DNA of 64,000 nucleotides, from contig CANXME010000218.1 of assembly GCA_948144175.1 (NCBI GenBank), forward strand, positions 1 through 64,000. The letters run 5' to 3'. The notes beneath the pieces were generated by a model. It did not search any database and had not been told where the DNA came from. It saw only the letters and a program-made list of their open reading frames with translations. The position numbers and the translations under genes were made by a program. Below are positions 1 to 64,000 of the stretch, in pieces (position 1 is the stretch's first letter; every line of letters begins with the position of its first letter). Origin of the DNA: Closterium sp. NIES-65. Its lineage: Eukaryota; Streptophyta; Zygnematophyceae; Desmidiales; Closteriaceae.

Positions 1-870
1 CCCGCGGGCTACGTCGGTGTAGTAAGTCCATTCGAGTGCTTGTCAACGTAACAGTGTCGCTGCAAGCCGTATCCGTGCTGCGTCGTGTTGCGGGGTCGAA
101 CAGCCAATGGCCTCGAAGTAAATTTCGAGGGTGGCCACGAATCGCCGGACGTCGGATCCCTTCGCGCTTGGATCGAACGCCTCCGGGAGCCTCGGTCGTG
201 CTGCTTCGAGGTTCGGCGACAGTGGTGCCATTGGTCCGTGAAATGTCGGTGTCGCCACTACTGCTGGAGTTGTCGGTGCTGCAGTCGTTGCGGTCGCTGC
301 TGCTGCGGTGGCGAACCCTGGTTGGCTTGTCAGAAAAGCCTCGAGTCGACGAAGCGTCGCCTGCGTCTGCTCCATGTCGGTGCGGAGGCTCGCGATGTCG
401 CTCGTAATCGCGTAGTTGTCACCTTGGCCCTCCATGCCTGACATCAACGCGTCCGAAAAACCGAATCGAGGGGGAGCGAAAAACACAGAACCGATTTACG
501 TACCTGAAATCGATGTTTGACTGCGTCGCCTTCGCGGTTTTTTTTGAAGACTGGTTTTAGCGGTCGAAAAAACTTCGCGTGTAAACGGGCTCTGATTACC
601 AAGTGTGAGGATATAGGATCGAGCTCAGAAAAGAGAATGAGAATTGAGTTGAATTGAAGGATCACCTGGGTACAACACGAGGCTCTATATAGGCTCGAAA
701 CAAGGCCCCGTAAACAGGTGTTACGCGAAGGTTCCGCGGGTCGCGAAGCGTCCCGAACAGATCCTTTCCGAATTCGGTAGAAGGCAATTTGGTGGCAACC
801 GAAAAGCCAAAATTCGGTGCACGCAACCTTGCTCGGTGCTATAACTATGATAAAATAGGAAAGCACCTAG
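1..870 (-). mobile_element. Ty3/gypsy 5' end, truncated by window edge
   Basis: Read on the minus strand this holds an LTR-like stretch (about 604-870, with a TATATAG box and CT-rich leader), a primer-binding-like site at 589-601 resembling the initiator-Met tRNA complement (TGGTAATCAGAGC, one base off the usual TGGTATCAGAGC), then a gag frame. The element leaves the window on the left, so no second LTR can be compared. The outer LTR boundary is not defined by the sequence. Confidence 0.55.
43..486 (-). pseudogene. gypsy Gag N-terminal fragment
   Basis: A 147-codon frame with an Ala/Thr-rich linker followed by the typical start of a retrotransposon gag domain (RLPEAFDPSAKG, then RRFVATLEIYFEAIG). 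A TGA at about 43-45 ends the frame, but Gag-like residues (QALEWTYYTDVARG) continue in the same frame beyond it, so the stop looks premature. Gag would form the particle shell that packages element RNA. The start is uncertain: an internal Met at MSGMEGQG fits as well as the upstream one. This is an inactive fragment. Confidence 0.6.
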
Positions 871-904
871 CCTAGGAAATCAAGCAGTTCATGCATGCAT
901 ATAA

Positions 905-1180
905 TTATCCTATGCTAGAAATAGCATGATAAAGTAAAGGCAAGAAAGCATAGCTGGCATAAGCCGTCGTACTCTCACAAATGACGTCAAATAGAGCCGC
1001 GCTCTTCTCAATCCACCGATCACGGGCATCTCCTTCCTCCGGCATCTTCTCCTCCCCCATCGCAATCTTCAGCAGCTTGTAGCGTTTGAAAGCACTTCGC
1101 ATCCGCCCACTTCATTCCTCATAGTTGGAGTCATCCAAAGCCTCGATCTTGGACGGTAGCGGTTCACTCTTCTTGTCAGC
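905..1180 (-). pseudogene. Copia Gag N-terminal fragment
   Basis: On the minus strand the residues KIEALDDSNYEE are followed, after a one-base loss near 1125, by GRMRSAFKRYKLLKIAMGEE and then RDRWIEKSAALFDVI. This is the N-terminal pattern of Copia Gag (UBN2/DUF4219 type). The frame breaks off near 905, next to the gypsy fragment. It sits directly downstream of a primer-binding site and LTR (1427-2110) in the same orientation, so it is the 5' remnant of a separate Copia element. Confidence 0.65.
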
Positions 1181-1426
1181 TGCATCTCCACTCCCTTGGC
1201 TCAACTTTTTCGCTCCCAATCACAGGGTTCAGCTCCCCCTTTTGCTGGTCACAATATAGATCCACAAAATCTTCACAAGTATCGGCGCCAACGAAATTTC
1301 GGCAGAGTTTCTCCTTAGTAGAAGTTACATCCAACCTTCAAAACACCACTTAAACACGCCCACAGGCCATGGTGGGTCTAGAAGGGTCTTAATACCTCAG
1401 TATACTCCTCACAAAGTCCTCAATCA

Positions 1427-1438
1427 GCTCTGATACCA
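1427..1438 (-). other. Copia primer-binding site
   Basis: The minus strand reads TGGTATCAGAGC, the standard plant Copia site complementary to the 3' end of initiator-Met tRNA. It lies two bases inside the LTR edge at 1441. Confidence 0.8.
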
Positions 1439-1440
1439 CT

Positions 1441-2110
1441 TGTTATGGATTAAGGACGAAGTCTAGAATTTTTAGGGGCCGAAATATATCAAAATCGTTG
1501 GTCCATAATTCTGGACAGAAACGTCGTCGTCACAAGAAACGCCGTCGACAAAAAACGCACTGTTAAAATATGTAGCCCTTGACTAAGGCTACCTTTCCCA
1601 ATTTGAATCGTATCATATAGTGGAGTGTAACTCGAGTTATGATTTCGGCGCACTAGGGGGTATGCTGCCACAGTAACTTAACCCAATCACAATAATCTCG
1701 AGGATTAATACACAAGGAAGTTGGAACCAGGTAGGAGGGAAGAGTAGGACAAGAGGGAAGGTCCCATGGGAATCCCCAACCAAGGAAACCCCATACCACC
1801 CAATTCCCCTCTCTATAGGCACCCCAACTTTGACATTTGTCATTTTCCCAACCCATGTTATCCACCTCACCCAACTTGGCCACACTTGCCAACTTGGTTT
1901 GGCTTCTCCCAACCACTTGGCATCATCTACAGTAATGGGGACGAATTTCTCAACCCCCAACAGTCTATACCCCTTATAGAGGCAACCCCACAACTTCCCA
2001 TAGTCGTCGCATCACAAACAAAACTCCGAACGATCATAACTTTCTCGTTCTTGCTCCGATCGCGACGATTCTTGGTTTGTCGGAAAGCTATTGAGCAGAG
2101 AAGTCAATTA
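1441..2110 (-). repeat. Copia 5' LTR, probable
   Basis: The inner LTR end is fixed by the adjacent primer-binding site: the plus strand begins TGTTATGG, so the minus-strand LTR ends CCATAACA. The outer end is not recognisable and is set at about 2110 by change of composition. No partner LTR lies in the window. Confidence 0.5.
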
Positions 2111-2271
2111 AGACTTTAGTTCGAGCAAGATGAAATTCACACACACTCAAAAAGTCCAAACCATGCCGAACAAAAATTCTTGCACACGCTCACACCACGC
2201 ATGCAATGCACGAACATATGATGGGAGGCAGATATACGTCAATGCGAATGATAGCCTCACATAACAGCAGA
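2111..2271. other. AT-rich stretch, nothing recognised
   Basis: Unique-looking sequence between two element remnants. No coding similarity, no terminal repeats and no tRNA-like folding are evident. Confidence 0.4.
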
Positions 2272-2325
2272 CTGTCCTTCGGGTGGACAACAATCGCCGA
2301 GGGTCTAGGGCTATAGGGAAACCTC
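2272..2325 (+). pseudogene. Copia RNase H scrap fused to an LTR
   Basis: The stretch reading LRVDN, then EG, then GNL matches the RNase H segment at about 26490-26560 of the old Copia element, with small deletions. It runs straight into the LTR start at 2326 without the usual 3' untranslated region. It is therefore the deleted 3' end of another copy, or the scar of recombination between copies. Confidence 0.5.
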
Positions 2326-2945
2326 TGTCAACGGGAGTTGTGGTTAACCCCGTCCTCGCTTAGGCCGAGCCGGCTTCTGGTCGGGTGTGCGGGAGTTGCA
2401 GCTGACCTGGAGTAGTAGGCGAGCTGGTCGGCGGGACTGGTCGACCTGCATGGGGGCCACTGCAAGGGCGCCGACTTCGGGAGGGCGCCAACTTCGGGTA
2501 ATCAACTTGGGAAGTCGACCGGTGGAGGCCGTTGACTTCGTGACACCGACTTGGGGCAGCCGACTTGGGTGGTTGGCTGACAGGTGTGCTGGTCGACCTG
2601 GAGTTGGTCGACTAAGAGTGTTGTCGACCTGCGGCTGGTCGACCAAGGTGTGATCAACTTGGTGAGGTCGAATGGAAGTGGTCGTCGACTCGGGTGGTCA
2701 ACGGGCACGCGCAGGAGCAGCTGGTCGACGTGGTTGCCCAGTCGACCAGGTTACCTGGGTGACGAGGTTCTGCGGAGGAATGTGACGGTCGCCCGTGTGG
2801 TTTTGGTGAGACCGACCTCGGTGGTGGCATCCCGAGGTCGACGTAGCTGATCAAAAGTAGTAGTTAGCACAAGGAAGATTTGGTGCGTGCGCTGTGCAGG
2901 TCACGAGGCAGAGCACGCCAATCATCAGCGAGCACCTGCGACGCC
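2326..2945 (+). repeat. Copia-0 5' LTR, truncated
   Basis: Alignable to the 3' LTR at 26886 until about 2945, where it passes directly into the interior of Gag. The LTR end, primer-binding site and Gag start are missing, so this junction is a deletion or recombination scar. The frequent GTCGACCTG words are LTR sequence and not coding. Confidence 0.6.
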
Positions 2946-3462
2946 GTTGGAGGACTACCCCGACCTGTGTGCAGAGTTCCGCGTTGTGCAGCTGCTGACC
3001 TTCACAGTCATCTCGCGGTGCTGCTTGCCGGGTGTGCAAATTGCCCTAAAGCCGTGCAGAGACTACCTTGACGCCGGCCACCAGGCGTGGCACTTCACTG
3101 AGTCGACATACAAGGTCACCAACGATCTGTACATCGGCCGGCTCGAGGAGCAGATGACGCACCTGCGGATGGGCGACGAGGAGACGGCGACTGACTACTG
3201 CAACCACGCACGACGAATTCTCGCCACCATGAGGATGTCCCGCGTGAAGTACTCGATGGCGTCGTACATCACCCTCGTCCTGAAGGGGCTAGCAAGCAGC
3301 TACAACTTGATGAAGCGGATGTCGGTGGGTGCCGAGCACGAGGATTCCCTGACCTCGTATATTCTCCGGGACGAAGCGATGCAGGAGGCCGAGCGGTCCT
3401 TGGAGCTCCTGCCGCAGGTGAACTACGGGGCCCCGGCGAAGCAAGGTGGTCAACCAGGATAG
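2946..3462 (+). pseudogene. Copia-0 Gag (UBN2) fragment
   Basis: Open from the LTR fusion to a stop at 3462. It carries WHFTESTYK, LYIGRLEEQMTHLRMGD, DYCNHARRILATMR and LTSYILRDEAMQEAE, the helical Gag pattern of plant Copia elements. The normal N-terminus is absent. Gag would assemble virus-like particles. The reading continues in the next frame with a poor zinc-knuckle remnant (CWIYQSLDHLTFEC near 3570-3612). Confidence 0.75.
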
Positions 3463-4686
3463 CGCAGGCAACCTGGGGGTAGTAGAAGCAGTGGCGGTAG
3501 ACGGAACAAGGACGCCGACAAGCAGAAGCCGGCCAAGGACAGCGGTCGAGGAGGAGGAAGTCGACGCCGGAAGTGCTGGATCTACCAAAGCCTCGACCAC
3601 CTCACCTTCGAGTGCGTCAACCGCAGTAACTCCGACGACGATGACGCCAAGAGCAGCCGCGGAAGATCGGCCAGCCGTCGTCCACGTCGAGGTAACAAGC
3701 CGCGCAAGGAGAAGCAGTCGAGTAAGTCGACATCGGCGAAGGACGCCGACTCCTTTGCTGGCGGCAAGGGGCGAGACGACAAGGAGGCATCGTGCTCGCT
3801 GGTCAGTGTCGTGGAGCCGACTGTCTTGCTGGCGCCGGAGGCTGTCGAGGACTTCCAGGCGATGGCGGTGGCTGTACAGGCAAACCCGGCAGTGGTCCTG
3901 CTCGCCAGCGGCTGCTCACATCACCTGATGGGGACGAAGGAGGCCTTCGTCGACCTGCAGTCGAGCGGCAACGTCAAGCATGTGCGCGGCTTCAACGGGG
4001 CGCTGTAGGTCGTCCATGGCCGGGGCATGGTCGCCTTGCAAGGGGAGGCCAGGAAGCAGGTGCTGATTCTCAATGTGCTCTACGTCCCGAGCGTGCACGC
4101 GAATCTGCTGTCGGCCGGCCAGCTGAAGGAGAACAGCGTGAAGCTGAAGGACGATGGCGACGGGATGTTGCTCGTCATGGCGGCAGGGGACGTCCTCAGT
4201 CGGGCGTTCTACACCCGCCGGGTCCTCTGCACCGACTTGCGTCCCTGCTCAACAAAGTCAATGACGTGCTCGACGGAGGTGGTGGCCCTGCGGGCCATCG
4301 TCTCAGCGACGAAGTTGACAACGGACAAACTACATGCGAGACTCGTGCACGTCGCCATGGACACCATCCGGAGCTCGGCGAAGCACGGGGTCGCCATTGG
4401 GCTGAACTTCAAGTCAGCGTCTGGCGCTGACTCACAGCGTGTCTCGTGCGTCAGTGGGAAGCTGGTGCGGCACAGCTTCCCCGACCAGGGCTCCGACGCT
4501 GACGACTTGCTGGCCGTCGTGCACATCGACTTGTGCGGGCCGTTCCGCATAGCGGCCAAGGACGGTAGCCTCTACTTCTTGCTGCTGAAGGACAGGAAGA
4601 CCCGCTATATGTGGGTGACGCCGGTCGCCAAGAAGTCGGACGTGCTGCAGGAATTCCAGAAGTGGCTGGAATGCAAGTTGCAGGAG
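3463..4686 (+). pseudogene. Copia-0 protease and integrase start
   Basis: After a frame change, the protease segment reads LLASGCSHHLMGT near 3900. The family motif is DSG, so the catalytic Asp codon has become Ala. A stop near 4006 splits the frame. The next frame (4027 on) holds NVLYVPSVHANLLSAGQL, the pre-integrase segment, then HIDLCGPFR with the first integrase Asp. It ends at about 4686, where a poly-T tract marks the 3' end of an antisense LINE insertion. Confidence 0.8.
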
Positions 4687-4809
4687 TTTTTTTTAATTAT
4701 TATTTTTTGCAATGCAAATTACACTATAAAAGCGCATACAAGCGTTAACAGTCGTAACTGTAGCTGATGGGCCCAGACAGTAGCTTGCCATCGTACCCAT
4801 CCTGAAAAC

Positions 4810-5059
4810 TTATGGGGGACGGAAGATCGTCTGCGGATTGGCCCAGATGGAGGTAAAACCACCGGTCCACGCAAGCGATTTAGCCGAGCTGTCACATACC
4901 CTGCTCATGAGACGAAATTCGTCCGGATCCAACCGCTCCAGGATGGAACATTGCCCCGGCCCCAGCATGATTCCCGCCCATTTGCTTCTCTTCTTTGCCC
5001 AAAGGTAAACCCTCGTACGAGTGTAGAAGGCCGCCGCAATCTTATGAAACTCCACCCAT
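4810..5059 (-). pseudogene. LINE ORF2 C-terminal end
   Basis: A stretch of about 80 residues (FHKIAAAFYTRTRVYLWAKK) that continues the LINE coding interrupted by Copia-1. A few hundred bases downstream comes the poly(A)-like end. The function of this tail is not recognised beyond being the end of the LINE protein. Confidence 0.6.
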
Positions 5060-5184
5060 TGTCAAACACTATATGTGTTATTGTTGTGTAGGCTATAGTG
5101 GGTTAGTCTTTAGGGGGTACACAAACTAGGGCTTCCTACTTGTACTCCAAACTTTCATAGTGCAATCACTTCTTCTTCGTAACA
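5060..5184 (+). repeat. Copia-1 5' LTR
   Basis: 125-bp direct repeat, unusually short for Copia. Contains GGCTATAGTGGG, shared in related form with the LTRs of Copia-2 and Copia-3. Confidence 0.95.
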
Positions 5185-5199
5185 TGGTATCAGAGCAGG
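5185..5199 (+). other. Copia-1 primer-binding site
   Basis: TGGTATCAGAGCAGG, complementary to the 3' end of initiator-Met tRNA, begins at the base after the LTR. Confidence 0.9.
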
Positions 5200-5229
5200 T
5201 CCTCCGTTAGGACCGATTCTTAGGGCCCA

Positions 5230-5935
5230 CCACTACTGCTGCCTACTAGCGCCCTCGTGCGCCCTACTGTCGGAGCGCCCTCGAGCGCCTCCCCCCCTAG
5301 CGCCCTCGTGCGCCTCGTTTTCACGGACCCCTAAGGCCCCGCGACCCGCGACCCGCCCCCCCCTTAGCGACTCGCGCGCCACCCCTTAGAGGCCCCGTCG
5401 ACCCCGCGCGCCGCCCCTTAGAGGCCCCGCTGGCCCCGCTTAGAGGCCCCGTCGGCCCCCTATACCCTGCGTGCGCCCACCCCTTAGCGGCCCCGTCGGC
5501 CCCGTCGACCCCACGCGACGCCCCTTAGCGGCCCCGCTGGCCCCGTCGACCCCGCGCGCCGCCCCCTTAGAGACCCCAGCAGGCCCCGTCGACCCCACGC
5601 GCCGCCCCTTAGCGGCCCCACTGGCCCCGTCGACCCCGCGCTCGACCCCCTTAGAGGCCCCATCGGCCCCGTTTGCCCCGCGCGCGCCCACTCTTTAGCG
5701 GCCCCGTCGGCCCCCCCCTCGACCCACGCGCCGCCCCTTAGCACCCCGCCGCGACACCCACGGCCCCGCCACAACGAGCCGCCCGAACCGAGCAGCCCGA
5801 ACCGAGCCCCCCAGCCCAAACCGAGCCACCCGAACCGAGCCGCCCAGCCCGAACCGAGCCGCGCCGCCCGAACCGAGCCGCGCCGCCCATACTGGACCGA
5901 GCCGCCCTACCTGAGTCGCACTGCCTACTGTTTTG
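5230..5935 (+). repeat. Copia-1 GC-rich leader repeats
   Basis: Degenerate tandem repeats built on CCCCTTAGAGGCCCCGTCGG-like units, then CCGAACCGAGCC-like units, occupy the untranslated leader between primer site and Gag. Frames opened in this stretch are by-products of composition. Copia-2 has an analogous but differently worded GC-rich leader. Confidence 0.75.
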
Positions 5936-5987
5936 AGGGTGCACCTACTGCTGCTACTGCTACTCTACTGCTACTCCTACTACTGCT

Positions 5988-7199
5988 ATGGCTAGCCCTC
6001 CTGTGCTAGCTTTTGATGCTGAGGGCCGCCCAGTGAAGTTCGAAACCTGGCTAGATGACCTACACCTCTTCCTACAGCTCACTGCCAAGGAGGACATCTC
6101 ACTGTACGATCACGCCCTAGGCCATGCTACTGCTCCTGCTGCTACTGCTGACAGCACTGCCCGCTCACAGTGGCAGACTCGTGACGCCCACGCTTCCTTT
6201 GCTATTCGCAACTCCCTGCCGATAGACGAGCGCGAGCACTTTGGCCAGCACAAGACTGCACAGGCACTGTACACCGCTGTCGTTGCCCGCTACTCCTCAC
6301 CTGCCTCTGCCGCGCTAGGCCGTCTCTCACTCCCCTACCTGTTTCCCGACCTGGCCTCGTTCCACACAGTCGCTGACCTCATCACGCACCTCCGTACTAG
6401 TGAGGCCCGCTTCCGTGCCGCCATGCTCGATGAGTTTCTTGCCAAGAACCCTCCCCCGCTCTCGCTCATTCTTTACCACCTAGTCACCCGCCTCCCTGAC
6501 ACTCTGCGTGCTCTCAGGGATCACTTCCTAGCTCGCTGCCCCACTGAGCTCACCATTGCCCTTCTTGAGAAGGAATTGCTTGCAGGTGAGGCTAGCATAG
6601 TCGCTGTAGGTGCCTCTCGTGGCGACCCCCGCACCCCTTTCTTTGAGGGGTGTTCCCCTTCCCCCCTTCTTCCCTCTATAGCCTCTGCTTCTGCTGTCGA
6701 CCTCCTTGGTTCTGGGAAGGTCGGGGCTGCGTCTGCTCTGAGCGGGCGCCGCAGCGGTAAGGGAAAAGGGGGCAAGGGAGGCGAAGGTGACGGCGAGGGA
6801 GGCGGTGGTGGGGGTGGTGGCGGCGGTGGGGGTGGTGGTGGGAATGGTGGGGCTAGTGGCAGCGGTGTGGGTGGTGTCGGCAGCGGCGGGGGAGGTGGCA
6901 GGGGCGGGGGCGGTGGTGGGGGCGGCGGTGGACGCGGCGGCGGCAAGGGAGGAGGTGGTCAAGGAGGTGGCGGCGGCGGTGGTGGTCGTGGAGGCACTGG
7001 CGGTGGCCAGAGCCTGCAGCACTCTCCGTCGCCCCAGGAGCTCCGTGAGTGGTACGCTCAGCACGGGGGGGGGGGGGGGGGGGATGGCCTTAGCTGCACG
7101 TACGTCATCCGCACTTGTGACCGCACTGGTCAGACGTGTGGGAGGGCGCACCCCACGCAGCGCTGCTTCTCACGCTTCGACGACGCTTGGCGTACTTAG
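5988..7199 (+). CDS. Copia-1 Gag polyprotein
   Basis: 403 codons from ATG at 5988. The N-terminus MASPPVLAFDAEGRPVKFE and the stretch RLPDTLRALRDHFLARCP are shared with Copia-2 Gag. Residues about 245-340 are almost pure glycine with Lys/Arg, an RNA-binding-like linker, followed by a Cys/His cluster (CTYVIRTCDRTGQTCGRAHPTQRC), a divergent zinc knuckle. Gag would form particles and package RNA. A stop at 7197-7199 separates it from the next block in the same general order (FPDATELPRYADLMKQNIDIF), so the native Gag-Pol junction or a mutation lies here. Confidence 0.8.
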   Translation: MASPPVLAFDAEGRPVKFETWLDDLHLFLQLTAKEDISLYDHALGHATAPAATADSTARSQWQTRDAHASFAIRNSLPIDEREHFGQHKTAQALYTAVVARYSSPASAALGRLSLPYLFPDLASFHTVADLITHLRTSEARFRAAMLDEFLAKNPPPLSLILYHLVTRLPDTLRALRDHFLARCPTELTIALLEKELLAGEASIVAVGASRGDPRTPFFEGCSPSPLLPSIASASAVDLLGSGKVGAASALSGRRSGKGKGGKGGEGDGEGGGGGGGGGGGGGGGNGGASGSGVGGVGSGGGGGRGGGGGGGGGGRGGGKGGGGQGGGGGGGGRGGTGGGQSLQHSPSPQELREWYAQHGGGGGGDGLSCTYVIRTCDRTGQTCGRAHPTQRCFSRFDDAWRT

Positions 7200-7238
7200 T
7201 TCCCTGACGCCACTGAGCTGCCCCGCTATGCTGATCTG

Positions 7239-8227
7239 ATGAAGCAAAACATTGATATCTTTGCTCTAGACTTCGATGCTATTCTCTCTGCCATGTATGT
7301 GATGTCTATTAGTGGAGAGGGTGCCCAGTACCTGCGTGTTCCGCCCGACCCGGGCATTCGACCCGGTCAGGCTACCGCTCTAGGTGCTAGAGTGTCTGCT
7401 ACCCCAGGTGCTGGTGAGGCTGCTGCTCTAGGTGCTGGTGCGTCTGCGCCCCCTGGTACTTAGTCGACTGAGGCACTGCACACCTTTACACTAGACTCAG
7501 GTGCCTCCCGCTGTTTCTTTCGTGACCACATGGCTCTCGAGCAGCTTGCTCGGCCCGTTGCAGTCTCTCTCGCTGACTCCCCTAGGGGTCCAGTCCTTAC
7601 GACCTCCTCCACTGTCCTCCCCTGTCCGGCCGTCCCATCGGGCATACTGTCCGGTCTCTACCTCCCCTCGTTCTCTACAAACTTGGTGGCGGGTAGTGCG
7701 CTCCAGGACATGGGTGTCCACCAGTTCACACCTGCCTACGAGCGCGTGACACACTGCACGTGTGCTCGGACGGGCCGTCACCTGTGCGACCTTCACACGG
7801 CAGCCGGGGTCGGACCTGTACACACTGACTATTGAGTCCCCACAGGTAGCTTCGTCTGCGTCTGCGTCAGGTCAGCTCTCGGCCCCCTGCTTGTGCCGCT
7901 CTCTGGCGCACGAGACCGTCCCTCTGGCACCACCGACTTGGTCACCCGTCCGTGCAGCGCCTTCGGGCAATGCACAAACGGTACCTTGTCTCTGGTCTTC
8001 CCAGGGTTCTCCCCTCCCCTCCCACCCTCACCTGCTCCTCCCTGTCTTCCCTGCGTCGAGGGGCGGCAGCGCGCTGCTCCTCACTCCTCGTTTCCCTCGA
8101 CGACTGCTCCCTTGCAGACGCTCCTCATGGACGTGTGGGGCCCCGCCCGCGTCCATGGTCAGGGTCAGGAGAGGTACTTCCTGATAGTTGTTAGACGACT
8201 ACTCGCGCTACACCACGGTCTTCCCCC
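7239..8227 (+). pseudogene. Copia-1 protease/pre-integrase, broken
   Basis: Pieces in three frames give DFDAILSAMYVMS, then the aspartic protease motif LDSGASRCFFRD near 7490-7530, then HHRLGHP-type pre-integrase and MDVWGPARVHGQG of the integrase start near 8130. Frame changes near 7460, 7835, 7930 and 8195 mean no single protein is made. The intact equivalent is the 19817-20947 frame of Copia-2. Confidence 0.75.
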
Positions 8228-8843
8228 TTGCGCACCAAGGGTGAGGTCCCTGATGTTTTGATCCCTTGGATCCACGCTTCTCGTCTTCAGCTCAGCGAGC
8301 GTTTCCACTCGGACTTTCCTGTCCTGCGCTTGCACTCTGACAGAGGTGGTGAGTTCTCTTCCGACCTCTTGGCAGCCTACTATGAGGAGCACGGAATCTG
8401 CCTGTTGTTCACGCTTCCGGCCTCTCCACACCAGAATGGGGTTGCTGAGCGCTGCATTGGCTTGGTCATGGAGGCCGCCCGTACCTCCTTGATCCATGCG
8501 GCAGCTCCCCACTTTCTGTGGCCGTTTGCGGTCCGATACGCTGCGCATTAGCTTAACCTCTTGGCCCCGTGTCTCCTTGCCGGAGACCTCCCCAACACTG
8601 CGTTCGACGGGAGAGGTTGGCGATGTGTCGCGTTTTCAGGTCTGGGGATCCCGAGCTTTAGTTCGCAATACGCCAGCGGACAAGCTCTCCTCCCACGCTG
8701 TTCCGTGTGTCTTCCTAGGCTTTGTTCTGGAGGCGTCTGGTTGGTAGTTTTACCTCCCCACCTCCCGCCGTGTCCGCGCCTCTCAGGACGTCACCTTTGA
8801 CGAGTCGGTACCCTTCTACCGCCTCTTCCCCTACCGCACTGCC
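8228..8843 (+). pseudogene. Copia-1 integrase core, broken
   Basis: FPVLRLHSDRGGEFSS carries the second catalytic Asp. SPHQNGVAERCIGLVMEAAR carries the catalytic Glu of the DDE triad. A stop at about 8549 and a frame change near 8600 split it from the tail (SGLGIPSFSSQYA-like and FVLEASGW) that leads into the linker before RT. Integrase would join element DNA to the chromosome. Confidence 0.75.
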
Positions 8844-11800
8844 TTGCTCCCTCCCCCGCCTCTCTTCCTCGCCCCAGGTGCTGTTGTGGTAGACCCCCTC
8901 CCCCCTCAGGGTGCCGCTCCCTCAGGTGTGTCCCAGGTAGACCCAGTTGAGCCTGTCAAGGTAGCTGTCGACTCTCGTCCTGCTCGGGGTGCTGAGCCTG
9001 AGCATGCGGAGCCTGGGGTTGCGGAGACTGAGGGTGCGGAGTCTGGGGGTGCTGAGCCTGGGAGTACGGAGCCTGCTTGTGCTGAGTCTGGGGGTGCTGA
9101 GCCTGGGAGTGCTACGGCTGGAAGAGCTCTCTCCTCACAGCAGCTGCGTGAGTGGTACTTACAGTACTGCAGCCTCAGGAGAGGTGCTTCTGGAGCTAGG
9201 AGTGCTGCTGGAGCTGGTGCTCGTGCTTCCTCTCCTAGGCGGGAGCTGCCCTCTCCCCAGCGACTTCGTGAGTGGTACGCACGGCGCTGCAGTCTCAGGA
9301 GTGGCGCTCCTAGTGTCGAGGACCCTGCTACTGGTGCAGCGGACCCTGGAGTTGGAGTTGCTGCTGCTGCTGCGGACCCGGGCGTTGGAGCTGCTGCTGG
9401 TGCTGCGGACCCTGGAGTTGGGGTTGCTACTAGTGCTACGGACCCGGGAGTTGGAGCTGCTGCTGGTGTTGTGGACCCTGGAGTTGGGGCTGCTGCTGGT
9501 GCTGCGGACCTGGGCGTTGGAGCTGCACAAGCTGCTGGTTCTGGCGGTGCTGGGGTGTTGCTGGAGCTGCTGGAGGTTTTGGTGCTGTCTCTGCTGCTGC
9601 AGGGGGCACCTCGCGGCCGCGACCGTACTTCATTCCACTCCTTCAGCAGGTTCTTGGTCAGTCACCTCAGCCTGGTCCCCCCTCCCTCTGTAGAGTGTCC
9701 ACCGCCGGTCCAGTCGCAGTCACAGCTACCACCTGCCTCGCCACTTCCTCATCCTTCTCCCTACACTGGTCCTACAGGCGGTCTTACGGAGCGTCATGAT
9801 CCTGAGTCTCGCCCTGTGTCGCTTGTGTCCCGTCCTGAGTCACCTGTTCGAACTACTTCCACCAGTCGCCGTACTCCGCGTGAGCGTCCGCCACCAGTCC
9901 CTGGCACACACCGGATGTCACTGCGTCCCTCCACTGCTCCACAGCGTGTCTCTCTGCCGTCTCCTCCTGAGTCCTCTTTTCCTGCTCTTGTTGACCCTGA
10001 ATCTGACTCTCTCCGTGCTGCCAGTCCTACTGTCACGCGCCTCCTGGCCACTGCTGACACTGACCCTTCGTTTGAGTCTGCTGCTGCGTCTGCCCTAGTT
10101 GCTGAGCTTCTCGACTTTGCTGCTCGCTGTCGTCTAGACTACGCTGCCAGTCTTGTTGCTGAGTCTAAGTGTGTCTGTCCTCCGTCTGTCGGGGGTGAGT
10201 GTGCTCTTAGCACGGACGTCCTTGAGGACCGACAGGAGGATCTTGAGTGTCTTGCAGCCGCTGCGCCCCATCTCGTGTCCATGCTAGTTGCCCCTGAGGG
10301 AGACCCGGATGCACCAGACATCCCGACTCCTCGATCGTACGCTGAGGTGATCGAGGGTCCCTACTCCTCACACTGGCAGTCAGCCATGGACGCAGAGATG
10401 GCCTCCTGGATGTCCACAGGCACCTACGTCGACGAGGTTCCCCCACCTGGGGCGAACATCGTTAGTGGCATGTGGATTTTCAGGGTGAAGCAGCCGCCGG
10501 GTTCTCCGCCTGTCTTCAAGGCTCGTTACGTTGCTCGAGGCTTCAGTCAGCGAGAGGGAGTAGACTTCTTTCAGACCTTCTCCCCCACCCCGAAGATGAC
10601 CACTCTTCGGGTACTACTGCACGTTGCTACTCAGCGCGACTACGAGCTTCACTCTCTTGACTTCAGCACAGCTTTCTTGCAGGGCAGTCTGCACGAGGAG
10701 ATCTGGCTGCGCCGCCCTCCTGGCTTCACTGGGTCGTTTCCTCCTGGTACCCAGTGGAGCCTCCGGCGGCTGGTCTACGGTCTCCGCCAGGCCCCACGTG
10801 AGTGGCATGATACACTGAGGACTACTCTTGCGGCACTTGGGTACTCGCCTTCTACTGCTGACCCCTCACTGTTTCTACGCACCGACACTTCGCTGCCGCC
10901 GTTCTACATCCTCGTGTACGTCGACGACTTGGTCTTTGCCACAGCTGACACTGAGTCCCTTGCCCACATGAAGTCGGAGCTGCAGAAGAGACACACGTGC
11001 AACGACCTGGGTGAACTGCGCAGCTACCTTGGCTTGCAGATCACCCGGGACAGAGCACGCTGCACCATTACCCTGACTCAGTCACACATGGTGCAGCAGG
11101 TCCTTCAGCGCTTCGGCTTCACCTGGTCCTCAGCACAGGCCACTCCTCTGGCTATAGGTCACTCGCTCTCAGCTCTGCCTTCGGATGAGTGCGTAGAGTC
11201 GAGTGGTCCTTACCCAGAGCTAGTTGGTTGCCTCATGTACCTGATGACTTGCACTCGTCCTGACCTAGCATACCCTCTTGGCCTTCTGGCTCGCTACGTG
11301 GCTCCTGGTCGTCACCGAAAGGTGCACTGGGATGCTGCAAAGAGGGTATTGCGCTACTTGTGCAGTTCATCAGGCATGGGGCTCGTGCTTGGAGGAGGGA
11401 GCTCAGTTGTTCTCACTGGGCACTTAGACGCTTCTTGGGTTGACGACCAGGCTACTCAGCGGTCGTCACAGGGTTACACCTTCAGCCTTGGCTGTGGTTC
11501 AGTTTTGTGGTGCTCTACGCGTTCGTCTTCAGTTCTCAGCTCCAGTTGTGAGGCTGAGATCTACGCCACAGCCATGGCTGCACAGGAGTTACGCTGGCTC
11601 ACCTACCTGCTGACCGACCTTGGAGAGCGGCCTAGTTCTCCTCGAGTGCTGTACGTCGACAACAAGGCTGCCATTGCCTTGTGTGAGGAGCACATACTGG
11701 AGCACAGAACGAAGCACATCGCTCTCCGTTACTTCCTTGCTCGTGAGGTGCAGCAGCGTGGTCAGCTTCGTCTACGCTACGTGGCCTCTCAGGCCAACAC

Positions 11801-11894
11801 CGCTGATATATTCACCAAGGCACTTCAGTCTGGTGATCATCAGCGCTTCTGTACTTTGTTGGGGCTGGTACCCACTTTGCCTCACTTGTTGTAG
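8844..11894 (+). CDS. Copia-1 reverse transcriptase/RNase H
   Basis: A 1016-codon open block. The first third is a low-complexity linker with GGAEPG-like and DPGVGAAAG-like repeats (about 8990-9540). RT begins near 10370 (MDAEMASWMSTGTYVDEVPP), with DFSTAFLQGSLHEE and the catalytic YVDDLVFAT near 10915. RNase H has LDASWVDDQATQRSSQGYTF near 11425, SSCEAEIYATAMAAQELRW and YVDNKAAIALC. The listed start is a non-ATG codon: the block is the C-terminal part of a polyprotein and not a free protein. It copies element RNA to DNA. Confidence 0.85.
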   Translation: MLPPPPLFLAPGAVVVDPLPPQGAAPSGVSQVDPVEPVKVAVDSRPARGAEPEHAEPGVAETEGAESGGAEPGSTEPACAESGGAEPGSATAGRALSSQQLREWYLQYCSLRRGASGARSAAGAGARASSPRRELPSPQRLREWYARRCSLRSGAPSVEDPATGAADPGVGVAAAAADPGVGAAAGAADPGVGVATSATDPGVGAAAGVVDPGVGAAAGAADLGVGAAQAAGSGGAGVLLELLEVLVLSLLLQGAPRGRDRTSFHSFSRFLVSHLSLVPPPSVECPPPVQSQSQLPPASPLPHPSPYTGPTGGLTERHDPESRPVSLVSRPESPVRTTSTSRRTPRERPPPVPGTHRMSLRPSTAPQRVSLPSPPESSFPALVDPESDSLRAASPTVTRLLATADTDPSFESAAASALVAELLDFAARCRLDYAASLVAESKCVCPPSVGGECALSTDVLEDRQEDLECLAAAAPHLVSMLVAPEGDPDAPDIPTPRSYAEVIEGPYSSHWQSAMDAEMASWMSTGTYVDEVPPPGANIVSGMWIFRVKQPPGSPPVFKARYVARGFSQREGVDFFQTFSPTPKMTTLRVLLHVATQRDYELHSLDFSTAFLQGSLHEEIWLRRPPGFTGSFPPGTQWSLRRLVYGLRQAPREWHDTLRTTLAALGYSPSTADPSLFLRTDTSLPPFYILVYVDDLVFATADTESLAHMKSELQKRHTCNDLGELRSYLGLQITRDRARCTITLTQSHMVQQVLQRFGFTWSSAQATPLAIGHSLSALPSDECVESSGPYPELVGCLMYLMTCTRPDLAYPLGLLARYVAPGRHRKVHWDAAKRVLRYLCSSSGMGLVLGGGSSVVLTGHLDASWVDDQATQRSSQGYTFSLGCGSVLWCSTRSSSVLSSSCEAEIYATAMAAQELRWLTYLLTDLGERPSSPRVLYVDNKAAIALCEEHILEHRTKHIALRYFLAREVQQRGQLRLRYVASQANTADIFTKALQSGDHQRFCTLLGLVPTLPHLL

Positions 11895-12124
11895 GCTTTG
11901 CCTGTACTGTGATCTCTATATATACTCCTGCCTGTTTGCTCTGCTAGGCTGAGATCACCTTTGCTGTCTGTACTACTTATATCTAATTTTGCATGTGAAC
12001 TGGCCATGTGGCCTTTTGCTTGTGCTCGGAGTGTGTGGTAACATTGTGATCCACCCTGAGCTTGCTTGCCTTTCTTGACTGGTCTTGTGACCCCTTGCTC
12101 TCCCCCACTTTGCCTATGGGGGTG

Positions 12125-12250
12125 TGTCAAACACTATATGTGTTATTGTTGTGTAGGCTATAGTGGGTTAGTCTTTAGGGGGTACACAAAGCTAGGGTTT
12201 CCTACTTGTACTCCAAACTTTCATAGTGCAATCACTTCTTCTTCGAAACA
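12125..12250 (+). repeat. Copia-1 3' LTR
   Basis: 126-bp partner of the left LTR. A polypurine tract ends at 12124 and the CCCAT target copy follows. Confidence 0.95.
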
Positions 12251-12255
12251 CCCAT

Positions 12256-13236
12256 ATCTTATGTAAGGCAATAGCAGTGATCGTTGTCTCAGGAAACTCC
12301 AAACCCGAGCCTTCCTTCTAGTACAGCAGATCAACTAGCAAAGTAATCTTCCTGCCTGGATTGATGATACGGAGGGCCTTCAGCAGTCCCTGTACCACAG
12401 ACTGAATGCGGGTTTGGCCGAACAAGTGCTCTGCTGCCTCTTCCCTACCACACTGCGAGTATGCAACTCTGACCTTAAGGTTGCGACTGCGCTGGCAAGG
12501 CAAGACGTCCCGAGCCCAATTTGGAATCACCGCAGAGTCCCGCACCCTGATGACTCTTTCCAGCCAAACTATTTCCCCCACTCCTCCGACCATTTCTCTT
12601 GATGTCGCATCAACCTCTGTTGTGCGCCAAACAACATCCTCATGTGCTAAAAAGGGGGATCCGATCCTTTGCGCAAATCTCCGAGCAGCGCAGCCATACC
12701 TCAGGCAACCCGATTGCTCCAATCACCCTTCCACCTCTCAATATCAACGGCTCCACCTTGTCCAGATCAAGAACTGCAGTTACTTCCGCAGACCCCACCC
12801 GAGACTCTTCGAAACAGTCGCATTCTTGGCAGGCAAGCCCATCTTGCCCCACCATCTCCACCTTCCAAACTCCCACCTCTCCTGTCTTCTTCACGTATGC
12901 AAATTCTGCCAAGAGTTCCGCCCCCGTGATTGGCGCCAATAGTTTCTCCTTCCACGAGGCCGGGACGCTACCAAAGAACTTCAGCGCCTTCCGCGCCTTC
13001 TTGAGCATACCCAGCTCTTTTTCCAACGCCTTCTCATCCTTGATAAAACGCGTACCGTCATCCGCACGACCAACACAGTCACCAAGCTTCATCACCTCCA
13101 GCCCTTTTGCCGTTGCATGACATCCTAGCGGCTTCTTACTGTTGGGCAAGACATGCCGATTGAACACCAGCCGCTCCTGCGCCACATCCCAGCGCAAAAC
13201 TGGGCCCTTCTTTGCTATGCTTGATTTCATGAACAA
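12256..13236 (-). pseudogene. LINE ORF2 C-terminal region
   Basis: Two overlapping frames. One (13236-12640) reads FMKSSIAKKGPVLRWDVAQERLVF and the other (12722-12318) carries CGREEAAEHLFGQTR, the Cys/His-type zinc-binding tail seen after LINE reverse transcriptases, although the final Cys position is altered. Coding then passes across the Copia-1 insertion into 5059-4810. Confidence 0.65.
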
Positions 13237-13278
13237 TTCGCAGGTCTGCTTCCACCTGACGCTTCGACCTTTCCACTC

Positions 13279-15100
13279 TTACAGGAAATCCGGGTACGCC
13301 CAGAAGGAGCGGAAGCGAGCAGGGAGGTCAGCCACCTTCGTCGCCAACCTTCTGCGGACACCACTCCTATTCAACACCAGCTTCCCCGCCCTCCTAGCAG
13401 CCAGGCCACTGAGTTCAATGAAAGGATCCCGAACCCCCAGCCCGCCATCCTTCCATGGTCTGAAAATCAGCTCTCTGCTCCAAAGCGTGAACTGGCTCAC
13501 TTCGGACGCCTAGCTGCTAGAGATAAAATTCACGAGCAACTTCATGATCCGCTTCCACGCCTTATCTGACGGAGGGTAGGCTTGCCCTTGGAATGCCAAG
13601 ATCGGGCAAACGTAAGCATTGATAACCGCCACCTCCGCTGTTGTGGTCAAGTTCTTTGACTGCCATTTCACGAGCTCCTCCGCCGCTCTGGCCAGCATCT
13701 TATCCCAGGTAACTTTTACACTTCCTGACGGGGAGACCCAGACTCCCAAGAGCCTCTCCGCTTTTCTTGATTCAATCCGCACGAAGAATGACCCCTCGCC
13801 TCTTCTTTCTTATGGGTTATTCCCCTGTGGGAGTAAAGCAGACTTGTCCTTGTTAACAGTGAGGCCAGAACGGGCCCCGAACTCCTCCAAAAGTTTCTCT
13901 GCACGACCGATTTGCCGTTTCCCCTTCAGCACAAGCGTTGTGTCATCAGCATAACCAAGGTAAGCTAGCCTATCTCCGTAATCATCATAGATGCCTAATT
14001 TTCTCTTTTTTGCCTCCTGGCAGAGTGGCTCCACTGCACACAGGAAGAGGTAGGGCGCCAGTGGGCACCCTTGCCAGACTCCCTTGTGCACATCAACTCG
14101 ATCTCCCAACTAGCCGTTAACCAGGAGCCGAGTGAAGGAACCTCCATGCAGTCCTTCACACCAGCGTATGAATTCAGCCGGGAAACCCATTAGCGCTTTT
14201 GTGCCGAAGAGAAACGACCGTGACACGGAATCGAAGGCCTTCTGAAAATTACAGGAGGTACCAGTCCCCCCTGCCATTGTTCGCCGCCTCAATCACTTCC
14301 GCGACTGTCGATATTGCATCAGACAGCAGCCTGCCCGGGATGAAGCCGTGCTGCTCCTCTGAAATAACGATACGCAGCACCTTCTTCATGCGATTGGCTA
14401 GCAGCCTCACGACCACTTTGTAAAAGCTCGTTTGCAAGGTGATCGGGCAGTAGTTTTGTACTTGCTCCTTTGGACCTTTCTTATGCAACAGGATCGTCAT
14501 CGCCTCCTACACTTCCTCCGGTAGGAACGCCGATGATTCAAACTGCTTGATGAAACCCATGAAATCCCCCCTCAACAGGTCCCAGTGGTACTCGAAGAGC
14601 TCCTTTGGCAGCCCGTCGCTGCCCGGGGATTTGTCGCACGCCATGTTCTTTAGTGCTTCTTTTACCTCCTCCTCCGACCAATCTGCATCAAGGCCAGCTT
14701 TCTCTTCATCCCGAAGCGTTTTCAGCATATCCGGCTTCCAACAAGGCAGACCTGACGGGGGGTTCTCCGCAAATAATGTAGAGTAGAACTGGGAGGCAGC
14801 TGCCAGGTTACCCTTCTTTCCTCTCTGTTCCACCCCATGCGAAGACAAAGCAGTGATCATTGTCCGTGACTTCTTCGACTTCACCTTCGCCGAGAGAACC
14901 TTCGACGCAATTTCACCCTTCATCTCCTCTTTCACCCCTGCAAAGCAATGCAATCTGTCATTTTCCCCTTTCAAATACGCGGCCAGCTGCGATTCTTTCT
15001 CTGTCAGGAACGTGCGGAGGTCATCCAGGTGAGGGTTCCTCATCAGCTCTTGCTGCAAACCGGAGACCGTTAGCTCCAGGTGATGTAGCGCCACACGCAC
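13279..15100 (-). pseudogene. LINE reverse transcriptase, broken
   Basis: In order on the minus strand: KNMACDKSPGSDGLPKELFE (RT motif 1, near 14650), MTILLHKKGPKEQVQNYCPI (motif 2A, near 14480), then KVLRIVISEEQHGFIPGR, a frame change near 14270 to NFQKAFDSVSRSFL, GVWQGCPLAPYLFLCAVEPL near 14060, and the catalytic YADDTTLVLKG near 13940. Stops near 14108 and 13512 and frame changes mean it is inactive. It would prime reverse transcription at nicked chromosomal DNA. Confidence 0.85.
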
Positions 15101-15193
15101 CCGCTTCCTCTCTTCTGTCGCATATCTCCTGAGTGCATATTTAATCTTGGTAAGAAGGGAGCCAAAGTTCCTTGGGTTCCCTGCTTGATGCCT

Positions 15194-16024
15194 CTACGTG
15201 ACCGCTTTGATTACTTTCTCCACCCCTGGTTTTGCCGTGTCAGCAGATGGCATTTGCCAGATGCCCGGCCCCATGTGCAACCTCAAGTTCGCCTGCAGCA
15301 CCACCTTAGCACCGCACTTGTGGTCCGAGATGCCTCCCAACGAGCGTGTATGACACGCCTCAACCAACGAGGGCAGCAACTCAGCCGACACCAGTATCCG
15401 ATCAATCCTCGAGCTTGATATTGTTGCCCTTGCGAAAAGGGTATACTCGCGACTGCCCGGATTAAGCGTCCGGAACGTATCTGCCATGTGAAGACCGCTG
15501 AACAGATTTAGCTGCAGCATCCTGTCATTTTCCTCGGACGAGCCACCTCCCAGGGACTTGTCGAGGATTGGGTCTTCCACAACATTGAGGTCGCCCGCCA
15601 GCAGCAGCTTACCCCGATCACTCAGACCCGTAAGGAAGGGGCCCAACATGTCCATGAAAAGGGTAACCCTGTTCCACGCGCTTGCCGGAAATTACGCTGC
15701 AAGAATCGTAAAGTTGAGGGTGTCCCATCTCACATCCGCTTGCACAAGCCTCCCCGAAACATGGGAGATTACATTCTCAAAGACTAACTGTTTGTTGTTG
15801 CTGACAATTGCCACTCCTCCAGCTCTCTCCACGTTAGCTACCACAAAAAAATGGGGAAAATTTAGCCGCTTCCAACACTCATGGTCCGAGGCTACCCTTG
15901 TGTCTGTAAAAACAAAATTGTCCGCATCCTTCCTTGTCCACCTTTTCAGGTTCCGTTGCTTTCCTTTGCTCTCGAGCCCATTGATGTTGAGCTCACACAT
16001 CGACAACTTGCTGGGCTTATCCAT
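15194..16024 (-). pseudogene. LINE endonuclease (EEP/APE-like), broken
   Basis: ORF2 begins with ATG at 16024. CELNINGLESKGKQR is the first EEP motif, and ANVERAGGVAIVSNN follows. After a stop near 15692 a frame gives GKLLLAGDLNVVEDP, SSRIDRILVSAEL and GGISDHKCGAKV, the GDxN, SxxID and SDH motifs of the AP-endonuclease fold. This domain would nick the target site. Confidence 0.85.
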
Positions 16025-16329
16025 TAATCAACACGGTGGGAGCCCGAAAGCATCCACGCGCTGGAGAAAAGTGTCTGAAATAGAACAAGTTACCACTATA
16101 AAGCATTGCATACAACCTTGAAGCACTTCCAAACACATCTGCTTTCGTCTCTCCCCTCCTTGCAGCGATACTATTTAAATCACGTACTCCTTGCGCAGCA
16201 CGCGAAGGTTCAGCTTGTCCTTGAGAGCGCGCGTCGCAGCCCCCTGTTTCGTCAGCCCCCCCCCCCCCCCCCCCCCGCCCCCGATGACGCTAGGACAGCA
16301 CATGATGAGCGGCTTGCTCGAAAGAGGAG
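16025..16329 (-). other. LINE ORF1-ORF2 spacer with C tract
   Basis: Minus-strand sequence between the LINE ORF1 side and the ORF2 start, including a homopolymer run (C on the plus strand, about 16257-16276). No protein is recognisable. Confidence 0.5.
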
Positions 16330-16334
16330 CCTTT

Positions 16335-16460
16335 TGAGAAAAGAGAACGAGAATGGAATGACTAAGGGAAAGTTGGGTACAAGTACAAACCCCAGAAAGT
16401 TGTACCCCATATGTGCTACCCCACTATAGCCTACAGTAGCTATGTCATATAAATCTGACA
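16335..16460 (-). repeat. Copia-2 3' LTR
   Basis: 126-bp repeat starting TGAGAAAAG and ending TCTGACA on the plus strand. CACCCCCATAG next to it is the polypurine tract read on the minus strand. Confidence 0.95.
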
Positions 16461-16619
16461 CACCCCCATAGGCAAAGTGGGGGAGAACAAGGGGTCACAA
16501 GACCAGTCAAGCAAAGCAAAGCAAGCTGAGGGTGGATCACAAAGTCACCACACATTCCGAGCACAAGTTCAAGGCCACAAGGCCAGTTCACATGCAAGAT
16601 TACATATATATATATAAGG

Positions 16620-17009
16620 CTAGACAAGCAAGAGCAGGTAGGTGAGCCAGCGAAGCTCCTGTGCAGCCATGGCCCCGGCGTAGATCTCAGCCTCACAACT
16701 AGAGCCGAGAACAGAAGACAAGCGGGTAGCCCGCCACGAAACAGAGCCGGAACCAAGGCTGAAGGTGTAACCCTGTGACGACCGCTGCGTAGCCTGGTCG
16801 TCAGCCCAAGAAGCGTCTGCGTGCCCAGTGAGGACCACTGAACTCTGCCCTCCAAGCACTAGCCCCATGCCCGACGTACTGCACAAGTAGCGCAACACCC
16901 TCTTCGCTGCAGCCATGTGCTCCGGTCTGTGTCTCCCAGGAGCAACATAGCGTGCGAGAATGCTAAGAGGGTATGCAAGGTCAGGTCGTGTGCAGGTCAT
17001 CAGGTACAT
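16620..17009 (-). pseudogene. Copia-2 RNase H, 3'-truncated
   Basis: Carries LTGHADASWADDQATQRSSQ and SSCEAEIYAGAMAAQELRWL, then stops within a few codons (TYLLLLV), where Copia-1 and Copia-3 continue for about 80 residues with YVDNK and the C-terminal helix. The end of the gene is therefore deleted before the 3' LTR. Confidence 0.8.
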
Positions 17010-17030
17010 GAGGCAGCCAACAAGCTCTGG

Positions 17031-17858
17031 TTACGGGCCACTCGACTCTACGGACTCATCCGAAGGCAGAGCTGAGAGCGAGTGGCGAGTAGACAGAGGA
17101 GTGGCCTGAGGCGAGGAGTACGTGAAGCCGAAGCGCTGAAGGACCTGCTGCACCATGTGTGACTGAGTCAGGGTAATGGTGCGGCGTGCTCCGTCTCGGG
17201 TGATCTGCAAGCCAAGGTAGCTGCGCAGCTCACCCAGGTCAGTGCACGTGTTTCTCTTCTGCAGCTCGAACTTCACGTGGGCGAGTCCAGCAGTGTCAGC
17301 TGTGGCAAAGACCAAGTCGTCGATGTACACGACGATGTAGAACGGCGGCAAAGAAGTGTCGGTACGCAGAAATAGTGACGGGTCGGCAGTAGAGGGAGCA
17401 AACCCAAGAGCCGCAAGTGTAGTCCTCAGTGTGTTGTGCCACTCACGCGGTGCCTGGCCGAGACCGTAGACTGGCCGCCGGAGGCTCCACTGGGTACCAA
17501 GAGGGAACGACCCAGTGAAGCCAGGTGGGCGGCGCAGCCAGATCTCCTCGTGCAGACTGCCCTGCAGGAAAGCTGTGCTGAAGTCAAGAGAGTGAAGCTC
17601 GTAGTCGCGGTGAGTAGCTATGTGCAGCAGCACCACAAGAGTGGTCATCTTTGGGGTGGGAGAGAAGGTCTGAAAGTAGTCAACTCCCTGCCGCTGACTG
17701 AAGCCACGAGCCACGTACCGCGCCTTGAAGACAGGCAGAGAACCCGGCGGCCGCTTCACCCTGAAAATCCACATGCCACTGACGATGTTCGCCCCTGGCG
17801 GGGGAACCTCGTCAACGTAGGTGCCTGTAGACTTCCAGGAAGCCATCTCTGTGTCCAT
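17031..17858 (-). pseudogene. Copia-2 reverse transcriptase
   Basis: 275 codons of RT: WIFRVKRPPGSLPVFKARYV, DFSTAFLQGSLHEE and the catalytic YIDDLVFATAD. The frame starts just after a stop near 17860 and ends at a stop near 17031, so it is separated from both the linker upstream and RNase H downstream, although the core motifs are intact. Confidence 0.8.
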
Positions 17859-17960
17859 ATTTGCCTGCCACTGAGAGGAGTAGGGACCCTCTATCGCCTC
17901 CGCGTAAGAGCGCGGAGTCGGGATGTCAAGTGCATCCGGGTCTCCCTCGGGGGTAAGCAG

Positions 17961-19505
17961 TTAGGACACGAGATGAGGTGAAGAAGCAGCCAAACACTGG
18001 AACTCCTCTTGCCTGTCCTCAAGGACGTCCGTGCCAAGGGCACACTCACCCCCGACGGACGGAGGACAGACAGACTCAGACTCAGCGACAGGACTAGCAG
18101 CGTAGTCTAGACGACAGCGAGCAGCAAAGTCGACGAGCTCAGCAACTAGGGCCGACGCAGCAGTGGACTCAAAGGAAGGGTCAGTGAGGACAGTAGCAAG
18201 GAGACGCGTGACAGAAGGACTGGCAGCACGAAGAGAGTCCGACTCCGGGTCAGCAAGAGCAGGAAGAGAGGACTCAGGAGGAGAAGGCAAAGGGGCACGC
18301 AGAGGAGCAGTGGACGGACGTAGAGACATCCGGTGCGTGCCAAGGACAGGAGGAGGACGCTGACGCGAACCACGACCACAAGTGGGAGCAGGAGGGACAG
18401 GCGATGCAGGGCGAGACGCAGGCTCACGACGCTCAGTAAGACCTCCAGTAGGGCCACTGTAGGGAGAAGGAGCAGGGAGTGGGGAGGCTGGCTGTAACTG
18501 TAACTGTGACAGGACAGGCTGCGGACACTCTGCGGGAGGAGGAGGACCAGTAGAAGGCTGGAGACCAAGAACCTGCTGAAGGAGCGGAACGAAGTACGGC
18601 CGAGGCCGCGCGGCGACTCCAGACACAGCAGGGACAGCACCAGTACCCCCAGCCGCAGCACCAGCGCCAGCAGCACCCCCAGCTCCAGTACCTCCAGCAG
18701 AACCAGTAGCACCCCCAGCAGGACCGCCTCCAGGACCGACAGTAATAGCCTCAGTGCCAACACCCTCAGCAGTTCCAGCTCCTGTCGTACCCGCAGGCCC
18801 AGCAGCTCCAGTACTCCCAGTACAAGCACCTCCGGGACCCGCGGCACCAGCACCCTCAGCAACCGAAGAACCTCCAGCTCCAGCAGCACGCCTCCAGCGC
18901 CGGGCAAACCACTCGCGCAGCTCCTGTGGAGAGAGTGGCTCCCGCCAAGACGAAGCACCCTGAGAACCTCCAGGCCCAGCACCGCCAGACGCCACACGAG
19001 CAGGCCCAGCTCCCTCAGGCTCCGCACCCCCAGGCTCAGCACCTCCAGGCGTAGCACCCCCAGGCTCAGCACCCCCAGGCGTAGCACCCCCAGGCTCAGC
19101 ACCCCCAGGATCAGCACCCTCAGTGGTAGCACCCCCAGGCTCAGCAACCCCAGTAGTAGCACCCTCAGGCTCAGCACCCCCAGGCGTAGCACCCACACGC
19201 TCAGCACCCCCAGAGTCAGCACCCCCAGGCTCAGCACCCTCAGCAGCACCAGAGTCACCAGTAACCTCGACAGGCTCGACTGCGTCTACCTGGGACACAC
19301 CTGAAGGGGCAGGACCCTCAGGGGGGAGGGGGTCTACCGGGGGGGGACCTGGCACAAGGAAGAGCGGTGGCGGGGGGAGGGACGGAGTGCCGTAAGGGAA
19401 GAGACGGTAGTAGGGGACCGACTCGTCAAACGTGACGTTCTGGGAGGACAGAACACGGCGAGAGGTGGGGTGGTAGAACTCCCACCCTGGCGCGTCAAGA
19501 CGCAA
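17961..19505 (-). pseudogene. Copia-2 integrase-RT linker
   Basis: 514 codons. The first 30 (FYHPTSRRVLSSQNVTFDE) finish the integrase C-terminal region. A long run of GGAEPGGATPGGAEP-type repeats follows (about 18960-19260). The tail (LVAELVDFAARCRLDYAASP) leads to RT. A stop near 17961 cuts it off. This is a spacer, with no enzyme motif. Confidence 0.7.
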
Positions 19506-19816
19506 GGAACAGCGCGAGGGGACAGTTTGTCCGCAGACAATTCACGGACAAACGCCTGAGATCCCCAGACACGGAACGCAGACGCATCGCCAACCTTCCC
19601 CGTCCACAGCAAAGCTGGGGAGGTCTTCGGCATGGAGACCCTGGGGTGAAGGTTGATCTGATGCGCCGCGTACCGAACCGCAAACGGCCACAGAAAATGG
19701 GGGGCAGCCGCATGCATCATGGACGTACGAGCGACATCCATGACCATGCCAATGTGGCGCTCAGCAATCCCATCTTGCTATGGAGATTCCGGAAGCGTGA
19801 AGGTCTGGCGGATCCC
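19506..19816 (-). pseudogene. Copia-2 integrase C-terminal part
   Basis: DVARTSMMHAAAPHFLWPFA and KTSPALLWTGKVGDASAFRV match the end of the Copia integrase core. The catalytic Glu segment just upstream (near 19770) is damaged by a stop and frame change. Confidence 0.65.
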
Positions 19817-20947
19817 TCATGCACGACAGTAGGCTCGCAGAAGGCCAGAGGAGAACTCTCCGCCTTTGTCAGAGTGCAGACGCAGAACAGGAAAGTCCGA
19901 GCCGAAGCTCTGCCTGAGCTGGAGACGAGCTGCGCGGATCCAGTCGATCAACACCTCAGTGACATCACCCTTGCTGCGCAAGGGGAAGACTGTGGTGTAA
20001 CGCGAGTAGTCGTCAACCACCAGCAAGAAGTAGCGCTCGTGACCCTGTCCACGAACGCGGGCTGGGCCCCACACGTCCATGTAAAGCGTCTGCAGCGGGG
20101 CCTCTGTCGGAGGAAACTGGGAGGAGTGAGGGGCAGCCCGCTGCCGCCCCACGACACAGGGGATGCAGGTAGGGCCAGGCCCTGGAGGAAGGGGAGGGAG
20201 GGACCGGGGAAGACCAGAGACAAGGACACGGGAGGCCATGCCTCGGAGACGAAGCAGGGAGGGGTGACCAAGGCGGTGGTGCCAGAGGAGAGTCTCGTGA
20301 GACAGGAGGCGACACGAGCAGGGGGCAGACTCAGGACCAGACCTGGACGCTGTAGCAAACACCTGACCCGACGCAGCTACCTGACCAGACGCAGTGGTCA
20401 GTGTGTACAGGCTCGACCCTGGCCGACGTGTAAACGTGGCCAGGTCTCGGCCTGTCCGAGCGTCCATGCAGTGGGTCACCCGCTGACTCGCAGGAGTGAA
20501 CTGTTGAACCCCTGCATCCTGTAGGTCAGCACCACTCACCAAGTTCGTAGAGAACGAGGGGAGGTAAAGACCAGACAGGGTGCCAGAGGGGGCCGCCGGA
20601 CACGAGTGGACAGTGGAGTATTGAGCAAGGACACGACCCCAAGAGTGGTCTGCCAGAGAGACTGCAACTGGCCGGCCAAGCGGCGTGAGTGTGGTGCGGT
20701 CTCGAAAGAAGGAGCGAGAAGCCCCCGAGTCAAGGGTGAAGGTGTGGGAGGCCGAAGCCGACGCAGTACCTGAGAGAGCAGACTCACCAGCACCTGAGGG
20801 AGCACACGCACGAGCACCTAGAGCAGCAGCCTCGCTAGCACCTAGAGCAGCAGCCTCACCAGTACCTAGAGCAGCAGTCTCAATGCCCGGGTCGGGCGGA
20901 AAACACCGGTAACAGTCACCCTCATCACTAATAGTCACAGCATACAT
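19817..20947 (-). CDS. Copia-2 protease/integrase block
   Basis: 376 codons in one frame: the protease motif LDSGASRSFFRD near residue 60, the pre-integrase HHRLGHPSLLRLRGM, then YMDVWGPARVRGQG and LVVDDYSRYTTVFPL with the first Asp of integrase, and VLRLHSDKGGEFSSG with the second. It ends at a stop before the catalytic Glu, so integrase is incomplete. It is the best preserved copy of this part in the window. Confidence 0.8.
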   Translation of the reverse strand: MYAVTISDEGDCYRCFPPDPGIETAALGTGEAAALGASEAAALGARACAPSGAGESALSGTASASASHTFTLDSGASRSFFRDRTTLTPLGRPVAVSLADHSWGRVLAQYSTVHSCPAAPSGTLSGLYLPSFSTNLVSGADLQDAGVQQFTPASQRVTHCMDARTGRDLATFTRRPGSSLYTLTTASGQVAASGQVFATASRSGPESAPCSCRLLSHETLLWHHRLGHPSLLRLRGMASRVLVSGLPRSLPPLPPGPGPTCIPCVVGRQRAAPHSSQFPPTEAPLQTLYMDVWGPARVRGQGHERYFLLVVDDYSRYTTVFPLRSKGDVTEVLIDWIRAARLQLRQSFGSDFPVLRLHSDKGGEFSSGLLRAYCRA

Positions 20948-21060
20948 GGCAGCAAGAATAGCATCAAAGTCAAGGTCAAAGATAGGTACTCTCGCCCTAG
21001 AAAGCTCGCCCCAGCAGGGGATCTCAGTGGCCTCCGGGAACTGGTGACGCCAAGCGTCCG

Positions 21061-22214
21061 TCAGGCGGCCAAAGCAGCGCTAGGTGGAGTGCGCACCCCC
21101 GCACTGCTCACCTGCGCGGTCGCCGGTGTGTAGGACGTAGGTGCACGGACCAGTACCCCCACCCCGCGGGCGTGCAGCGTACCACTCCCAGAGCTGCTGA
21201 GGGGGGGGGATGTCAGGAGTGCGCTGCTGCTGCTACTGCTGGCGCTGACCACCACTGGAGCCGACCCTCTGCGCAGCGCCACCCCGACCAGCTCCACCTC
21301 CACCGCCACCACCTCCTCCACCGCCGCCACCTCCGCCACCTCCGCTCCCACCGCCACCGCCGCCGCCGCCTTCGCCTCCTCTGCCGCCACCGACACCTCC
21401 ACCCCCGCCACCACCCCCACCGCCACCCCCACCCCCTCCACCGCCTCCACCGCCTCCTCCACCGCCCCCGCTAGCTCCTCCAGCGCCCCTGCCCCCCTTG
21501 CCCTTGCCACGGCGGCGTCTCCCGCTAGGGATAGACGCCGACCGACCGACTCAAGCCCAACGAGGTCGGCCGCAGCAGCAGAGGCAACAGAGGGCAAAAG
21601 GGGGGAGGGGGAACACCCCTCAAATATGGGGGTGCGAGGGTCACCACGAGAGGCTCCTACAGCTACTATGCTCTTCTCTGATGCTAGGAGGGCCTTCTCG
21701 AGAAGGTCAACAGTGAGAGTGGTGGGGCAAACTGAGAGGAAGTGGTCACCAAGTTCTTGGCGCAGAACTCAGCAGGAAGCGCAGCGCGGTAGCGTGTGTC
21801 ACTAGTGCGGAGGTGCGTAATGAGGTCAGCTACTGTGGGAAAGGCAGCAAGGTCAGGGAAGAGGTACGGTAGCATGAGGCGGCTTAGTGCAGTAGTGGCA
21901 GGGGAGGAGTAGCGTGCAACTACAGCGTCGTACAAGGTCTAAGCACTCTTGTACTGACTAAAGTGCGCACGCTCAGAGGTAGGCAGGTGGCGACGCACAG
22001 CAAGACGTGCAGCAGCATCGCGTGTGGCCCACCGTGAGCGAACAGTGGCGTCAGCATAAGTAGCGGGGGCAGGAGAGGCACCAGAAGTGAGGTCAAAGAG
22101 GGAGAGGCCGTCTGCCCTATCGCACTGTAAGAAAAGCTGCATGTCGTCGACCCAGACGTCAAAGTCAATGGCCCAATCCTCAGCGTCAAAAGCGAGGACA
22201 CTAGGGGTAGCCAT
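21061..22214 (-). pseudogene. Copia-2 Gag, broken
   Basis: ATG at 22214 starts MATPSVLAFDAEDWAIDFDV, homologous to Copia-1 Gag. A stop near 21940 separates it from LYDAVVARYSSPATTALSRL. A second frame change leads to the glycine-rich region (21490-21240), unevenly translated, and the knuckle remnant before 21061. Loss of frame here while the LTRs are nearly identical suggests mobilisation in trans or fast decay. Confidence 0.75.
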
Positions 22215-22299
22215 GACAGCAGTAGACTAGCAGCGCGAACAGTAGGGTAAGGGCAGTGCACTGACAGAGGCGCTGCTCTCACCGCACAGGGCGGCTCGG

Positions 22300-23120
22300 G
22301 CGTTTCGGCGGCTCGGTTACTGGGCAGCTCGGCGGCTCGGCTCGGCTGCTCGGCGGCTCGGCTGCTGGGCGGCTCGGCTGCTTAGCGGCTCGGCTGCTCG
22401 GCGGCTCGGCGGTTGGCTGCTGGGCGGCTCGGCTGCTCGGCTTCTGGGCGGCTCGGCGGCTCGGGAAGGCGAGGCCGCGAGGGGCGGCGGGGCCGCTGAA
22501 GGAGCGGCGTCGAGGCCGCTGTAGGGTTGGCGACGGGGCCGCTGAAGAAGGCGGCGGGGCCGCTTAAAGGGCGGCGACGGGCCGTAAGGAGAGGGCGGCG
22601 ATGGGGCTGCTGTAAGGGCGGCGACGGGGCCGCTTTAAGGGCGGCGACGGGGCCGCTGTAAGGGCGGCCATGGGCCGTAAGGGGAGGGCGGCGACGGGCG
22701 GTAAGGGGAGGGCGGCGAGGGGGCCGCTGCAAGGGCAGCGACGGGGCCGCTGTAAGGGCGGCGACGGGGCCGCAGGTGAAAGGGCGGAGACGGGTCGTAA
22801 GGGGAGGGCGGCGACGAGCCGTAAGGGGAGGGCGGCGACGGGCCGTAAGGGGAGGGGGGGGATGGGGCCGCTGCAAGGGCAGCGACGGGGCCGCTGTATG
22901 GGCGGCGACGGGGCCGCAGGTGAAAGGGCTGCGACGGGCCACAGGGGGAGGGCGGCGACGGGCCGCTGAGGGCGGTACGACGGGGCCGCAAAAGGGGCGG
23001 CGCGACGGGGCCACGAAGGGGCGGCGCGACGCGGCCGCGAAGGGCGGCGCGACGGAACCGCTAAGGGCGGCGCGACAGGCCGCTAAGGGCGACGCGACGG
23101 GGCCGCTAGGGAAGGCGCGA
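22300..23120 (-). repeat. Copia-2 GC-rich leader repeats
   Basis: Degenerate tandem units such as GGGCGGCGACGGGGCCGCTG (plus strand) fill the leader between primer site and Gag, with GGCGGCTCGGCTGCT units nearer Gag. Open frames here reflect composition only. Confidence 0.75.
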
Positions 23121-23221
23121 CCCTAAGCGCGCTTCGGGCAGGGGCGGGACACGCCCCGGGCAGGAAAAAAAAGTCGGTGGGCCCTAGGAACAGTTCCCAC
23201 TAGGGAACCTGCTCGATACCA

Positions 23222-23347
23222 TGAGAAAAGAGAACGAGAATGGAATGACTAAGGGAAAGTTGGGTACAAGTACAAACCCCAGAAAGCTGTACCCCATATG
23301 TGCTACCCCACTATAGCCTACAGTAGCTATGTCATATAAATCTGACA
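23222..23347 (-). repeat. Copia-2 5' LTR
   Basis: 126-bp partner of 16335-16460, differing at one base. The primer-binding site lies at about 23208-23221. Confidence 0.95.
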
Positions 23348-23352
23348 CCTTT

Positions 23353-24036
23353 CCCTTTCTCGCAGCATTCCAGCAGGCAGGCTCATTCCTCCCTGTTTCC
23401 AGCCGTTGGAACTAGCACCAGGGCGGGATCCTTGAGAATAATTCTGCTCATCGCCGTGGCTACTGTTGCAGCTGCTGCACGGGTGCGAGGTAAGCAGCTG
23501 GACATCAGATAATGCCAAACGAGGAAAAACAGTGACAGCGTGGACGGCACGAAAAGGTAAGCAGAAAACGCCATCTCTACCGTTGAGCTCATGGATCATC
23601 CCTACTGTGAGGTTCCTCTTGGAGATGTTGTTCTGTCGCTCTGTAACGAAGTTGTTGTGGTTGTGAATAGAGTGCATCCCCCAAAAGAGCGAACACTTCA
23701 ACGCCGGGTAATGCACCATAACCTTCACGGCGGGCGAGACCACGTTCTCGAACTGATGAAGCCACTGAAACTTGTCGTTCTCATGGGCGACAACGAACCC
23801 CTTCACCCGGTCAATGATAAGCCCAGAGACATTATGCACCACGCGGTGGAAGTGAAAGCCTTCCTTGCAGATCTTCAACGGAGAGACAGCCAATGCCTCA
23901 TGAAGCATCTCCCGAAAAATCCCCGCAGTGACGCTGAGAAACAACACTTCAAAATCTTCTTCCTCGTGTAGCCTGTCCAAGAAAATGTATTTCCCATCCA
24001 CGCACTGATGCTCAATACAATTGCGCCAACCAAAGT
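23353..24036 (-). pseudogene. LINE ORF1-like region
   Basis: Minus-strand frame with NCIEHQCVDGKYIFLDRLHE, VSPLKICKEGFHFHRVVHN and WLHQFENVVSPAVKVMVHYP, then a Ser/Cys-rich end cut by Copia-2 at 23352. Position upstream of ORF2 in the same LINE suggests the RNA-binding ORF1 protein, but no conserved domain is recognised. The part of the same frame beyond 24036 is antisense Copia-0. Confidence 0.5.
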
Positions 24037-25195
24037 TAGCGGGAGATGAGGACGGTGGTGGAGTCGTTGCGGACGATGTTGCTGCACATGGGCGTGCAGC
24101 ACCACCGGTGGCACCTTGCTCTGCAGCAGGCCATCTAGGTCCGCAACTGCTTGGAGAGGTCGACGCCGCCGCCGGAGACGACACCGTACCAGCTACTGAC
24201 CGGGAAGAAGCCCGACTTGTCGTTGGCCCGAGTGTGGGGCTGCATGGCACAATTCCTCCTTGAGAAGAAGCGGGGTGAGAAGCTAAAGCCGAAGGTCAGG
24301 TGGGGCCTTCACCTTGGCGTGTAGAGGAGAGCAAGGGCTGGGAGCTCCTCTACATCGCCGACAATAGGGTGGTTACCACGTCGGACGTGGTGTTCTACGA
24401 AACCATGTTGCTGGAGGTGTGGAAGTCGGAGCACAGGCCGGCGTTGGGACGGACGCCGACCACCCCGCCGACGGACACCTCGACGGTGACACTACCTCTG
24501 CTCGCCGAGGTCGGTGAGCTTGCTGATGAGGACGCCTCGGTTGTCTGCCCTCCTTCTCCTCCCCCTGCACCTCCTACCCCACCCCTTGTCGCCGACCTGC
24601 GTGGGCTGACTTCGACGTCGACCAGCAGCGATGAGGGGATATGTGGGGCGTCGCCTGCTGTGCCGACCAAAAACATCGCCAGTGACCGACGTGACGACAT
24701 GCAAGTCGGCGTGAGAGTGAAGTCGATGCCGAGAGGGGAGGGGCAGGCCGAGGAGGTGCAGCCGACTTAGGTGATGCTAGCAAAGGAGGCACCGCCAGGG
24801 CAGCAACCGATAGGAGAGCAGGCAGCAGTGAAGCCAGCCACAAAGCAGTCGGTGACCGTGCAGTCGACAGGGGAGCCGACCGCATGGGAGAAGTCGGCAG
24901 GGACGCCGACCACGGTGCAGCAGGACGCCGAGGGCAGCAACGCTTGTGACAATGGAGGGGACGCCGAGGAGTCTATCGACAGCAAAGTGGTGGAGGTCTA
25001 GGCTGGACCACTTTAGAGACTCTTCGACTTCTTCGTCCCCGCTGCCACCACGGTGTACAATGAGGTTGACGACGACCTGCTGCACGACAACGCCGAGGAG
25101 GGTGAAGAGCTGCCAGAGCTCGATCCCGACATGCATGCCGACCCCGAGCACCGCTGGGACATCTCGACGATGACCGTGAAGGAGGCACTGGCGAG
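24037..25195 (+). pseudogene. Copia-0 integrase C-terminal and linker
   Basis: Resumes with REMRTVVESLRTMLLHMGVQ, then YQLLTGKKPDLSLARVWGCM and LHLGV, the end of the Copia integrase core and its C-terminal region. A stop near 24160 and frame changes break it. From 24300 to 25190 comes a Pro/Thr-rich linker (ADNRVVTTSDVVFYETMLLE at its start) with stops near 24768 and 25001. Confidence 0.75.
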
Positions 25196-26680
25196 TTGGA
25201 AGGAGGCCCGGCGGTGAAGGCAGCCATGGAGGAGGAAATCCGTAGCCTCATCGGCATGGGAACCTCGGAGTTGGTCGAACGCCCACCCGGGGTGAACATC
25301 ATTAAGAACCAGTGGGTGTTGATGACAAAGTACCACATCGCCGACACCGTCGAGCGTGAGAAGGCGAGGCTGGTCGTGAAGGGCTTCACGCAGGTGTATG
25401 GCGCCGACTACGGCGAGACGTACGCACCGGTGAGCAGCTACGTCACGCTGAGGATCTTCCGGAGCATTCTCGCCGTCCTCGACCTCAACCTGATGCACCT
25501 CAACATGAAGAACGCCTTCCTGCAGAGCAAGCTTGACCAGGTGTTGTACATGAACCAGCCGGACTACTTCAACGACGGAACCGGCCGGGTGTGCAAGCTG
25601 CTGAAGTGCCTCTACGGGCTGAAGCACTCGCCGCTGCTATGGTACAGAGCCCTTGACGCCGTGCTGCTGGGCGCGGGCTGGAAGAAGAGCCAGATCGACA
25701 CGGCGCAAGACTTCAAGGTCGGCGGGGATGGCGTGGCCTGCCGGGTGCTGGTCTACATCGACGACCTGCTCGCCGCCAGCAGCAGTGCAGCGATGCTGAA
25801 GGAGCTAAAGGAGCTCCTAGAAACCGCCTTTGAGCTGTGCGATGTTTTGCTAGTGCAGAAGTACCTCGGCACGGAGATCATGCGTGACAGGCCGGTGAGG
25901 AAGCTGCGCCTGCACCAGTGGGGCTATGCCGACAAGCTGCGTAGGCGTTTCATTGACGAGGAGCAGGGCGGTCGGACCCTAAAGACGCCAGTCTCGGTCA
26001 ACGCCTACATCGAGCTCACCTTCGTTGACGAGGAGGCACAGGAGCGCCAGGAGGAGTACCGGCAGAAGTTCGGCTCGCAGTTCGCGGCGACGACGACAAG
26101 GCCGGACATCGCCTTTGCCTGCACCAAGCTGGGGAGCGGCCCCACGGTGAGGTGTGACCAGCACTGGCGTAAGGTCGACCGCTGCCTCGCCTACCTCGCC
26201 AACACCCGTGACACCGCCCTGAAGTTCGTCGGTGGACCAGCGTCACTGGAGCTAGTCGACTACGTGGGTGCCGACGACGCTGGCAACAACCAGAACCGGA
26301 CGAGCACGTGCGGCTACGTGTTCGTCTACGGAGGGGACTCAGTCTCCTGATCGAGCCAGCGCATCAACTGCGTGACGCTGTCGTTGACCGAGTCGGAGTA
26401 CGTCGCGGCCACCGACGCCAGGAAGGAGGGACGCTGAATTCTCTTCTTCATGGCTGAATTCCGGCAGCTGGATGCTGGCAAGCCGACCGTCCTCCGGGTG
26501 GACAACAAGTCAGCCATCACGGTCTCTGAGGGCATGGGGTTGACGGGAAACCTCAAGCACATGGAGCGGCGAAAGGCCTGGCTGCAGCACATGGTGACGC
26601 GCGGGAAGTTTCGCTGAAGTACATCACGACCACCGAGCAGCCGGCCGACTTTCTGACGAAGGCGCTGCTCTACCGGCCTT
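25196..26680 (+). pseudogene. Copia-0 reverse transcriptase/RNase H
   Basis: RT open to 26350: VKAAMEEEIRSLIGMGTSEL, KARLVVKGFTQVYGADYGET, HLNMKNAFLQSKLDQVLYM and the catalytic YIDDLLAASSS. RNase H starts with ELVDYVGADDAGNNQNRTST, where the usual catalytic Asp of DADWA-type motifs is displaced. After stops near 26350 and 26435 the frame continues with TVLRVDNKSAITVSEG and HMERRKAWLQHMV. It is inactive. Confidence 0.85.
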
Positions 26681-26885
26681 CAACCAATGCTCCGTCCCAA
26701 TCGGCCAGGTGCGCTTGGCCAACGTGGGCGACGGCTACGACGACGTGCAGCAGTAGGTGCCATGCCCTCTTGCATGGCTAGTGTGGTGACTGGCGTGCTG
26801 TGTATTGGGTGCACGCCAACGAGCTATTCTCCAAGAAGTGTTGCCGTATGGGCTGGGCGACCCAAGCGTGAACGCGGCGGGGGAG

Positions 26886-27810
26886 TGTCAATGGGAGTTG
26901 TGGTTGGCCCCATCCTGGCTTGGGCGGAGCTGATTTTGTGGTCGGGTGTGTGGGAGTTGCAGCCGACCTGGAGCAGTGGGCGACCTGGTCAATGGGAGTG
27001 GTCGACCTGCACGGGGGCCACTGCAAGGGCGCCGACTTCGGAAAGGCGCCAACTTCGGGTGGTCGACTTGGGAAGTCGACCGGTGGAGGGCATCGACTTC
27101 GTGACGCGGACTTGGGGCAGCCGACTTGGGTGGCTGGCTGACATGTGTGCTGGTCGACCAGAAGTGTCGTCGACCTGGAGGTGGTCGAGCAAGGGTGTGG
27201 TCGACCTGGTGAGGTTGTCTGGAAGTGGTCGTCGATTCGGGTGGTCGACGGGCACGCGTAGGAGCAGCTGGTCGACGTGGTTGTCCGGTCGACCAGGTTA
27301 CTTGGGTGACGAGGTTCTGCAGAGGAGTGCGACGGTCGCCCAGGTCGTTTTGGCGAGACCGACCTCAGTGGTGGTATCCCGAGGTCGACGTGGCTGCTCA
27401 GAAGCAATCGTCAGCACGAGGACGATTTGGTGCGTGCGCTGTGCAGGTGCCGAGGCACAGCATGCCAATCATCTGCGGGTGCGCTGCTGCGGGAGCAACG
27501 CTGGCACGCCGATGACTTGCGCTGTTGGCACGCCGTCGACCTGCAGCGTTGGCGAGCCGTGACTTTGCACTGCTGGAGCGCGGTCGACCAAGTCGAGCTG
27601 CCACCCGGTCGACCGTATTGCGCTAGCAGTCGTCCTCTGATGTAGTCTTGCCTTGGGAACTTCATTGTACCGTTGTTGTGAACTTTTTGCTAGTGAAACT
27701 CTTACCAAATTCCCCTGTGAACCATTGTGCAAGCACAAGCAAATTAATAACGAACGAACGCTACGATCAATCTAGTCCTGTGCCTAGCCTGTAGTCTAGC
27801 TCCCGTTGAT
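26886..27810 (+). repeat. Copia-0 3' LTR
   Basis: Starts TGTCAATGGGAGTTG after a purine tract (GGCGGGGGAG) and aligns to the 5' LTR with about one change in ten bases. The right end is set at about 27810, just before a second RNase H fragment begins. Confidence 0.65.
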
Positions 27811-28160
27811 TAAGTTATCTCCGCAACCTCAAGCACATGGAGAAGTGATATACTTGGCTGCAGCACATGGTGAAGCGCGGGAAGTTCACGCTAAAGTACA
27901 TCCCGACAACCAAGCAGCCAGCCGACTTCCTGGCAAAGGCGCTGCACTTTTGGGCCTTTAAACGGTGCTCCGTTGCAATCGGCCAAATGCGCCTGACCGA
28001 CGTCGGCGACGGTGACGACGGCATGCAGTAGTAGGTGGCGTGCCCTTCTACACGCCTGGTGCATTAACCGGCGTGCTGTGTGTTGTGTGCACGCGGACGA
28101 GCTATTCTCCGAGTGGTGCTGTCGTGTGGGTTGGAGGCCCAAGCGTGAACGCGGCAGGGG
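27811..28160 (+). pseudogene. Second Copia-0-family RNase H 3' end
   Basis: Repeats the Copia-0 3' coding end and untranslated region: NLKHME, WLQHMVKRGKFTLKYIPTTK, QPADFLAKALHFWAFKRCSV, then the tail shared with 26690-26885. It is abutted to the 3' LTR of Copia-0 and is therefore part of another, tandemly arranged or recombined copy. Confidence 0.65.
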
Positions 28161-28161
28161 A

Positions 28162-28705
28162 GTGTCAACGGGTGTTGTGCATTGGTTCCGTCCTTGCTTG
28201 GGCGGAGCCGACTTCATGGTTGTGTGTGCGGAAGGTGCAGCCGACCTGCAGTAATGGGCGACGCCAACTTGGGCGAGCTCGTCGACGAGTTGGTCGAACT
28301 GCACGTGGCCAATACAATGCTGCCGACTATGGGACTCCGGCGGTCGTCTTCAACCCGGTGGTCGACGAGGGAAGACGTCGACCTGGGAAGGGCGCCAACT
28401 CTGGGAGGTGCCGACTTCGGGAGGTCGACCTGGGAGGTCGACCTGGGAGGACGTCGACTTGGCGACGTTGGCCTGGGGAAGCCGACTTGGTGTGGTCGGC
28501 TGACAGCTGTGCTGGTCGACTTGTAGGTGGTTGACTTGGTGTGTGGTTGACTTAATGTTGGTCGACCTGGGGTGTGGTCGACCCGAAGTGGTTGACCAGT
28601 GGTGGTCGTCGACCTGGGTGGTCGACGGGCATGAGGAGAAGCAGCTGGTCGACGTGGTTGCCCGGCCGACTATGTTACCTGGGTTCCGCAGGCCTTTTGC
28701 CTATG
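28162..28705 (+). repeat. LTR fragment of the second copy
   Basis: Begins TGTCAACGGGTGTTG after GCGGCAGGGGAG, as in Copia-0, and keeps the GTCGACCTGGG words. It is more diverged and shorter than the Copia-0 LTRs. Confidence 0.55.
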
Positions 28706-28710
28706 AAACC

Positions 28711-29236
28711 TGTTGGAATAACCGAACAGTTATTGTAGCATTCCCGAAGGTTCTCTCATTGCGCACCACTTCATACCGAAGCCGTGCTACTGACTAGTAT
28801 CGCTTCATGCTCATATATAGCACTCGGTAGCTCGAGAGTCAACCGAAGGTCAACAGTCACTGAAAGTCAACGGTCAAGATTGGCAATAGTCACAGTTACT
28901 GTAGTTTTGCGATACACTGGCAATAAGGAAATGTACTCCTTGTTGGAATTAAGGTTAATTCGGGTTGCTCCAATAAACATATGTAGTGATACATCTACAC
29001 TATGGTAGTGTAGAATACATTGGTTGGGTTGGGAGAACTTGTGATGTACACTCTATAGAGTGGACCACCTCCCAAACCCTCTAGGTTAGGGTTCTCTCTT
29101 GTTGGAACTTCACTTCTTGGAAATCACTTTGGTTCTAGCATGGTTCATGCCCAAGTGGGCTCCTAAGATTCCTAGGCTTTAGGAGTAAGTTCTAAGACTA
29201 CTAAAGCTTCCGCTAGTAGCTTAGTCCATTCTAACA
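28711..29236 (+). repeat. Solo LTR-like stretch
   Basis: Starts TGTTGGAATAACCG and ends CCATTCTAACA, with a TATATAG box near 28813 and AATAAACAT near 28975, which fits promoter and poly(A) signals of an LTR. The flanking five bases (AAACC and CTCCT) do not match, so the boundaries are uncertain. Confidence 0.35.
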
Positions 29237-29250
29237 CTCCTCAGAATACA

Positions 29251-29769
29251 TACCGTATCCCCCCGGATATACCCCCATGGGGGGCAATAATAAAACAGGT
29301 TTTTTCATGGGGGTGGGCTTATAATCGAGTAAATTTATAAGCGCCGGCGTTTATAAAATGACATACATATTTTTTTATATCTTTTAACACCAAACTGTAG
29401 GTCTCGTGCTTGCCTTTTCAATCGAGTCGAAGTTACATGGGATCGTCTGTGAAATTCTCGCGCGCGCTGGGCGATACACCCAATCTGACTCACATCCAGC
29501 TCCTGACAGGTCCTGCTGACTGGACCCGCATCCAGTGCAGGGTCCGAATGTGAAGGGAACCGATTCTGCAACATATCCGCCTGCTAAAGTAAAAATCGTT
29601 ACAGCTTTTTGAACACATTTCAAATTTTAAAGTTTACGTGCGCTTATAATAAAACAAGTTTTTTCAAGGGGTGCGCTTATAATCGAGGAGGGGATATAAG
29701 CGCCATATGCCAATTAGAAGCGCCAGGCGCTTATCCTAGGGTGGCGCTTATATCCGGGGGGAGACGGTA
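29251..29769. mobile_element. MITE-like TIR element
   Basis: Terminal inverted repeats of 21 bases (29251-29271 and 29749-29769) match at 20 positions. Both ends include TA, consistent with a TA target duplication. No transposase is encoded. Inside, a motif around ATAATAAAACAGGTTTTTTC at 29286 recurs in direct orientation near 29645, and GGCGCTTAT/ATAAGCGCC words recur in both orientations. Confidence 0.6.
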
Positions 29770-30491
29770 GCTACCGTAGCTATATTTCTATTTAATCCTC
29801 TTGGAATTATACGGTATCTTAAAGCCTGGGTACAGCATGGTAATTTTCAAGATTCATGAACTTAAAATTGGCAAAAACAGGGTTACCCTACATATTTTGA
29901 AAATACTCTTGCGACCCAGTCCTGCGACAACGGAACCCGAGTGCCCAAAAACAGAACTCACGCGATGATCACCAACAATATGCACTGTTCCACTCACATA
30001 ACTTGGACACCAAGGAGTACTCAATGCTTATCTTGTTCCCTTTCAACTATTATTAGCAAGTCACTCAAAGACTTCATTGTCTTCAACTTTGCAACCTTTA
30101 TCCTATCCACTTCGACCCTTTAGTTGCCGTGGAACAGCAAAACCAATGTCCAAGAATGTTCCGAGCGCACAGTCAGTTCTGCGCTTTTGCGCACGCATAG
30201 GTAATGTGCGCACAACTTCCGCACCAGCGGTTCGGGTCACAATAACGATTTGGTCTGGTTCCTTCTCAAGTGCGTTTGTAGAGGATTTCTTGCTAGGGTA
30301 AAGCACAACCTATGCGCCAACAGAACGCAGCCCTGAATCCAGTCCAACAAAGAAGCCAGTTCGGCAACGTTGTGAAGTGGTTGACGAGAAACGGTTACCA
30401 TTCCGAGATGGCTTTCACCAATAATGGAGAATGTATGTACAAAACATAAAATTTTCATGTGGTTCGTGAGCCTGCCATACCAAACCTCCAA
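29770..30491. other. Intergenic, 3' of ORC1
   Basis: Downstream flank of ORC1 on its strand. No coding similarity or repeat is recognised. An ORC1 3' UTR and poly(A) site should lie here, but no single signal stands out. Confidence 0.4.
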
Positions 30492-30558
30492 TCATCCAAG
30501 GTGCCTTGACAACCAAGGCAACTCCTGGTCGGCACTCAACGCATGGAGCACATCCTCC
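30492..30558 (-). CDS. ORC1: ORC1 exon 11, C-terminus
   Basis: After CCGTCTAG, completes Arg and reads [20 protein letters not shown], Gly, TGA (494-492 of the 30-kb block). The ending aligns to FALRDSKELPWLAKYL, the conserved plant ORC1 C-terminus. Confidence 0.9.
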
Positions 30559-33500
30559 CTAGACGGGGGGGAGGTATGAATGCAAGCAAAGGAAATGAAT
30601 GCGGGCATGTTAAGAAAAGGAAATGGCAAAAAGTGGTGGAAATTGGGGACATACCTTGGTAAGTTGAGCTGAATGCGCTGAACGCAGTGCAGGGCACTGC
30701 CCTCTGCTAGCAAAAGGTGCGACTCTGCCAGGCGTGCACTGGAGGAGAGGAAGGAGAGAGGGGAGAGAGAGCGGGGATCGAGACGGCCCTTGAGGCGCCT
30801 CAAAACCTGATGTGAAATCAATGAGGTGCTCTCTGCTATCAACACGTTTTTTCTCTGCCCGGCATGAATTGGAGCGGAAGGAGAGGAGGCGGCGAGGGAG
30901 TTGGAGAGGAATATGGAGAGGGAGAGGAATAGGGAGAGGGAGAGGAATAGGGAGCGGGAGAGAGGGAGATGGAAAGGGAGAGGGAGAGGGAGAGGGAGAG
31001 AGAGAGGGAGAGGGAGAGGGAGAGGGGGAGGGAAAGGGAGAGGGAGAGGGAGAGGGAGAGGGAGAGGGAGAGGGAGAGGGAGAGGGAGAGGGAGAGGGAG
31101 AGGGAGAGGGAGAGGGAGAGTGGGAGGGCATTCAGCTCAAGCGTGACGCCTGACTTTAACTCACCACGCAGCCAGCAGGGCATCGTGAGACACATTCAAC
31201 CGCACTGGGAGCTCCCAGGAAGCTTCCTCATTCCCCCTAGGCTGCTGCACCAGACGCTTTTCCCCTCTGCCACCGGTGGCGTCTGATTGGTCGGGAGGAG
31301 CTGCTGACACGGCAGCAGCGAATGAGGAGAGTGCAGCGGGTGAGGGTGTGGCAGGGACGGTGGAGTTGTGGTGTTGCAACCAGGCGTGGCACAGGTGGTG
31401 CACCTGGTTGGGGTGAGGCACGCAGAGTGAGAGACAGGCAGAGGGAGAGGCAAGCAGAGGGAAGTGGGTGGGAAGCAAGGTTTAAAAATACGGCCATTGT
31501 ATGATACGGTCCGTTTTTTTCGGTCGTATAATACGGCGTATTTGGCCATATTTCAGCTGTTTTTTTGTTGGCCGTTTTTGGCTCGAAAAAAAATCCAGAA
31601 ACTACTGAAATGTCTACAACAATGACAAGGAAGGCGATAATAACCTACTCTAAGGAGAAACAGGCCTGCAAAGGTCCACTATTACTGCCTCTACCCTTAC
31701 TAACTATACATGCATGCATATCTAAGCAAGTACCCCCCACACTCTACTCATCCTTCCTTGTATTCTTCCTACTCCACCTCGTCGTCCTCCTCTTCCTCCT
31801 CCCCACTCGACCGTCGCTGCAATCCTGGCATATTGTGGTCCATCCTCACTCTACTCATCCTCCTCTTCTTTGTCGTCCTCCTCCTCGTCCTCTTCCTCCT
31901 CCCCACTTGAACCGTCGCTGCAATCCCAGGCATCTCGTCCCTTGGGATTCTTTCTGGCAGGTTCTTCGTCCTCCCCACTGCTGTCTGCCGCCTCCTCTTC
32001 CTCCTCCTCATCCCGTGCTCTTCCTTTCCCCTTTCCCTTGGATGAACCGATGCCCTTCCCCTTCTTCCCTTTTGATGACTCACCCGCCTTCCCTTTCCTC
32101 TTCCTACCGATGCTCCCAAACTCCGACCAATCAATGGTGTATTCTTCCTCCTCGGGTTCTTCCTCCTCTTCTAGAGTTGAGCAGGTGCCCCGCTCGGGTC
32201 GGGCCGACCCGACCCGACCCGTGGTTTTGCCCGGGTCGGGTCAAGGTTTCTGAATCTCTGCCCCGCACGGGCCGACCCGACCCGACCCGGGGTAAGACCC
32301 GACCCGAGGGCTTATTTCGGGCCGGGCCGAGCCGGGTTTCGGGTCGGGCCTGCCCCGACCCGATATCGGGTCTAAAATGTCGAAATCGGGTCGGACCAGG
32401 TGTGCGACTCGATTTCGACAGGGCTAGGGCCGAAACCCTAGCCCAAATGTAAATCGATCGAGGGGATATTTTCCCCGTTGATTTACATTCGCCACCCCAG
32501 CAGCTAGTGGCCTTAGAGTATTAAGTACCTTTCTTTAAACTACTTCCTATCTTAGGCTTTCCCCCACGAATGCACATACTTTCAGTTACATTCGTAGATA
32601 TACGATTCTGGCAGCACTTCGCGCAGGTCAATTTCGTAGTTTTTAGGGTACTTAGATTCAAGAACAACCTCTACTTTCCTTCGACCCCACTACATCCGTG
32701 GCGTATAACAAGTATAACAGAGAAATGTACACATTGTGATGAATACCCCCAGCCTCCCCTAAGGGGGCGGGTCTGCCTGGCCCGACCCGACCCCGGGTCC
32801 CCTTTGACCCGAGTCAGTAGGCCCGGGTCGGGCCAACTGTTTCAAGATTCTGGCACGAGGTCGGCCCGACCCGACCTGACCCGAGGGCCCGTGTGGCCCG
32901 GCCAAATCGGGTCGGGTCGGGCCACATGCTCAACTCCTCTTCAGCCTCCCCTTCCTCGTCCTCCGATTCGGCCGAGATGATGGCACACCCTTCCTTGAGC
33001 GTGCCGTTTCCCAGGTCAGCATAGAGCCGGGCCCGCACGGCTGCCTTTTGATCAAAAGCATCACGGGCCCTCTTGATGAAGGCCACAATGGTCACGTCAG
33101 GCATTTTCTTTGCCGTGAGGCGGTTCCGGTCCCGCCTCTGCACACGCTGAAGGGCTGACCAGTACCGCTCCACCTCAGAGGAGGTGACTGGCTGTGACAG
33201 CACCATCACAGCCTGCTCTTGGAGCGCCTGCACTTCCCCACCAAACAGGGTCCACCACTCCGCATCCGTCATGCGCCCCCCCTCCACCAAGGTCCTTGCT
33301 GTCCAACGGGCATCATCAGAGCCCAGCCGGCCCTCCCCTCTGTGATACTGAGCCAGCTGTGATACTGAGCCAGCTGTGCAGCAAGCGTTATGCGCTGTGA
33401 GACATCCCCTCCCCGGGCTTGAATTACCTCGTCCGCCCCTTTCCTAATCTCTGGGTCGTTTTTGACCTCCTCCATGTACTAGTTACGGGGGTTGAGGAGC

Positions 33501-36500
33501 CAACCCATGGCGTGCAGGCAGTTGTGTAGCTGTGCATCCCACCTCTTGGCAATGATTGCCTTGATGGTGGTAAAAAAGGTGCTTCTATCCTTCGTGGCTA
33601 GCAGTTCCGTCCGTCTGATGAAGTGGGAGGTTGCTCACGGTGGAAATTGAGCAGATAATGTACAGTACACAACAGAATAAAAAACAGAATGCACAAAACC
33701 AGAATGTCCAAAACAGAAAACAAACTGAACAAAACAGAAAGTACAGGGTTGACAGCAAATCAGAAAACATCCAGCCCACCCACTTACCAGCCGCCTCAGC
33801 CGCTTCGGTTGTCTTGACCGTGGCCTCAAGCATGAGGCCATAGATTTGGCCCATGACTTGAGCCCGTGTGTCAACGGCTCGAAGAAAACGTAGATCGGAG
33901 TCATGAGGCGGAGCACCGCCGTCCCACAGTCCCAAAAAACATCGTCCAAGAGGAGCTTCCTAACCTCCATCCCCTCCTCTGTCTGTGCCACCGCCACCTC
34001 CTCCCATTCTTGACTGATTACCACCGCCCTCAACGCCCTCTTCACCTCCAGGAACTTGCCCAGCATGATGACCTGGGTGCCGAATCTCGTTGCACCCGGC
34101 CGCACCAAGGAGGGCTTGCTAAAAAGCTCATGGAACAAGATGACGGCAGAGGCGCTGCCTTTGACCATCATCACCACGCGGTGCACTTGGCCAAGCACAC
34201 GTTTAACAGCAGGGATGTTGCCGAGGTCGTGCAACATGACATCTAGGCAGTGGGCGGCGCAGTTGGTGAAGACGCCATGGGGATACGCCGAGCAAAGGTT
34301 GTTGGCGGCGATTTTGTTGTTAGAGGCGTTGTCCATCACGACTTGGATGACATGCGTAGGCCCCACCTCCTTCATCGCGCCCTCAACAAGACCCGCCAAG
34401 TAGACCCCGGTTTTTTTGGCGGTCTTCGAGTCAACGATGTCGACGATGACGGGAGCAGTGTCATTTTGGGCGATGACACGACACACACCATCCCGCGGGA
34501 TTTGATGCATGTCCACCCATCCACGGAGAGCATGCACCCGGTTGTCTTCCACCTCTCCTTGAGCTTGTCGAGCAGCGGGCCGGATACCTTGTAGGGGGTA
34601 GGGAGGGTGTACGCCTTCCCGTACACGACCGCCGCGTCAGCGAAGGCTTGGATTGACTTTGACTTGCTGGCGTTGAAGGCGAGGTCGTTCTCAGCAACTA
34701 CAGCAGCCCGCAGGTAATGTCACCGAATATGCACGGTTGTGCATATAAGGTGCCAGAATCATGGTGGTGTAGTGGAGGTGTAGCTATGTTGTGTTTGCAA
34801 ATTCGAGGATAGGTAGGTGGGAGCTGGGAAATTGACGCGAAGTTGGTAGGAGAGCACCTTGGGTGAAAACCTTGCAACCAATGAGAACGAACCAGCCCAG
34901 GCTCGAGCCGCACATTGAGAAATGCACGGTTCGAGCCAGGGTCAGGTAAGTTCACTCTCACACACACCTCTGATGCTTTCTGGTTGTTATCCTTTCGTAT
35001 AGTGGACTATTGTCACCTTACCAGAGCAGGCAGGTGGCACACCACTCAGGGAGGACCTTAGAGGTGAGAGTTCTGTCACTTTCATAACAACCAGAAAGGT
35101 GCGCGTACAAGCATGGATGTGTACGAGATGCGTTACGGCAGGAATTATGGTCGCCATGAGGCGGATCGCTCGCGGCGCGCACGCTCACGTGAGCGCGGGC
35201 GCTCGCTGGAGAGGTCGCCGCGGCGGCCTGAGCGATCGCCGCGGAGGCCGGCCTTTCGCGCGGATCAGGTTTCTCTCGCGCCAGATCGCCAGGAGGGAGG
35301 TTCCGCCTGAGAAGGAAGAGGCGGATCTGGATCCGTCACGACGGGGAGTGACCCGTGGCGGACGGACGGGCGTCACGGAGCGGATGGCGGTTGTGGGTAC
35401 CGCCAGGACACGGGAGCATACCGCTCGCCGGAGGAAGGCTATCGCCGTCGCGAAGAGAGAAGTCGCGGGCGAGGTCTGGAGGGGCTCTTCTCGGGTCGCC
35501 AAGGCGATCTTGATGTGGATGGAGAAGACGAGGCCGACTCGGCGAATCGAGTGCGGGAGACGAATCGTGAAGGCGAGACCAAGGGCGATGACGAACCCCA
35601 GGAGGAAGGCGCAGGCGAGCAGCGCGAGATGCCCGCTGGAGTTGATGACGACGATCCCGCGCAGGCGGGCGTGGCGGCGGAGCCGAGCACGGCGGAGGCG
35701 GAAGAAAAGGGCGGTACTACCCGAGACCTGCCGCGCGACGGAGAGAAAGGTGACGGCGGGGGGCGTGGCAGTGGCGCGCGCTCTCCAGATCCCCGTCAGC
35801 AGCGTGACGAGGGACGTGGTGACGGCGCGCGTTCGCCTGATCCGCGCCTGAATCGGGACGGAGGACGCGGCGGCGGTGCGCGCTTGCCAGAGGCTCGGCT
35901 GAATCGTGATGGGGGACGCGACGGAGGCACGCGCTCGCCACATCCACGGATGTATCGGGAAGGGGGGCGTGGCGGTGGCGCGCGCTCTCCAGATCCGCGT
36001 CAGCAGGGTGACGAGGGACGTGGCGACGGCGCGCGTTCGCCTGATCCGCGCCTGAATCGGGACGGAGGACGCGGCGGCGGTGCGCGCTTGCCAGAGCCTC
36101 GGCTGAATCGTGATGGGGGACGCGACGTAGGCACGCGCTCGCCAGATCCACGGATGTATCGGGAAGGGGGGCGTGGCGGCGGCGCGCGCTCTTCATATCC
36201 GCGTCAGCAGCGTGACGAGGGACGTGGCGACGGCGCGCGTTCGCCTGATACGCGCCTGAATCGGGACGGAGGACGCGGCGGCTGTGCGCGCTCGCCAGAG
36301 CCTCGGCTGAATCGTGATGGGGGACGCGACGGAGGCACGCGCTTGCCAGATCCACGGATGTATTGGGAAGGGGGGCGTGGCGGCGGTACGCGCTCGCCTG
36401 ATCGGCGGCAGAATCGTGACGGGGAACGCAGTGGCGGCGCGCGCTCGCCAGACCTGCGTCTCCCGCACGAGGATGGGAGGCACGGAAGCGGCTACCGCTC

Positions 36501-39500
36501 GCCAGGACGGCAGCAGCTGCAGGAAGAAAGGCGCAGAGGCGGCTACCGCTCGCCAGAGCTACGGCGACACCAGGACAGTGGACGCGGGGGAAGCGTGCGC
36601 TCACCAGATCCGCGGAGGTATCACAACTGGAGAAGCGGGGGGGAGCTGCGCTCTCCAGGTCCTCGTTACCCTCGTGATGAGAGACGCGGAGGCGACTACC
36701 GCTCGCCTGATCTGCAACGGTATCATGGAGAGAGGTGGGGAAGCGAGACGCGCTCGCCCGACTGGCACAGGCAACATGAAGAAAGCCGGGGAGGCGGATA
36801 CAGCTCGCAGCTTCGGCAACAGAGCAGGGATGAGGGGCGCGGCGGAGGGTATCACTCACCCGATCGGTACTGGCAGCATGACGGAAGACGTACCAGTGAG
36901 GGAGGACGGGATCAACGCAGCAGCAGAGAGGAAGGCAGCGGGCTGATGCACAGCCTAGAACGGGCTAGAGAGGCGAGGGAAGGGATACTGCGGGCGAGAG
37001 AGAGAGGAGCGTCAGGGAGATCAGCAGGAGGGCCGAGCGAGGCGTGGGGAGAAGGCAAGGGAAGCACGGTGATGGCCACGAGAGTGGAAGTGCCAGCACG
37101 CTTCTCAGGAGATCAGCGCACGGGCCCCACGCTGAAGAACTACCTGATGCAGGTGGGCAACGTGCGGTACAGATGCGAAAGGAGCGGCATGGACTCGGTG
37201 GACTTTTTCCTTAGTCTGCCAAACACATTGGAAGGGGAGGCGGAGACATTGTACAGGATGAAGATGGATGAGCTACTGGAAAGGGCAGGAAGGTACGGGG
37301 AAGACCCTACTGAAGCATTCCTGAGGCGGCTGAAACGGCAGTTTCCATGTCACACCGCAGAGAAGGTCAGGGAATTCCAAGATTTCAGGAAGGGGCGGGG
37401 CGAGTCACTACTCACCTACTATAACCGGCTGGTCAACCTGGCAGAGGATGTGACTTGCGCAGACATGGCCCTGCTTGTGAGTAAATTCCTGGATGGGCTG
37501 GAGGGCACTTTGGGAAGCGGACTGCGGATGAAGGTGTATGAGATGGGGGCCGACACAATGCTTGAAGAGGTGTTTGAACTGGCAGAGAAGATGGAGCTGG
37601 CGCAGAGGAAATATGAAGCATACAGGCCCAGACAGGCGGAGCGCGGCAGGGGGCCTACATGGGCTGCGGCCATGATACCAGAGGAGAAGGACAGGGCAGC
37701 GGGAAGAGGGGAGACCAGGCCTGACACACGAACATGCCACAGATGCGGGCAGCCAGGACACTTGCGCCGAGACTGCAAGAACTGTGACTCCTGTGGCAAG
37801 CCAGGGCATCGGCGGCGGGAATGTCCAACGGCACCGAAGTGTGAAGTCTGTGGGAAAGGAGGGCATGCAGCAAAGGAGTGTTATCAGCGAGAGGGGGCAG
37901 CGAAGAAGTCACCAGAAGATCTGGAGAAGCAAATCAGCAGGCTGCAGGCCCAGCTGCAGGCAATGGGACCACGACGGGAAGCTGAGGCGGGGATGTACGC
38001 CAAGGAAGAGGAGGAAGAAGATGTGGAGCAGGATGAGGAAGCCGCGTTCATGGTCTGGGCGGGAAGAGGAGAGAATGAGATGGAGCATGAGGAGCAACCA
38101 GCATACATGGCATGGCGAGGAAGAGAGGAAATGGGGTTGCGCAGCGGAGGAAAGGATGCACGGAAGGAGCAGCGGAGAAAGGAGCGGGAGAGAGGACAGA
38201 AGCCGGAGGAGAAGGAGGAGAGATGCACAGCAGCACGGCACCCCCAGAAGAGATTGGCTTGTTAGACTTCCGTGCTGCTGATCCAAGGTGGTGCGCTGTC
38301 AGTGGAAGGGGAGAAGGCTAAGACGGCTATTATAGACACTGGAGCGCAGAGCGTGATACTCGGAAAGGGGATGGCCGAGAAGCTGGGACTGTGGGCACCT
38401 GACAGGCATGTGGTGAAGGGGATGCTAGTGATGACAGCAGAGGGGGGAGAGTCGAAGTGGATGCCTTGTACGAGGACTCCAATAGAACTGACGGTGCTGA
38501 AGGGGGAGAAGCATGAGACGCCGGTTAGAATCAGGTGCGGGATCTCAGAGTCAGAAGATTTTGACGTCCTGGTGGGCACAGAGACGATCTTTGCATTGGG
38601 CATGACCATTTGCTTCTGGAAGGAGACAGTGGAGTTTAGAACCAGGTGGTGGAGGAAGGGTGAGCCACTGGGGCAGCTGCCGGTGCAGTTTGTCAGGACC
38701 GAGCCAAAAAGGGCCTACAGGGCAGATCTGAAGGAGGTGACAGCGAAGCAGGGGGCACAGAAGGCCGCAACAGGCAAGGGACAAGGTGGGGAGCCCAGGA
38801 TGCGTTTCATGGACGAACCTAGCCAGCAGACCGATTGGCAGCAACCCATTCGGCATGTGGAGCTGTTCGGAGGAATCGGGGCGGGACTGGCAGCAGTGGT
38901 GCGAAATGGAATTGCAGTGAAGCAGTGGATTTACGTGGAGAAAGCACCAGAAGTGAGGAAAATAGTGGAGCATCAGGCGTGGGAGTTGCACAGAGAGTTC
39001 CCGGAGCTGCTGCAGGGAGAGGTGATCAAGGCAGCAATGAGCAGAGGAATGAACGATGTAAGGGCCATTACGGAAGCTGAGGTAGCAAGCTGGGGGCACG
39101 TGGACCTGTTGGTGGCAGGGTGGGAATGCCAAGGGGTATCATGGGCAGGGAAGGGCAAGGGTGAGCAAGACCTACGAACACAGCTGATGGAGGATCTGTT
39201 CAGAGTCATGGAGTGGATGCAGGCGAGGTAAGGCAGAGTGGCTTACCTGCTGGAGCACTTGGATATGGAGGGAGACGTGAGAGAACCGATAAGACTAGTG
39301 AGGGAGAGAGTGACCAGACAGGTGGGGAAAGGAGTGAGCAGTGATGCGGCGCGGATGGGAGCATATGCGCACAGGCTCAGGATGTACTGGCAGAATGTGG
39401 TACCAGTAGAAGACCTGCAGAAGGAAATAGAAGGGGTGCAGAGAGCTGGGGGACGGAAGCTGAGCGACATATTGGAGCCAGGAAGAACGCCAGCACCAGT

Positions 39501-42500
39501 GACCAAGAAGGGCTACATCAGGCATTATCCCTGCAACCAAGTGGGACAGGAAAGGCAGGCACTGCCTAACCTGGTGTCATATGAGGGGGCAGCAGGCTAT
39601 CAGATGGATGGGAAGCAGCCAGGCCCAGGATTGGTGCATGACCACAGGAAGGGACAGTGGGAAGAGCCCACGGCCTTGGAGAGGGAGCTGGCCATGGGGT
39701 ACAAGGAGAACGCGACAGCAGCCTCAGGCGTGAGCGAGAAGGAACGGAGACGGGCATTCGGGAATGCCATGGATGGGTACATGATGAGGTGGTTGGTGCA
39801 GCGGATGTGGAAGGAGACAGTGCTGCACTGGGGACTGAAGGAGGGAGAAAACACAGTGGCAACGGTGAGGCACGGGGTGTGGGCCTGCCTGCAGAAACAG
39901 GAGCCAGAGTGGAAGATAGGTGAGAGCATGAGCGAAGAAGGGAAGGCAGCGATGCGGGCACTGCTGGCAAGGCATCGGAAGGGCTTCGCCTTCACACTGC
40001 TGGAGTTGGGGAGGTGCAAGATCAAAGAGATGGCGCTGAAATTGAGTAGTGACGAGCCGGTGTTCCACCGCAGGAGGAAGATGCCACCAGGGGATGAAGT
40101 GATCTGCAGGGAGAAGATAAAGGAGTTACTGGAAGCCGGACTGATGAGGAGGTCAGAGTCAGAATACGCTACCCCAACCGTGGTGGCAGCCAGGAAGGAC
40201 TTGACAGGCGAGGTGTTGAGTAGGAGGATGTGCGGGGACTACAGGGATCTCAACAAAATTACAGTGCCAGATAGATACCCAATGCCGATAGCGGAAGAGC
40301 TCTTTGACAAGCTGGCTGACGGGGTGTTCTTCACGACGCTGGACCTGCGACAGGGGTTCAATCAAATCAAGATCAGAGAGGAGGATGTGAAGAAAACGGC
40401 TTTCCACGGACCGGATGGGCTGTACGAGTGGCTTTACATGCCCTTTCGGTCTGAGGAACGCCTCGGCGGTGTTTCAGAGAGTCATGGATGCGGTGCTGCG
40501 GGGAATAGAACACACGGCGTGCTATATTGATGATGTCGTGATTTTCAGCTTGACCGAACAGCAGCACCTGGAGGACGTGGAGAGGACCTTGACCGCCATA
40601 GAAGGGGCAGGGCTCACCTGCCATCCCAACAAGTGCAGGTGGGGGGAGCGGACAGTGCAGTATCTTGGGTATGAGGTCACAGGGGGGCAGATTGGTATCC
40701 AGCAAGCGAAGGTGCAAGTGCTGGACAGGCTGAGGGAACCAAGAGACAAGTCAGGGCTGCGTGCGGTCTTGGGCTTCCTCAGCTACTACAGGCGCTTCGT
40801 GCCGAACTTCAGCAAACGAGCGACAGTACTAAATGGGATGCTGCGGGAGGACAAGGCATGGGAGTGGGGAGAGGAGCAGAGACAGGCACTGCAAGACCTC
40901 ATGACAGCCGTGAAGACAGCGACAGTGCTGCGGCTGCCAGCAGCGGACCAGGCCTTCATCCTCTACACAGACTGGAGCAGCCAAGGGATGGGGGCAATAT
41001 TATGCCAGGAGGTGGAGGGAGTGGAGAAGGTGGTGGCCTACGCCAGCAGGAGCTGCAACCCGGCGGAAGCACAATATAGCTCATACATTGGGGAAGGGCT
41101 GGCGGCAGTGTGGGCGGTCGGGCATTTCCGGATATACCTGCAGGGCCGAGAATTCACCTTAGTCACCGACCATCAGCCACTCACCTGGCTGATGACTACA
41201 CCAGGGCTAACAGGCAGGAACGCGCGGTGGGCGGTGAAGCTGCAGGAGTATGATTTCAAGATCAGGCACAGGCCGGGGAAGACGCTGCAGCACGTTGACG
41301 GCCTCTCCCGCAATCCACCGCCGTTGGAAATGAAACAGGCCACCCTGGGGACGGAAGAGACAGAGCAAGAGCCGGCACGGACCTTGATCTTACTGGCAAG
41401 AGAGGTGGAGCAGACGGGGGCGAAGGGGAGTAAGGGGCCAACCGACATCTGGTTGGATGCAAAGGCAATGCAATGGGTGAAGGGAGAAACCGAGGAGGAT
41501 GAAACGGTGCCTGAGAGAGTAAGGGCACGAGGGCACCACTACAGGTGGTATCAGCAGCAGCTGCAGATTAAGACGGAGGATGGGTGGAAGCTGGTGCCAG
41601 TGCCCGAGGACCGTGAAGCAGTGATCAAGGAAGTGCACACCAAGCTGGGGCACTTCGGGCATGAGAGGACCGTGCACCTGCTGAAGACGGGCTGGTGGTG
41701 GGAAGGGATGCGCAGGCAAGTAAAAGAGTGGGTGGAGGGGTGCGAGGCGTGTCAGAGGAGCAAAGAAAACCTGACGCAGGCCAAAGCAGAGCTGCACTCA
41801 CTGCCAATCTGCGGACTAGGGTTCCGTTGGTCCCTGGACCTCGCGGGAGAGCTGCCACTGAGTCGAAGCGGGAATCAGTACATCGTGTTCATGGTGGAGC
41901 ATGTGAGCAAGTGGCTGGAGGTGCGAGCGATCCCTAGCAAGAGCGCGAGGCACATTGCAGCAGCCTTCAAAGCGCAAGTAGTGTGCCGATTTGGAGCATG
42001 CGGGGAGGTACTCACAGACCAGGGAACAGAGTTCCAGGGGGAGTTCAAGAAGCTGCTGGCGGAGACTGGCATCATGCACCGAAAGACCTCCCGCTATCAC
42101 CCGCAGAGCGATGGGCCGACTGAGAGAGCCGTGCAAACCTTCAAGCGGGGGCTGCGGGCCTACGGGGAGCAGAGGAAGAGGGATTGGGATGAGGAGTTGG
42201 ACTGGATCGCGGCTGGGTACAGGTTCGGGAAGCAGGCAGCGTTGAAGGATCACTCCCCGTATAGCCTGCTGTTCGGACGAGAGCCGATTCTGCCAGTGGG
42301 AGCACCACGAGTATTGACAGATACAGTGACAGCGGGCACGATCAGGAACTGGGTAGCCCTGTCCGAGGTGAGGGCGCGCTACATGCGCTACATGATGCCA
42401 GCCGCGTTGGAGAATCTGCACACCGCGCAGCTCAGGGACGCAAGAAGATACGAACAGAGGCAACACAAAGGGGAGGGAAGAATGGCAAAGGATGTCTGCG

Positions 42501-45500
42501 AAGGACAGGAAGTCTATCTGAAGAGGGCTAAGTAGGACACCCTTCACGTGGGGTTGGGGACCATCCGCTCGAAAGTCAAGGAGGTACGCCCCTCAGGGGT
42601 GCTGGTCTTGGAAAACGACACCGGAGCGCAGCTGAGAGAACATCAGACGAACACTACAGTGATCAGAGGGACCGGGCCTCAGCGTACTGGTCCTGTGACC
42701 CGCGCTCAAGCCGCTCGAGCACGGGCACAGGAGGGGGCAGAGAGTGGCTGAGGCAACCGAAGGAGCTAAGGGACGAAGAGCATGAGGACTAAGGCAGATG
42801 ATGAGGGTAGAGCTGTATCTCCGACAGCTGTCACCGAATATGCACGGTTGTGCATATAAGGTGCCAGAATCATGGTGGTGTAGTGGAGGTGTAGCTATGT
42901 TGTGTTTGCAAATTCGAGGATAGGTAGGTGGGAGCTGGGAAATTGACGCGAAGTTGGTAGGAGAGCACCTTGGGTGAAAACCTTGCAACCAATGAGAACG
43001 AACCAACCCAGGCTCGAGCCGCACATTGAGAAATGCACGGTTCGAGCCAGGGTCAGGTAAGTTCACTCTCACACACACCTCTAATGCTTTCTGGTTGTTA
43101 TCCTTTCGTATAGTGGACTATTGTCACCTTACCAGAGCAGGCAGGTGGCACACCACTCAGGGAGGACCTTAGAGGTGAGAGTTCTGTCACTTTCATATGA
43201 GAGTGGCTGAGGCAACCGAAGGAGCTAAGGGACGAAGAGCATGAGGACTAAGGCAGATGATGAGGGTAGAGCTGTATCTCCGACAGTAATCTAGCCGATT
43301 CTGCGCATTTGTATCCGTCATGTCACGGATATCTCTCTGCCGAGAGCGACGTGCGGGCGGAGGAGGGTCAACCATGGACGTGGAGGCATGGTTTGATCCT
43401 CCCGAACCGTTTCCCATGGATGAGAGCTCCTGATCGGCTGTCGCCCACAGCTGCTCAGCGTACTCCGATTTGCACATCGCGACGTTCCGATCCTTCTTGT
43501 TAGCAGTGGCGACAATGTGCTCTTTTATCCTAGTCGCATTAGCCGCGGGAAGCTTGCAATTAATGCATGTAGCACCAACGACCTTATCCTCTGCATTCTT
43601 AATCTTAATCACATGCTCCCAATATTCTGAGGCCGATCACACCATGGCGTCGATCAAGACTGAGCTAAGCTGAAGTGGGGCAGATCGGTGTTTTGAGGTG
43701 TTGAGTGGTGTTGAATGTGAGAAGATGAATGTGTTGAGTGACGTTTTTCACTACCAATAAGTACCTCTTAGAGCTTGTTGGTGCTGCTTTGTCGAGTGGT
43801 GTTGAGGGTATGGTTGAGATGAGAGGGAAGTTGATTGGGTGCTTGCTATTGGCTGGAAATGCATCGCATGCAATTGTTTCCAGCCAAACGACTGCATGCG
43901 AAAACACATTGCAAAGCGCGAATCGTGTTGACGAATACGCGAAACGGGTAAGAAAGTTGGCCAGTTCGCCAAATGTGTAAATCGCCGCGCCTCGTCGAAT
44001 TGGTGTCGACGCGATTCGGCGAACGACATCAACGACTCTGCGAGACGGGAACGCATTTCTTTCCCGTTCGTCAAATGTCAAAATGTCGCGCCTCGACATT
44101 TTCCTGACATACGCGACTCGACCCAAATTCGGTCGGGACTGACAAGACTTCGCACGAGATCCCCCATATTGAACTCGACGGGTCTGAATGTTGAAAATCA
44201 ATATACACTGTCCCAGTTTTTAAATTTCGGCCGATAGAACGGCCGTATTTATATTTGAAACTTAAATTTAACTAATGACCGTACTAAACCGTTTTAAACG
44301 AACGTGTAATACGATACCGTGTAATTCGGTGGAAAAAACAAAATTTCGGTCGTATTTTTTATCCTTGGTGGGATGGGAAGTATGGGAGCAAGGAAGGAGG
44401 TGTGCCACACTAGACGAGTGAGTCTCATTTGTAGATGAAATTCAAAAGGTATTAAAACTATCGTTCCCGGTTTGAGTAAGCTTTTCAAGTGAGGTGCGTC
44501 CATGAGGACAAGTGAGTTTCACTATCCAAACTGGAAAAAGGAGAAAGAGGGTGATTGCAGCTAGAAGTGACTCAGATGGTGCATATGGAGGGATGATAAC
44601 GAGGGAGATCTAGAGAGGAGATAAAAATGAAAGGCAGGTTGGGTTACCTTGGCGAACAGGTGGGTTACCTTGGCGAACAGGTGGGTTACCTTGGCGAACA
44701 GGTGGGTTTCCTTGGCGAACAGGTGGGTTACCGTGGCACCTTAACAAGCATTGATAGCGCCCACCTACCCGTGCAAAGGTGGATTCAGAAGCACCGGATC
44801 GATGGAGGTCAAAGGAGAGCGCAGCAAGAAATATTTTTTCAACGGCTGACAGGCGACGAACGATCTGACAGGGGCGAGGAGGACGAGAAAAGGAAGCATG
44901 CATTCGGGCGTTGAAAACAGCAGGGAATGAGGAGTTGATGAGTTGTTAATTCGTTGCAGTAAGGCACCGGAGCTCATAAAACACTTAAACGGGGAGCTTC
45001 CTTCCTTTTGCTGCTTCCGAAGTTCTTTCTATATACATGTTCTACTTTAACGTGAAAAGCTGAGTACAGGAGAGATGTAGTGTGATAGCATGGAGGAAAA
45101 GTAAAGGTTGTAAGATTAGAATGGACATGGACACGCATGCATGCACGCACACGGATGCAAGTGCACGTGCCCGCACGCACGCACACACAAAAACGCACAG
45201 TGAACACACGCACCCATGCACACAGCACACACTCACATGCACACACAAACACGCGCACACGCACGCGCGCGCACGCACACACGCACGCACGCACACAGAC
45301 ACACAGACACACACACACACACGCACGCACGCACACACACAGACGCACGCACGCACACACACAGACGCACGCACACACACACACACATCACACACACACA
45401 CACACATCACACACACACACACGCACGCACGCACACGTGCACACGCACGCACCATGATGTGGGGCGATGAGAAGATCTCTCGAATGGCCGCCTCCACGTG

Positions 45501-48500
45501 CTCTATCTGTACCACCAACGGGTTTTGCCGCACTTTCCTAGCTTGCACCTCAACTGCCGATGGCTCCACCTCCTCCTTTCTCCCCTCCGCCCCTTCAGCC
45601 CGTCCCCTCAGTCCCTCTTCTATTTCCCTCGTCATCTCACCCTTCACTCCTCTCGCACTCTCTTCTGCCCCTCGCACCCCTTTTCTGAGGGGCCTCAAAT
45701 GGCGTGAGGGGGTGGCTGTACGTGTGTGACCACCGTTCACACCCCCAACACCACTAGCACCTCCAACGACCTCCTTCCCTCCCTCCCCACCTGCTTCATG
45801 TGTCTTACCTCTCCTTTCATTCCTGCTCGAACCCCCTCTTCCAACCTTCCTATTCCCCACCCCATTCTCCTCTTTCCCTTTGACTCCGCCTGCTGCATCC
45901 CTCTCCCCTCCCGCCACATCCCCGCTCCCCGCCCTCTGAAACAGAACAGACAAACCGCTCTCCACTCTTCCTCCTTCACAGCCCACCGCACTCTCCCTAA
46001 CCAGGCTTGCCGCGGGCGCCAGACTCAGACCTGCTCTCGTCCTCGCCACCAACTCTGTTCCCGAACCAGCTCCCGCCGCTGCCCCCACCTGTGACCCTTT
46101 TCCGCTTGCTATCATACCATCTGTGCCCATCCCTGCAGCAGCAGGCACTGCTTCAGCACTCCCACCAGCGCCACCTATCACCCCCCTCCGCCCTGCTGTC
46201 GCCCTTTTACCAGTCATGGCCTCACCGGCTTGACCACCTGGACCCCTCTGACCTGCCACGTCCGATTGACCTGCAGCGTCAGGTTGACCTGCCACGTCAG
46301 GTTGACCTGCCACGTCAGGCTGACCTACCACGACAGCACAACCCGTCTCAGCTGCATGGCCAGTCCCTGCCAGCCTGGCTTCTGCCTCGGCGATCTCCAC
46401 GGCCCTGCGGCAGATCTCCAGCGCCCGCCGCACGTCCCCTGATACCGACGCCACCTGCAGACAGGGCGGGAGGGAGGGAGGGGTGAGGTAAAGGTAAAGG
46501 TAAAGTAGGGGGATGAACCCCTCTGGTGTTACCCAGGCTGTCAGACGTAACCCGCCTACCCATTTGTTTACACACCTCGCTGGGTAACGAGGTTGTTCTA
46601 TCCACTCCCAGATGAGCACCTGTGTAACCCCTTTTAGCGGGGACTGGCAGAATACGCTGCAGAGGGAATTTTGATCCCAGGACCTCATCTTTCATCGCAG
46701 AGGGGACCTCATCTTTCATCGCAGAGGGGACCTCATCTTTCATCGCAGAGGGGACCTCATCTTTCATCGCAGAGGGGACCTCATCTTTTATCGCAGAGGG
46801 GACCTCATCTTTCATCGCAGAGGGGACCTCATCTTTCATCGCAGAGGGGACCTCATCTTTCATCGCAGAGGGGACCTCATCTTTCACCGCAGAGGGGACC
46901 TCATCTTTCATCGCAGAGGGGACCTCATCTTTCATCGCAGAGGGGACCTCATCTTTCATCGCACTGGGGACCTCATCTTTCATCGCAGAGGGGACCTCAT
47001 CTTTCATCGCAGAGGGGACCTCATCTTTCATCGCAGAGGGGACCTCATCTTTCATCGCCGAGGGGACCTCATCTTTCATCGCAGAGGGGACCTCATCTTT
47101 CATCGCAGAGGGGACCTCATCTTTCATCGCAGAGGGGACCTCATCTTTCATCGCAGAGGGGACCTCATCTTTCATCGCAGAGGGGACCTCATCTTTCATC
47201 GCAGAGGGGACCTCATCTTTCATCGCAGAGGGGACCTCATCTTTCATCGCAGAGGGGACCTCATCTTTCATCGCAGAGGGGACCTCATCTTTCATCGCAG
47301 AGGGGACCTCATCTTTCATCGCAGAGGGGACCTCATCTTTCATCGCAGAGGGGACCTCATCTTTCATCGCAGAGGGGACCTCATCTTTCATCGCAGAGGG
47401 GACCTCATCTTTCATCGCAGAGGGGACCTCATCTTTCATCGCAGAGGGGACCTCATCTTTCATCGCAGAGGGGACCTCATCTTTCATCGCAGAGGGGACC
47501 TCATCTTTCATCGCAGAGGGGACCTCATCTTTCATCGCAGAGGGGACCTCATCTTTCATCGCAGAGGGGACCTCATCTTTCATCGCAGAGGGGACCTCAT
47601 CTTTCATCGCAGAGGGGACCTCATCTTTCATCGCAGAGGGGACCTCATCTTTCATCGCAGAGGGGACCTCATCTTTCATCGCAGAGGGGACCTCATCTTT
47701 CATCGCAGAGGGGACCTCATCTTTCATCGCAGAGGGGACCTCATCTTTCATCGCAGAGGGGACCTCATCTTTCATCGCAGAGGGGACCTCATCTTTCATC
47801 GCAGAGGGGACCTCATCTTTCATCGCAGAGGGGACCTCATCTTTCATCGCAGAGGGGACCTCATCTTTCATCGCAGAGGGGACCTCATCTTTCATCGCAG
47901 AGGGGACCTCATCTTTCATCGCAGAGGGGACCTCATCTTTCATCGCAGAGGGGACCTCATCTTTCATCGCAGAGGGGACCTCATCTTTCATCGCAGAGGG
48001 GACCTCATCTTTCATCGCAGAGGGGACCTCATCTTTCATCGCAGAGGGGACCTCATCTTTCACAAGTGAACCAGCTAACTAGCTGGGCCACTTCAGGATG
48101 GGAAGGGGTGAGGAGAGCCGGTTGAAGGGGAGTAAAGAGAGGCAGGTTCGCGCAGAAGAGGTTCGTGCAGGTTGAGGTGAGGACTGGTGCAGTGAGAATA
48201 AGAGAGACGTTGAGGCGTGTGGACGCCTTGAGTCCCACGGGCCCATCGAACCTCGCCAGATCCAACTGCCCTGCATGCAGACAGCACATGGCAGGTGGCA
48301 GGTGGCAGGTCGGGTGAAAGGGAGATTGGAGCGCAAGTGAGGTAAGACACAGCGAGACACCAACTCCTCGCAACCGGTTGCTTGCAAGAGGAGGCTCTCA
48401 CTCTTCACAACATCCTTGCACCACTCAAAGGGGACGCTCACCCTTGCAAGCTCGCATGCTGGCGAGGGGGCAAGCTCGCACCATAGAAATCCACGAGCCT

Positions 48501-51500
48501 CACCTTCCGTGCAGCCAGCTCGATGGCTCTCGGTGCAAAGAGCTCGCATGCGTGCAGGCGGGCGGCGACGATCATCTCGATCTGGTGGCGCGTGTATGGC
48601 GCAAAGGGCACGCGGTGCAGCCCCATGCGGCTGGCGATGCGCGGCAGTAGGCGCTCCGGGAGGTCCACCGTGTTGGCGATGCCTGGGGGGAAGGGGCAGG
48701 GGTGAGGGTGACGCAGTGTAAGGGATGGGGTATGTAGAAAGGAAAGGGCACACGGAGAGAGTCAGTGGCAATAGGCGCTCAGGCGGGTCCACTGGGTTGG
48801 CGAATATGCGTGGGAGGAAAAGGGAGGAATATGTAGAGTGGAATGGGCACAAGGAGGAGAGGGAGGGGGAGCAGGCGCTGTGGTAGATCCACCGTGTTGG
48901 CGATGCCTGAGAGGCGAGGGAGAGGGGAGAGAGAAGGGGGAGAGGGAGGGGTGGAGGTGCAGAGTGCAAGCGGTGCAGCCCCTTCCTGCTGGCTAAACAG
49001 TCGTTTAGGAAGCCCTACTGCGTTGGGTATGCCTGGGTGGTGAGAGTGGGCTCAAGAAACGGGGAGGAAGATGTGTGGGGGGAGGTGTAGAGGGTGGAGA
49101 GGGCACGAGGCGAAAGGAAGGGGAGCAGGCGTTGGGGATCCCTGGGGGAACAGAGGTGAGCGGGTGGAGACAAGGCGAGAGAGAATGGGGAGAGGCAGGA
49201 TGCAAAGGGCCCATGGTGAAACTTCATGCTCGAGTGCAAGTTTGCTGAGCTGCACGCGATGCGTGAGAAGCTACACAGAGACAAGTGGGGCGGGCGCAGG
49301 TGGTCGACTTACTACAGCAAGACGTGCAATTTATGGATAGCCTTTAAAAGGAGAATATGAATCACGCTTGCCAATAACAGCAAGATTGAGCAAAAGTGGA
49401 AGCCCTTACCAATAACGGCAAGGCGTGCAGAGCTCCAGGTGGTCCACTCGAAGATGTTGTACAGCACCTGGGGAGGGGTGCGCAGGGGCGTGCAGGGTGT
49501 CAAGGTTTAAGCTTAGACCCGATCCACTAGTAGTGAGCTCTAGGCTTGAGCAAGGTGGCGAACACCACGTTCGAGGCGAACCGAACAGGTTTTGTTTTTC
49601 AGCTTAAATCGTTCGCCCGAACGTGCTCGATGTTCGCCCGAACACGTTCGTGTTCGTGGCGCTGCTGCAAAACGCCCCGTGTCGAACACGAACGTGTTCG
49701 AGGTTCGCCCGAACACGCCTCCACAGGCGAACAGCGAACACCTGTTTTTGGCTAAACTGTTCGCCGAACCGAACACTGTTCGGTTCGGCAAAAGGACGTG
49801 TTCGAGAAGGGGCGAACACGAACATGTCCGTGTTCGCCCTTTGCTCATCCCTAGTGAGCTCAAAGCTCTTTAAGTACATCAGAAATTATCAAGGTATGGA
49901 TGGGGAGGGAATTGGGGGCAATCCTAGGGAATTGAGGGTAATCCCAAGGCAATCTCCAATTGGTGGGTTGGAGATTACATTTGTGTTTGGTTGGGATGTG
50001 GGTGTACACCCAACCAAACACAAAGTGCGAACTACACTAAACTAGGATATAAAAAGTACAAGTACAAATGTGAGATTCAGGGCGAACATTAACACAGGGC
50101 TGCACGGGGGTGCACAGGATTACACAGGAGTGCACACGGATGCATAGAGGTGCATAGGAATGGAAAGAATGGAAGGAAGAGAGAAGAGAATAAATGCACA
50201 AGGCCAGGGCCAGTCAGTCCCCAGTGGGACTCTCCACCCAGCAGCTCCTGGCACCTCAACAGGCACGCTGTACAACCTAATAAAACCCTTCTCTACCGCT
50301 CCACAATTCCTTTTGACTCAAAGTTTCCTCCTAATCAGCTGATCCATCTCCCCCACCAGCAGCACACACACTCCCCTGCTCCTCTCCCCTGCTCCTCCCT
50401 GCTCCTCTCCCTGCTCCTCTCCCCTGCTCCTCTCCCCTGCTCCTCTCCCCTGCTCCTCTCCCCTGCTCCTCTCCCCTGCTCCTCTCCCCTGCTCCTCTCC
50501 CCTGCTCCTCTCCCCTGCTCCTCTCCCCTGCTCCTCTCCCCTGCTCCTCTCCCCTGCTCCTCTCCCCTGCTCCTCTCCCCTGCTCCTCTCCCCTGCTCCT
50601 CTCCCCTGCTCCTCTCCCCTGCTCCTCCTCACAGAAACGCCTCCCTCGACACTTGAGTCCCATGGTCGACCCCTCCACTCCAAAATCTCATCCCATGGTC
50701 TGGTCCTTGTCGATGCTCATTCATCTCACCCACCACCACCACCACGCATATGACGTACCCTCCACACACACCTCACGTGGTGAGACGCCTCACGTGGTGA
50801 GACGCCTCACGTGGTGAGACGCCTTCCCAGCTTGTGCTCCTTGCGGACCAACCAGCTCATCCACCACCACCACCACCACACACCCACGCACGCCTCACTC
50901 ATAACATCATGTCCTCACAAGCACAACCCTTTTCAACAACTCCCAGCCCCCCCGAACCATTTCCACCCTTCCCAATTCTTGCCAACCGCTCCAAAAACAT
51001 CCCTACCTTTTGGTCCTTGCTGATGAGCTGATCCATCTCATCCACCAGCAGCACACACACTCCTCCCCCCCCTCCCCCTCCTCCCCCTCCCCCTCCCCCT
51101 CCTCCTCCTCCTCCACCTCCTCCCCCTCCCCCCCCTCCTCTGCCTCCTCTCCCCTGTCCCCCCTCCCTCCGCCCACCCCCCCTTCCTCTCCCACCTCCTC
51201 TACCCCTGCCACTCCCTCTGTTTACCCCGCCAGGAGCAGAGGCGGGGTGAGGGGAGGCAAATCGGAGGTTGAGGGAGTGAAGAGCTTTCTTCCACGCCAC
51301 CCTCTGGCCAGTCAGTGCCTCCCACAGAACCTGCAGTGATGCCGGGCAATGGCAGGAAGGCCATGAGGACGTTGGTGGCAGAGGGAGGAGGCCGAGAAGG
51401 AGGGTGTTGGTGGGGAGGGGATTGTAAGAAACCAACAGAGAAGAAGGAAGGCAGTGGGTGAGGAGACACGCGCAGGGAAAGGGGGGGGGGGGAGAGAAGG

Positions 51501-54500
51501 GGGTGGGGGAGAGAAGGGGGTGGGGGAGAGAAGGGGGTGGGGGAGAGAAGGGGGTGGGGGAGAGAAGGGGGTGGGGGAGAGAAGGGGGGGGGGAGAGAAG
51601 GGGGTGGGGGAGAGAAGGGGGGGGGGAGAGAAGGGGGTGGGGGGGAAGGGGACTTAAGGCGCGTGTGATGTGAATTCAGGTTCGAACAACAGTTTGACCT
51701 CTTTATGCTTCGTGAATTCAGATTCGTGAATTTTGCTAGTCAACAACTCTGCACTTGTGTGATTCTGAATTCTGGACGGGACTCGAATTTGAGCATGAAC
51801 GTGTGCACGTCCAAGCGAACAGGTGCACGTCCAAGCGAACAGGTGCACGTCCAAGCGAACAGGTGCGCGTCCAAGCGAACAGGTGCACGTCCAAGCGAAC
51901 AGGTGCACGTCCAAGCGAACAGGTGCACGTCCAAGCGAACAGGTGCACGTCCAAGCGAACAGGTGCGCGTCCAAGCGAACAGGTGCACGTCCAAGCGAAC
52001 AGGTGCACGTCCAAGCGAACAGGTGCACGTCCAAGCGAACAGGTGTACGTTCAAGCGAACAGGTGCACGTCCAAGCGAACAGGTGCGCGTCCAAGCGAAC
52101 AGGTGCACGTCCAAGCGAACAGGTGCACGTCCAAGCGAACAGGTGTACGTTCAAGCGAACAGGTGCACGTCCAAGCGAACAGGTGCGCGTCCAAGCGAAC
52201 AGGTGCACGTCCAAGCGAACAGGTGCACGTCCAAGCGAACAGGTGCACGTCCAAGCGAACAGGTGCACGTCCAAGCGAACAGGTGCACGTCCAAGCGAAC
52301 AGGTGCACGTCCAAGCGAACAGGTGCACGTCCAAGCGAACAGGTGCACGTCCAAGCGAACAGGTGCACGTCCAAGCGAACAGGTGCACGTCCAAGCGAAC
52401 AGGTGCACGTCCAAGCGAACAGGTGCACGTCCAAGCGAACAGGTGCACGTCCAAGCAAACAGGTGCACGTCCAAGCGAACAGGTGCACGTCCAAGCGAAC
52501 AGGTGCACGTCCAAGCAAACAGGTGCACGTCTAAGCGAACAGGTGCACGTCCAAGCGAACAGGTGTACGTCCAAGCGAACAGGTGTACTTAACAAGTACA
52601 GCCCTTACACGGGATAACCTACCAGGCCTAGTCGCGGCTCGTCAAACATCGAATCTCGATAGTCGACCCTCTATGTAGTGTTGTGATGTGCTGGAAATTG
52701 GCACCCGCGACTCGAACCTCTATGTAGTACTGTGAATGAGTTAGTCAAGTGCACGTTTGAACCAAAAAGGGGTGAAAACCGACTAAAAAGACAAACTTTG
52801 GGATGTGCGCCGAATCACACACGCCCTTACAGAGAAGAAGGCAGTGGGGGCGGGCAGGCGCAGGGCGTTGATGTGGACGAACTGGAAAGGCGGCAGCCGC
52901 CCGACCCTGCTGCTCCTCCTCGCCTGCCTCATCACCTCCACCACCACTGCTGTCTTGCCCGTGCCCGGTACTCCACTGATGTACAAACACCGTGAGTTCA
53001 CCTGCTGCTTTCCTGCCCCCTCCTCCTGCTGTTCCCCGTCCTCGCGACCCTCCTGCAGCCCCTTCTGCTGCCCTTCCTGCGGCTTCTCTCCCTCTGCCTC
53101 TTGCTCATCCCTCACCTCCTCCTGTTTTCTCCGCCTTCCACTCGCTCTCCCTCTCCCTCTCCCCCTCCCCCTCTCCTTCCCTCGCTCGCCTCCCTTCCCT
53201 CCCACACCCATGCCCTCCTTGTTCCCCTTCTCTTGCTCTGTGCCCGCTACTCCGCCTCCTGCCCTTTTCCCGCCATCTTCCCCGAAAGCGCCTCCCCCAA
53301 GATTAATTTCCCCAGATCCACCTCCCCCAGATCCACCTCCCCCAGATCCGCCCCCAACCACTCTCGCCACAAACCCCTCCACCTCCTGCTGCTCCTTCTC
53401 GCGGCACGGCAGGCACGGCGGCACACGGGACAGCTGCAGCGCCCTCTTCGCCCTCCGCACCGCCGCCAACCCGCCTACCGTCCTCCCCCTCTGCTCACCA
53501 TCCTTCCTCACATAGCTCTCTGACTCATCCCTCTCCCCATCCTCCTCCTCGCCCTCCTCATCCCCCTCCCCGTCGCTTTCCCCATCCCCCTCATCCCACG
53601 TATCATCTCTCTCATCCTCTCTCTCTCCCACCAGCATCGCAGAATGCCCTCCGGCGCTCCTCCGATCACTATGGAACACGGAAAAGAGCCCATGGTCCCC
53701 GTCCCCTTGTGAAAATTTAAAGCCATTTTCCTGGCCCAGCCGTTGCCGCTTCTTCTGCTTGGAAGCCTGCGAGTGTATTGAGAAGCCATCACACCCACCC
53801 AGGTCCACGCAACGCAAACAGGATTCAATGTTAGTTGGCTCAAGATAACAGCGAAAGAGAACAGCAAACCTAAAGTTCCTCAGGCAAGCACAGCACTAGG
53901 ACTTCTCTCCTAGTGATCCATGGGCTCCTTTCTGTGTTCCATGGTGATCAGAGGTGCATGGACCACGAGCTCATGTTCCTCCTTAGTAAAAACACAAGAC
54001 ACAAGAGAATTAGGAAGGATTTGCGAGTGACTGTAGGTAGGTGAGGTGAATACCGGATGAGTGTGTAGGTTGGAGGCAGCTTGCTGCTGCACTTTCCATG
54101 GCTAAATACAAAAGCTGAGTAATAGAGTCAAACGTCGACTCAAGTTGAACTGCTTTTGAGAGTTCTCAAAAGCGGAGTGCGTGGATTCGACTGGACGCCT
54201 TTGAGCCGACTCAAAAGTCATCTCGGCGTGTACGGGATAAACTCACCTCTAATACCCGTCTCAAAGCTCTAAACCGTGACTCCAACAGTTTGAGACACCA
54301 ACAAATAGATATTCCTTTCTCCCACGACACACACCTTATGTCTGCTGCCCTTCCTCGTTCTCTTTCTCAACCTCCTCCCTCCCTCCACTCCCCAATCCTC
54401 CTCTTCCTCCTCGTCCTCCTCTTCCTCCTCTTCATCCTCCTCGGTCTCTAGGCTAAGATTATCGCTGTCATCGTCACTAGAATCAGTCAGCCCTATACTA

Positions 54501-56173
54501 CTGTCACTCTCACCAGAATCACTACCATCACTCCCGCCACTCCCTTCCCCATCCTCCCCACTCCCACGCAAACCCTTTCGACTCCCCTCATCCCTCTCCC
54601 CTCTCCTCCTCTTCCCTCCCCCATCGCCTCCACACCCCTGCGCGCCCGTTCCGCCCCCACCTCCCCCTGCCATCCCCCTCATCTCCCCCACCCCCCTCAT
54701 CTCCCCCACCCCCCCCATCCCCCCCATCCCCCCCATGGCTCCCGCTCCCCCCGACCCGTGCATGGGCGCGGGCAGGCGTTTGAAGGTGAGGGAGCGCGAG
54801 TGGTAGGCCATGCGGCAGAGGAACACGTCGTCTCCCGCGTGCGCTGCCGCTGCGAAGAGCGGCTCTGGGAGCACCTGGCAGGCGCGCAGTATTGTCGCCA
54901 TCTGAACTTTCAGGGAGGGGAGCGGGAATGGGAAGAGAAGGAAGCGCAGGGGAAGAGAAGAAAGCGCAGGGGAAGAGAAGGAAGCGCAGGGGAAGAGAAG
55001 GAAGCGCAGGGGAAGAGAAGGAAGCGCAGGGGAAGAGAAGGAAGCGCAGAGGAAGCCACAGCGGTTAGGCGCAGGCCATGGGTCATGGGAGGGAGAGGAG
55101 AGCAGCATTGAAAGCGAAGCAAACAGTGAAAGGGCATCTGGCAGAGGAACATGCCATCCATCCATCTCCTTCCGCAGACAGCTCCCTTTCTCGATGCGCC
55201 GCTCCTCTAGCCAAAGGCACCACCTCTCTGCCCCGCTTTGCATCCCTCCTCACTGCGTTCCGCCCCTTCTCACCTCTCCCCACCGTGCTCACCTCTATCT
55301 CCTGCGTCACATCCCCATAGAACACCTCCCTCTTCCTGTGCCGCGCCTGCCTGCCCTCCACCGTCTCCTCCGGCAACACATACCACCTCACCTTGCACCA
55401 CCACCCACTCTCACCCCCCTCCGCCTCCGCCTCCCCCTCCCCTTCCCCTTCCCCTTCCCCTTCCCCCTCCTCGTCCCCTTTCTTCCCCCCCACTCCCTCC
55501 TCCTTCTCATCCCTCCGGCTACCGCGTTCCTTTGATTCATCCACGTGCCAGATCCTCTCGATTCGACCAATCGCAATCTCCCCATCGAACACTCGCTCCC
55601 GCGCCGTTCGCCGCCTCTTCTGCTTCTCCCCCCCCCTCCCCCGCCTTCCCCCCTTTCCCCACATTCCCCACCGTCCCCGCCTTCCCCGCTTTCTCCGACT
55701 TTCCCCTTTTGCTTCCGCTCCCCCCTCCCCCCGCTCCTCCGGCACAAGCCGGGCAGAACCAATCGCCTTCTGGAATCTCCACAAGGGGCGGCTCGAGGCA
55801 GCCGAGGTGGAAACCACCAAGGCAGCCGTCGCACTCCACCATCACCTCCCCCTCCCCCTCCCCCTCCCCCTCCCCCTCCCCCTCCCCCTCCCCCCTCCCC
55901 CTCCCCCTCCCCCTCCCCATCCTCGTGCCTCTCCCCTTCTCCCGCACCATCAACTTTCCCGCAGATCTCGCATGCCTCTTCGCTCGCATAAGATTCGTCT
56001 GAATCCGAGCTGTCGGCAGCGTCCTCGGGGGCTCCATCGGACAAATCGCAGCCGTTGATCTTGACGTAGACGCAATCGCCGATGGAGAATTCGTGGCCGT
56101 CTAAGTGGACGCGATCGACGTGGTGCCGCTTGGAAGGAGCACGGCTTCTAGTAGGACGGGAACGAGGAGCCAT
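30492..56173 (-). CDS. ORC1: Origin recognition complex subunit 1, 11 exons
   Basis: Exons on the minus strand: 56173-55293, 54901-54335, 53766-52831, 51330-51007, 49467-49410, 48682-48504, 46454-45453, 44864-44769, 31403-31165, 30738-30655, 30558-30492. All introns are GT-AG and exons 2-11 sum to exactly 1184 codons with the stop. Domains: PHD finger inside a BAH-like region (exons 1-2), AAA+ ATPase with Walker A GVPGTGKT (exon 3), Walker [10 protein letters not shown] (exon 4), sensor 1 GIANTVD (exons 5-6), sensor 2 [13 protein letters not shown] (exon 7), C-terminal winged helix (exons 8-11). ORC1 binds origins in the nucleus and loads MCM with CDC6. PHD-bearing ORC1 is typical of plants. 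The product is about 1475 residues against roughly 800-900 in plants, because of low-complexity insertions. Exon 1 holds two single-base slips. Confidence 0.93.
30655..30738 (-). CDS. ORC1: ORC1 exon 10
   Basis: [20 protein letters not shown] then RIQLNLP. Acceptor CTCCTCCAG, donor GTATGT after AG, phase 2. Corresponds to the LQKLQLNFP strand of the winged helix. Confidence 0.88.
30880..31125 (-). repeat. GGGAGA microsatellite in ORC1 intron 9
   Basis: About 35 tandem hexamers (GGGAGA on the plus strand), irregular at the left end. It fills much of the 426-bp intron 9. The Pro/Ser-, Glu/Arg- and Ser/Leu-repeat frames here are artefacts of the repeat. Confidence 0.9.
31165..31403 (-). CDS. 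ORC1: ORC1 exon 9: winged helix, middle
   Basis: Starts [10 protein letters not shown] after CCAACCAG, carries an Ala/Ser/Pro-rich insertion of about 45 residues, and ends [11 protein letters not shown] plus TG before GTGAGT. The next exon supplies T, giving Cys, and the joined [17 protein letters not shown] aligns without gaps to DILLKVGCKLGECRIIL of plant ORC1. It lies 13.4 kb from exon 8. Confidence 0.85.
31760..32171 (-). pseudogene. hAT transposase acidic tail
   Basis: On the minus strand, after the MITE insertion, a frame continues with [13 protein letters not shown] and clusters of Glu, Asp and Ser down to about 31790. It is probably the C-terminal tail after the dimerisation domain. 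Low complexity gives little more. Confidence 0.45.
32172..32934. mobile_element. hAT-like MITE nested in hAT transposase
   Basis: Inverted ends TAGAGTTGAGCAGGTG and GTTGAGCATGTGG, with octamer TCCTCTTC on both sides (32164-32171 and 32935-32942). An alternative placement two bases in gives symmetric ends but a 6 of 8 duplication. Both arms are rich in CCCGACCCG/GGGTCGGG. No protein is encoded, and frames reading DPTRP come from the repeat. Similar in style to 57488-58118. Confidence 0.75.
32935..33618 (-). pseudogene. hAT dimerisation region
   Basis: Frames give [40 protein letters not shown] and [20 protein letters not shown], the pattern of the C-terminal hAT dimerisation domain (the ERxWS box). 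A tandem 17-base duplication near 33342-33376 shifts the frame. The upstream boundary is a plausible acceptor (CTTCATCAG, 33619-33627). Confidence 0.75.
33788..34713 (-). pseudogene. hAT transposase central domain
   Basis: Reads [40 protein letters not shown], then after a one-base shift near 34480 [40 protein letters not shown] and [20 protein letters not shown], the DUF659 core of hAT transposases. It ends AAEAAG before GTAAGT, a likely donor of an intron (33628-33787). The 5' side is cut at 34713 by the gypsy element. Confidence 0.85.
34718..35086 (+). repeat. Gypsy 5' LTR
   Basis: 369 bp from TGTCACCG to TTCATA. Contains CTTTCTGGTTGTTAT at 34976-34990, the exact inverted complement of 35084-35098 at and just past the LTR end. 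Confidence 0.9.
35084..35098 (+). other. Possible self-priming site of gypsy element
   Basis: ATAACAACCAGAAAG lies at the inner LTR edge where a primer-binding site belongs. It does not match the initiator-Met tRNA complement that the other elements here use. It is a perfect 15-base inverted complement of 34976-34990 within the LTR. If the transcript starts near 34976, its 5' end could fold back as primer, as in Tf1-type elements. The transcript start is not known. Confidence 0.45.
35113..38265 (+). CDS. Gypsy Gag with RG repeats and zinc knuckles
   Basis: From ATG at 35113 ([20 protein letters not shown]) the frame is open to TAG at 38263-38265 except for one TGA at 35308-35310. Residues about 215-450 are imperfect repeats of [15 protein letters not shown] type, from duplications in the DNA. 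The gag fold follows ([60 protein letters not shown]). Three CCHC knuckles ([42 protein letters not shown]) lie at 37733-37882. Gag would package RNA. If the TGA is real, an alternative start downstream would be needed. Confidence 0.88.
38266..38810 (+). CDS. Gypsy aspartic protease
   Basis: Follows Gag in the same frame, separated only by the TAG codon, so it could be reached by stop readthrough. [20 protein letters not shown] has the catalytic DTGA, and [18 protein letters not shown] is the second conserved strand of retropepsins. It would cut the polyprotein. Confidence 0.85.
38811..39830 (+). CDS. Cytosine-5 DNA methyltransferase domain in Pol
   Basis: Lies between protease and RT in the same frame. 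[15 protein letters not shown] is motif I (SAM binding, near 38857). [20 protein letters not shown] is motif IV with the catalytic Cys (near 39105-39160). VAYLLEHLD has the motif VI Glu, with His-Leu in place of Asn-Val. [19 protein letters not shown] resembles motif [22 protein letters not shown] is motif X (near 39750). The target recognition region lies at about 39420-39650. One TAA at 39229-39231, between motifs IV and VI, interrupts it. DNA methyltransferase capture by charophyte gypsy elements is published. The likely role, methylating the element's own DNA, is inference. Confidence 0.88.
39831..42535 (+). CDS. Gypsy RT, RNase H and integrase
   Basis: [63 protein letters not shown] one-base slip near 40446 (TTT for TT) moves to a second frame with [20 protein letters not shown] and the catalytic YIDDVVIFS. 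RNase [30 protein letters not shown]. Integrase: the HHCC zinc domain ([12 protein letters not shown], then CEACQRSKE), then [21 protein letters not shown] and [13 protein letters not shown], giving the full DDE triad. It ends at TAG 42533-42535. The order RT-RNase H-integrase defines Ty3/gypsy. Confidence 0.92.
42740..42826 (+). repeat. 87-bp pre-LTR segment, copy 1
   Basis: Starts GAGAGTGGCTGAGG just after a purine tract (AGGAGGGGGCAG) and ends CTCCGACA two bases before the right LTR. Repeated without change at 43199-43285. Confidence 0.9.
42829..43197 (+). repeat. Gypsy 3' LTR
   Basis: 369 bp, two differences from the left copy. Its inner hairpin arm is at 43087-43101, but the complementary arm is absent because the sequence after TTCATA is the 87-bp repeat. 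Confidence 0.9.
43199..43285 (+). repeat. 87-bp pre-LTR segment, copy 2
   Basis: Identical to 42740-42826 and ends flush with the GTAA target copy, so it is inside the inserted unit although it lies beyond the LTR. Confidence 0.9.
43290..43645 (-). pseudogene. hAT transposase BED finger region
   Basis: ATG at 43645 is followed two codons later by TGA, then [20 protein letters not shown] and [20 protein letters not shown], a BED-type zinc finger start with the CxxC pair, then a Ser/Pro linker to NAQNRLDY. The gypsy insertion begins there. BED fingers bind the transposon ends. The early stop makes this copy inactive. Confidence 0.7.
43646..44367. other. hAT 5' untranslated and subterminal region
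   Basis: AT-rich, with subterminal ACGGCCGTAT-like words that recur at the other end of the transposon (31500-31560). No coding sequence is recognised. Confidence 0.5.
44632..44735. repeat. 21-bp minisatellite in ORC1 intron 8
   Basis: About five copies of GGTTACCTTGGCGAACAGGTG, starting 35 bp past the exon 8 donor on the gene strand. Confidence 0.9.
44769..44864 (-). CDS. ORC1: ORC1 exon 8: winged-helix start
   Basis: 32 codons, [20 protein letters not shown] then [12 protein letters not shown], matching the SKIFLTAMVYELYKTG-GETTF start of the C-terminal winged-helix domain with identical spacing from the exon 7 end. Acceptor CTGTCAG, donor GTAGGT. Confidence 0.88.
45123..45450. repeat. 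CA/GCAC microsatellite in ORC1 intron 7
   Basis: About 330 bp of ACAC, GCAC and CACACAGACG mixtures beginning right at the donor of exon 7. His/Thr- and Cys/Val-rich frames here are repeat artefacts. Confidence 0.95.
45453..46454 (-). CDS. ORC1: ORC1 exon 7: sensor 2 with long insertion
   Basis: 334 codons. [20 protein letters not shown] holds the sensor 2 Arg region. About 280 low-complexity residues follow, including five repeats of GQPDVA type (18-base units, 46255-46330). The end, [20 protein letters not shown], matches the MADVEAAIQEMFQAPHI segment of plant ORC1. The donor GTGCGT opens a CA/TG microsatellite. Confidence 0.9.
46676..48061. repeat. 24-bp minisatellite in ORC1 intron 6
   Basis: About 58 nearly identical copies of a 24-base unit (CATCTTTCATCGCAGAGGGG plus ACCT), with rare single-base variants near 46791, 46885, 46967 and 47058 only at the left end. 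The right two thirds are homogeneous, which implies recent expansion or conversion. The unit is a multiple of three and free of stops, so both strands look coding, but it lies between splice sites of ORC1. Confidence 0.95.
48504..48682 (-). CDS. ORC1: ORC1 exon 6: sensor 1 and lid start
   Basis: Completes Gly, then [20 protein letters not shown] (sensor 1 Asn) and [15 protein letters not shown], ending AIELAARK before GTGAGG. 179 bases, phase 2 in and phase 0 out, as the neighbours require. Confidence 0.93.
48700..49235 (-). repeat. Degenerate copies of ORC1 exon 6 in intron 5
   Basis: The exon 6 acceptor region (GGCATCGCCAACACGGTGGA) recurs in decayed form at about 48770-48812, 48868-48915, 48999-49035 and 49123-49150, spaced 100-125 bp. 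A second exon 6 segment (GGGGCTGCACCG-GTGCCCTTTG) recurs near 48740, 48842, 48968 and 49205. The copy at 48868-48915 still reads [14 protein letters not shown]. These are tandem duplications of the exon and flank, now intronic. Confidence 0.7.
49303..49400 (-). repeat. Decayed copies of ORC1 exon 5 donor end
   Basis: Exon 5 ends CTTGCCGTTATTG before GTAAGG. Downstream on the gene strand, CTTGCTGTTATTGGCAAG (about 49366-49383) and GCACGTCTTGCTGTAGTAAG (about 49309-49328) repeat it with changes that destroy or alter the donor. Confidence 0.6.
49410..49467 (-). CDS. ORC1: ORC1 exon 5: start of sensor 1
   Basis: A 58-base exon, [19 protein letters not shown] plus one base, matching VLYNI-DWPT-P-S-L-VIG of plant ORC1. 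The donor GTAAGG splits the Gly codon, which the next exon completes. Confidence 0.9.
49541..49853. mobile_element. hAT-like MITE in ORC1 intron 4
   Basis: Octamer GTGAGCTC flanks both ends exactly (49533-49540 and 49854-49861). The ends read TAGGCTTGAGCAAGGTGGCG and, inverted, TAGGGATGAGCAAAGGGCG. The body is a patchwork of CGAACACGTTCG-like palindromes. No transposase. Confidence 0.85.
49980..50024. other. 16-bp perfect inverted repeat, intron 4
   Basis: TTTGTGTTTGGTTGGG (49980-49995) pairs exactly with 50009-50024 over a 13-base loop. It may be a short hairpin or the terminal repeat of a decayed MITE. Confidence 0.6.
50309..50885 (-). repeat. Decayed copies of ORC1 Walker B exon end
   Basis: The exon 4 end (50998-51066) recurs three times downstream in intron 4: 50309-50372 (reads [13 protein letters not shown], nearly identical over 40 bases), 50700-50745 (GEMNEH, with a three-base gap) and 50828-50885 (VDELV). 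None keeps the donor in good form. Confidence 0.75.
50379..50628. repeat. 13-bp minisatellite in ORC1 intron 4
   Basis: About 19 copies of CTCCTCTCCCCTG. It starts immediately beside the best Walker B echo, where the true exon has its own CCTCCCCC glycine-coding array. Confidence 0.95.
51007..51330 (-). CDS. ORC1: ORC1 exon 4: Walker B
   Basis: 108 codons: [20 protein letters not shown] matches the YEALTGHRV-WKKAL stretch of plant ORC1. A Gly/Arg run ending in 27 glycines follows, then [18 protein letters not shown] with the Walker B Asp-Glu. The glycine run, encoded by a CCTCCCCC-type array, replaces a short Glu/Lys linker in other species. The donor is GTAGGG. Confidence 0.92.
51470..51655. 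repeat. G-rich minisatellite in ORC1 intron 3
   Basis: About ten copies of GGGTGGGGGAGAGAAGG, 17-18 bases, with G-run length variation. The G-runs could form quadruplexes on this strand. Confidence 0.9.
51801..52587. repeat. 20-bp minisatellite in ORC1 intron 3
   Basis: About 39 copies of GTGCACGTCCAAGCGAACAG. Variants GTGCGCG and GTGTACGTTC recur in blocks in the left third, indicating duplication of multi-unit segments. All six frames are open, so long frames here are artefacts. Confidence 0.95.
52831..53766 (-). CDS. ORC1: ORC1 exon 3: Walker A
   Basis: 312 codons. An acidic start is followed by [20 protein letters not shown], the conserved LP-CR-KE entry to the AAA+ fold, then an insertion of about 120 Gly/Lys/Glu-rich residues not present in other ORC1 proteins, then [20 protein letters not shown] (Walker A, near 52935-52990) and [19 protein letters not shown]. 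The last codon precedes GTAAGG. Confidence 0.92.
53767..54334 (-). other. ORC1 intron 2
   Basis: 568 bp with no tandem array and no element that I recognise, the exception among the larger ORC1 introns. Confidence 0.7.
54335..54901 (-). CDS. ORC1: ORC1 exon 2: BAH end and acidic linker
   Basis: Starts after GTTCAG with [20 protein letters not shown], then [20 protein letters not shown], matching the end of the BAH region (GDDVFLCEY-type motif of plant ORC1). The remaining 130 residues are Gly/Met-, Ser/Asp- and Glu-rich, ending [11 protein letters not shown] before GTGTGT. Phase 0 on both sides. The linker probably lies between the chromatin-reading part and the ATPase. Confidence 0.88.
54937..55052. 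repeat. 20-bp minisatellite in ORC1 intron 1
   Basis: About six copies of GGAAGCGCAGGGGAAGAGAA, 35 bp from the exon 2 acceptor on the gene strand. Confidence 0.9.
55293..56173 (-). CDS. ORC1: ORC1 exon 1: BAH start and PHD finger
   Basis: ATG at 56173 opens [18 protein letters not shown], then [20 protein letters not shown], the BAH start. The PHD ligands are CEIC near 56000, then after a Gly/Glu hexanucleotide array [18 protein letters not shown] and DWFCPAC. Later come [20 protein letters not shown] and [18 protein letters not shown], as in plant ORC1. The frame slips twice, at a six-C unit in a five-C array (55890-55895) and at a nine-C run (55628-55636). Taking one base from each gives exactly 293 codons. 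The exon ends at GAG before GTGAGC. Confidence 0.88.
55838..55918. repeat. CCCCCT hexamer array inside ORC1 exon 1
   Basis: About 13 hexamers coding Gly-Glu, placed between the first and second zinc-ligand pairs of the PHD finger. One unit (55890-55895) has six C instead of five, switching Gly-Glu to Gly-Gly and losing the frame. Confidence 0.9.
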
Positions 56174-57070
56174 GGATCCCCACCCCACCCCACCCCGACT
56201 CGTCTTGAAGGTTGAGACGCTTTGAAAGTGTCTGGAAGGGGCACGGGGACGAGGAGGCAGTGAATTCGGATTCAGAGTTTTTTCGGATGAAACAACAACG
56301 GAAGTTCCAAGACGTTCAAAGTGGATAACACCCACTTCTACCTCTGCCAATCTCTCCTTGGCGGAAGGAGTTTAAAAGTTAGGAATCCCATCACAGTTCC
56401 AAGAAGCACGGGCGGATTGCACAGGCTTGCGCATTAGGCAATGCACTCGGTGTTGAGAGGGATGAAATGAAAGGCACTTATAGCGACAAGATACATTTGG
56501 CAGTAAGGTTTGAGTTTGTCAGTGTGCAAAACGATTTCGCCTCAGTGAAAACAAAGCAACTTGGCGAGACGAATGGGCAAAGTTTTGAAGCTAAGGTGCT
56601 TCAGGAGAGCTTTCAAGGGGGGTTGTGGGCGCTGTGGTGAAGGTTGTTAGGGTGTGGTGTCACAAAACAACGAAGCTCCCCTCACACAGTGCTTGGATCG
56701 GAATATGCAGCCAGTCATGAATGTCTAGAGCGTAATGCACAGACAGCAGCAACCACACGTAAAGCTCAAGGGAAACTCTGGAATCGGTGCTGACAAGAAA
56801 CTTACTACAGGACTAGGGAAAAGGCACTCTAACAGTCGCTGGGGGGTTTATAACATAAGCACGTACGAATTCGGGTACACCATGCAATCATCCGTCGTTG
56901 GATAGACAGTGAAAGTGAGAGTGAAAGTAGGGAATGAGAAGAACCATGGTATAATCACAGAAAACAGTGGAGCAAGCGAGATAGGGGAGCAGGAAGGGGA
57001 GATGCGGAGGCGGTGGGGATGGCATGATGGGAAGGATAGGATGGGGCGGGCACGTGGGGAAGGGCAGATG
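56174..57070 (-). promoter_or_regulatory. ORC1 upstream region
   Basis: About 900 bp ahead of the ORC1 ATG, AT-richer than the gene. CTTCCGCCAAG on the gene strand (56357-56367) is one base short of the E2F site TTTCCCGCCAAA that controls ORC1 in plants. No TATA box is in a convincing place. A short CCCCA array lies at 56179-56200. Confidence 0.3.
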
Positions 57071-57160
57071 CAGGGAAGGACAGGGCAGGGAAGGACAGGG
57101 CAGGGAAGGACAGGGCAGGGAAGGACAGGGCAGGGAAGGACAGGGCAGGGAAGGAAAGGG
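57071..57160. repeat. 15-bp minisatellite
   Basis: Six copies of GGGAAGGACAGGGCA. Confidence 0.95.
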
Positions 57161-57164
57161 CAAT

Positions 57165-57375
57165 ATGGGTAGGGCCGGAAGGAAAGGGCAATATGGGTAG
57201 GTCCGGACGGAAAGGGCAATATGGGTAAGGCCGGACGGAAAGGGCAATGGCCGGACGGAAAGGGCAATATGGGTAGGGCCGGACGGAAAGGGCAATATGG
57301 GTAGGGCCGGACGGAAAGGGCAATATGGGTAGGGCCGGACGGAAAGGGCAATATGGGTAGGGCCGGACAGAAAGG
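57165..57375. repeat. 27-bp minisatellite
   Basis: About eight copies of GGCCGGACGGAAAGGGCAAT plus ATGGGTA, one with an internal deletion near 57247. Confidence 0.9.
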
Positions 57376-57487
57376 GCTGGAAGGGAAGGGGAGCATGGGA
57401 AGGGGAGCATGGGAAGGGGAGCATGGGAAGGGAAGCATGGGAAGGGAAACGCTGAAAGTGCTGGGCAGGCATTGTAAAAGGGGAGGG

Positions 57488-58118
57488 TAAGCATGGGCAT
57501 TTGACCCGACCCGGCCCGACCCGTCCCGTTGAGGGCAACCCGTTAGCTTAACGGGTCGGGTCGGGTCGGGTTAGCGGGTCGGGTTTGACTCTGTTTTGGT
57601 GACCCGACCGACCCGCCCCGTGGGAACGGGTATTTGTGACCCGTTACCGGGTCGGTTACACCACGGGTCGGGTCGGGTCGGATCAAAATATGCTACATAG
57701 CAGCAGGGTCGGGTCGGAGCGCCAAACCCTAACCTGAAGATAATATGCAGTTTAAATAGTGCTAACATTGAAGAGTGAAGACTGTATGAGGCTCCCTAGC
57801 TGCAGCGCAGAAGTACTAGCCTTGATCTAGTCTAGCGACTAGATCAGAATGTCGAGGGAAAAAAAACCTAAAAAACCAACCGATGTTCAACCCCTACCCT
57901 AATCCGAAAACGGGTCGGGTAACCCTGTCATTTGACTGGATACGCGACCCGGACGGGACGGGTCAACCCGACCCGGCGGGTCGCAAAAACCCGTCACTAA
58001 ATCACAGTGACGGGTCACGGGTCGACCCGACCCGTCCGGGTTTTCCCGAACCGACCCGGGCGGGTCGGCCTTCTCAGCATTCCTGACCCGACCCGTCCGG
58101 GTCAAATGCCCATGCTTA
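57488..58118. mobile_element. hAT-like MITE rich in GGGTCGGG
   Basis: Inverted ends TAAGCATGGGCATTTGACCC match exactly over 20 bases (right end inverted at 58118). Octamer GGGGAGGG flanks both sides (57480-57487 and 58119-58126). The arms consist of GGGTCGGG/CCCGACCCG words. No transposase. Confidence 0.9.
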
Positions 58119-58680
58119 GGGGAGGGGAGGGGAGGGGAGGGGAGGGGCACACGATGTGCGACGACTCACAGTACAGGGGGAGCCTGGCTTCTATTTGTGG
58201 CCTGCTATGCTGGCGATGTCCAGTCCAGTCCAGTACACGCCCTCGCTCCCCTACACCACTTGTCCACGCCCCCCCTGAGCAGCGCTTGTAGCGGCGGCGT
58301 AGCGACCGGCTATACAAGGACGCGCGACTGGAAGGCGGGGGAGGGACATGGCATGGTAGGCAATCGCGAGGAAGGTTGAGAGAAATGGGGAGATGGGAGG
58401 TGGGAAGGAGAGATAGGGAGGCAGGCAGGGGGAATGAGAAGGCTAGAAGGAAAGGGAAAGGCAGGAAAAGGGAGATGGGGCTGGTGAAGAGGGAGACGGG
58501 GTGGCATGCAAAGGTGACGGGGAGAACTGACATGGAGATGGGGAGGCATTTACGGGAAACATTAGAAGGCAGGGAGGGGGATACACGGAGGCAGGCGGAG
58601 ACGGGGAGCTTGGCAGGAGAACTGGTGTGCTTATGATAGAAAGGAAGACAGGGAGGCACGAAAGTTAGATCGCAAGGAAG
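58119..58680. other. Intergenic, nothing recognised
   Basis: GGGGA repeats at the left, then purine-rich sequence grading into the next minisatellite. No gene or element is supported. Confidence 0.4.
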
Positions 58681-58684
58681 AAAG

Positions 58685-59775
58685 GGGAGGTTGGGAGGTG
58701 GGGAGGTGGGATGGGAAGATGGGGAGATGGGGAGATGGGGAGGTGGGGAGGTGGGGAGGTGGGATGGGGAGATGGGGAGATGGGGAGGTGGGGAGGTGGG
58801 GAGGTGGGGAGGCGGGGAGGTGGGGAGGTGGGGAGGCGGGGAAATGCGGAGGTGGGGAGGCGGGGAGGGGGAGGTGGGGAGGCGGGAAAGGGGAGATGGG
58901 GGGCGGGAAAGGGGAGATGGGGGGGCGGGAAAGGGGAGATGGGGGGGCGGGAAAGGGGAGATGGGGGGGCGGGAAAGGGGAGATGGGGGGCGGGAAAGGG
59001 GAGATGGGGGGGCGGGAAAGGGGAGATGGGGGGGCGGGAAAGGGGAGATGGGGGGGCGGGAAAGGGGAGACGGGGGGGCGGGAAAGGGGAGATGGGGGGG
59101 CGGGAAAGGGGAGATGGGGGGGCGGGAAAGGGGAGATAGGGGGGCGGGAAAGGGGAGATGGGGGGGCGGGAAAGGGGAGATGGGGGGGCGGGAAAGGGGA
59201 GATGGGGGGGCGGGAAAGGGGAGATGGGGGGGCGGGAAAGGAGAGATGGGGGGCGGGAAAGAGGAGATGGGGGGGCGGGAAAGAGGAGATGGGGGGGCGG
59301 GAAAGGGGAGATGGGGGGGCGGGAAAGGGGAGATGGGGAGGCGGGAAAGGGGAGATTGGGGGGCGGGAAAGGGGAGATGGCGGGGCAGGAAAGGGGAGAT
59401 GGCGGGGCGGGAAAGGGGAGATGGGGGGGGAGGGAAAGGGGAGATGGGGAGGCGGGAAAGGGGAGATGGGGAGGCGGGAAAGGGGAGATGGGTAGGCGGG
59501 AAAGGGGAGATGGGGAGGCGGGGGTAGCAGTGGCAGGCAGGGGAAAAGCCGAGGCTGGTAGGGGAGATCGGAAGGCGCGCAGGGGAGTTTGGGGAGGGGA
59601 AGGGGGAAGGGGAGATGGCGACGAAAGGCAAACCCTGTTGGGGAGGTGTGAAGGGGAGATGGGGAGGCGTGAAGGGGAGATGGGCGGACGGGAAGGGGAG
59701 ATGGGCGGGCGACAAGGGGAGATGGGCGGGCGGGAAGGGGAGATGGGCGGGCGACAAGGGGAGATGGCGGCGGAA
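58685..59775. repeat. Purine-rich minisatellite block
   Basis: GATGGGGAGGTGGGGAGGTG units to about 58870, then about 30 copies of a 21-22 base unit (CGGGAAAGGGGAGAT plus a run of six or seven G) to about 59515, then GGCGGGCGACAAGGGGAGAT units. Large Pro- and Gly-rich frames on both strands are artefacts. Confidence 0.9.
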
Positions 59776-60567
59776 GGGGGAGCTGGTGAGGCGGCTGTCG
59801 CGATCTCACATGCGACTGCGGCGGCTGGTGAGCGAGCGGGCGCCGAATGCGATCGTGCGAAAGCACGCTAAACACCAGTGTTGGAGCGGCGAGCGCGTTC
59901 ACAGTGGCGTGAGGAGGCAGTGTGGGGCGGTGTGGCGACGCGACCGGCGTCGAGGCTACATCGGAACCTATACCTGTGTGTCAAACAGCATGCCATCCAG
60001 TGGCTTGATGTTTGATAGGCATCGCTGGGGAATTTTTCGCGATGCCTGGGATTGGCGTGTTGCATTACACACTTACAGCGTGTTACTTGCAGGTTGATTT
60101 CGACACCCCATCCGGCATCATTCCCAACCCCTGGTTTCCCTCCAAAATCAAACTCGCCATTTCCTTGCAGCGCCCAAGTACTGTACACAGCCAATTGCGG
60201 AAAAAGGTTCCGTACATTTTTTTTCTCCGGTCAAGAGTTTCGGGTTGATGCAAAACATCTGTGAAGAAATCGAAGTGTGACTGTTCGCCATAGAGTGACT
60301 CGACATTCTTCGCGGGCGAGGCCGAACTACAGTAAAACATATTACCACATGTAACTGTTAGAGTATGCTTTGTTTTGTCGAATCGGGAATCGTGATCGGA
60401 TATAAATTAGAAAACTACTCTCGGTGCTACTGATTTCTGCATTCCATAATTGGTTCAAAAAAACTGAAAACATCATTGATTAACCGTGTAAAAATTTTAA
60501 TGGATATAATATGTTAATGTACATACACGGCATGACATGACAAATTGGGTAATAGTGACGTTCAACC
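59776..60567. other. Unassigned stretch with exon-like segment
   Basis: A segment at about 60092-60190 on the plus strand follows a good acceptor (TGTTACTTGCAG) and reads VDFDTPSGIIPNPWFPSKIK, which looks like ordinary protein sequence, but I do not recognise it and find no companion exon. The rest is AT-rich and featureless. Confidence 0.25.
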
Positions 60568-60699
60568 TGAGAAAGTACGAACGAGAAGTGAAATGACTAT
60601 GAACGAAGTGAGTACAAATAGGAAACCCTAATTGGGTTGTACCCCCTATGGGATACCCCACTATAGCCTACAGAAACAAATAAGCTATAAGTTCTAACA
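60568..60699 (-). repeat. Copia-3 3' LTR
   Basis: 132 bp, TGAGAAAGTACG to TTCTAACA on the plus strand. The target duplication cannot be confirmed because the other end is outside the window. Confidence 0.85.
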
Positions 60700-60896
60700 C
60701 ACCCCCATAGGCAAAGTGGGGGAGAACAAGGGGTCACAAGACCGGTCAAGCAAAGCAAAGCAAAGCTCAGGGTGGATCACAAAGTCACCACGCATTCCGA
60801 GCACAAGTTCAAAGGCCACAAGGCCAGTTCACATGCAAGATCATATATAGAGATATACAAGAGCAAGAGTATATATATGCGAAAGTACAAGCAAGG

Positions 60897-63854
60897 TCAA
60901 GAGGAGAGCAAGTGAGGCAAGACAGGCACAAGACCCAACTGCGTGCAGCAACGCTGATGATCACAAGGCGCAAGTGCCTTGGTGAAGACATCAGCAGTGT
61001 TGGCCTCAGAGGCCACGTACGCAAGTCGCAGCTGTCCACGCTGCTGTAGCTCACGAGCAAGAAAGTAGCGAAGAGCAATGTGCTTCGTTCTGTGCTCCAG
61101 TCGCTGCTCTCGACACAAGGCCAGCATGGCCTTGTTGTCTACGTACAGGACTGGAGGAGAACGAGGCTGCTCTCCAAGGTCGGTCAGCAGGTAGGTGAGC
61201 CAGCGTAACTCCTGTGCAGCCATAGCCCCAGCGTAGATCTCAGCCTCACAACTGGAGCCGAGAACAGAAGACGAGCGGGTAGCCCGCCACGAGACAGAGC
61301 CGGAACCAAGGCTGAAGGTGTAACCCTGTGACGACCGCTGCGTAGCCTGGTCGTCAGCCCAAGAAGCGTCTGCGTGCCCAGTGAGGACCACTGGACTGCG
61401 CCCTCCAAGCACTAGCCCCATGCCCGACGTACTGCACAAGTAGCGCAACACCCTCTTCGCTGCAGCCATGTGCTCTGGTCGGTGTCTCCCAGGAGCAACA
61501 AAGCGTGCGAGAATGCTAAGAGGGTATGCGAGGTCAGGTCGTGTGCAGGTCATCAGGTACATGAGGCAGCCAACAAGCTCTGCAAACGGGCCACTCGACT
61601 CTACGGACTCATCCGAAGGCAGAGCTGAGAGCGAGTGGCGAGTAGGCAGAGGAGTGGCCTGAGGCGAGGAGTACGTGAAGCCGAAGCGCTGAAGGACCTG
61701 CTGCACCATGTGTGACTGAGTCAGGGTAATGGTGCGGCGTGCTCTGTCCCGGGTGATCTGCAAGCCAAGGTAGCTGCGCAGTTCACCCAGGTCAGTGCAC
61801 GTGTGTCTCTTCTGCAGCTCGGACTTCACGTAGGCGAGTCCAGCAGTGTCAGCTGTGGCAAAGACCAAGTCGTCGACGTACACGAGGATGTAGAACGGCG
61901 GCAGAGAGGTGTCGGTACGCAGAAACAGCGACGGGTCGGCAGTGGAAGGAGCAAACCCAAGTGCCGCGAGCGTAGTCCTCAGTGTGTCGTGCCACTCACG
62001 TGGCGCCCGGCGGAGACCGTAGACTGGACGCCGGAGACTCCACTGGGTACCAGGAGGGAAAGACCCAGTGAAGCCAGGTGGGCGACGCAGCCAGATCTCC
62101 TCGTGCAGGCTGCCCTGCAAGAAAGCTGTGCTGAAGTCGAGAGAGTGCAGCTCGTAGTCACGGTGAGCAGCAACGTGTAGCAGAACCCGAAGAGTGGTCA
62201 TCTTCGGGGTGGGGGAGAAGGTCTGAAAGTAGTCAACCCCCTGCCGCTGACTGAAGCCACGAGCCACGTAACGCGCCTTGAAGACAGGCGGAGAACCCGG
62301 CGGCCGCTTCACCCTGAAAATCCACATGCCACTGACGATGTTTGCCCCAGGAGGGGGAACAGCGTCAACATAGGTGCCTGTGGACTTCCAGGAAGCCATC
62401 TCTGCATCCATAGCTGCCTGCCACTGAGAGGAGTAGGGACCCTCTATCGCCTCCGCGTAAGAGCGCGGAGTCGGGATGTCTGGTGCATCCGGGTCTCCCT
62501 CAGGGGCTAGCAGTACAGACGCGAGACGAGGTGAAGCGGCGGCCAGACACTGGAACTCCTCCTGCCTGTCCTCAAGGACGTCCGTGCCAAGGGCACACTC
62601 ACCCCCGACGGACGGAGGACAGGCGGTCTCAGACTCAGTGACAAGACGAGCAGCGTAGTCTAGACGACAGCGCGCAGCAAAGTCGACAAGCTCAGTGACA
62701 AGGGCAGACGCAGCAGACGACTCGAAGGAGGGGTCAGTGACAGCAGTAGCCAGGAGACGCGTGACAGTAGGACTGGCAGCACGAAGAGCGTCCGACTCCG
62801 GGTCGGCAAGAGCAGGAAGAGAGGAAGCAGGAGGAGAAGGCAAAGGGGCACGCAGAGGAGCACTGGACGGACGCAGTGACATCCGGTGCGTGCCAGGGAC
62901 AGGAGGAGGACGCTGACGCGACCCGCGACCACTAGCGCGCTCAGTACGAACAGGCGACACAGGACGAGACGCAGGCTCACGACGCTCAGTAAGACCTCCA
63001 GTCGGACCAGCGTAGGGAGAAGGAGCAGGCAAAGGGGAGGCAGGCTGTAGCTGTGGCTGTGACCGGACAGGCTGCGGACCCTCTAAGGGAGGAGGAGGAG
63101 GTGGAAGACCAAGAACCTGCTGCAGGAGCGGAACGAAGTACGGTCGGGGCCGCGCGGCGACGCTAGAAACAGCAGGAACAGCACCAGCAGCCCCGGCAGG
63201 AGCACCCACTCCAGCAGCACCTCCAGCAGCACCACCAGAAGCTCCAGAACCTCCAGCCGCAGCACCAGGAGCACTGTCAGTCGGGCCGCCAACGGCAGGC
63301 TCAGCGCCAACACCCTCAGCAGGACCAGCTCCAGGAGAACTCTCAGACTCAGCAGCTCCAGCACCCACAGTACGAGCACCGGCGGGGCGCGCAGCAGCAG
63401 TGCCCTCTGCAGCCGAAGAACCACCAGCACCAGCAGCACGCCTCCAGCGCCCGGCAAACCACTCACGCAGCTCCTGTGGGGAGAGTGGCTCCCGGCGAGA
63501 CGAAGCACCCCCAGGCACAGCACCCCCGGGCTCAGCACCCCTAGACACAGCACCTCCAGGCACGGCACCCCCAGGCACAGCACCCCCAGGCTCAGCACCC
63601 CCAGGCTCAGCACCCCCAGACTCGGCACCTCCAGGCTCAGCACCCCCAGACTCCGCACCCCCAGGCTCAGCTCCCGCAGCAGCACCAGAGTCACCAGTGA
63701 CCTCGACAGGCTCGACCGCGTCTACCTGGGACACACCTGAAGGGGCAGGACCCTGAGGGGGGAGGGGGACTACCGGGGGGGGACCTGGTACCAAGAAGAG
63801 CGGGGGTGGGGGGAGGGACGGAGTGCGGTAGGGGAAGAGGCGGTAGTAGGGCAC
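60897..63854 (-). CDS. Copia-3 linker, reverse transcriptase, RNase H
   Basis: 985 codons without a stop. The linker carries GGAEPGGAESGGAEP repeats (63490-63690). RT: MDAEMASWKSTGTYVDAVPP, ARYVARGFSQRQGVDYFQTF, DFSTAFLQGSLHEE, the catalytic YVDDLVFATAD. RNase H: LTGHADASWADDQATQRSSQ, SSCEAEIYAGAMAAQELRW, YVDNKAMLALCREQRLEHRT, KHIALRYFLARELQQ. The first codon is GTG in the middle of the integrase-linker region, and coding continues upstream in another frame (near 63850), so this is the C-terminal part of Pol. It is the most intact Copia enzyme here. Confidence 0.9.
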   Translation of the reverse strand: MPYYRLFPYRTPSLPPPPLFLVPGPPPVVPLPPQGPAPSGVSQVDAVEPVEVTGDSGAAAGAEPGGAESGGAEPGGAESGGAEPGGAEPGGAVPGGAVPGGAVSRGAEPGGAVPGGASSRREPLSPQELREWFAGRWRRAAGAGGSSAAEGTAAARPAGARTVGAGAAESESSPGAGPAEGVGAEPAVGGPTDSAPGAAAGGSGASGGAAGGAAGVGAPAGAAGAVPAVSSVAARPRPYFVPLLQQVLGLPPPPPPLEGPQPVRSQPQLQPASPLPAPSPYAGPTGGLTERREPASRPVSPVRTERASGRGSRQRPPPVPGTHRMSLRPSSAPLRAPLPSPPASSLPALADPESDALRAASPTVTRLLATAVTDPSFESSAASALVTELVDFAARCRLDYAARLVTESETACPPSVGGECALGTDVLEDRQEEFQCLAAASPRLASVLLAPEGDPDAPDIPTPRSYAEAIEGPYSSQWQAAMDAEMASWKSTGTYVDAVPPPGANIVSGMWIFRVKRPPGSPPVFKARYVARGFSQRQGVDYFQTFSPTPKMTTLRVLLHVAAHRDYELHSLDFSTAFLQGSLHEEIWLRRPPGFTGSFPPGTQWSLRRPVYGLRRAPREWHDTLRTTLAALGFAPSTADPSLFLRTDTSLPPFYILVYVDDLVFATADTAGLAYVKSELQKRHTCTDLGELRSYLGLQITRDRARRTITLTQSHMVQQVLQRFGFTYSSPQATPLPTRHSLSALPSDESVESSGPFAELVGCLMYLMTCTRPDLAYPLSILARFVAPGRHRPEHMAAAKRVLRYLCSTSGMGLVLGGRSPVVLTGHADASWADDQATQRSSQGYTFSLGSGSVSWRATRSSSVLGSSCEAEIYAGAMAAQELRWLTYLLTDLGEQPRSPPVLYVDNKAMLALCREQRLEHRTKHIALRYFLARELQQRGQLRLAYVASEANTADVFTKALAPCDHQRCCTQLGLVPVLPHLLSS

Positions 63855-64000
63855 CGACTCTTCGAACGTGACGTCCTGGGAGGACAGAACACGTCGAGAG
63901 GTGGGGTGGTAAAACTGCCACCCAGGGGCGTCGGGGGGGAACCCCAGGAAGACGCAGGGAGAAGCACGAGGGGACAGCTTGTCCGCAGACAGGTCGCGAT

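Follow-up and report, generated by a model that had tools for sequence, protein, structure and literature searches.

A 64,000-nt window of Closterium sp. NIES-65 (contig CANXME010000218.1; the window is the whole stretch of DNA analysed) contains a Ty3/gypsy LTR retrotransposon with a methyltransferase (MTase) in Pol, and this domain belongs to the Dnmt3 class. With a probability of roughly 55%, we read the element as a young but decayed, probably self-primed gypsy copy with the MTase between protease and reverse transcriptase (RT), whose active relatives mark their own cDNA or fresh insertion and whose enzyme came from a eukaryotic Dnmt3-like source. The features on which this reading is built are as follows.

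33635-34717, minus strand: hAT-like transposase ('hAT' by inspection), second part, interrupted by the element
34714-34717, no strand: target-site duplication, left copy (GTAA)
34718-35084, plus strand: 5' LTR, 367 bp, TG...CA, 2 mismatches relative to the 3' LTR
34976-34990, plus strand: 15 nt of the LTR, complementary to the 5' LTR-end site (self-priming signature)
35084-35098, plus strand: likely primer-binding site, reverse complement of 34976-34990
35515-38265, plus strand: gag ORF, ending at TAG 38263-38265
38272-38620 (end approximate), plus strand: aspartic protease (DTGA, 38335-38349), scoring slightly under the Pfam cut-off
38842-39810, plus strand: Dnmt3-class cytosine-C5 MTase domain with motifs I, IV, VI, VIII and X; outer limits from alignment
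38860-38880, in frame: MTase motif I
39118-39135, in frame: MTase motif IV (GWECQG)
39229-39231, plus strand: in-frame, inactivating stop TAA inside the MTase, between motifs IV and VI
39247-39264, in frame: MTase motif VI (LLEHLD), EHL instead of ENV
39367-39390, in frame: MTase motif VIII (AHRLRMYW)
39757-39795, in frame: MTase motif X
40225-40678, plus strand: RT, in two parts owing to a frame change near 40.45 kb
40228-40254, in frame: 11 protein letters (not shown)
40946-41251, plus strand: RNase H
41606-42103, plus strand: integrase, zinc-binding and core domains
42829-43195, plus strand: 3' LTR
43199-43286, plus strand: 88-nt extra copy of 42740-42827 (the sequence preceding the 3' LTR), inside the insert
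43286-43289, no strand: target-site duplication, right copy (GTAA)
43290-43612, minus strand: hAT-like transposase ('hAT' by inspection), first part
44613-44945, minus strand: last ORC1 exon found (winged-helix part), a weak match (best E 0.086; human ORC1, 7ctf_A, residues 767-812 of 861, E 0.19)

LTRs, a Gag CCHC, the Pol order PR-RT-RH-IN and a target-site duplication place the element in Ty3/gypsy. Its gag ORF holds 51-bp repeats (about 35707-36563) along with CCHC zinc knuckles, and the protease of the related copy L028, unlike that of the window copy, exceeds the Pfam cut-off. The 15-nt complementarity at the primer-binding site compares with a longest match of 11 nt in 200 shuffles of that site. 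Exact complementarity of 12-15 nt recurs in 8 of 10 elements compared, whereas none of at least 11 nt was found in the other two (L013 and L014), and the complementary site lies at the LTR end in all three elements with both LTRs (the window element, L010 and L021). From this complementarity, we predict that the window element is probably self-primed.

The insertion lies within a hAT-like transposase frame that is restored once the insert is removed. The first-pass annotation had instead placed the copy inside an intron of ORC1: the gene is real and on the minus strand (E 7.9e-15), but the element comes after the last ORC1 exon found, on its 3' side. Since a motif search of the minus strand of the window gave nothing convincing for a later exon, an intronic position is only possible.

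That C5-MTase motifs I, IV, VI, VIII and X lie in order within a gypsy Pol, as the same annotation had proposed, is borne out. The piece preceding the stop scores 22.8 bits against Pfam DNA_methylase (PF00145; 22-bit cut-off); the piece after it scored with no Pfam family on its own, aligns over its full length to intact copies and reaches 223.7 bits against a family profile built without it. Although the stop splits the domain, the window copy keeps the catalytic Cys of motif IV, the motif VI Glu, both Arg of the motif VIII RxR and the motif X Gly. Among the 21 own-genome rows, Cys and motif VI Glu are invariant (21/21 each) and the Arg pair is kept in 20/21 and 21/21. The canonical Pro-Cys of motif IV is absent, all 21 rows having Glu-Cys; across the 134 database relatives with that column, the residue before the Cys is Pro in 86, Glu in 44 and another in 4. 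We counted this replacement of the usual Pro in the own-genome copies against the cDNA-methylation proposal.

Three features had escaped the earlier reading: the TAA at 39229-39231, the TAG at 38263-38265 between gag and pol, and the RT frame change near 40.45 kb. The window copy is inactivated. The suggestion that it may methylate its own cDNA thus stands as a possibility for the family and fails for this copy as it stands, because of the stop in the MTase and the frameshift in RT.

Unbroken MTase-bearing frames exist elsewhere in the same genome, where the MTase is under constraint similar to that of RT. Such constraint establishes that the element benefits from the domain without revealing the function. 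In our proposal, active copies would make the MTase as part of Gag-Pol and package it together with RT in the particle, where it may add methyl groups to cytosines in the double-stranded cDNA just made from the element, or else in the fresh insertion; a new copy would thereby enter the genome pre-marked. As the domain is kept, such marking should help the lineage persist.

CpG depletion was considered as a trace of self-methylation, and none was seen. The observed/expected ratio of the element (0.79) is not below that of its flanks (0.79 and 0.66) or of two copia frames in the window (0.68 and 0.59), and therefore gives no sign that CpGs were additionally methylated and deaminated; the frames of 20 other copies range from 0.65 to 0.84.

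The MTase could alternatively act on the host side. Instead of methylating cDNA in the particle, it would, after integration, methylate the site of insertion, sibling copies or chromatin nearby, so that the element is held in check or concealed in heterochromatin; we regard this as a lesser possibility that deserves attention. PHD fingers generally read chromatin, and one follows the integrase, as the last domain, in two metagenome proteins (P0087 and P0096), in Chromochloris P0166, in Marchantia P0147 and in L049, a contaminant of a MAG. However, none occurs in the two intact desmid-type frames scanned (L027 and L028), and the MTase adjoins RT in Pol, a position where packaging would occur. 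Self-restraint is among the options raised in the excerpted text of de Mendoza et al. 2018 (PMC5890265).

A retained function outside DNA methylation, such as nucleic-acid binding or the methylation of RNA or of a DNA:RNA hybrid, seems unlikely to us. The Glu beside the catalytic Cys and the lack of CpG depletion point that way, as does the Klebsormidium homologue, which gave no DNA methylation in yeast, a result that the authors, in the same excerpts, call inconclusive (PMC5890265). The CpG ratios and the yeast result count against the cDNA-methylation proposal as well. Yet the fold is kept together with the Cys, the motif VI Glu and the motif VIII Arg pair, which pure binding would not need.

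The class of the domain bears on its source. DNMT3 is its best profile and fold match, ahead of DRM, DNMT1, DNMT2 and bacterial enzymes, with a DNMT3A bit score more than twice that of HhaI. In a tree whose only comparison rows were DNMT3A and bacterial and viral sequences, the MTase groups with DNMT3A, itself on a long branch. These results do not support the earlier view that motif IV, WECQGVS, lies nearer to phage and bacterial enzymes, and a phage or bacterial derivation, disfavoured by profile, fold and tree, is highly improbable. What favoured it was the CQ-type motif IV (ECQG, against CN in DNMT3A), the GWPCQG of several bacterial and viral enzymes, and three Mesorhizobium loci that match almost the full domain, weakly (23% identity, E 6e-6). 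However, of 37 bacterial and viral loci fetched with a pattern allowing PCQ or ECQ, all 34 ORFs read have PCQ, L049 included; none of the 19 viral loci matches more than 127 of 346 residues, and the sole strong locus among the 18 bacterial ones (42%, 2e-73) is L049, a retroelement inside a MAG.

MTase homologues occur in Closterium, where the elements form several distinct sublineages, and in Klebsormidium, Marchantia and Sphagnum, with relatives also in a chlorophyte, Chromochloris (P0166). The frame of the window copy is broken, but the chance of an assembly join, or of a one-off capture confined to it, is negligible, being refuted by the target-site duplication, the restored hAT-like frame, the Closterium, Klebsormidium, Marchantia and Sphagnum homologues and the presence of the MTase in 20/20 related copies fetched from the same genome. 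The L027 domain is 42% identical to that of K. nitens KFL_009030040 (P0098) over 79% of the query, and the latter has the same order as the Closterium elements (MTase-RT-RNase H-integrase). With a Dnmt3 domain in gypsy Pol, homologous to that of K. nitens and on the same side of the tree as other rows with the MTase before RT, these elements are of the KnitGypsy type. A eukaryotic Dnmt3-like gene would have supplied the enzyme before the Closterium, Klebsormidium and bryophyte element lineages separated; alternatively, elements may have moved between hosts or captured the MTase more than once.

The RT tree suggests a split, with Klebsormidium grouped with RT-RH-MTase-IN elements. The MTase data neither reject nor establish this split (AU p 0.124), so one capture and two captures are both compatible. 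A constraint uniting just the 10 rows that carry the label RT-RH-MTase-IN is rejected (AU p 0.0002), which we do not take as evidence against one clade because the constraint omitted four shorter rows belonging to the same 14-row clade. A further, rather improbable reading can be drawn up in which MTase gypsies would be one ancient green plant and algal lineage, with one Dnmt3 uptake before the streptophyte/chlorophyte split, later movement of the domain within Pol and 5-methylcytosine written on the element's own cDNA; the desmid Glu-Cys site could then signal another substrate, a DNA:RNA hybrid for example. The Pol orders in that reading are PR-MTase-RT in streptophytes and RT-RH-MTase-IN-PHD in chlorophyte-type elements.

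Cytosine methylation is normally a host weapon against transposons, and these roles are reversed when an element maintains, under constraint, a de novo-type methyltransferase of its own. The element type has been known since 2018 from Klebsormidium; we add its wider spread in desmids, liverworts, peat mosses and a chlorophyte, from which the strategy appears widespread and possibly old. We recognised no report of such elements in Closterium, Marchantia, Sphagnum or Chromochloris in the open-licence PMC literature (the last two not queried by name). The Marchantia carriers offer a tractable host for a direct test of the enzyme's purpose.

As the first-pass annotation noted, capture of this kind has been published: in the excerpted account, the gypsy LTR element KnitGypsy-Dnmt3 of Klebsormidium nitens carries in its Pol a Dnmt3-class MTase on which purifying selection acts (de Mendoza et al. 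2018, PMC5890265), and the Closterium elements share this arrangement. We take KFL_009030040 as a member of that family, matched without the paper's own sequences. The Closterium elements differ in their desmid-like host lineage with several sublineages, and in having ECQ rather than PCQ in motif IV. Moreover, the excerpts report DIRS-like repeats and acquisition in the K. nitens lineage (PMC5890265), whereas in Closterium the LTRs are plain direct repeats and the family extends beyond that lineage. SymbioDIRS-Dnmt3, which methylates CG de novo in yeast, likewise has a Dnmt3 domain in a retrotransposon Pol, but belongs to a DIRS element with a tyrosine recombinase and is an independent capture according to the same excerpts (PMC5890265). 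Animal DNMT3A/3B are the nearest solved sequences and folds, yet share only about 19-26% identity in structural alignments and have CN where the Closterium MTase has CQ; Pfam found neither ADD nor PWWP in the window, L027 or L028. Finally, Tf1-type LTR elements are self-primed and, without claiming membership, we note a likeness in the Closterium 5' LTR-end site, whose complement occurs within the LTR itself.

The retrotransposon in the window encodes a Gag with zinc knuckles and a Pol in which Pfam profiles place protease (scoring slightly below its cut-off), reverse transcriptase (RT), RNase H and integrase in Ty3/gypsy order. As the first-pass annotation had proposed, motifs I, IV, VI, VIII and X of a cytosine-C5 methyltransferase (MTase) lie in order between protease and RT, in a frame shared with both, and DNA_methylase exceeds its Pfam cut-off on the piece upstream of a stop. 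This TAA (39229-39231) falls after motif IV and before motif VI, cutting the MTase in two. A TAG also lies between gag and pol, and RT shifts to another frame near 40.45 kb; as read, this copy can yield neither the enzyme nor a complete Pol. Its boundaries are as follows.

34718-43285: LTR retrotransposon, single insertion
34718-35084 and 42829-43195: LTR pair, 367 bp each, differing at two positions

The element is a genuine insertion into another transposon, and probably a young one, because GTAA on either flank forms a target-site duplication, removing the element and keeping a single GTAA reopens an unbroken minus-strand hAT-like frame of 230 codons, and the LTRs differ so little. An 88-nt repeat before the 3' LTR (42740-42827) recurs after it (43199-43286), inside the duplication, and perhaps stems from integration of circular or extended cDNA. 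The window is rich in retrotransposons, as by inspection it holds several copia-like Pol frames (8844-11894, 17031-19505 and 60897-63854).

Searched against the PDB, the single MTase domain hits DNMT3A best (E = 8.5e-11) and DNMT3B next; behind them, at about 1e-4, come HhaI and 4onj, a DNA methyltransferase of plant type. The margin grows with a profile of 15 sequences (DNMT3A 97.8 bits, DRM 52-59, HhaI 41.7). The predicted fold of P0001, a Closterium relative modelled instead of the window copy, fits the Dnmt3 class. A tree separates retrotransposon MTases plus DNMT3A, the latter on a long branch, from seven bacterial and viral enzymes (100/98); with DNMT3A the only member of the MET1, CMT, DRM and DNMT3 classes sampled, it places no exact Dnmt3 parent. 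Motif IV had been thought nearer to phage and bacterial enzymes, a likeness that is not supported: DNMT3A tops the profile search, and all 34 ORFs read from bacterial and viral collections have Pro before the catalytic Cys. Glu takes this position in 21 of 21 own-genome rows, the 20 fetched copies having been located with a pattern accepting any residue between GW and CQG. Of 134 database relatives, 44 have Glu there and 86 have Pro.

Of 901 PF00145 candidates in the genome, 123 were scored, all over the cut-off; read only in part, they give lower bounds of 14 with a stop inside the match, 44 in open frames of 1000 codons or more and 14 in frames of 1900 or more. GWECQG occurs in all 20 elements fetched from this list, so the domain is not peculiar to the window copy, the case that the first-pass annotation had named as refuting its reading. 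Two of the 20 have single Gag-Pol frames (2134 and 2150 codons); the genome does contain intact copies besides the broken one in the window. LTR pairs are 96.6-100% identical over the 174-614 nt covered in ten; two more match across 141 and 84 nt only (97.2% and 96.4%), a tandem repeat is all that one shows, and in seven no pair was found in the fetched stretch. MTase matches at 460522, 467586 and 474650 on one contig (G000:C995; 7064 bp apart twice) and at 36104 and 43192 on another (G000:C382; 7088 bp) suggest tandem arrays. Across 20 of 120 copy pairs from 16 elements (Ks 0.03-2.0), Ka/Ks is 0.057-0.262 for the MTase versus 0.047-0.296 for RT, and 0.07-0.18 for the MTase in the 11 closest pairs (at most 0.11 in ten), as descriptive ranges over non-independent pairs.

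Complementarity between the LTR and the LTR end is a signature of Tf1-type self-priming. In eight of ten elements tested, 12-15 nt within the 5' LTR match exactly the reverse complement of a segment some 105-170 nt downstream, with six distinct sequences among the eight pairs:

Window element: 34976-34990 versus 35084-35098
Fetched elements: L010, L017, L018, L019, L021, L022 and L026

Three of them (window, L010, L021) have complete LTR pairs, and there the second segment begins where the LTR ends; in the other five, whose LTR end is outside the sequence analysed, the site is at or near the 5' LTR end. Complementarity of at least 11 nt was not found in L013 or L014, nor of at least 12 nt in any of 180 shuffled segments from nine elements. 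Reverse transcription of the eight is likely self-primed.

The closest named proteins to the MTase domain are from Closterium, and each of six own-genome sublineages sampled pairs with one in the tree, the window copy being sister to a NIES-53 protein (98/84 or 99/86). These pairings point to a desmid host in or close to Closterium. Relatives extend to Klebsormidium nitens (P0098), Marchantia (20 of 75 homologue rows, gene models from two assemblies), the liverwort Calypogeia fissa, Sphagnum troendelagicum, S. fallax and S. magellanicum (P0061), and metagenome contigs; where both domains are visible in Klebsormidium, bryophyte and metagenome relatives, the MTase precedes RT. In the chlorophyte Chromochloris (P0166; DNA_methylase 20.6 bits, slightly under the cut-off) the MTase follows RNase H and precedes integrase, and the protein, which also matches G-patch, ends in a PHD finger. 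P0087, P0092, P0096, P0152, P0157 and P0163 share this order, mostly with a terminal PHD finger, and in the tree it makes up a single clade (99/98) whose 14 rows include four shorter models. The two orders may stem from one capture followed by a shift, from two captures, or from transfer between hosts. MTase-gypsy sequences filed under bacterial MAG names, L049 (titled Synechococcales, ending in a PHD finger) and P0018 (Obscuribacterales), are probably eukaryotic contamination and could pass for bacterial methyltransferases.

The domain's class, its place in Pol, its conserved residues and the constraint on it speak for an enzyme that would be active and useful; its substrate and benefit we infer. 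Most likely it would methylate cDNA of the element itself, or a newly inserted copy. Against self-methylation count the changed Glu-Cys motif IV, the fact that CpG depletion was not found in the element and, in de Mendoza 2018 (PMC5890265), an inconclusive yeast test of a Klebsormidium homologue. The element had been assigned to an ORC1 intron; the ORC1 exons are genuine, but it lies beyond the last one found, and any effect on ORC1 is speculative. Long minisatellite-like repeats, open in several frames, occupy 46348-48063 and 51654-52595 of the ORC1 region.

In the open-licence literature we found neither the spread over desmids, liverworts, peat mosses and a chlorophyte nor, for MTase-gypsy elements, the Glu-Cys form or the self-priming signature. 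The kind itself, a retrotransposon bearing an MTase, was published in 2018 (PMC5890265), and a 2025 paper restates such elements for streptophytes and dinoflagellates.
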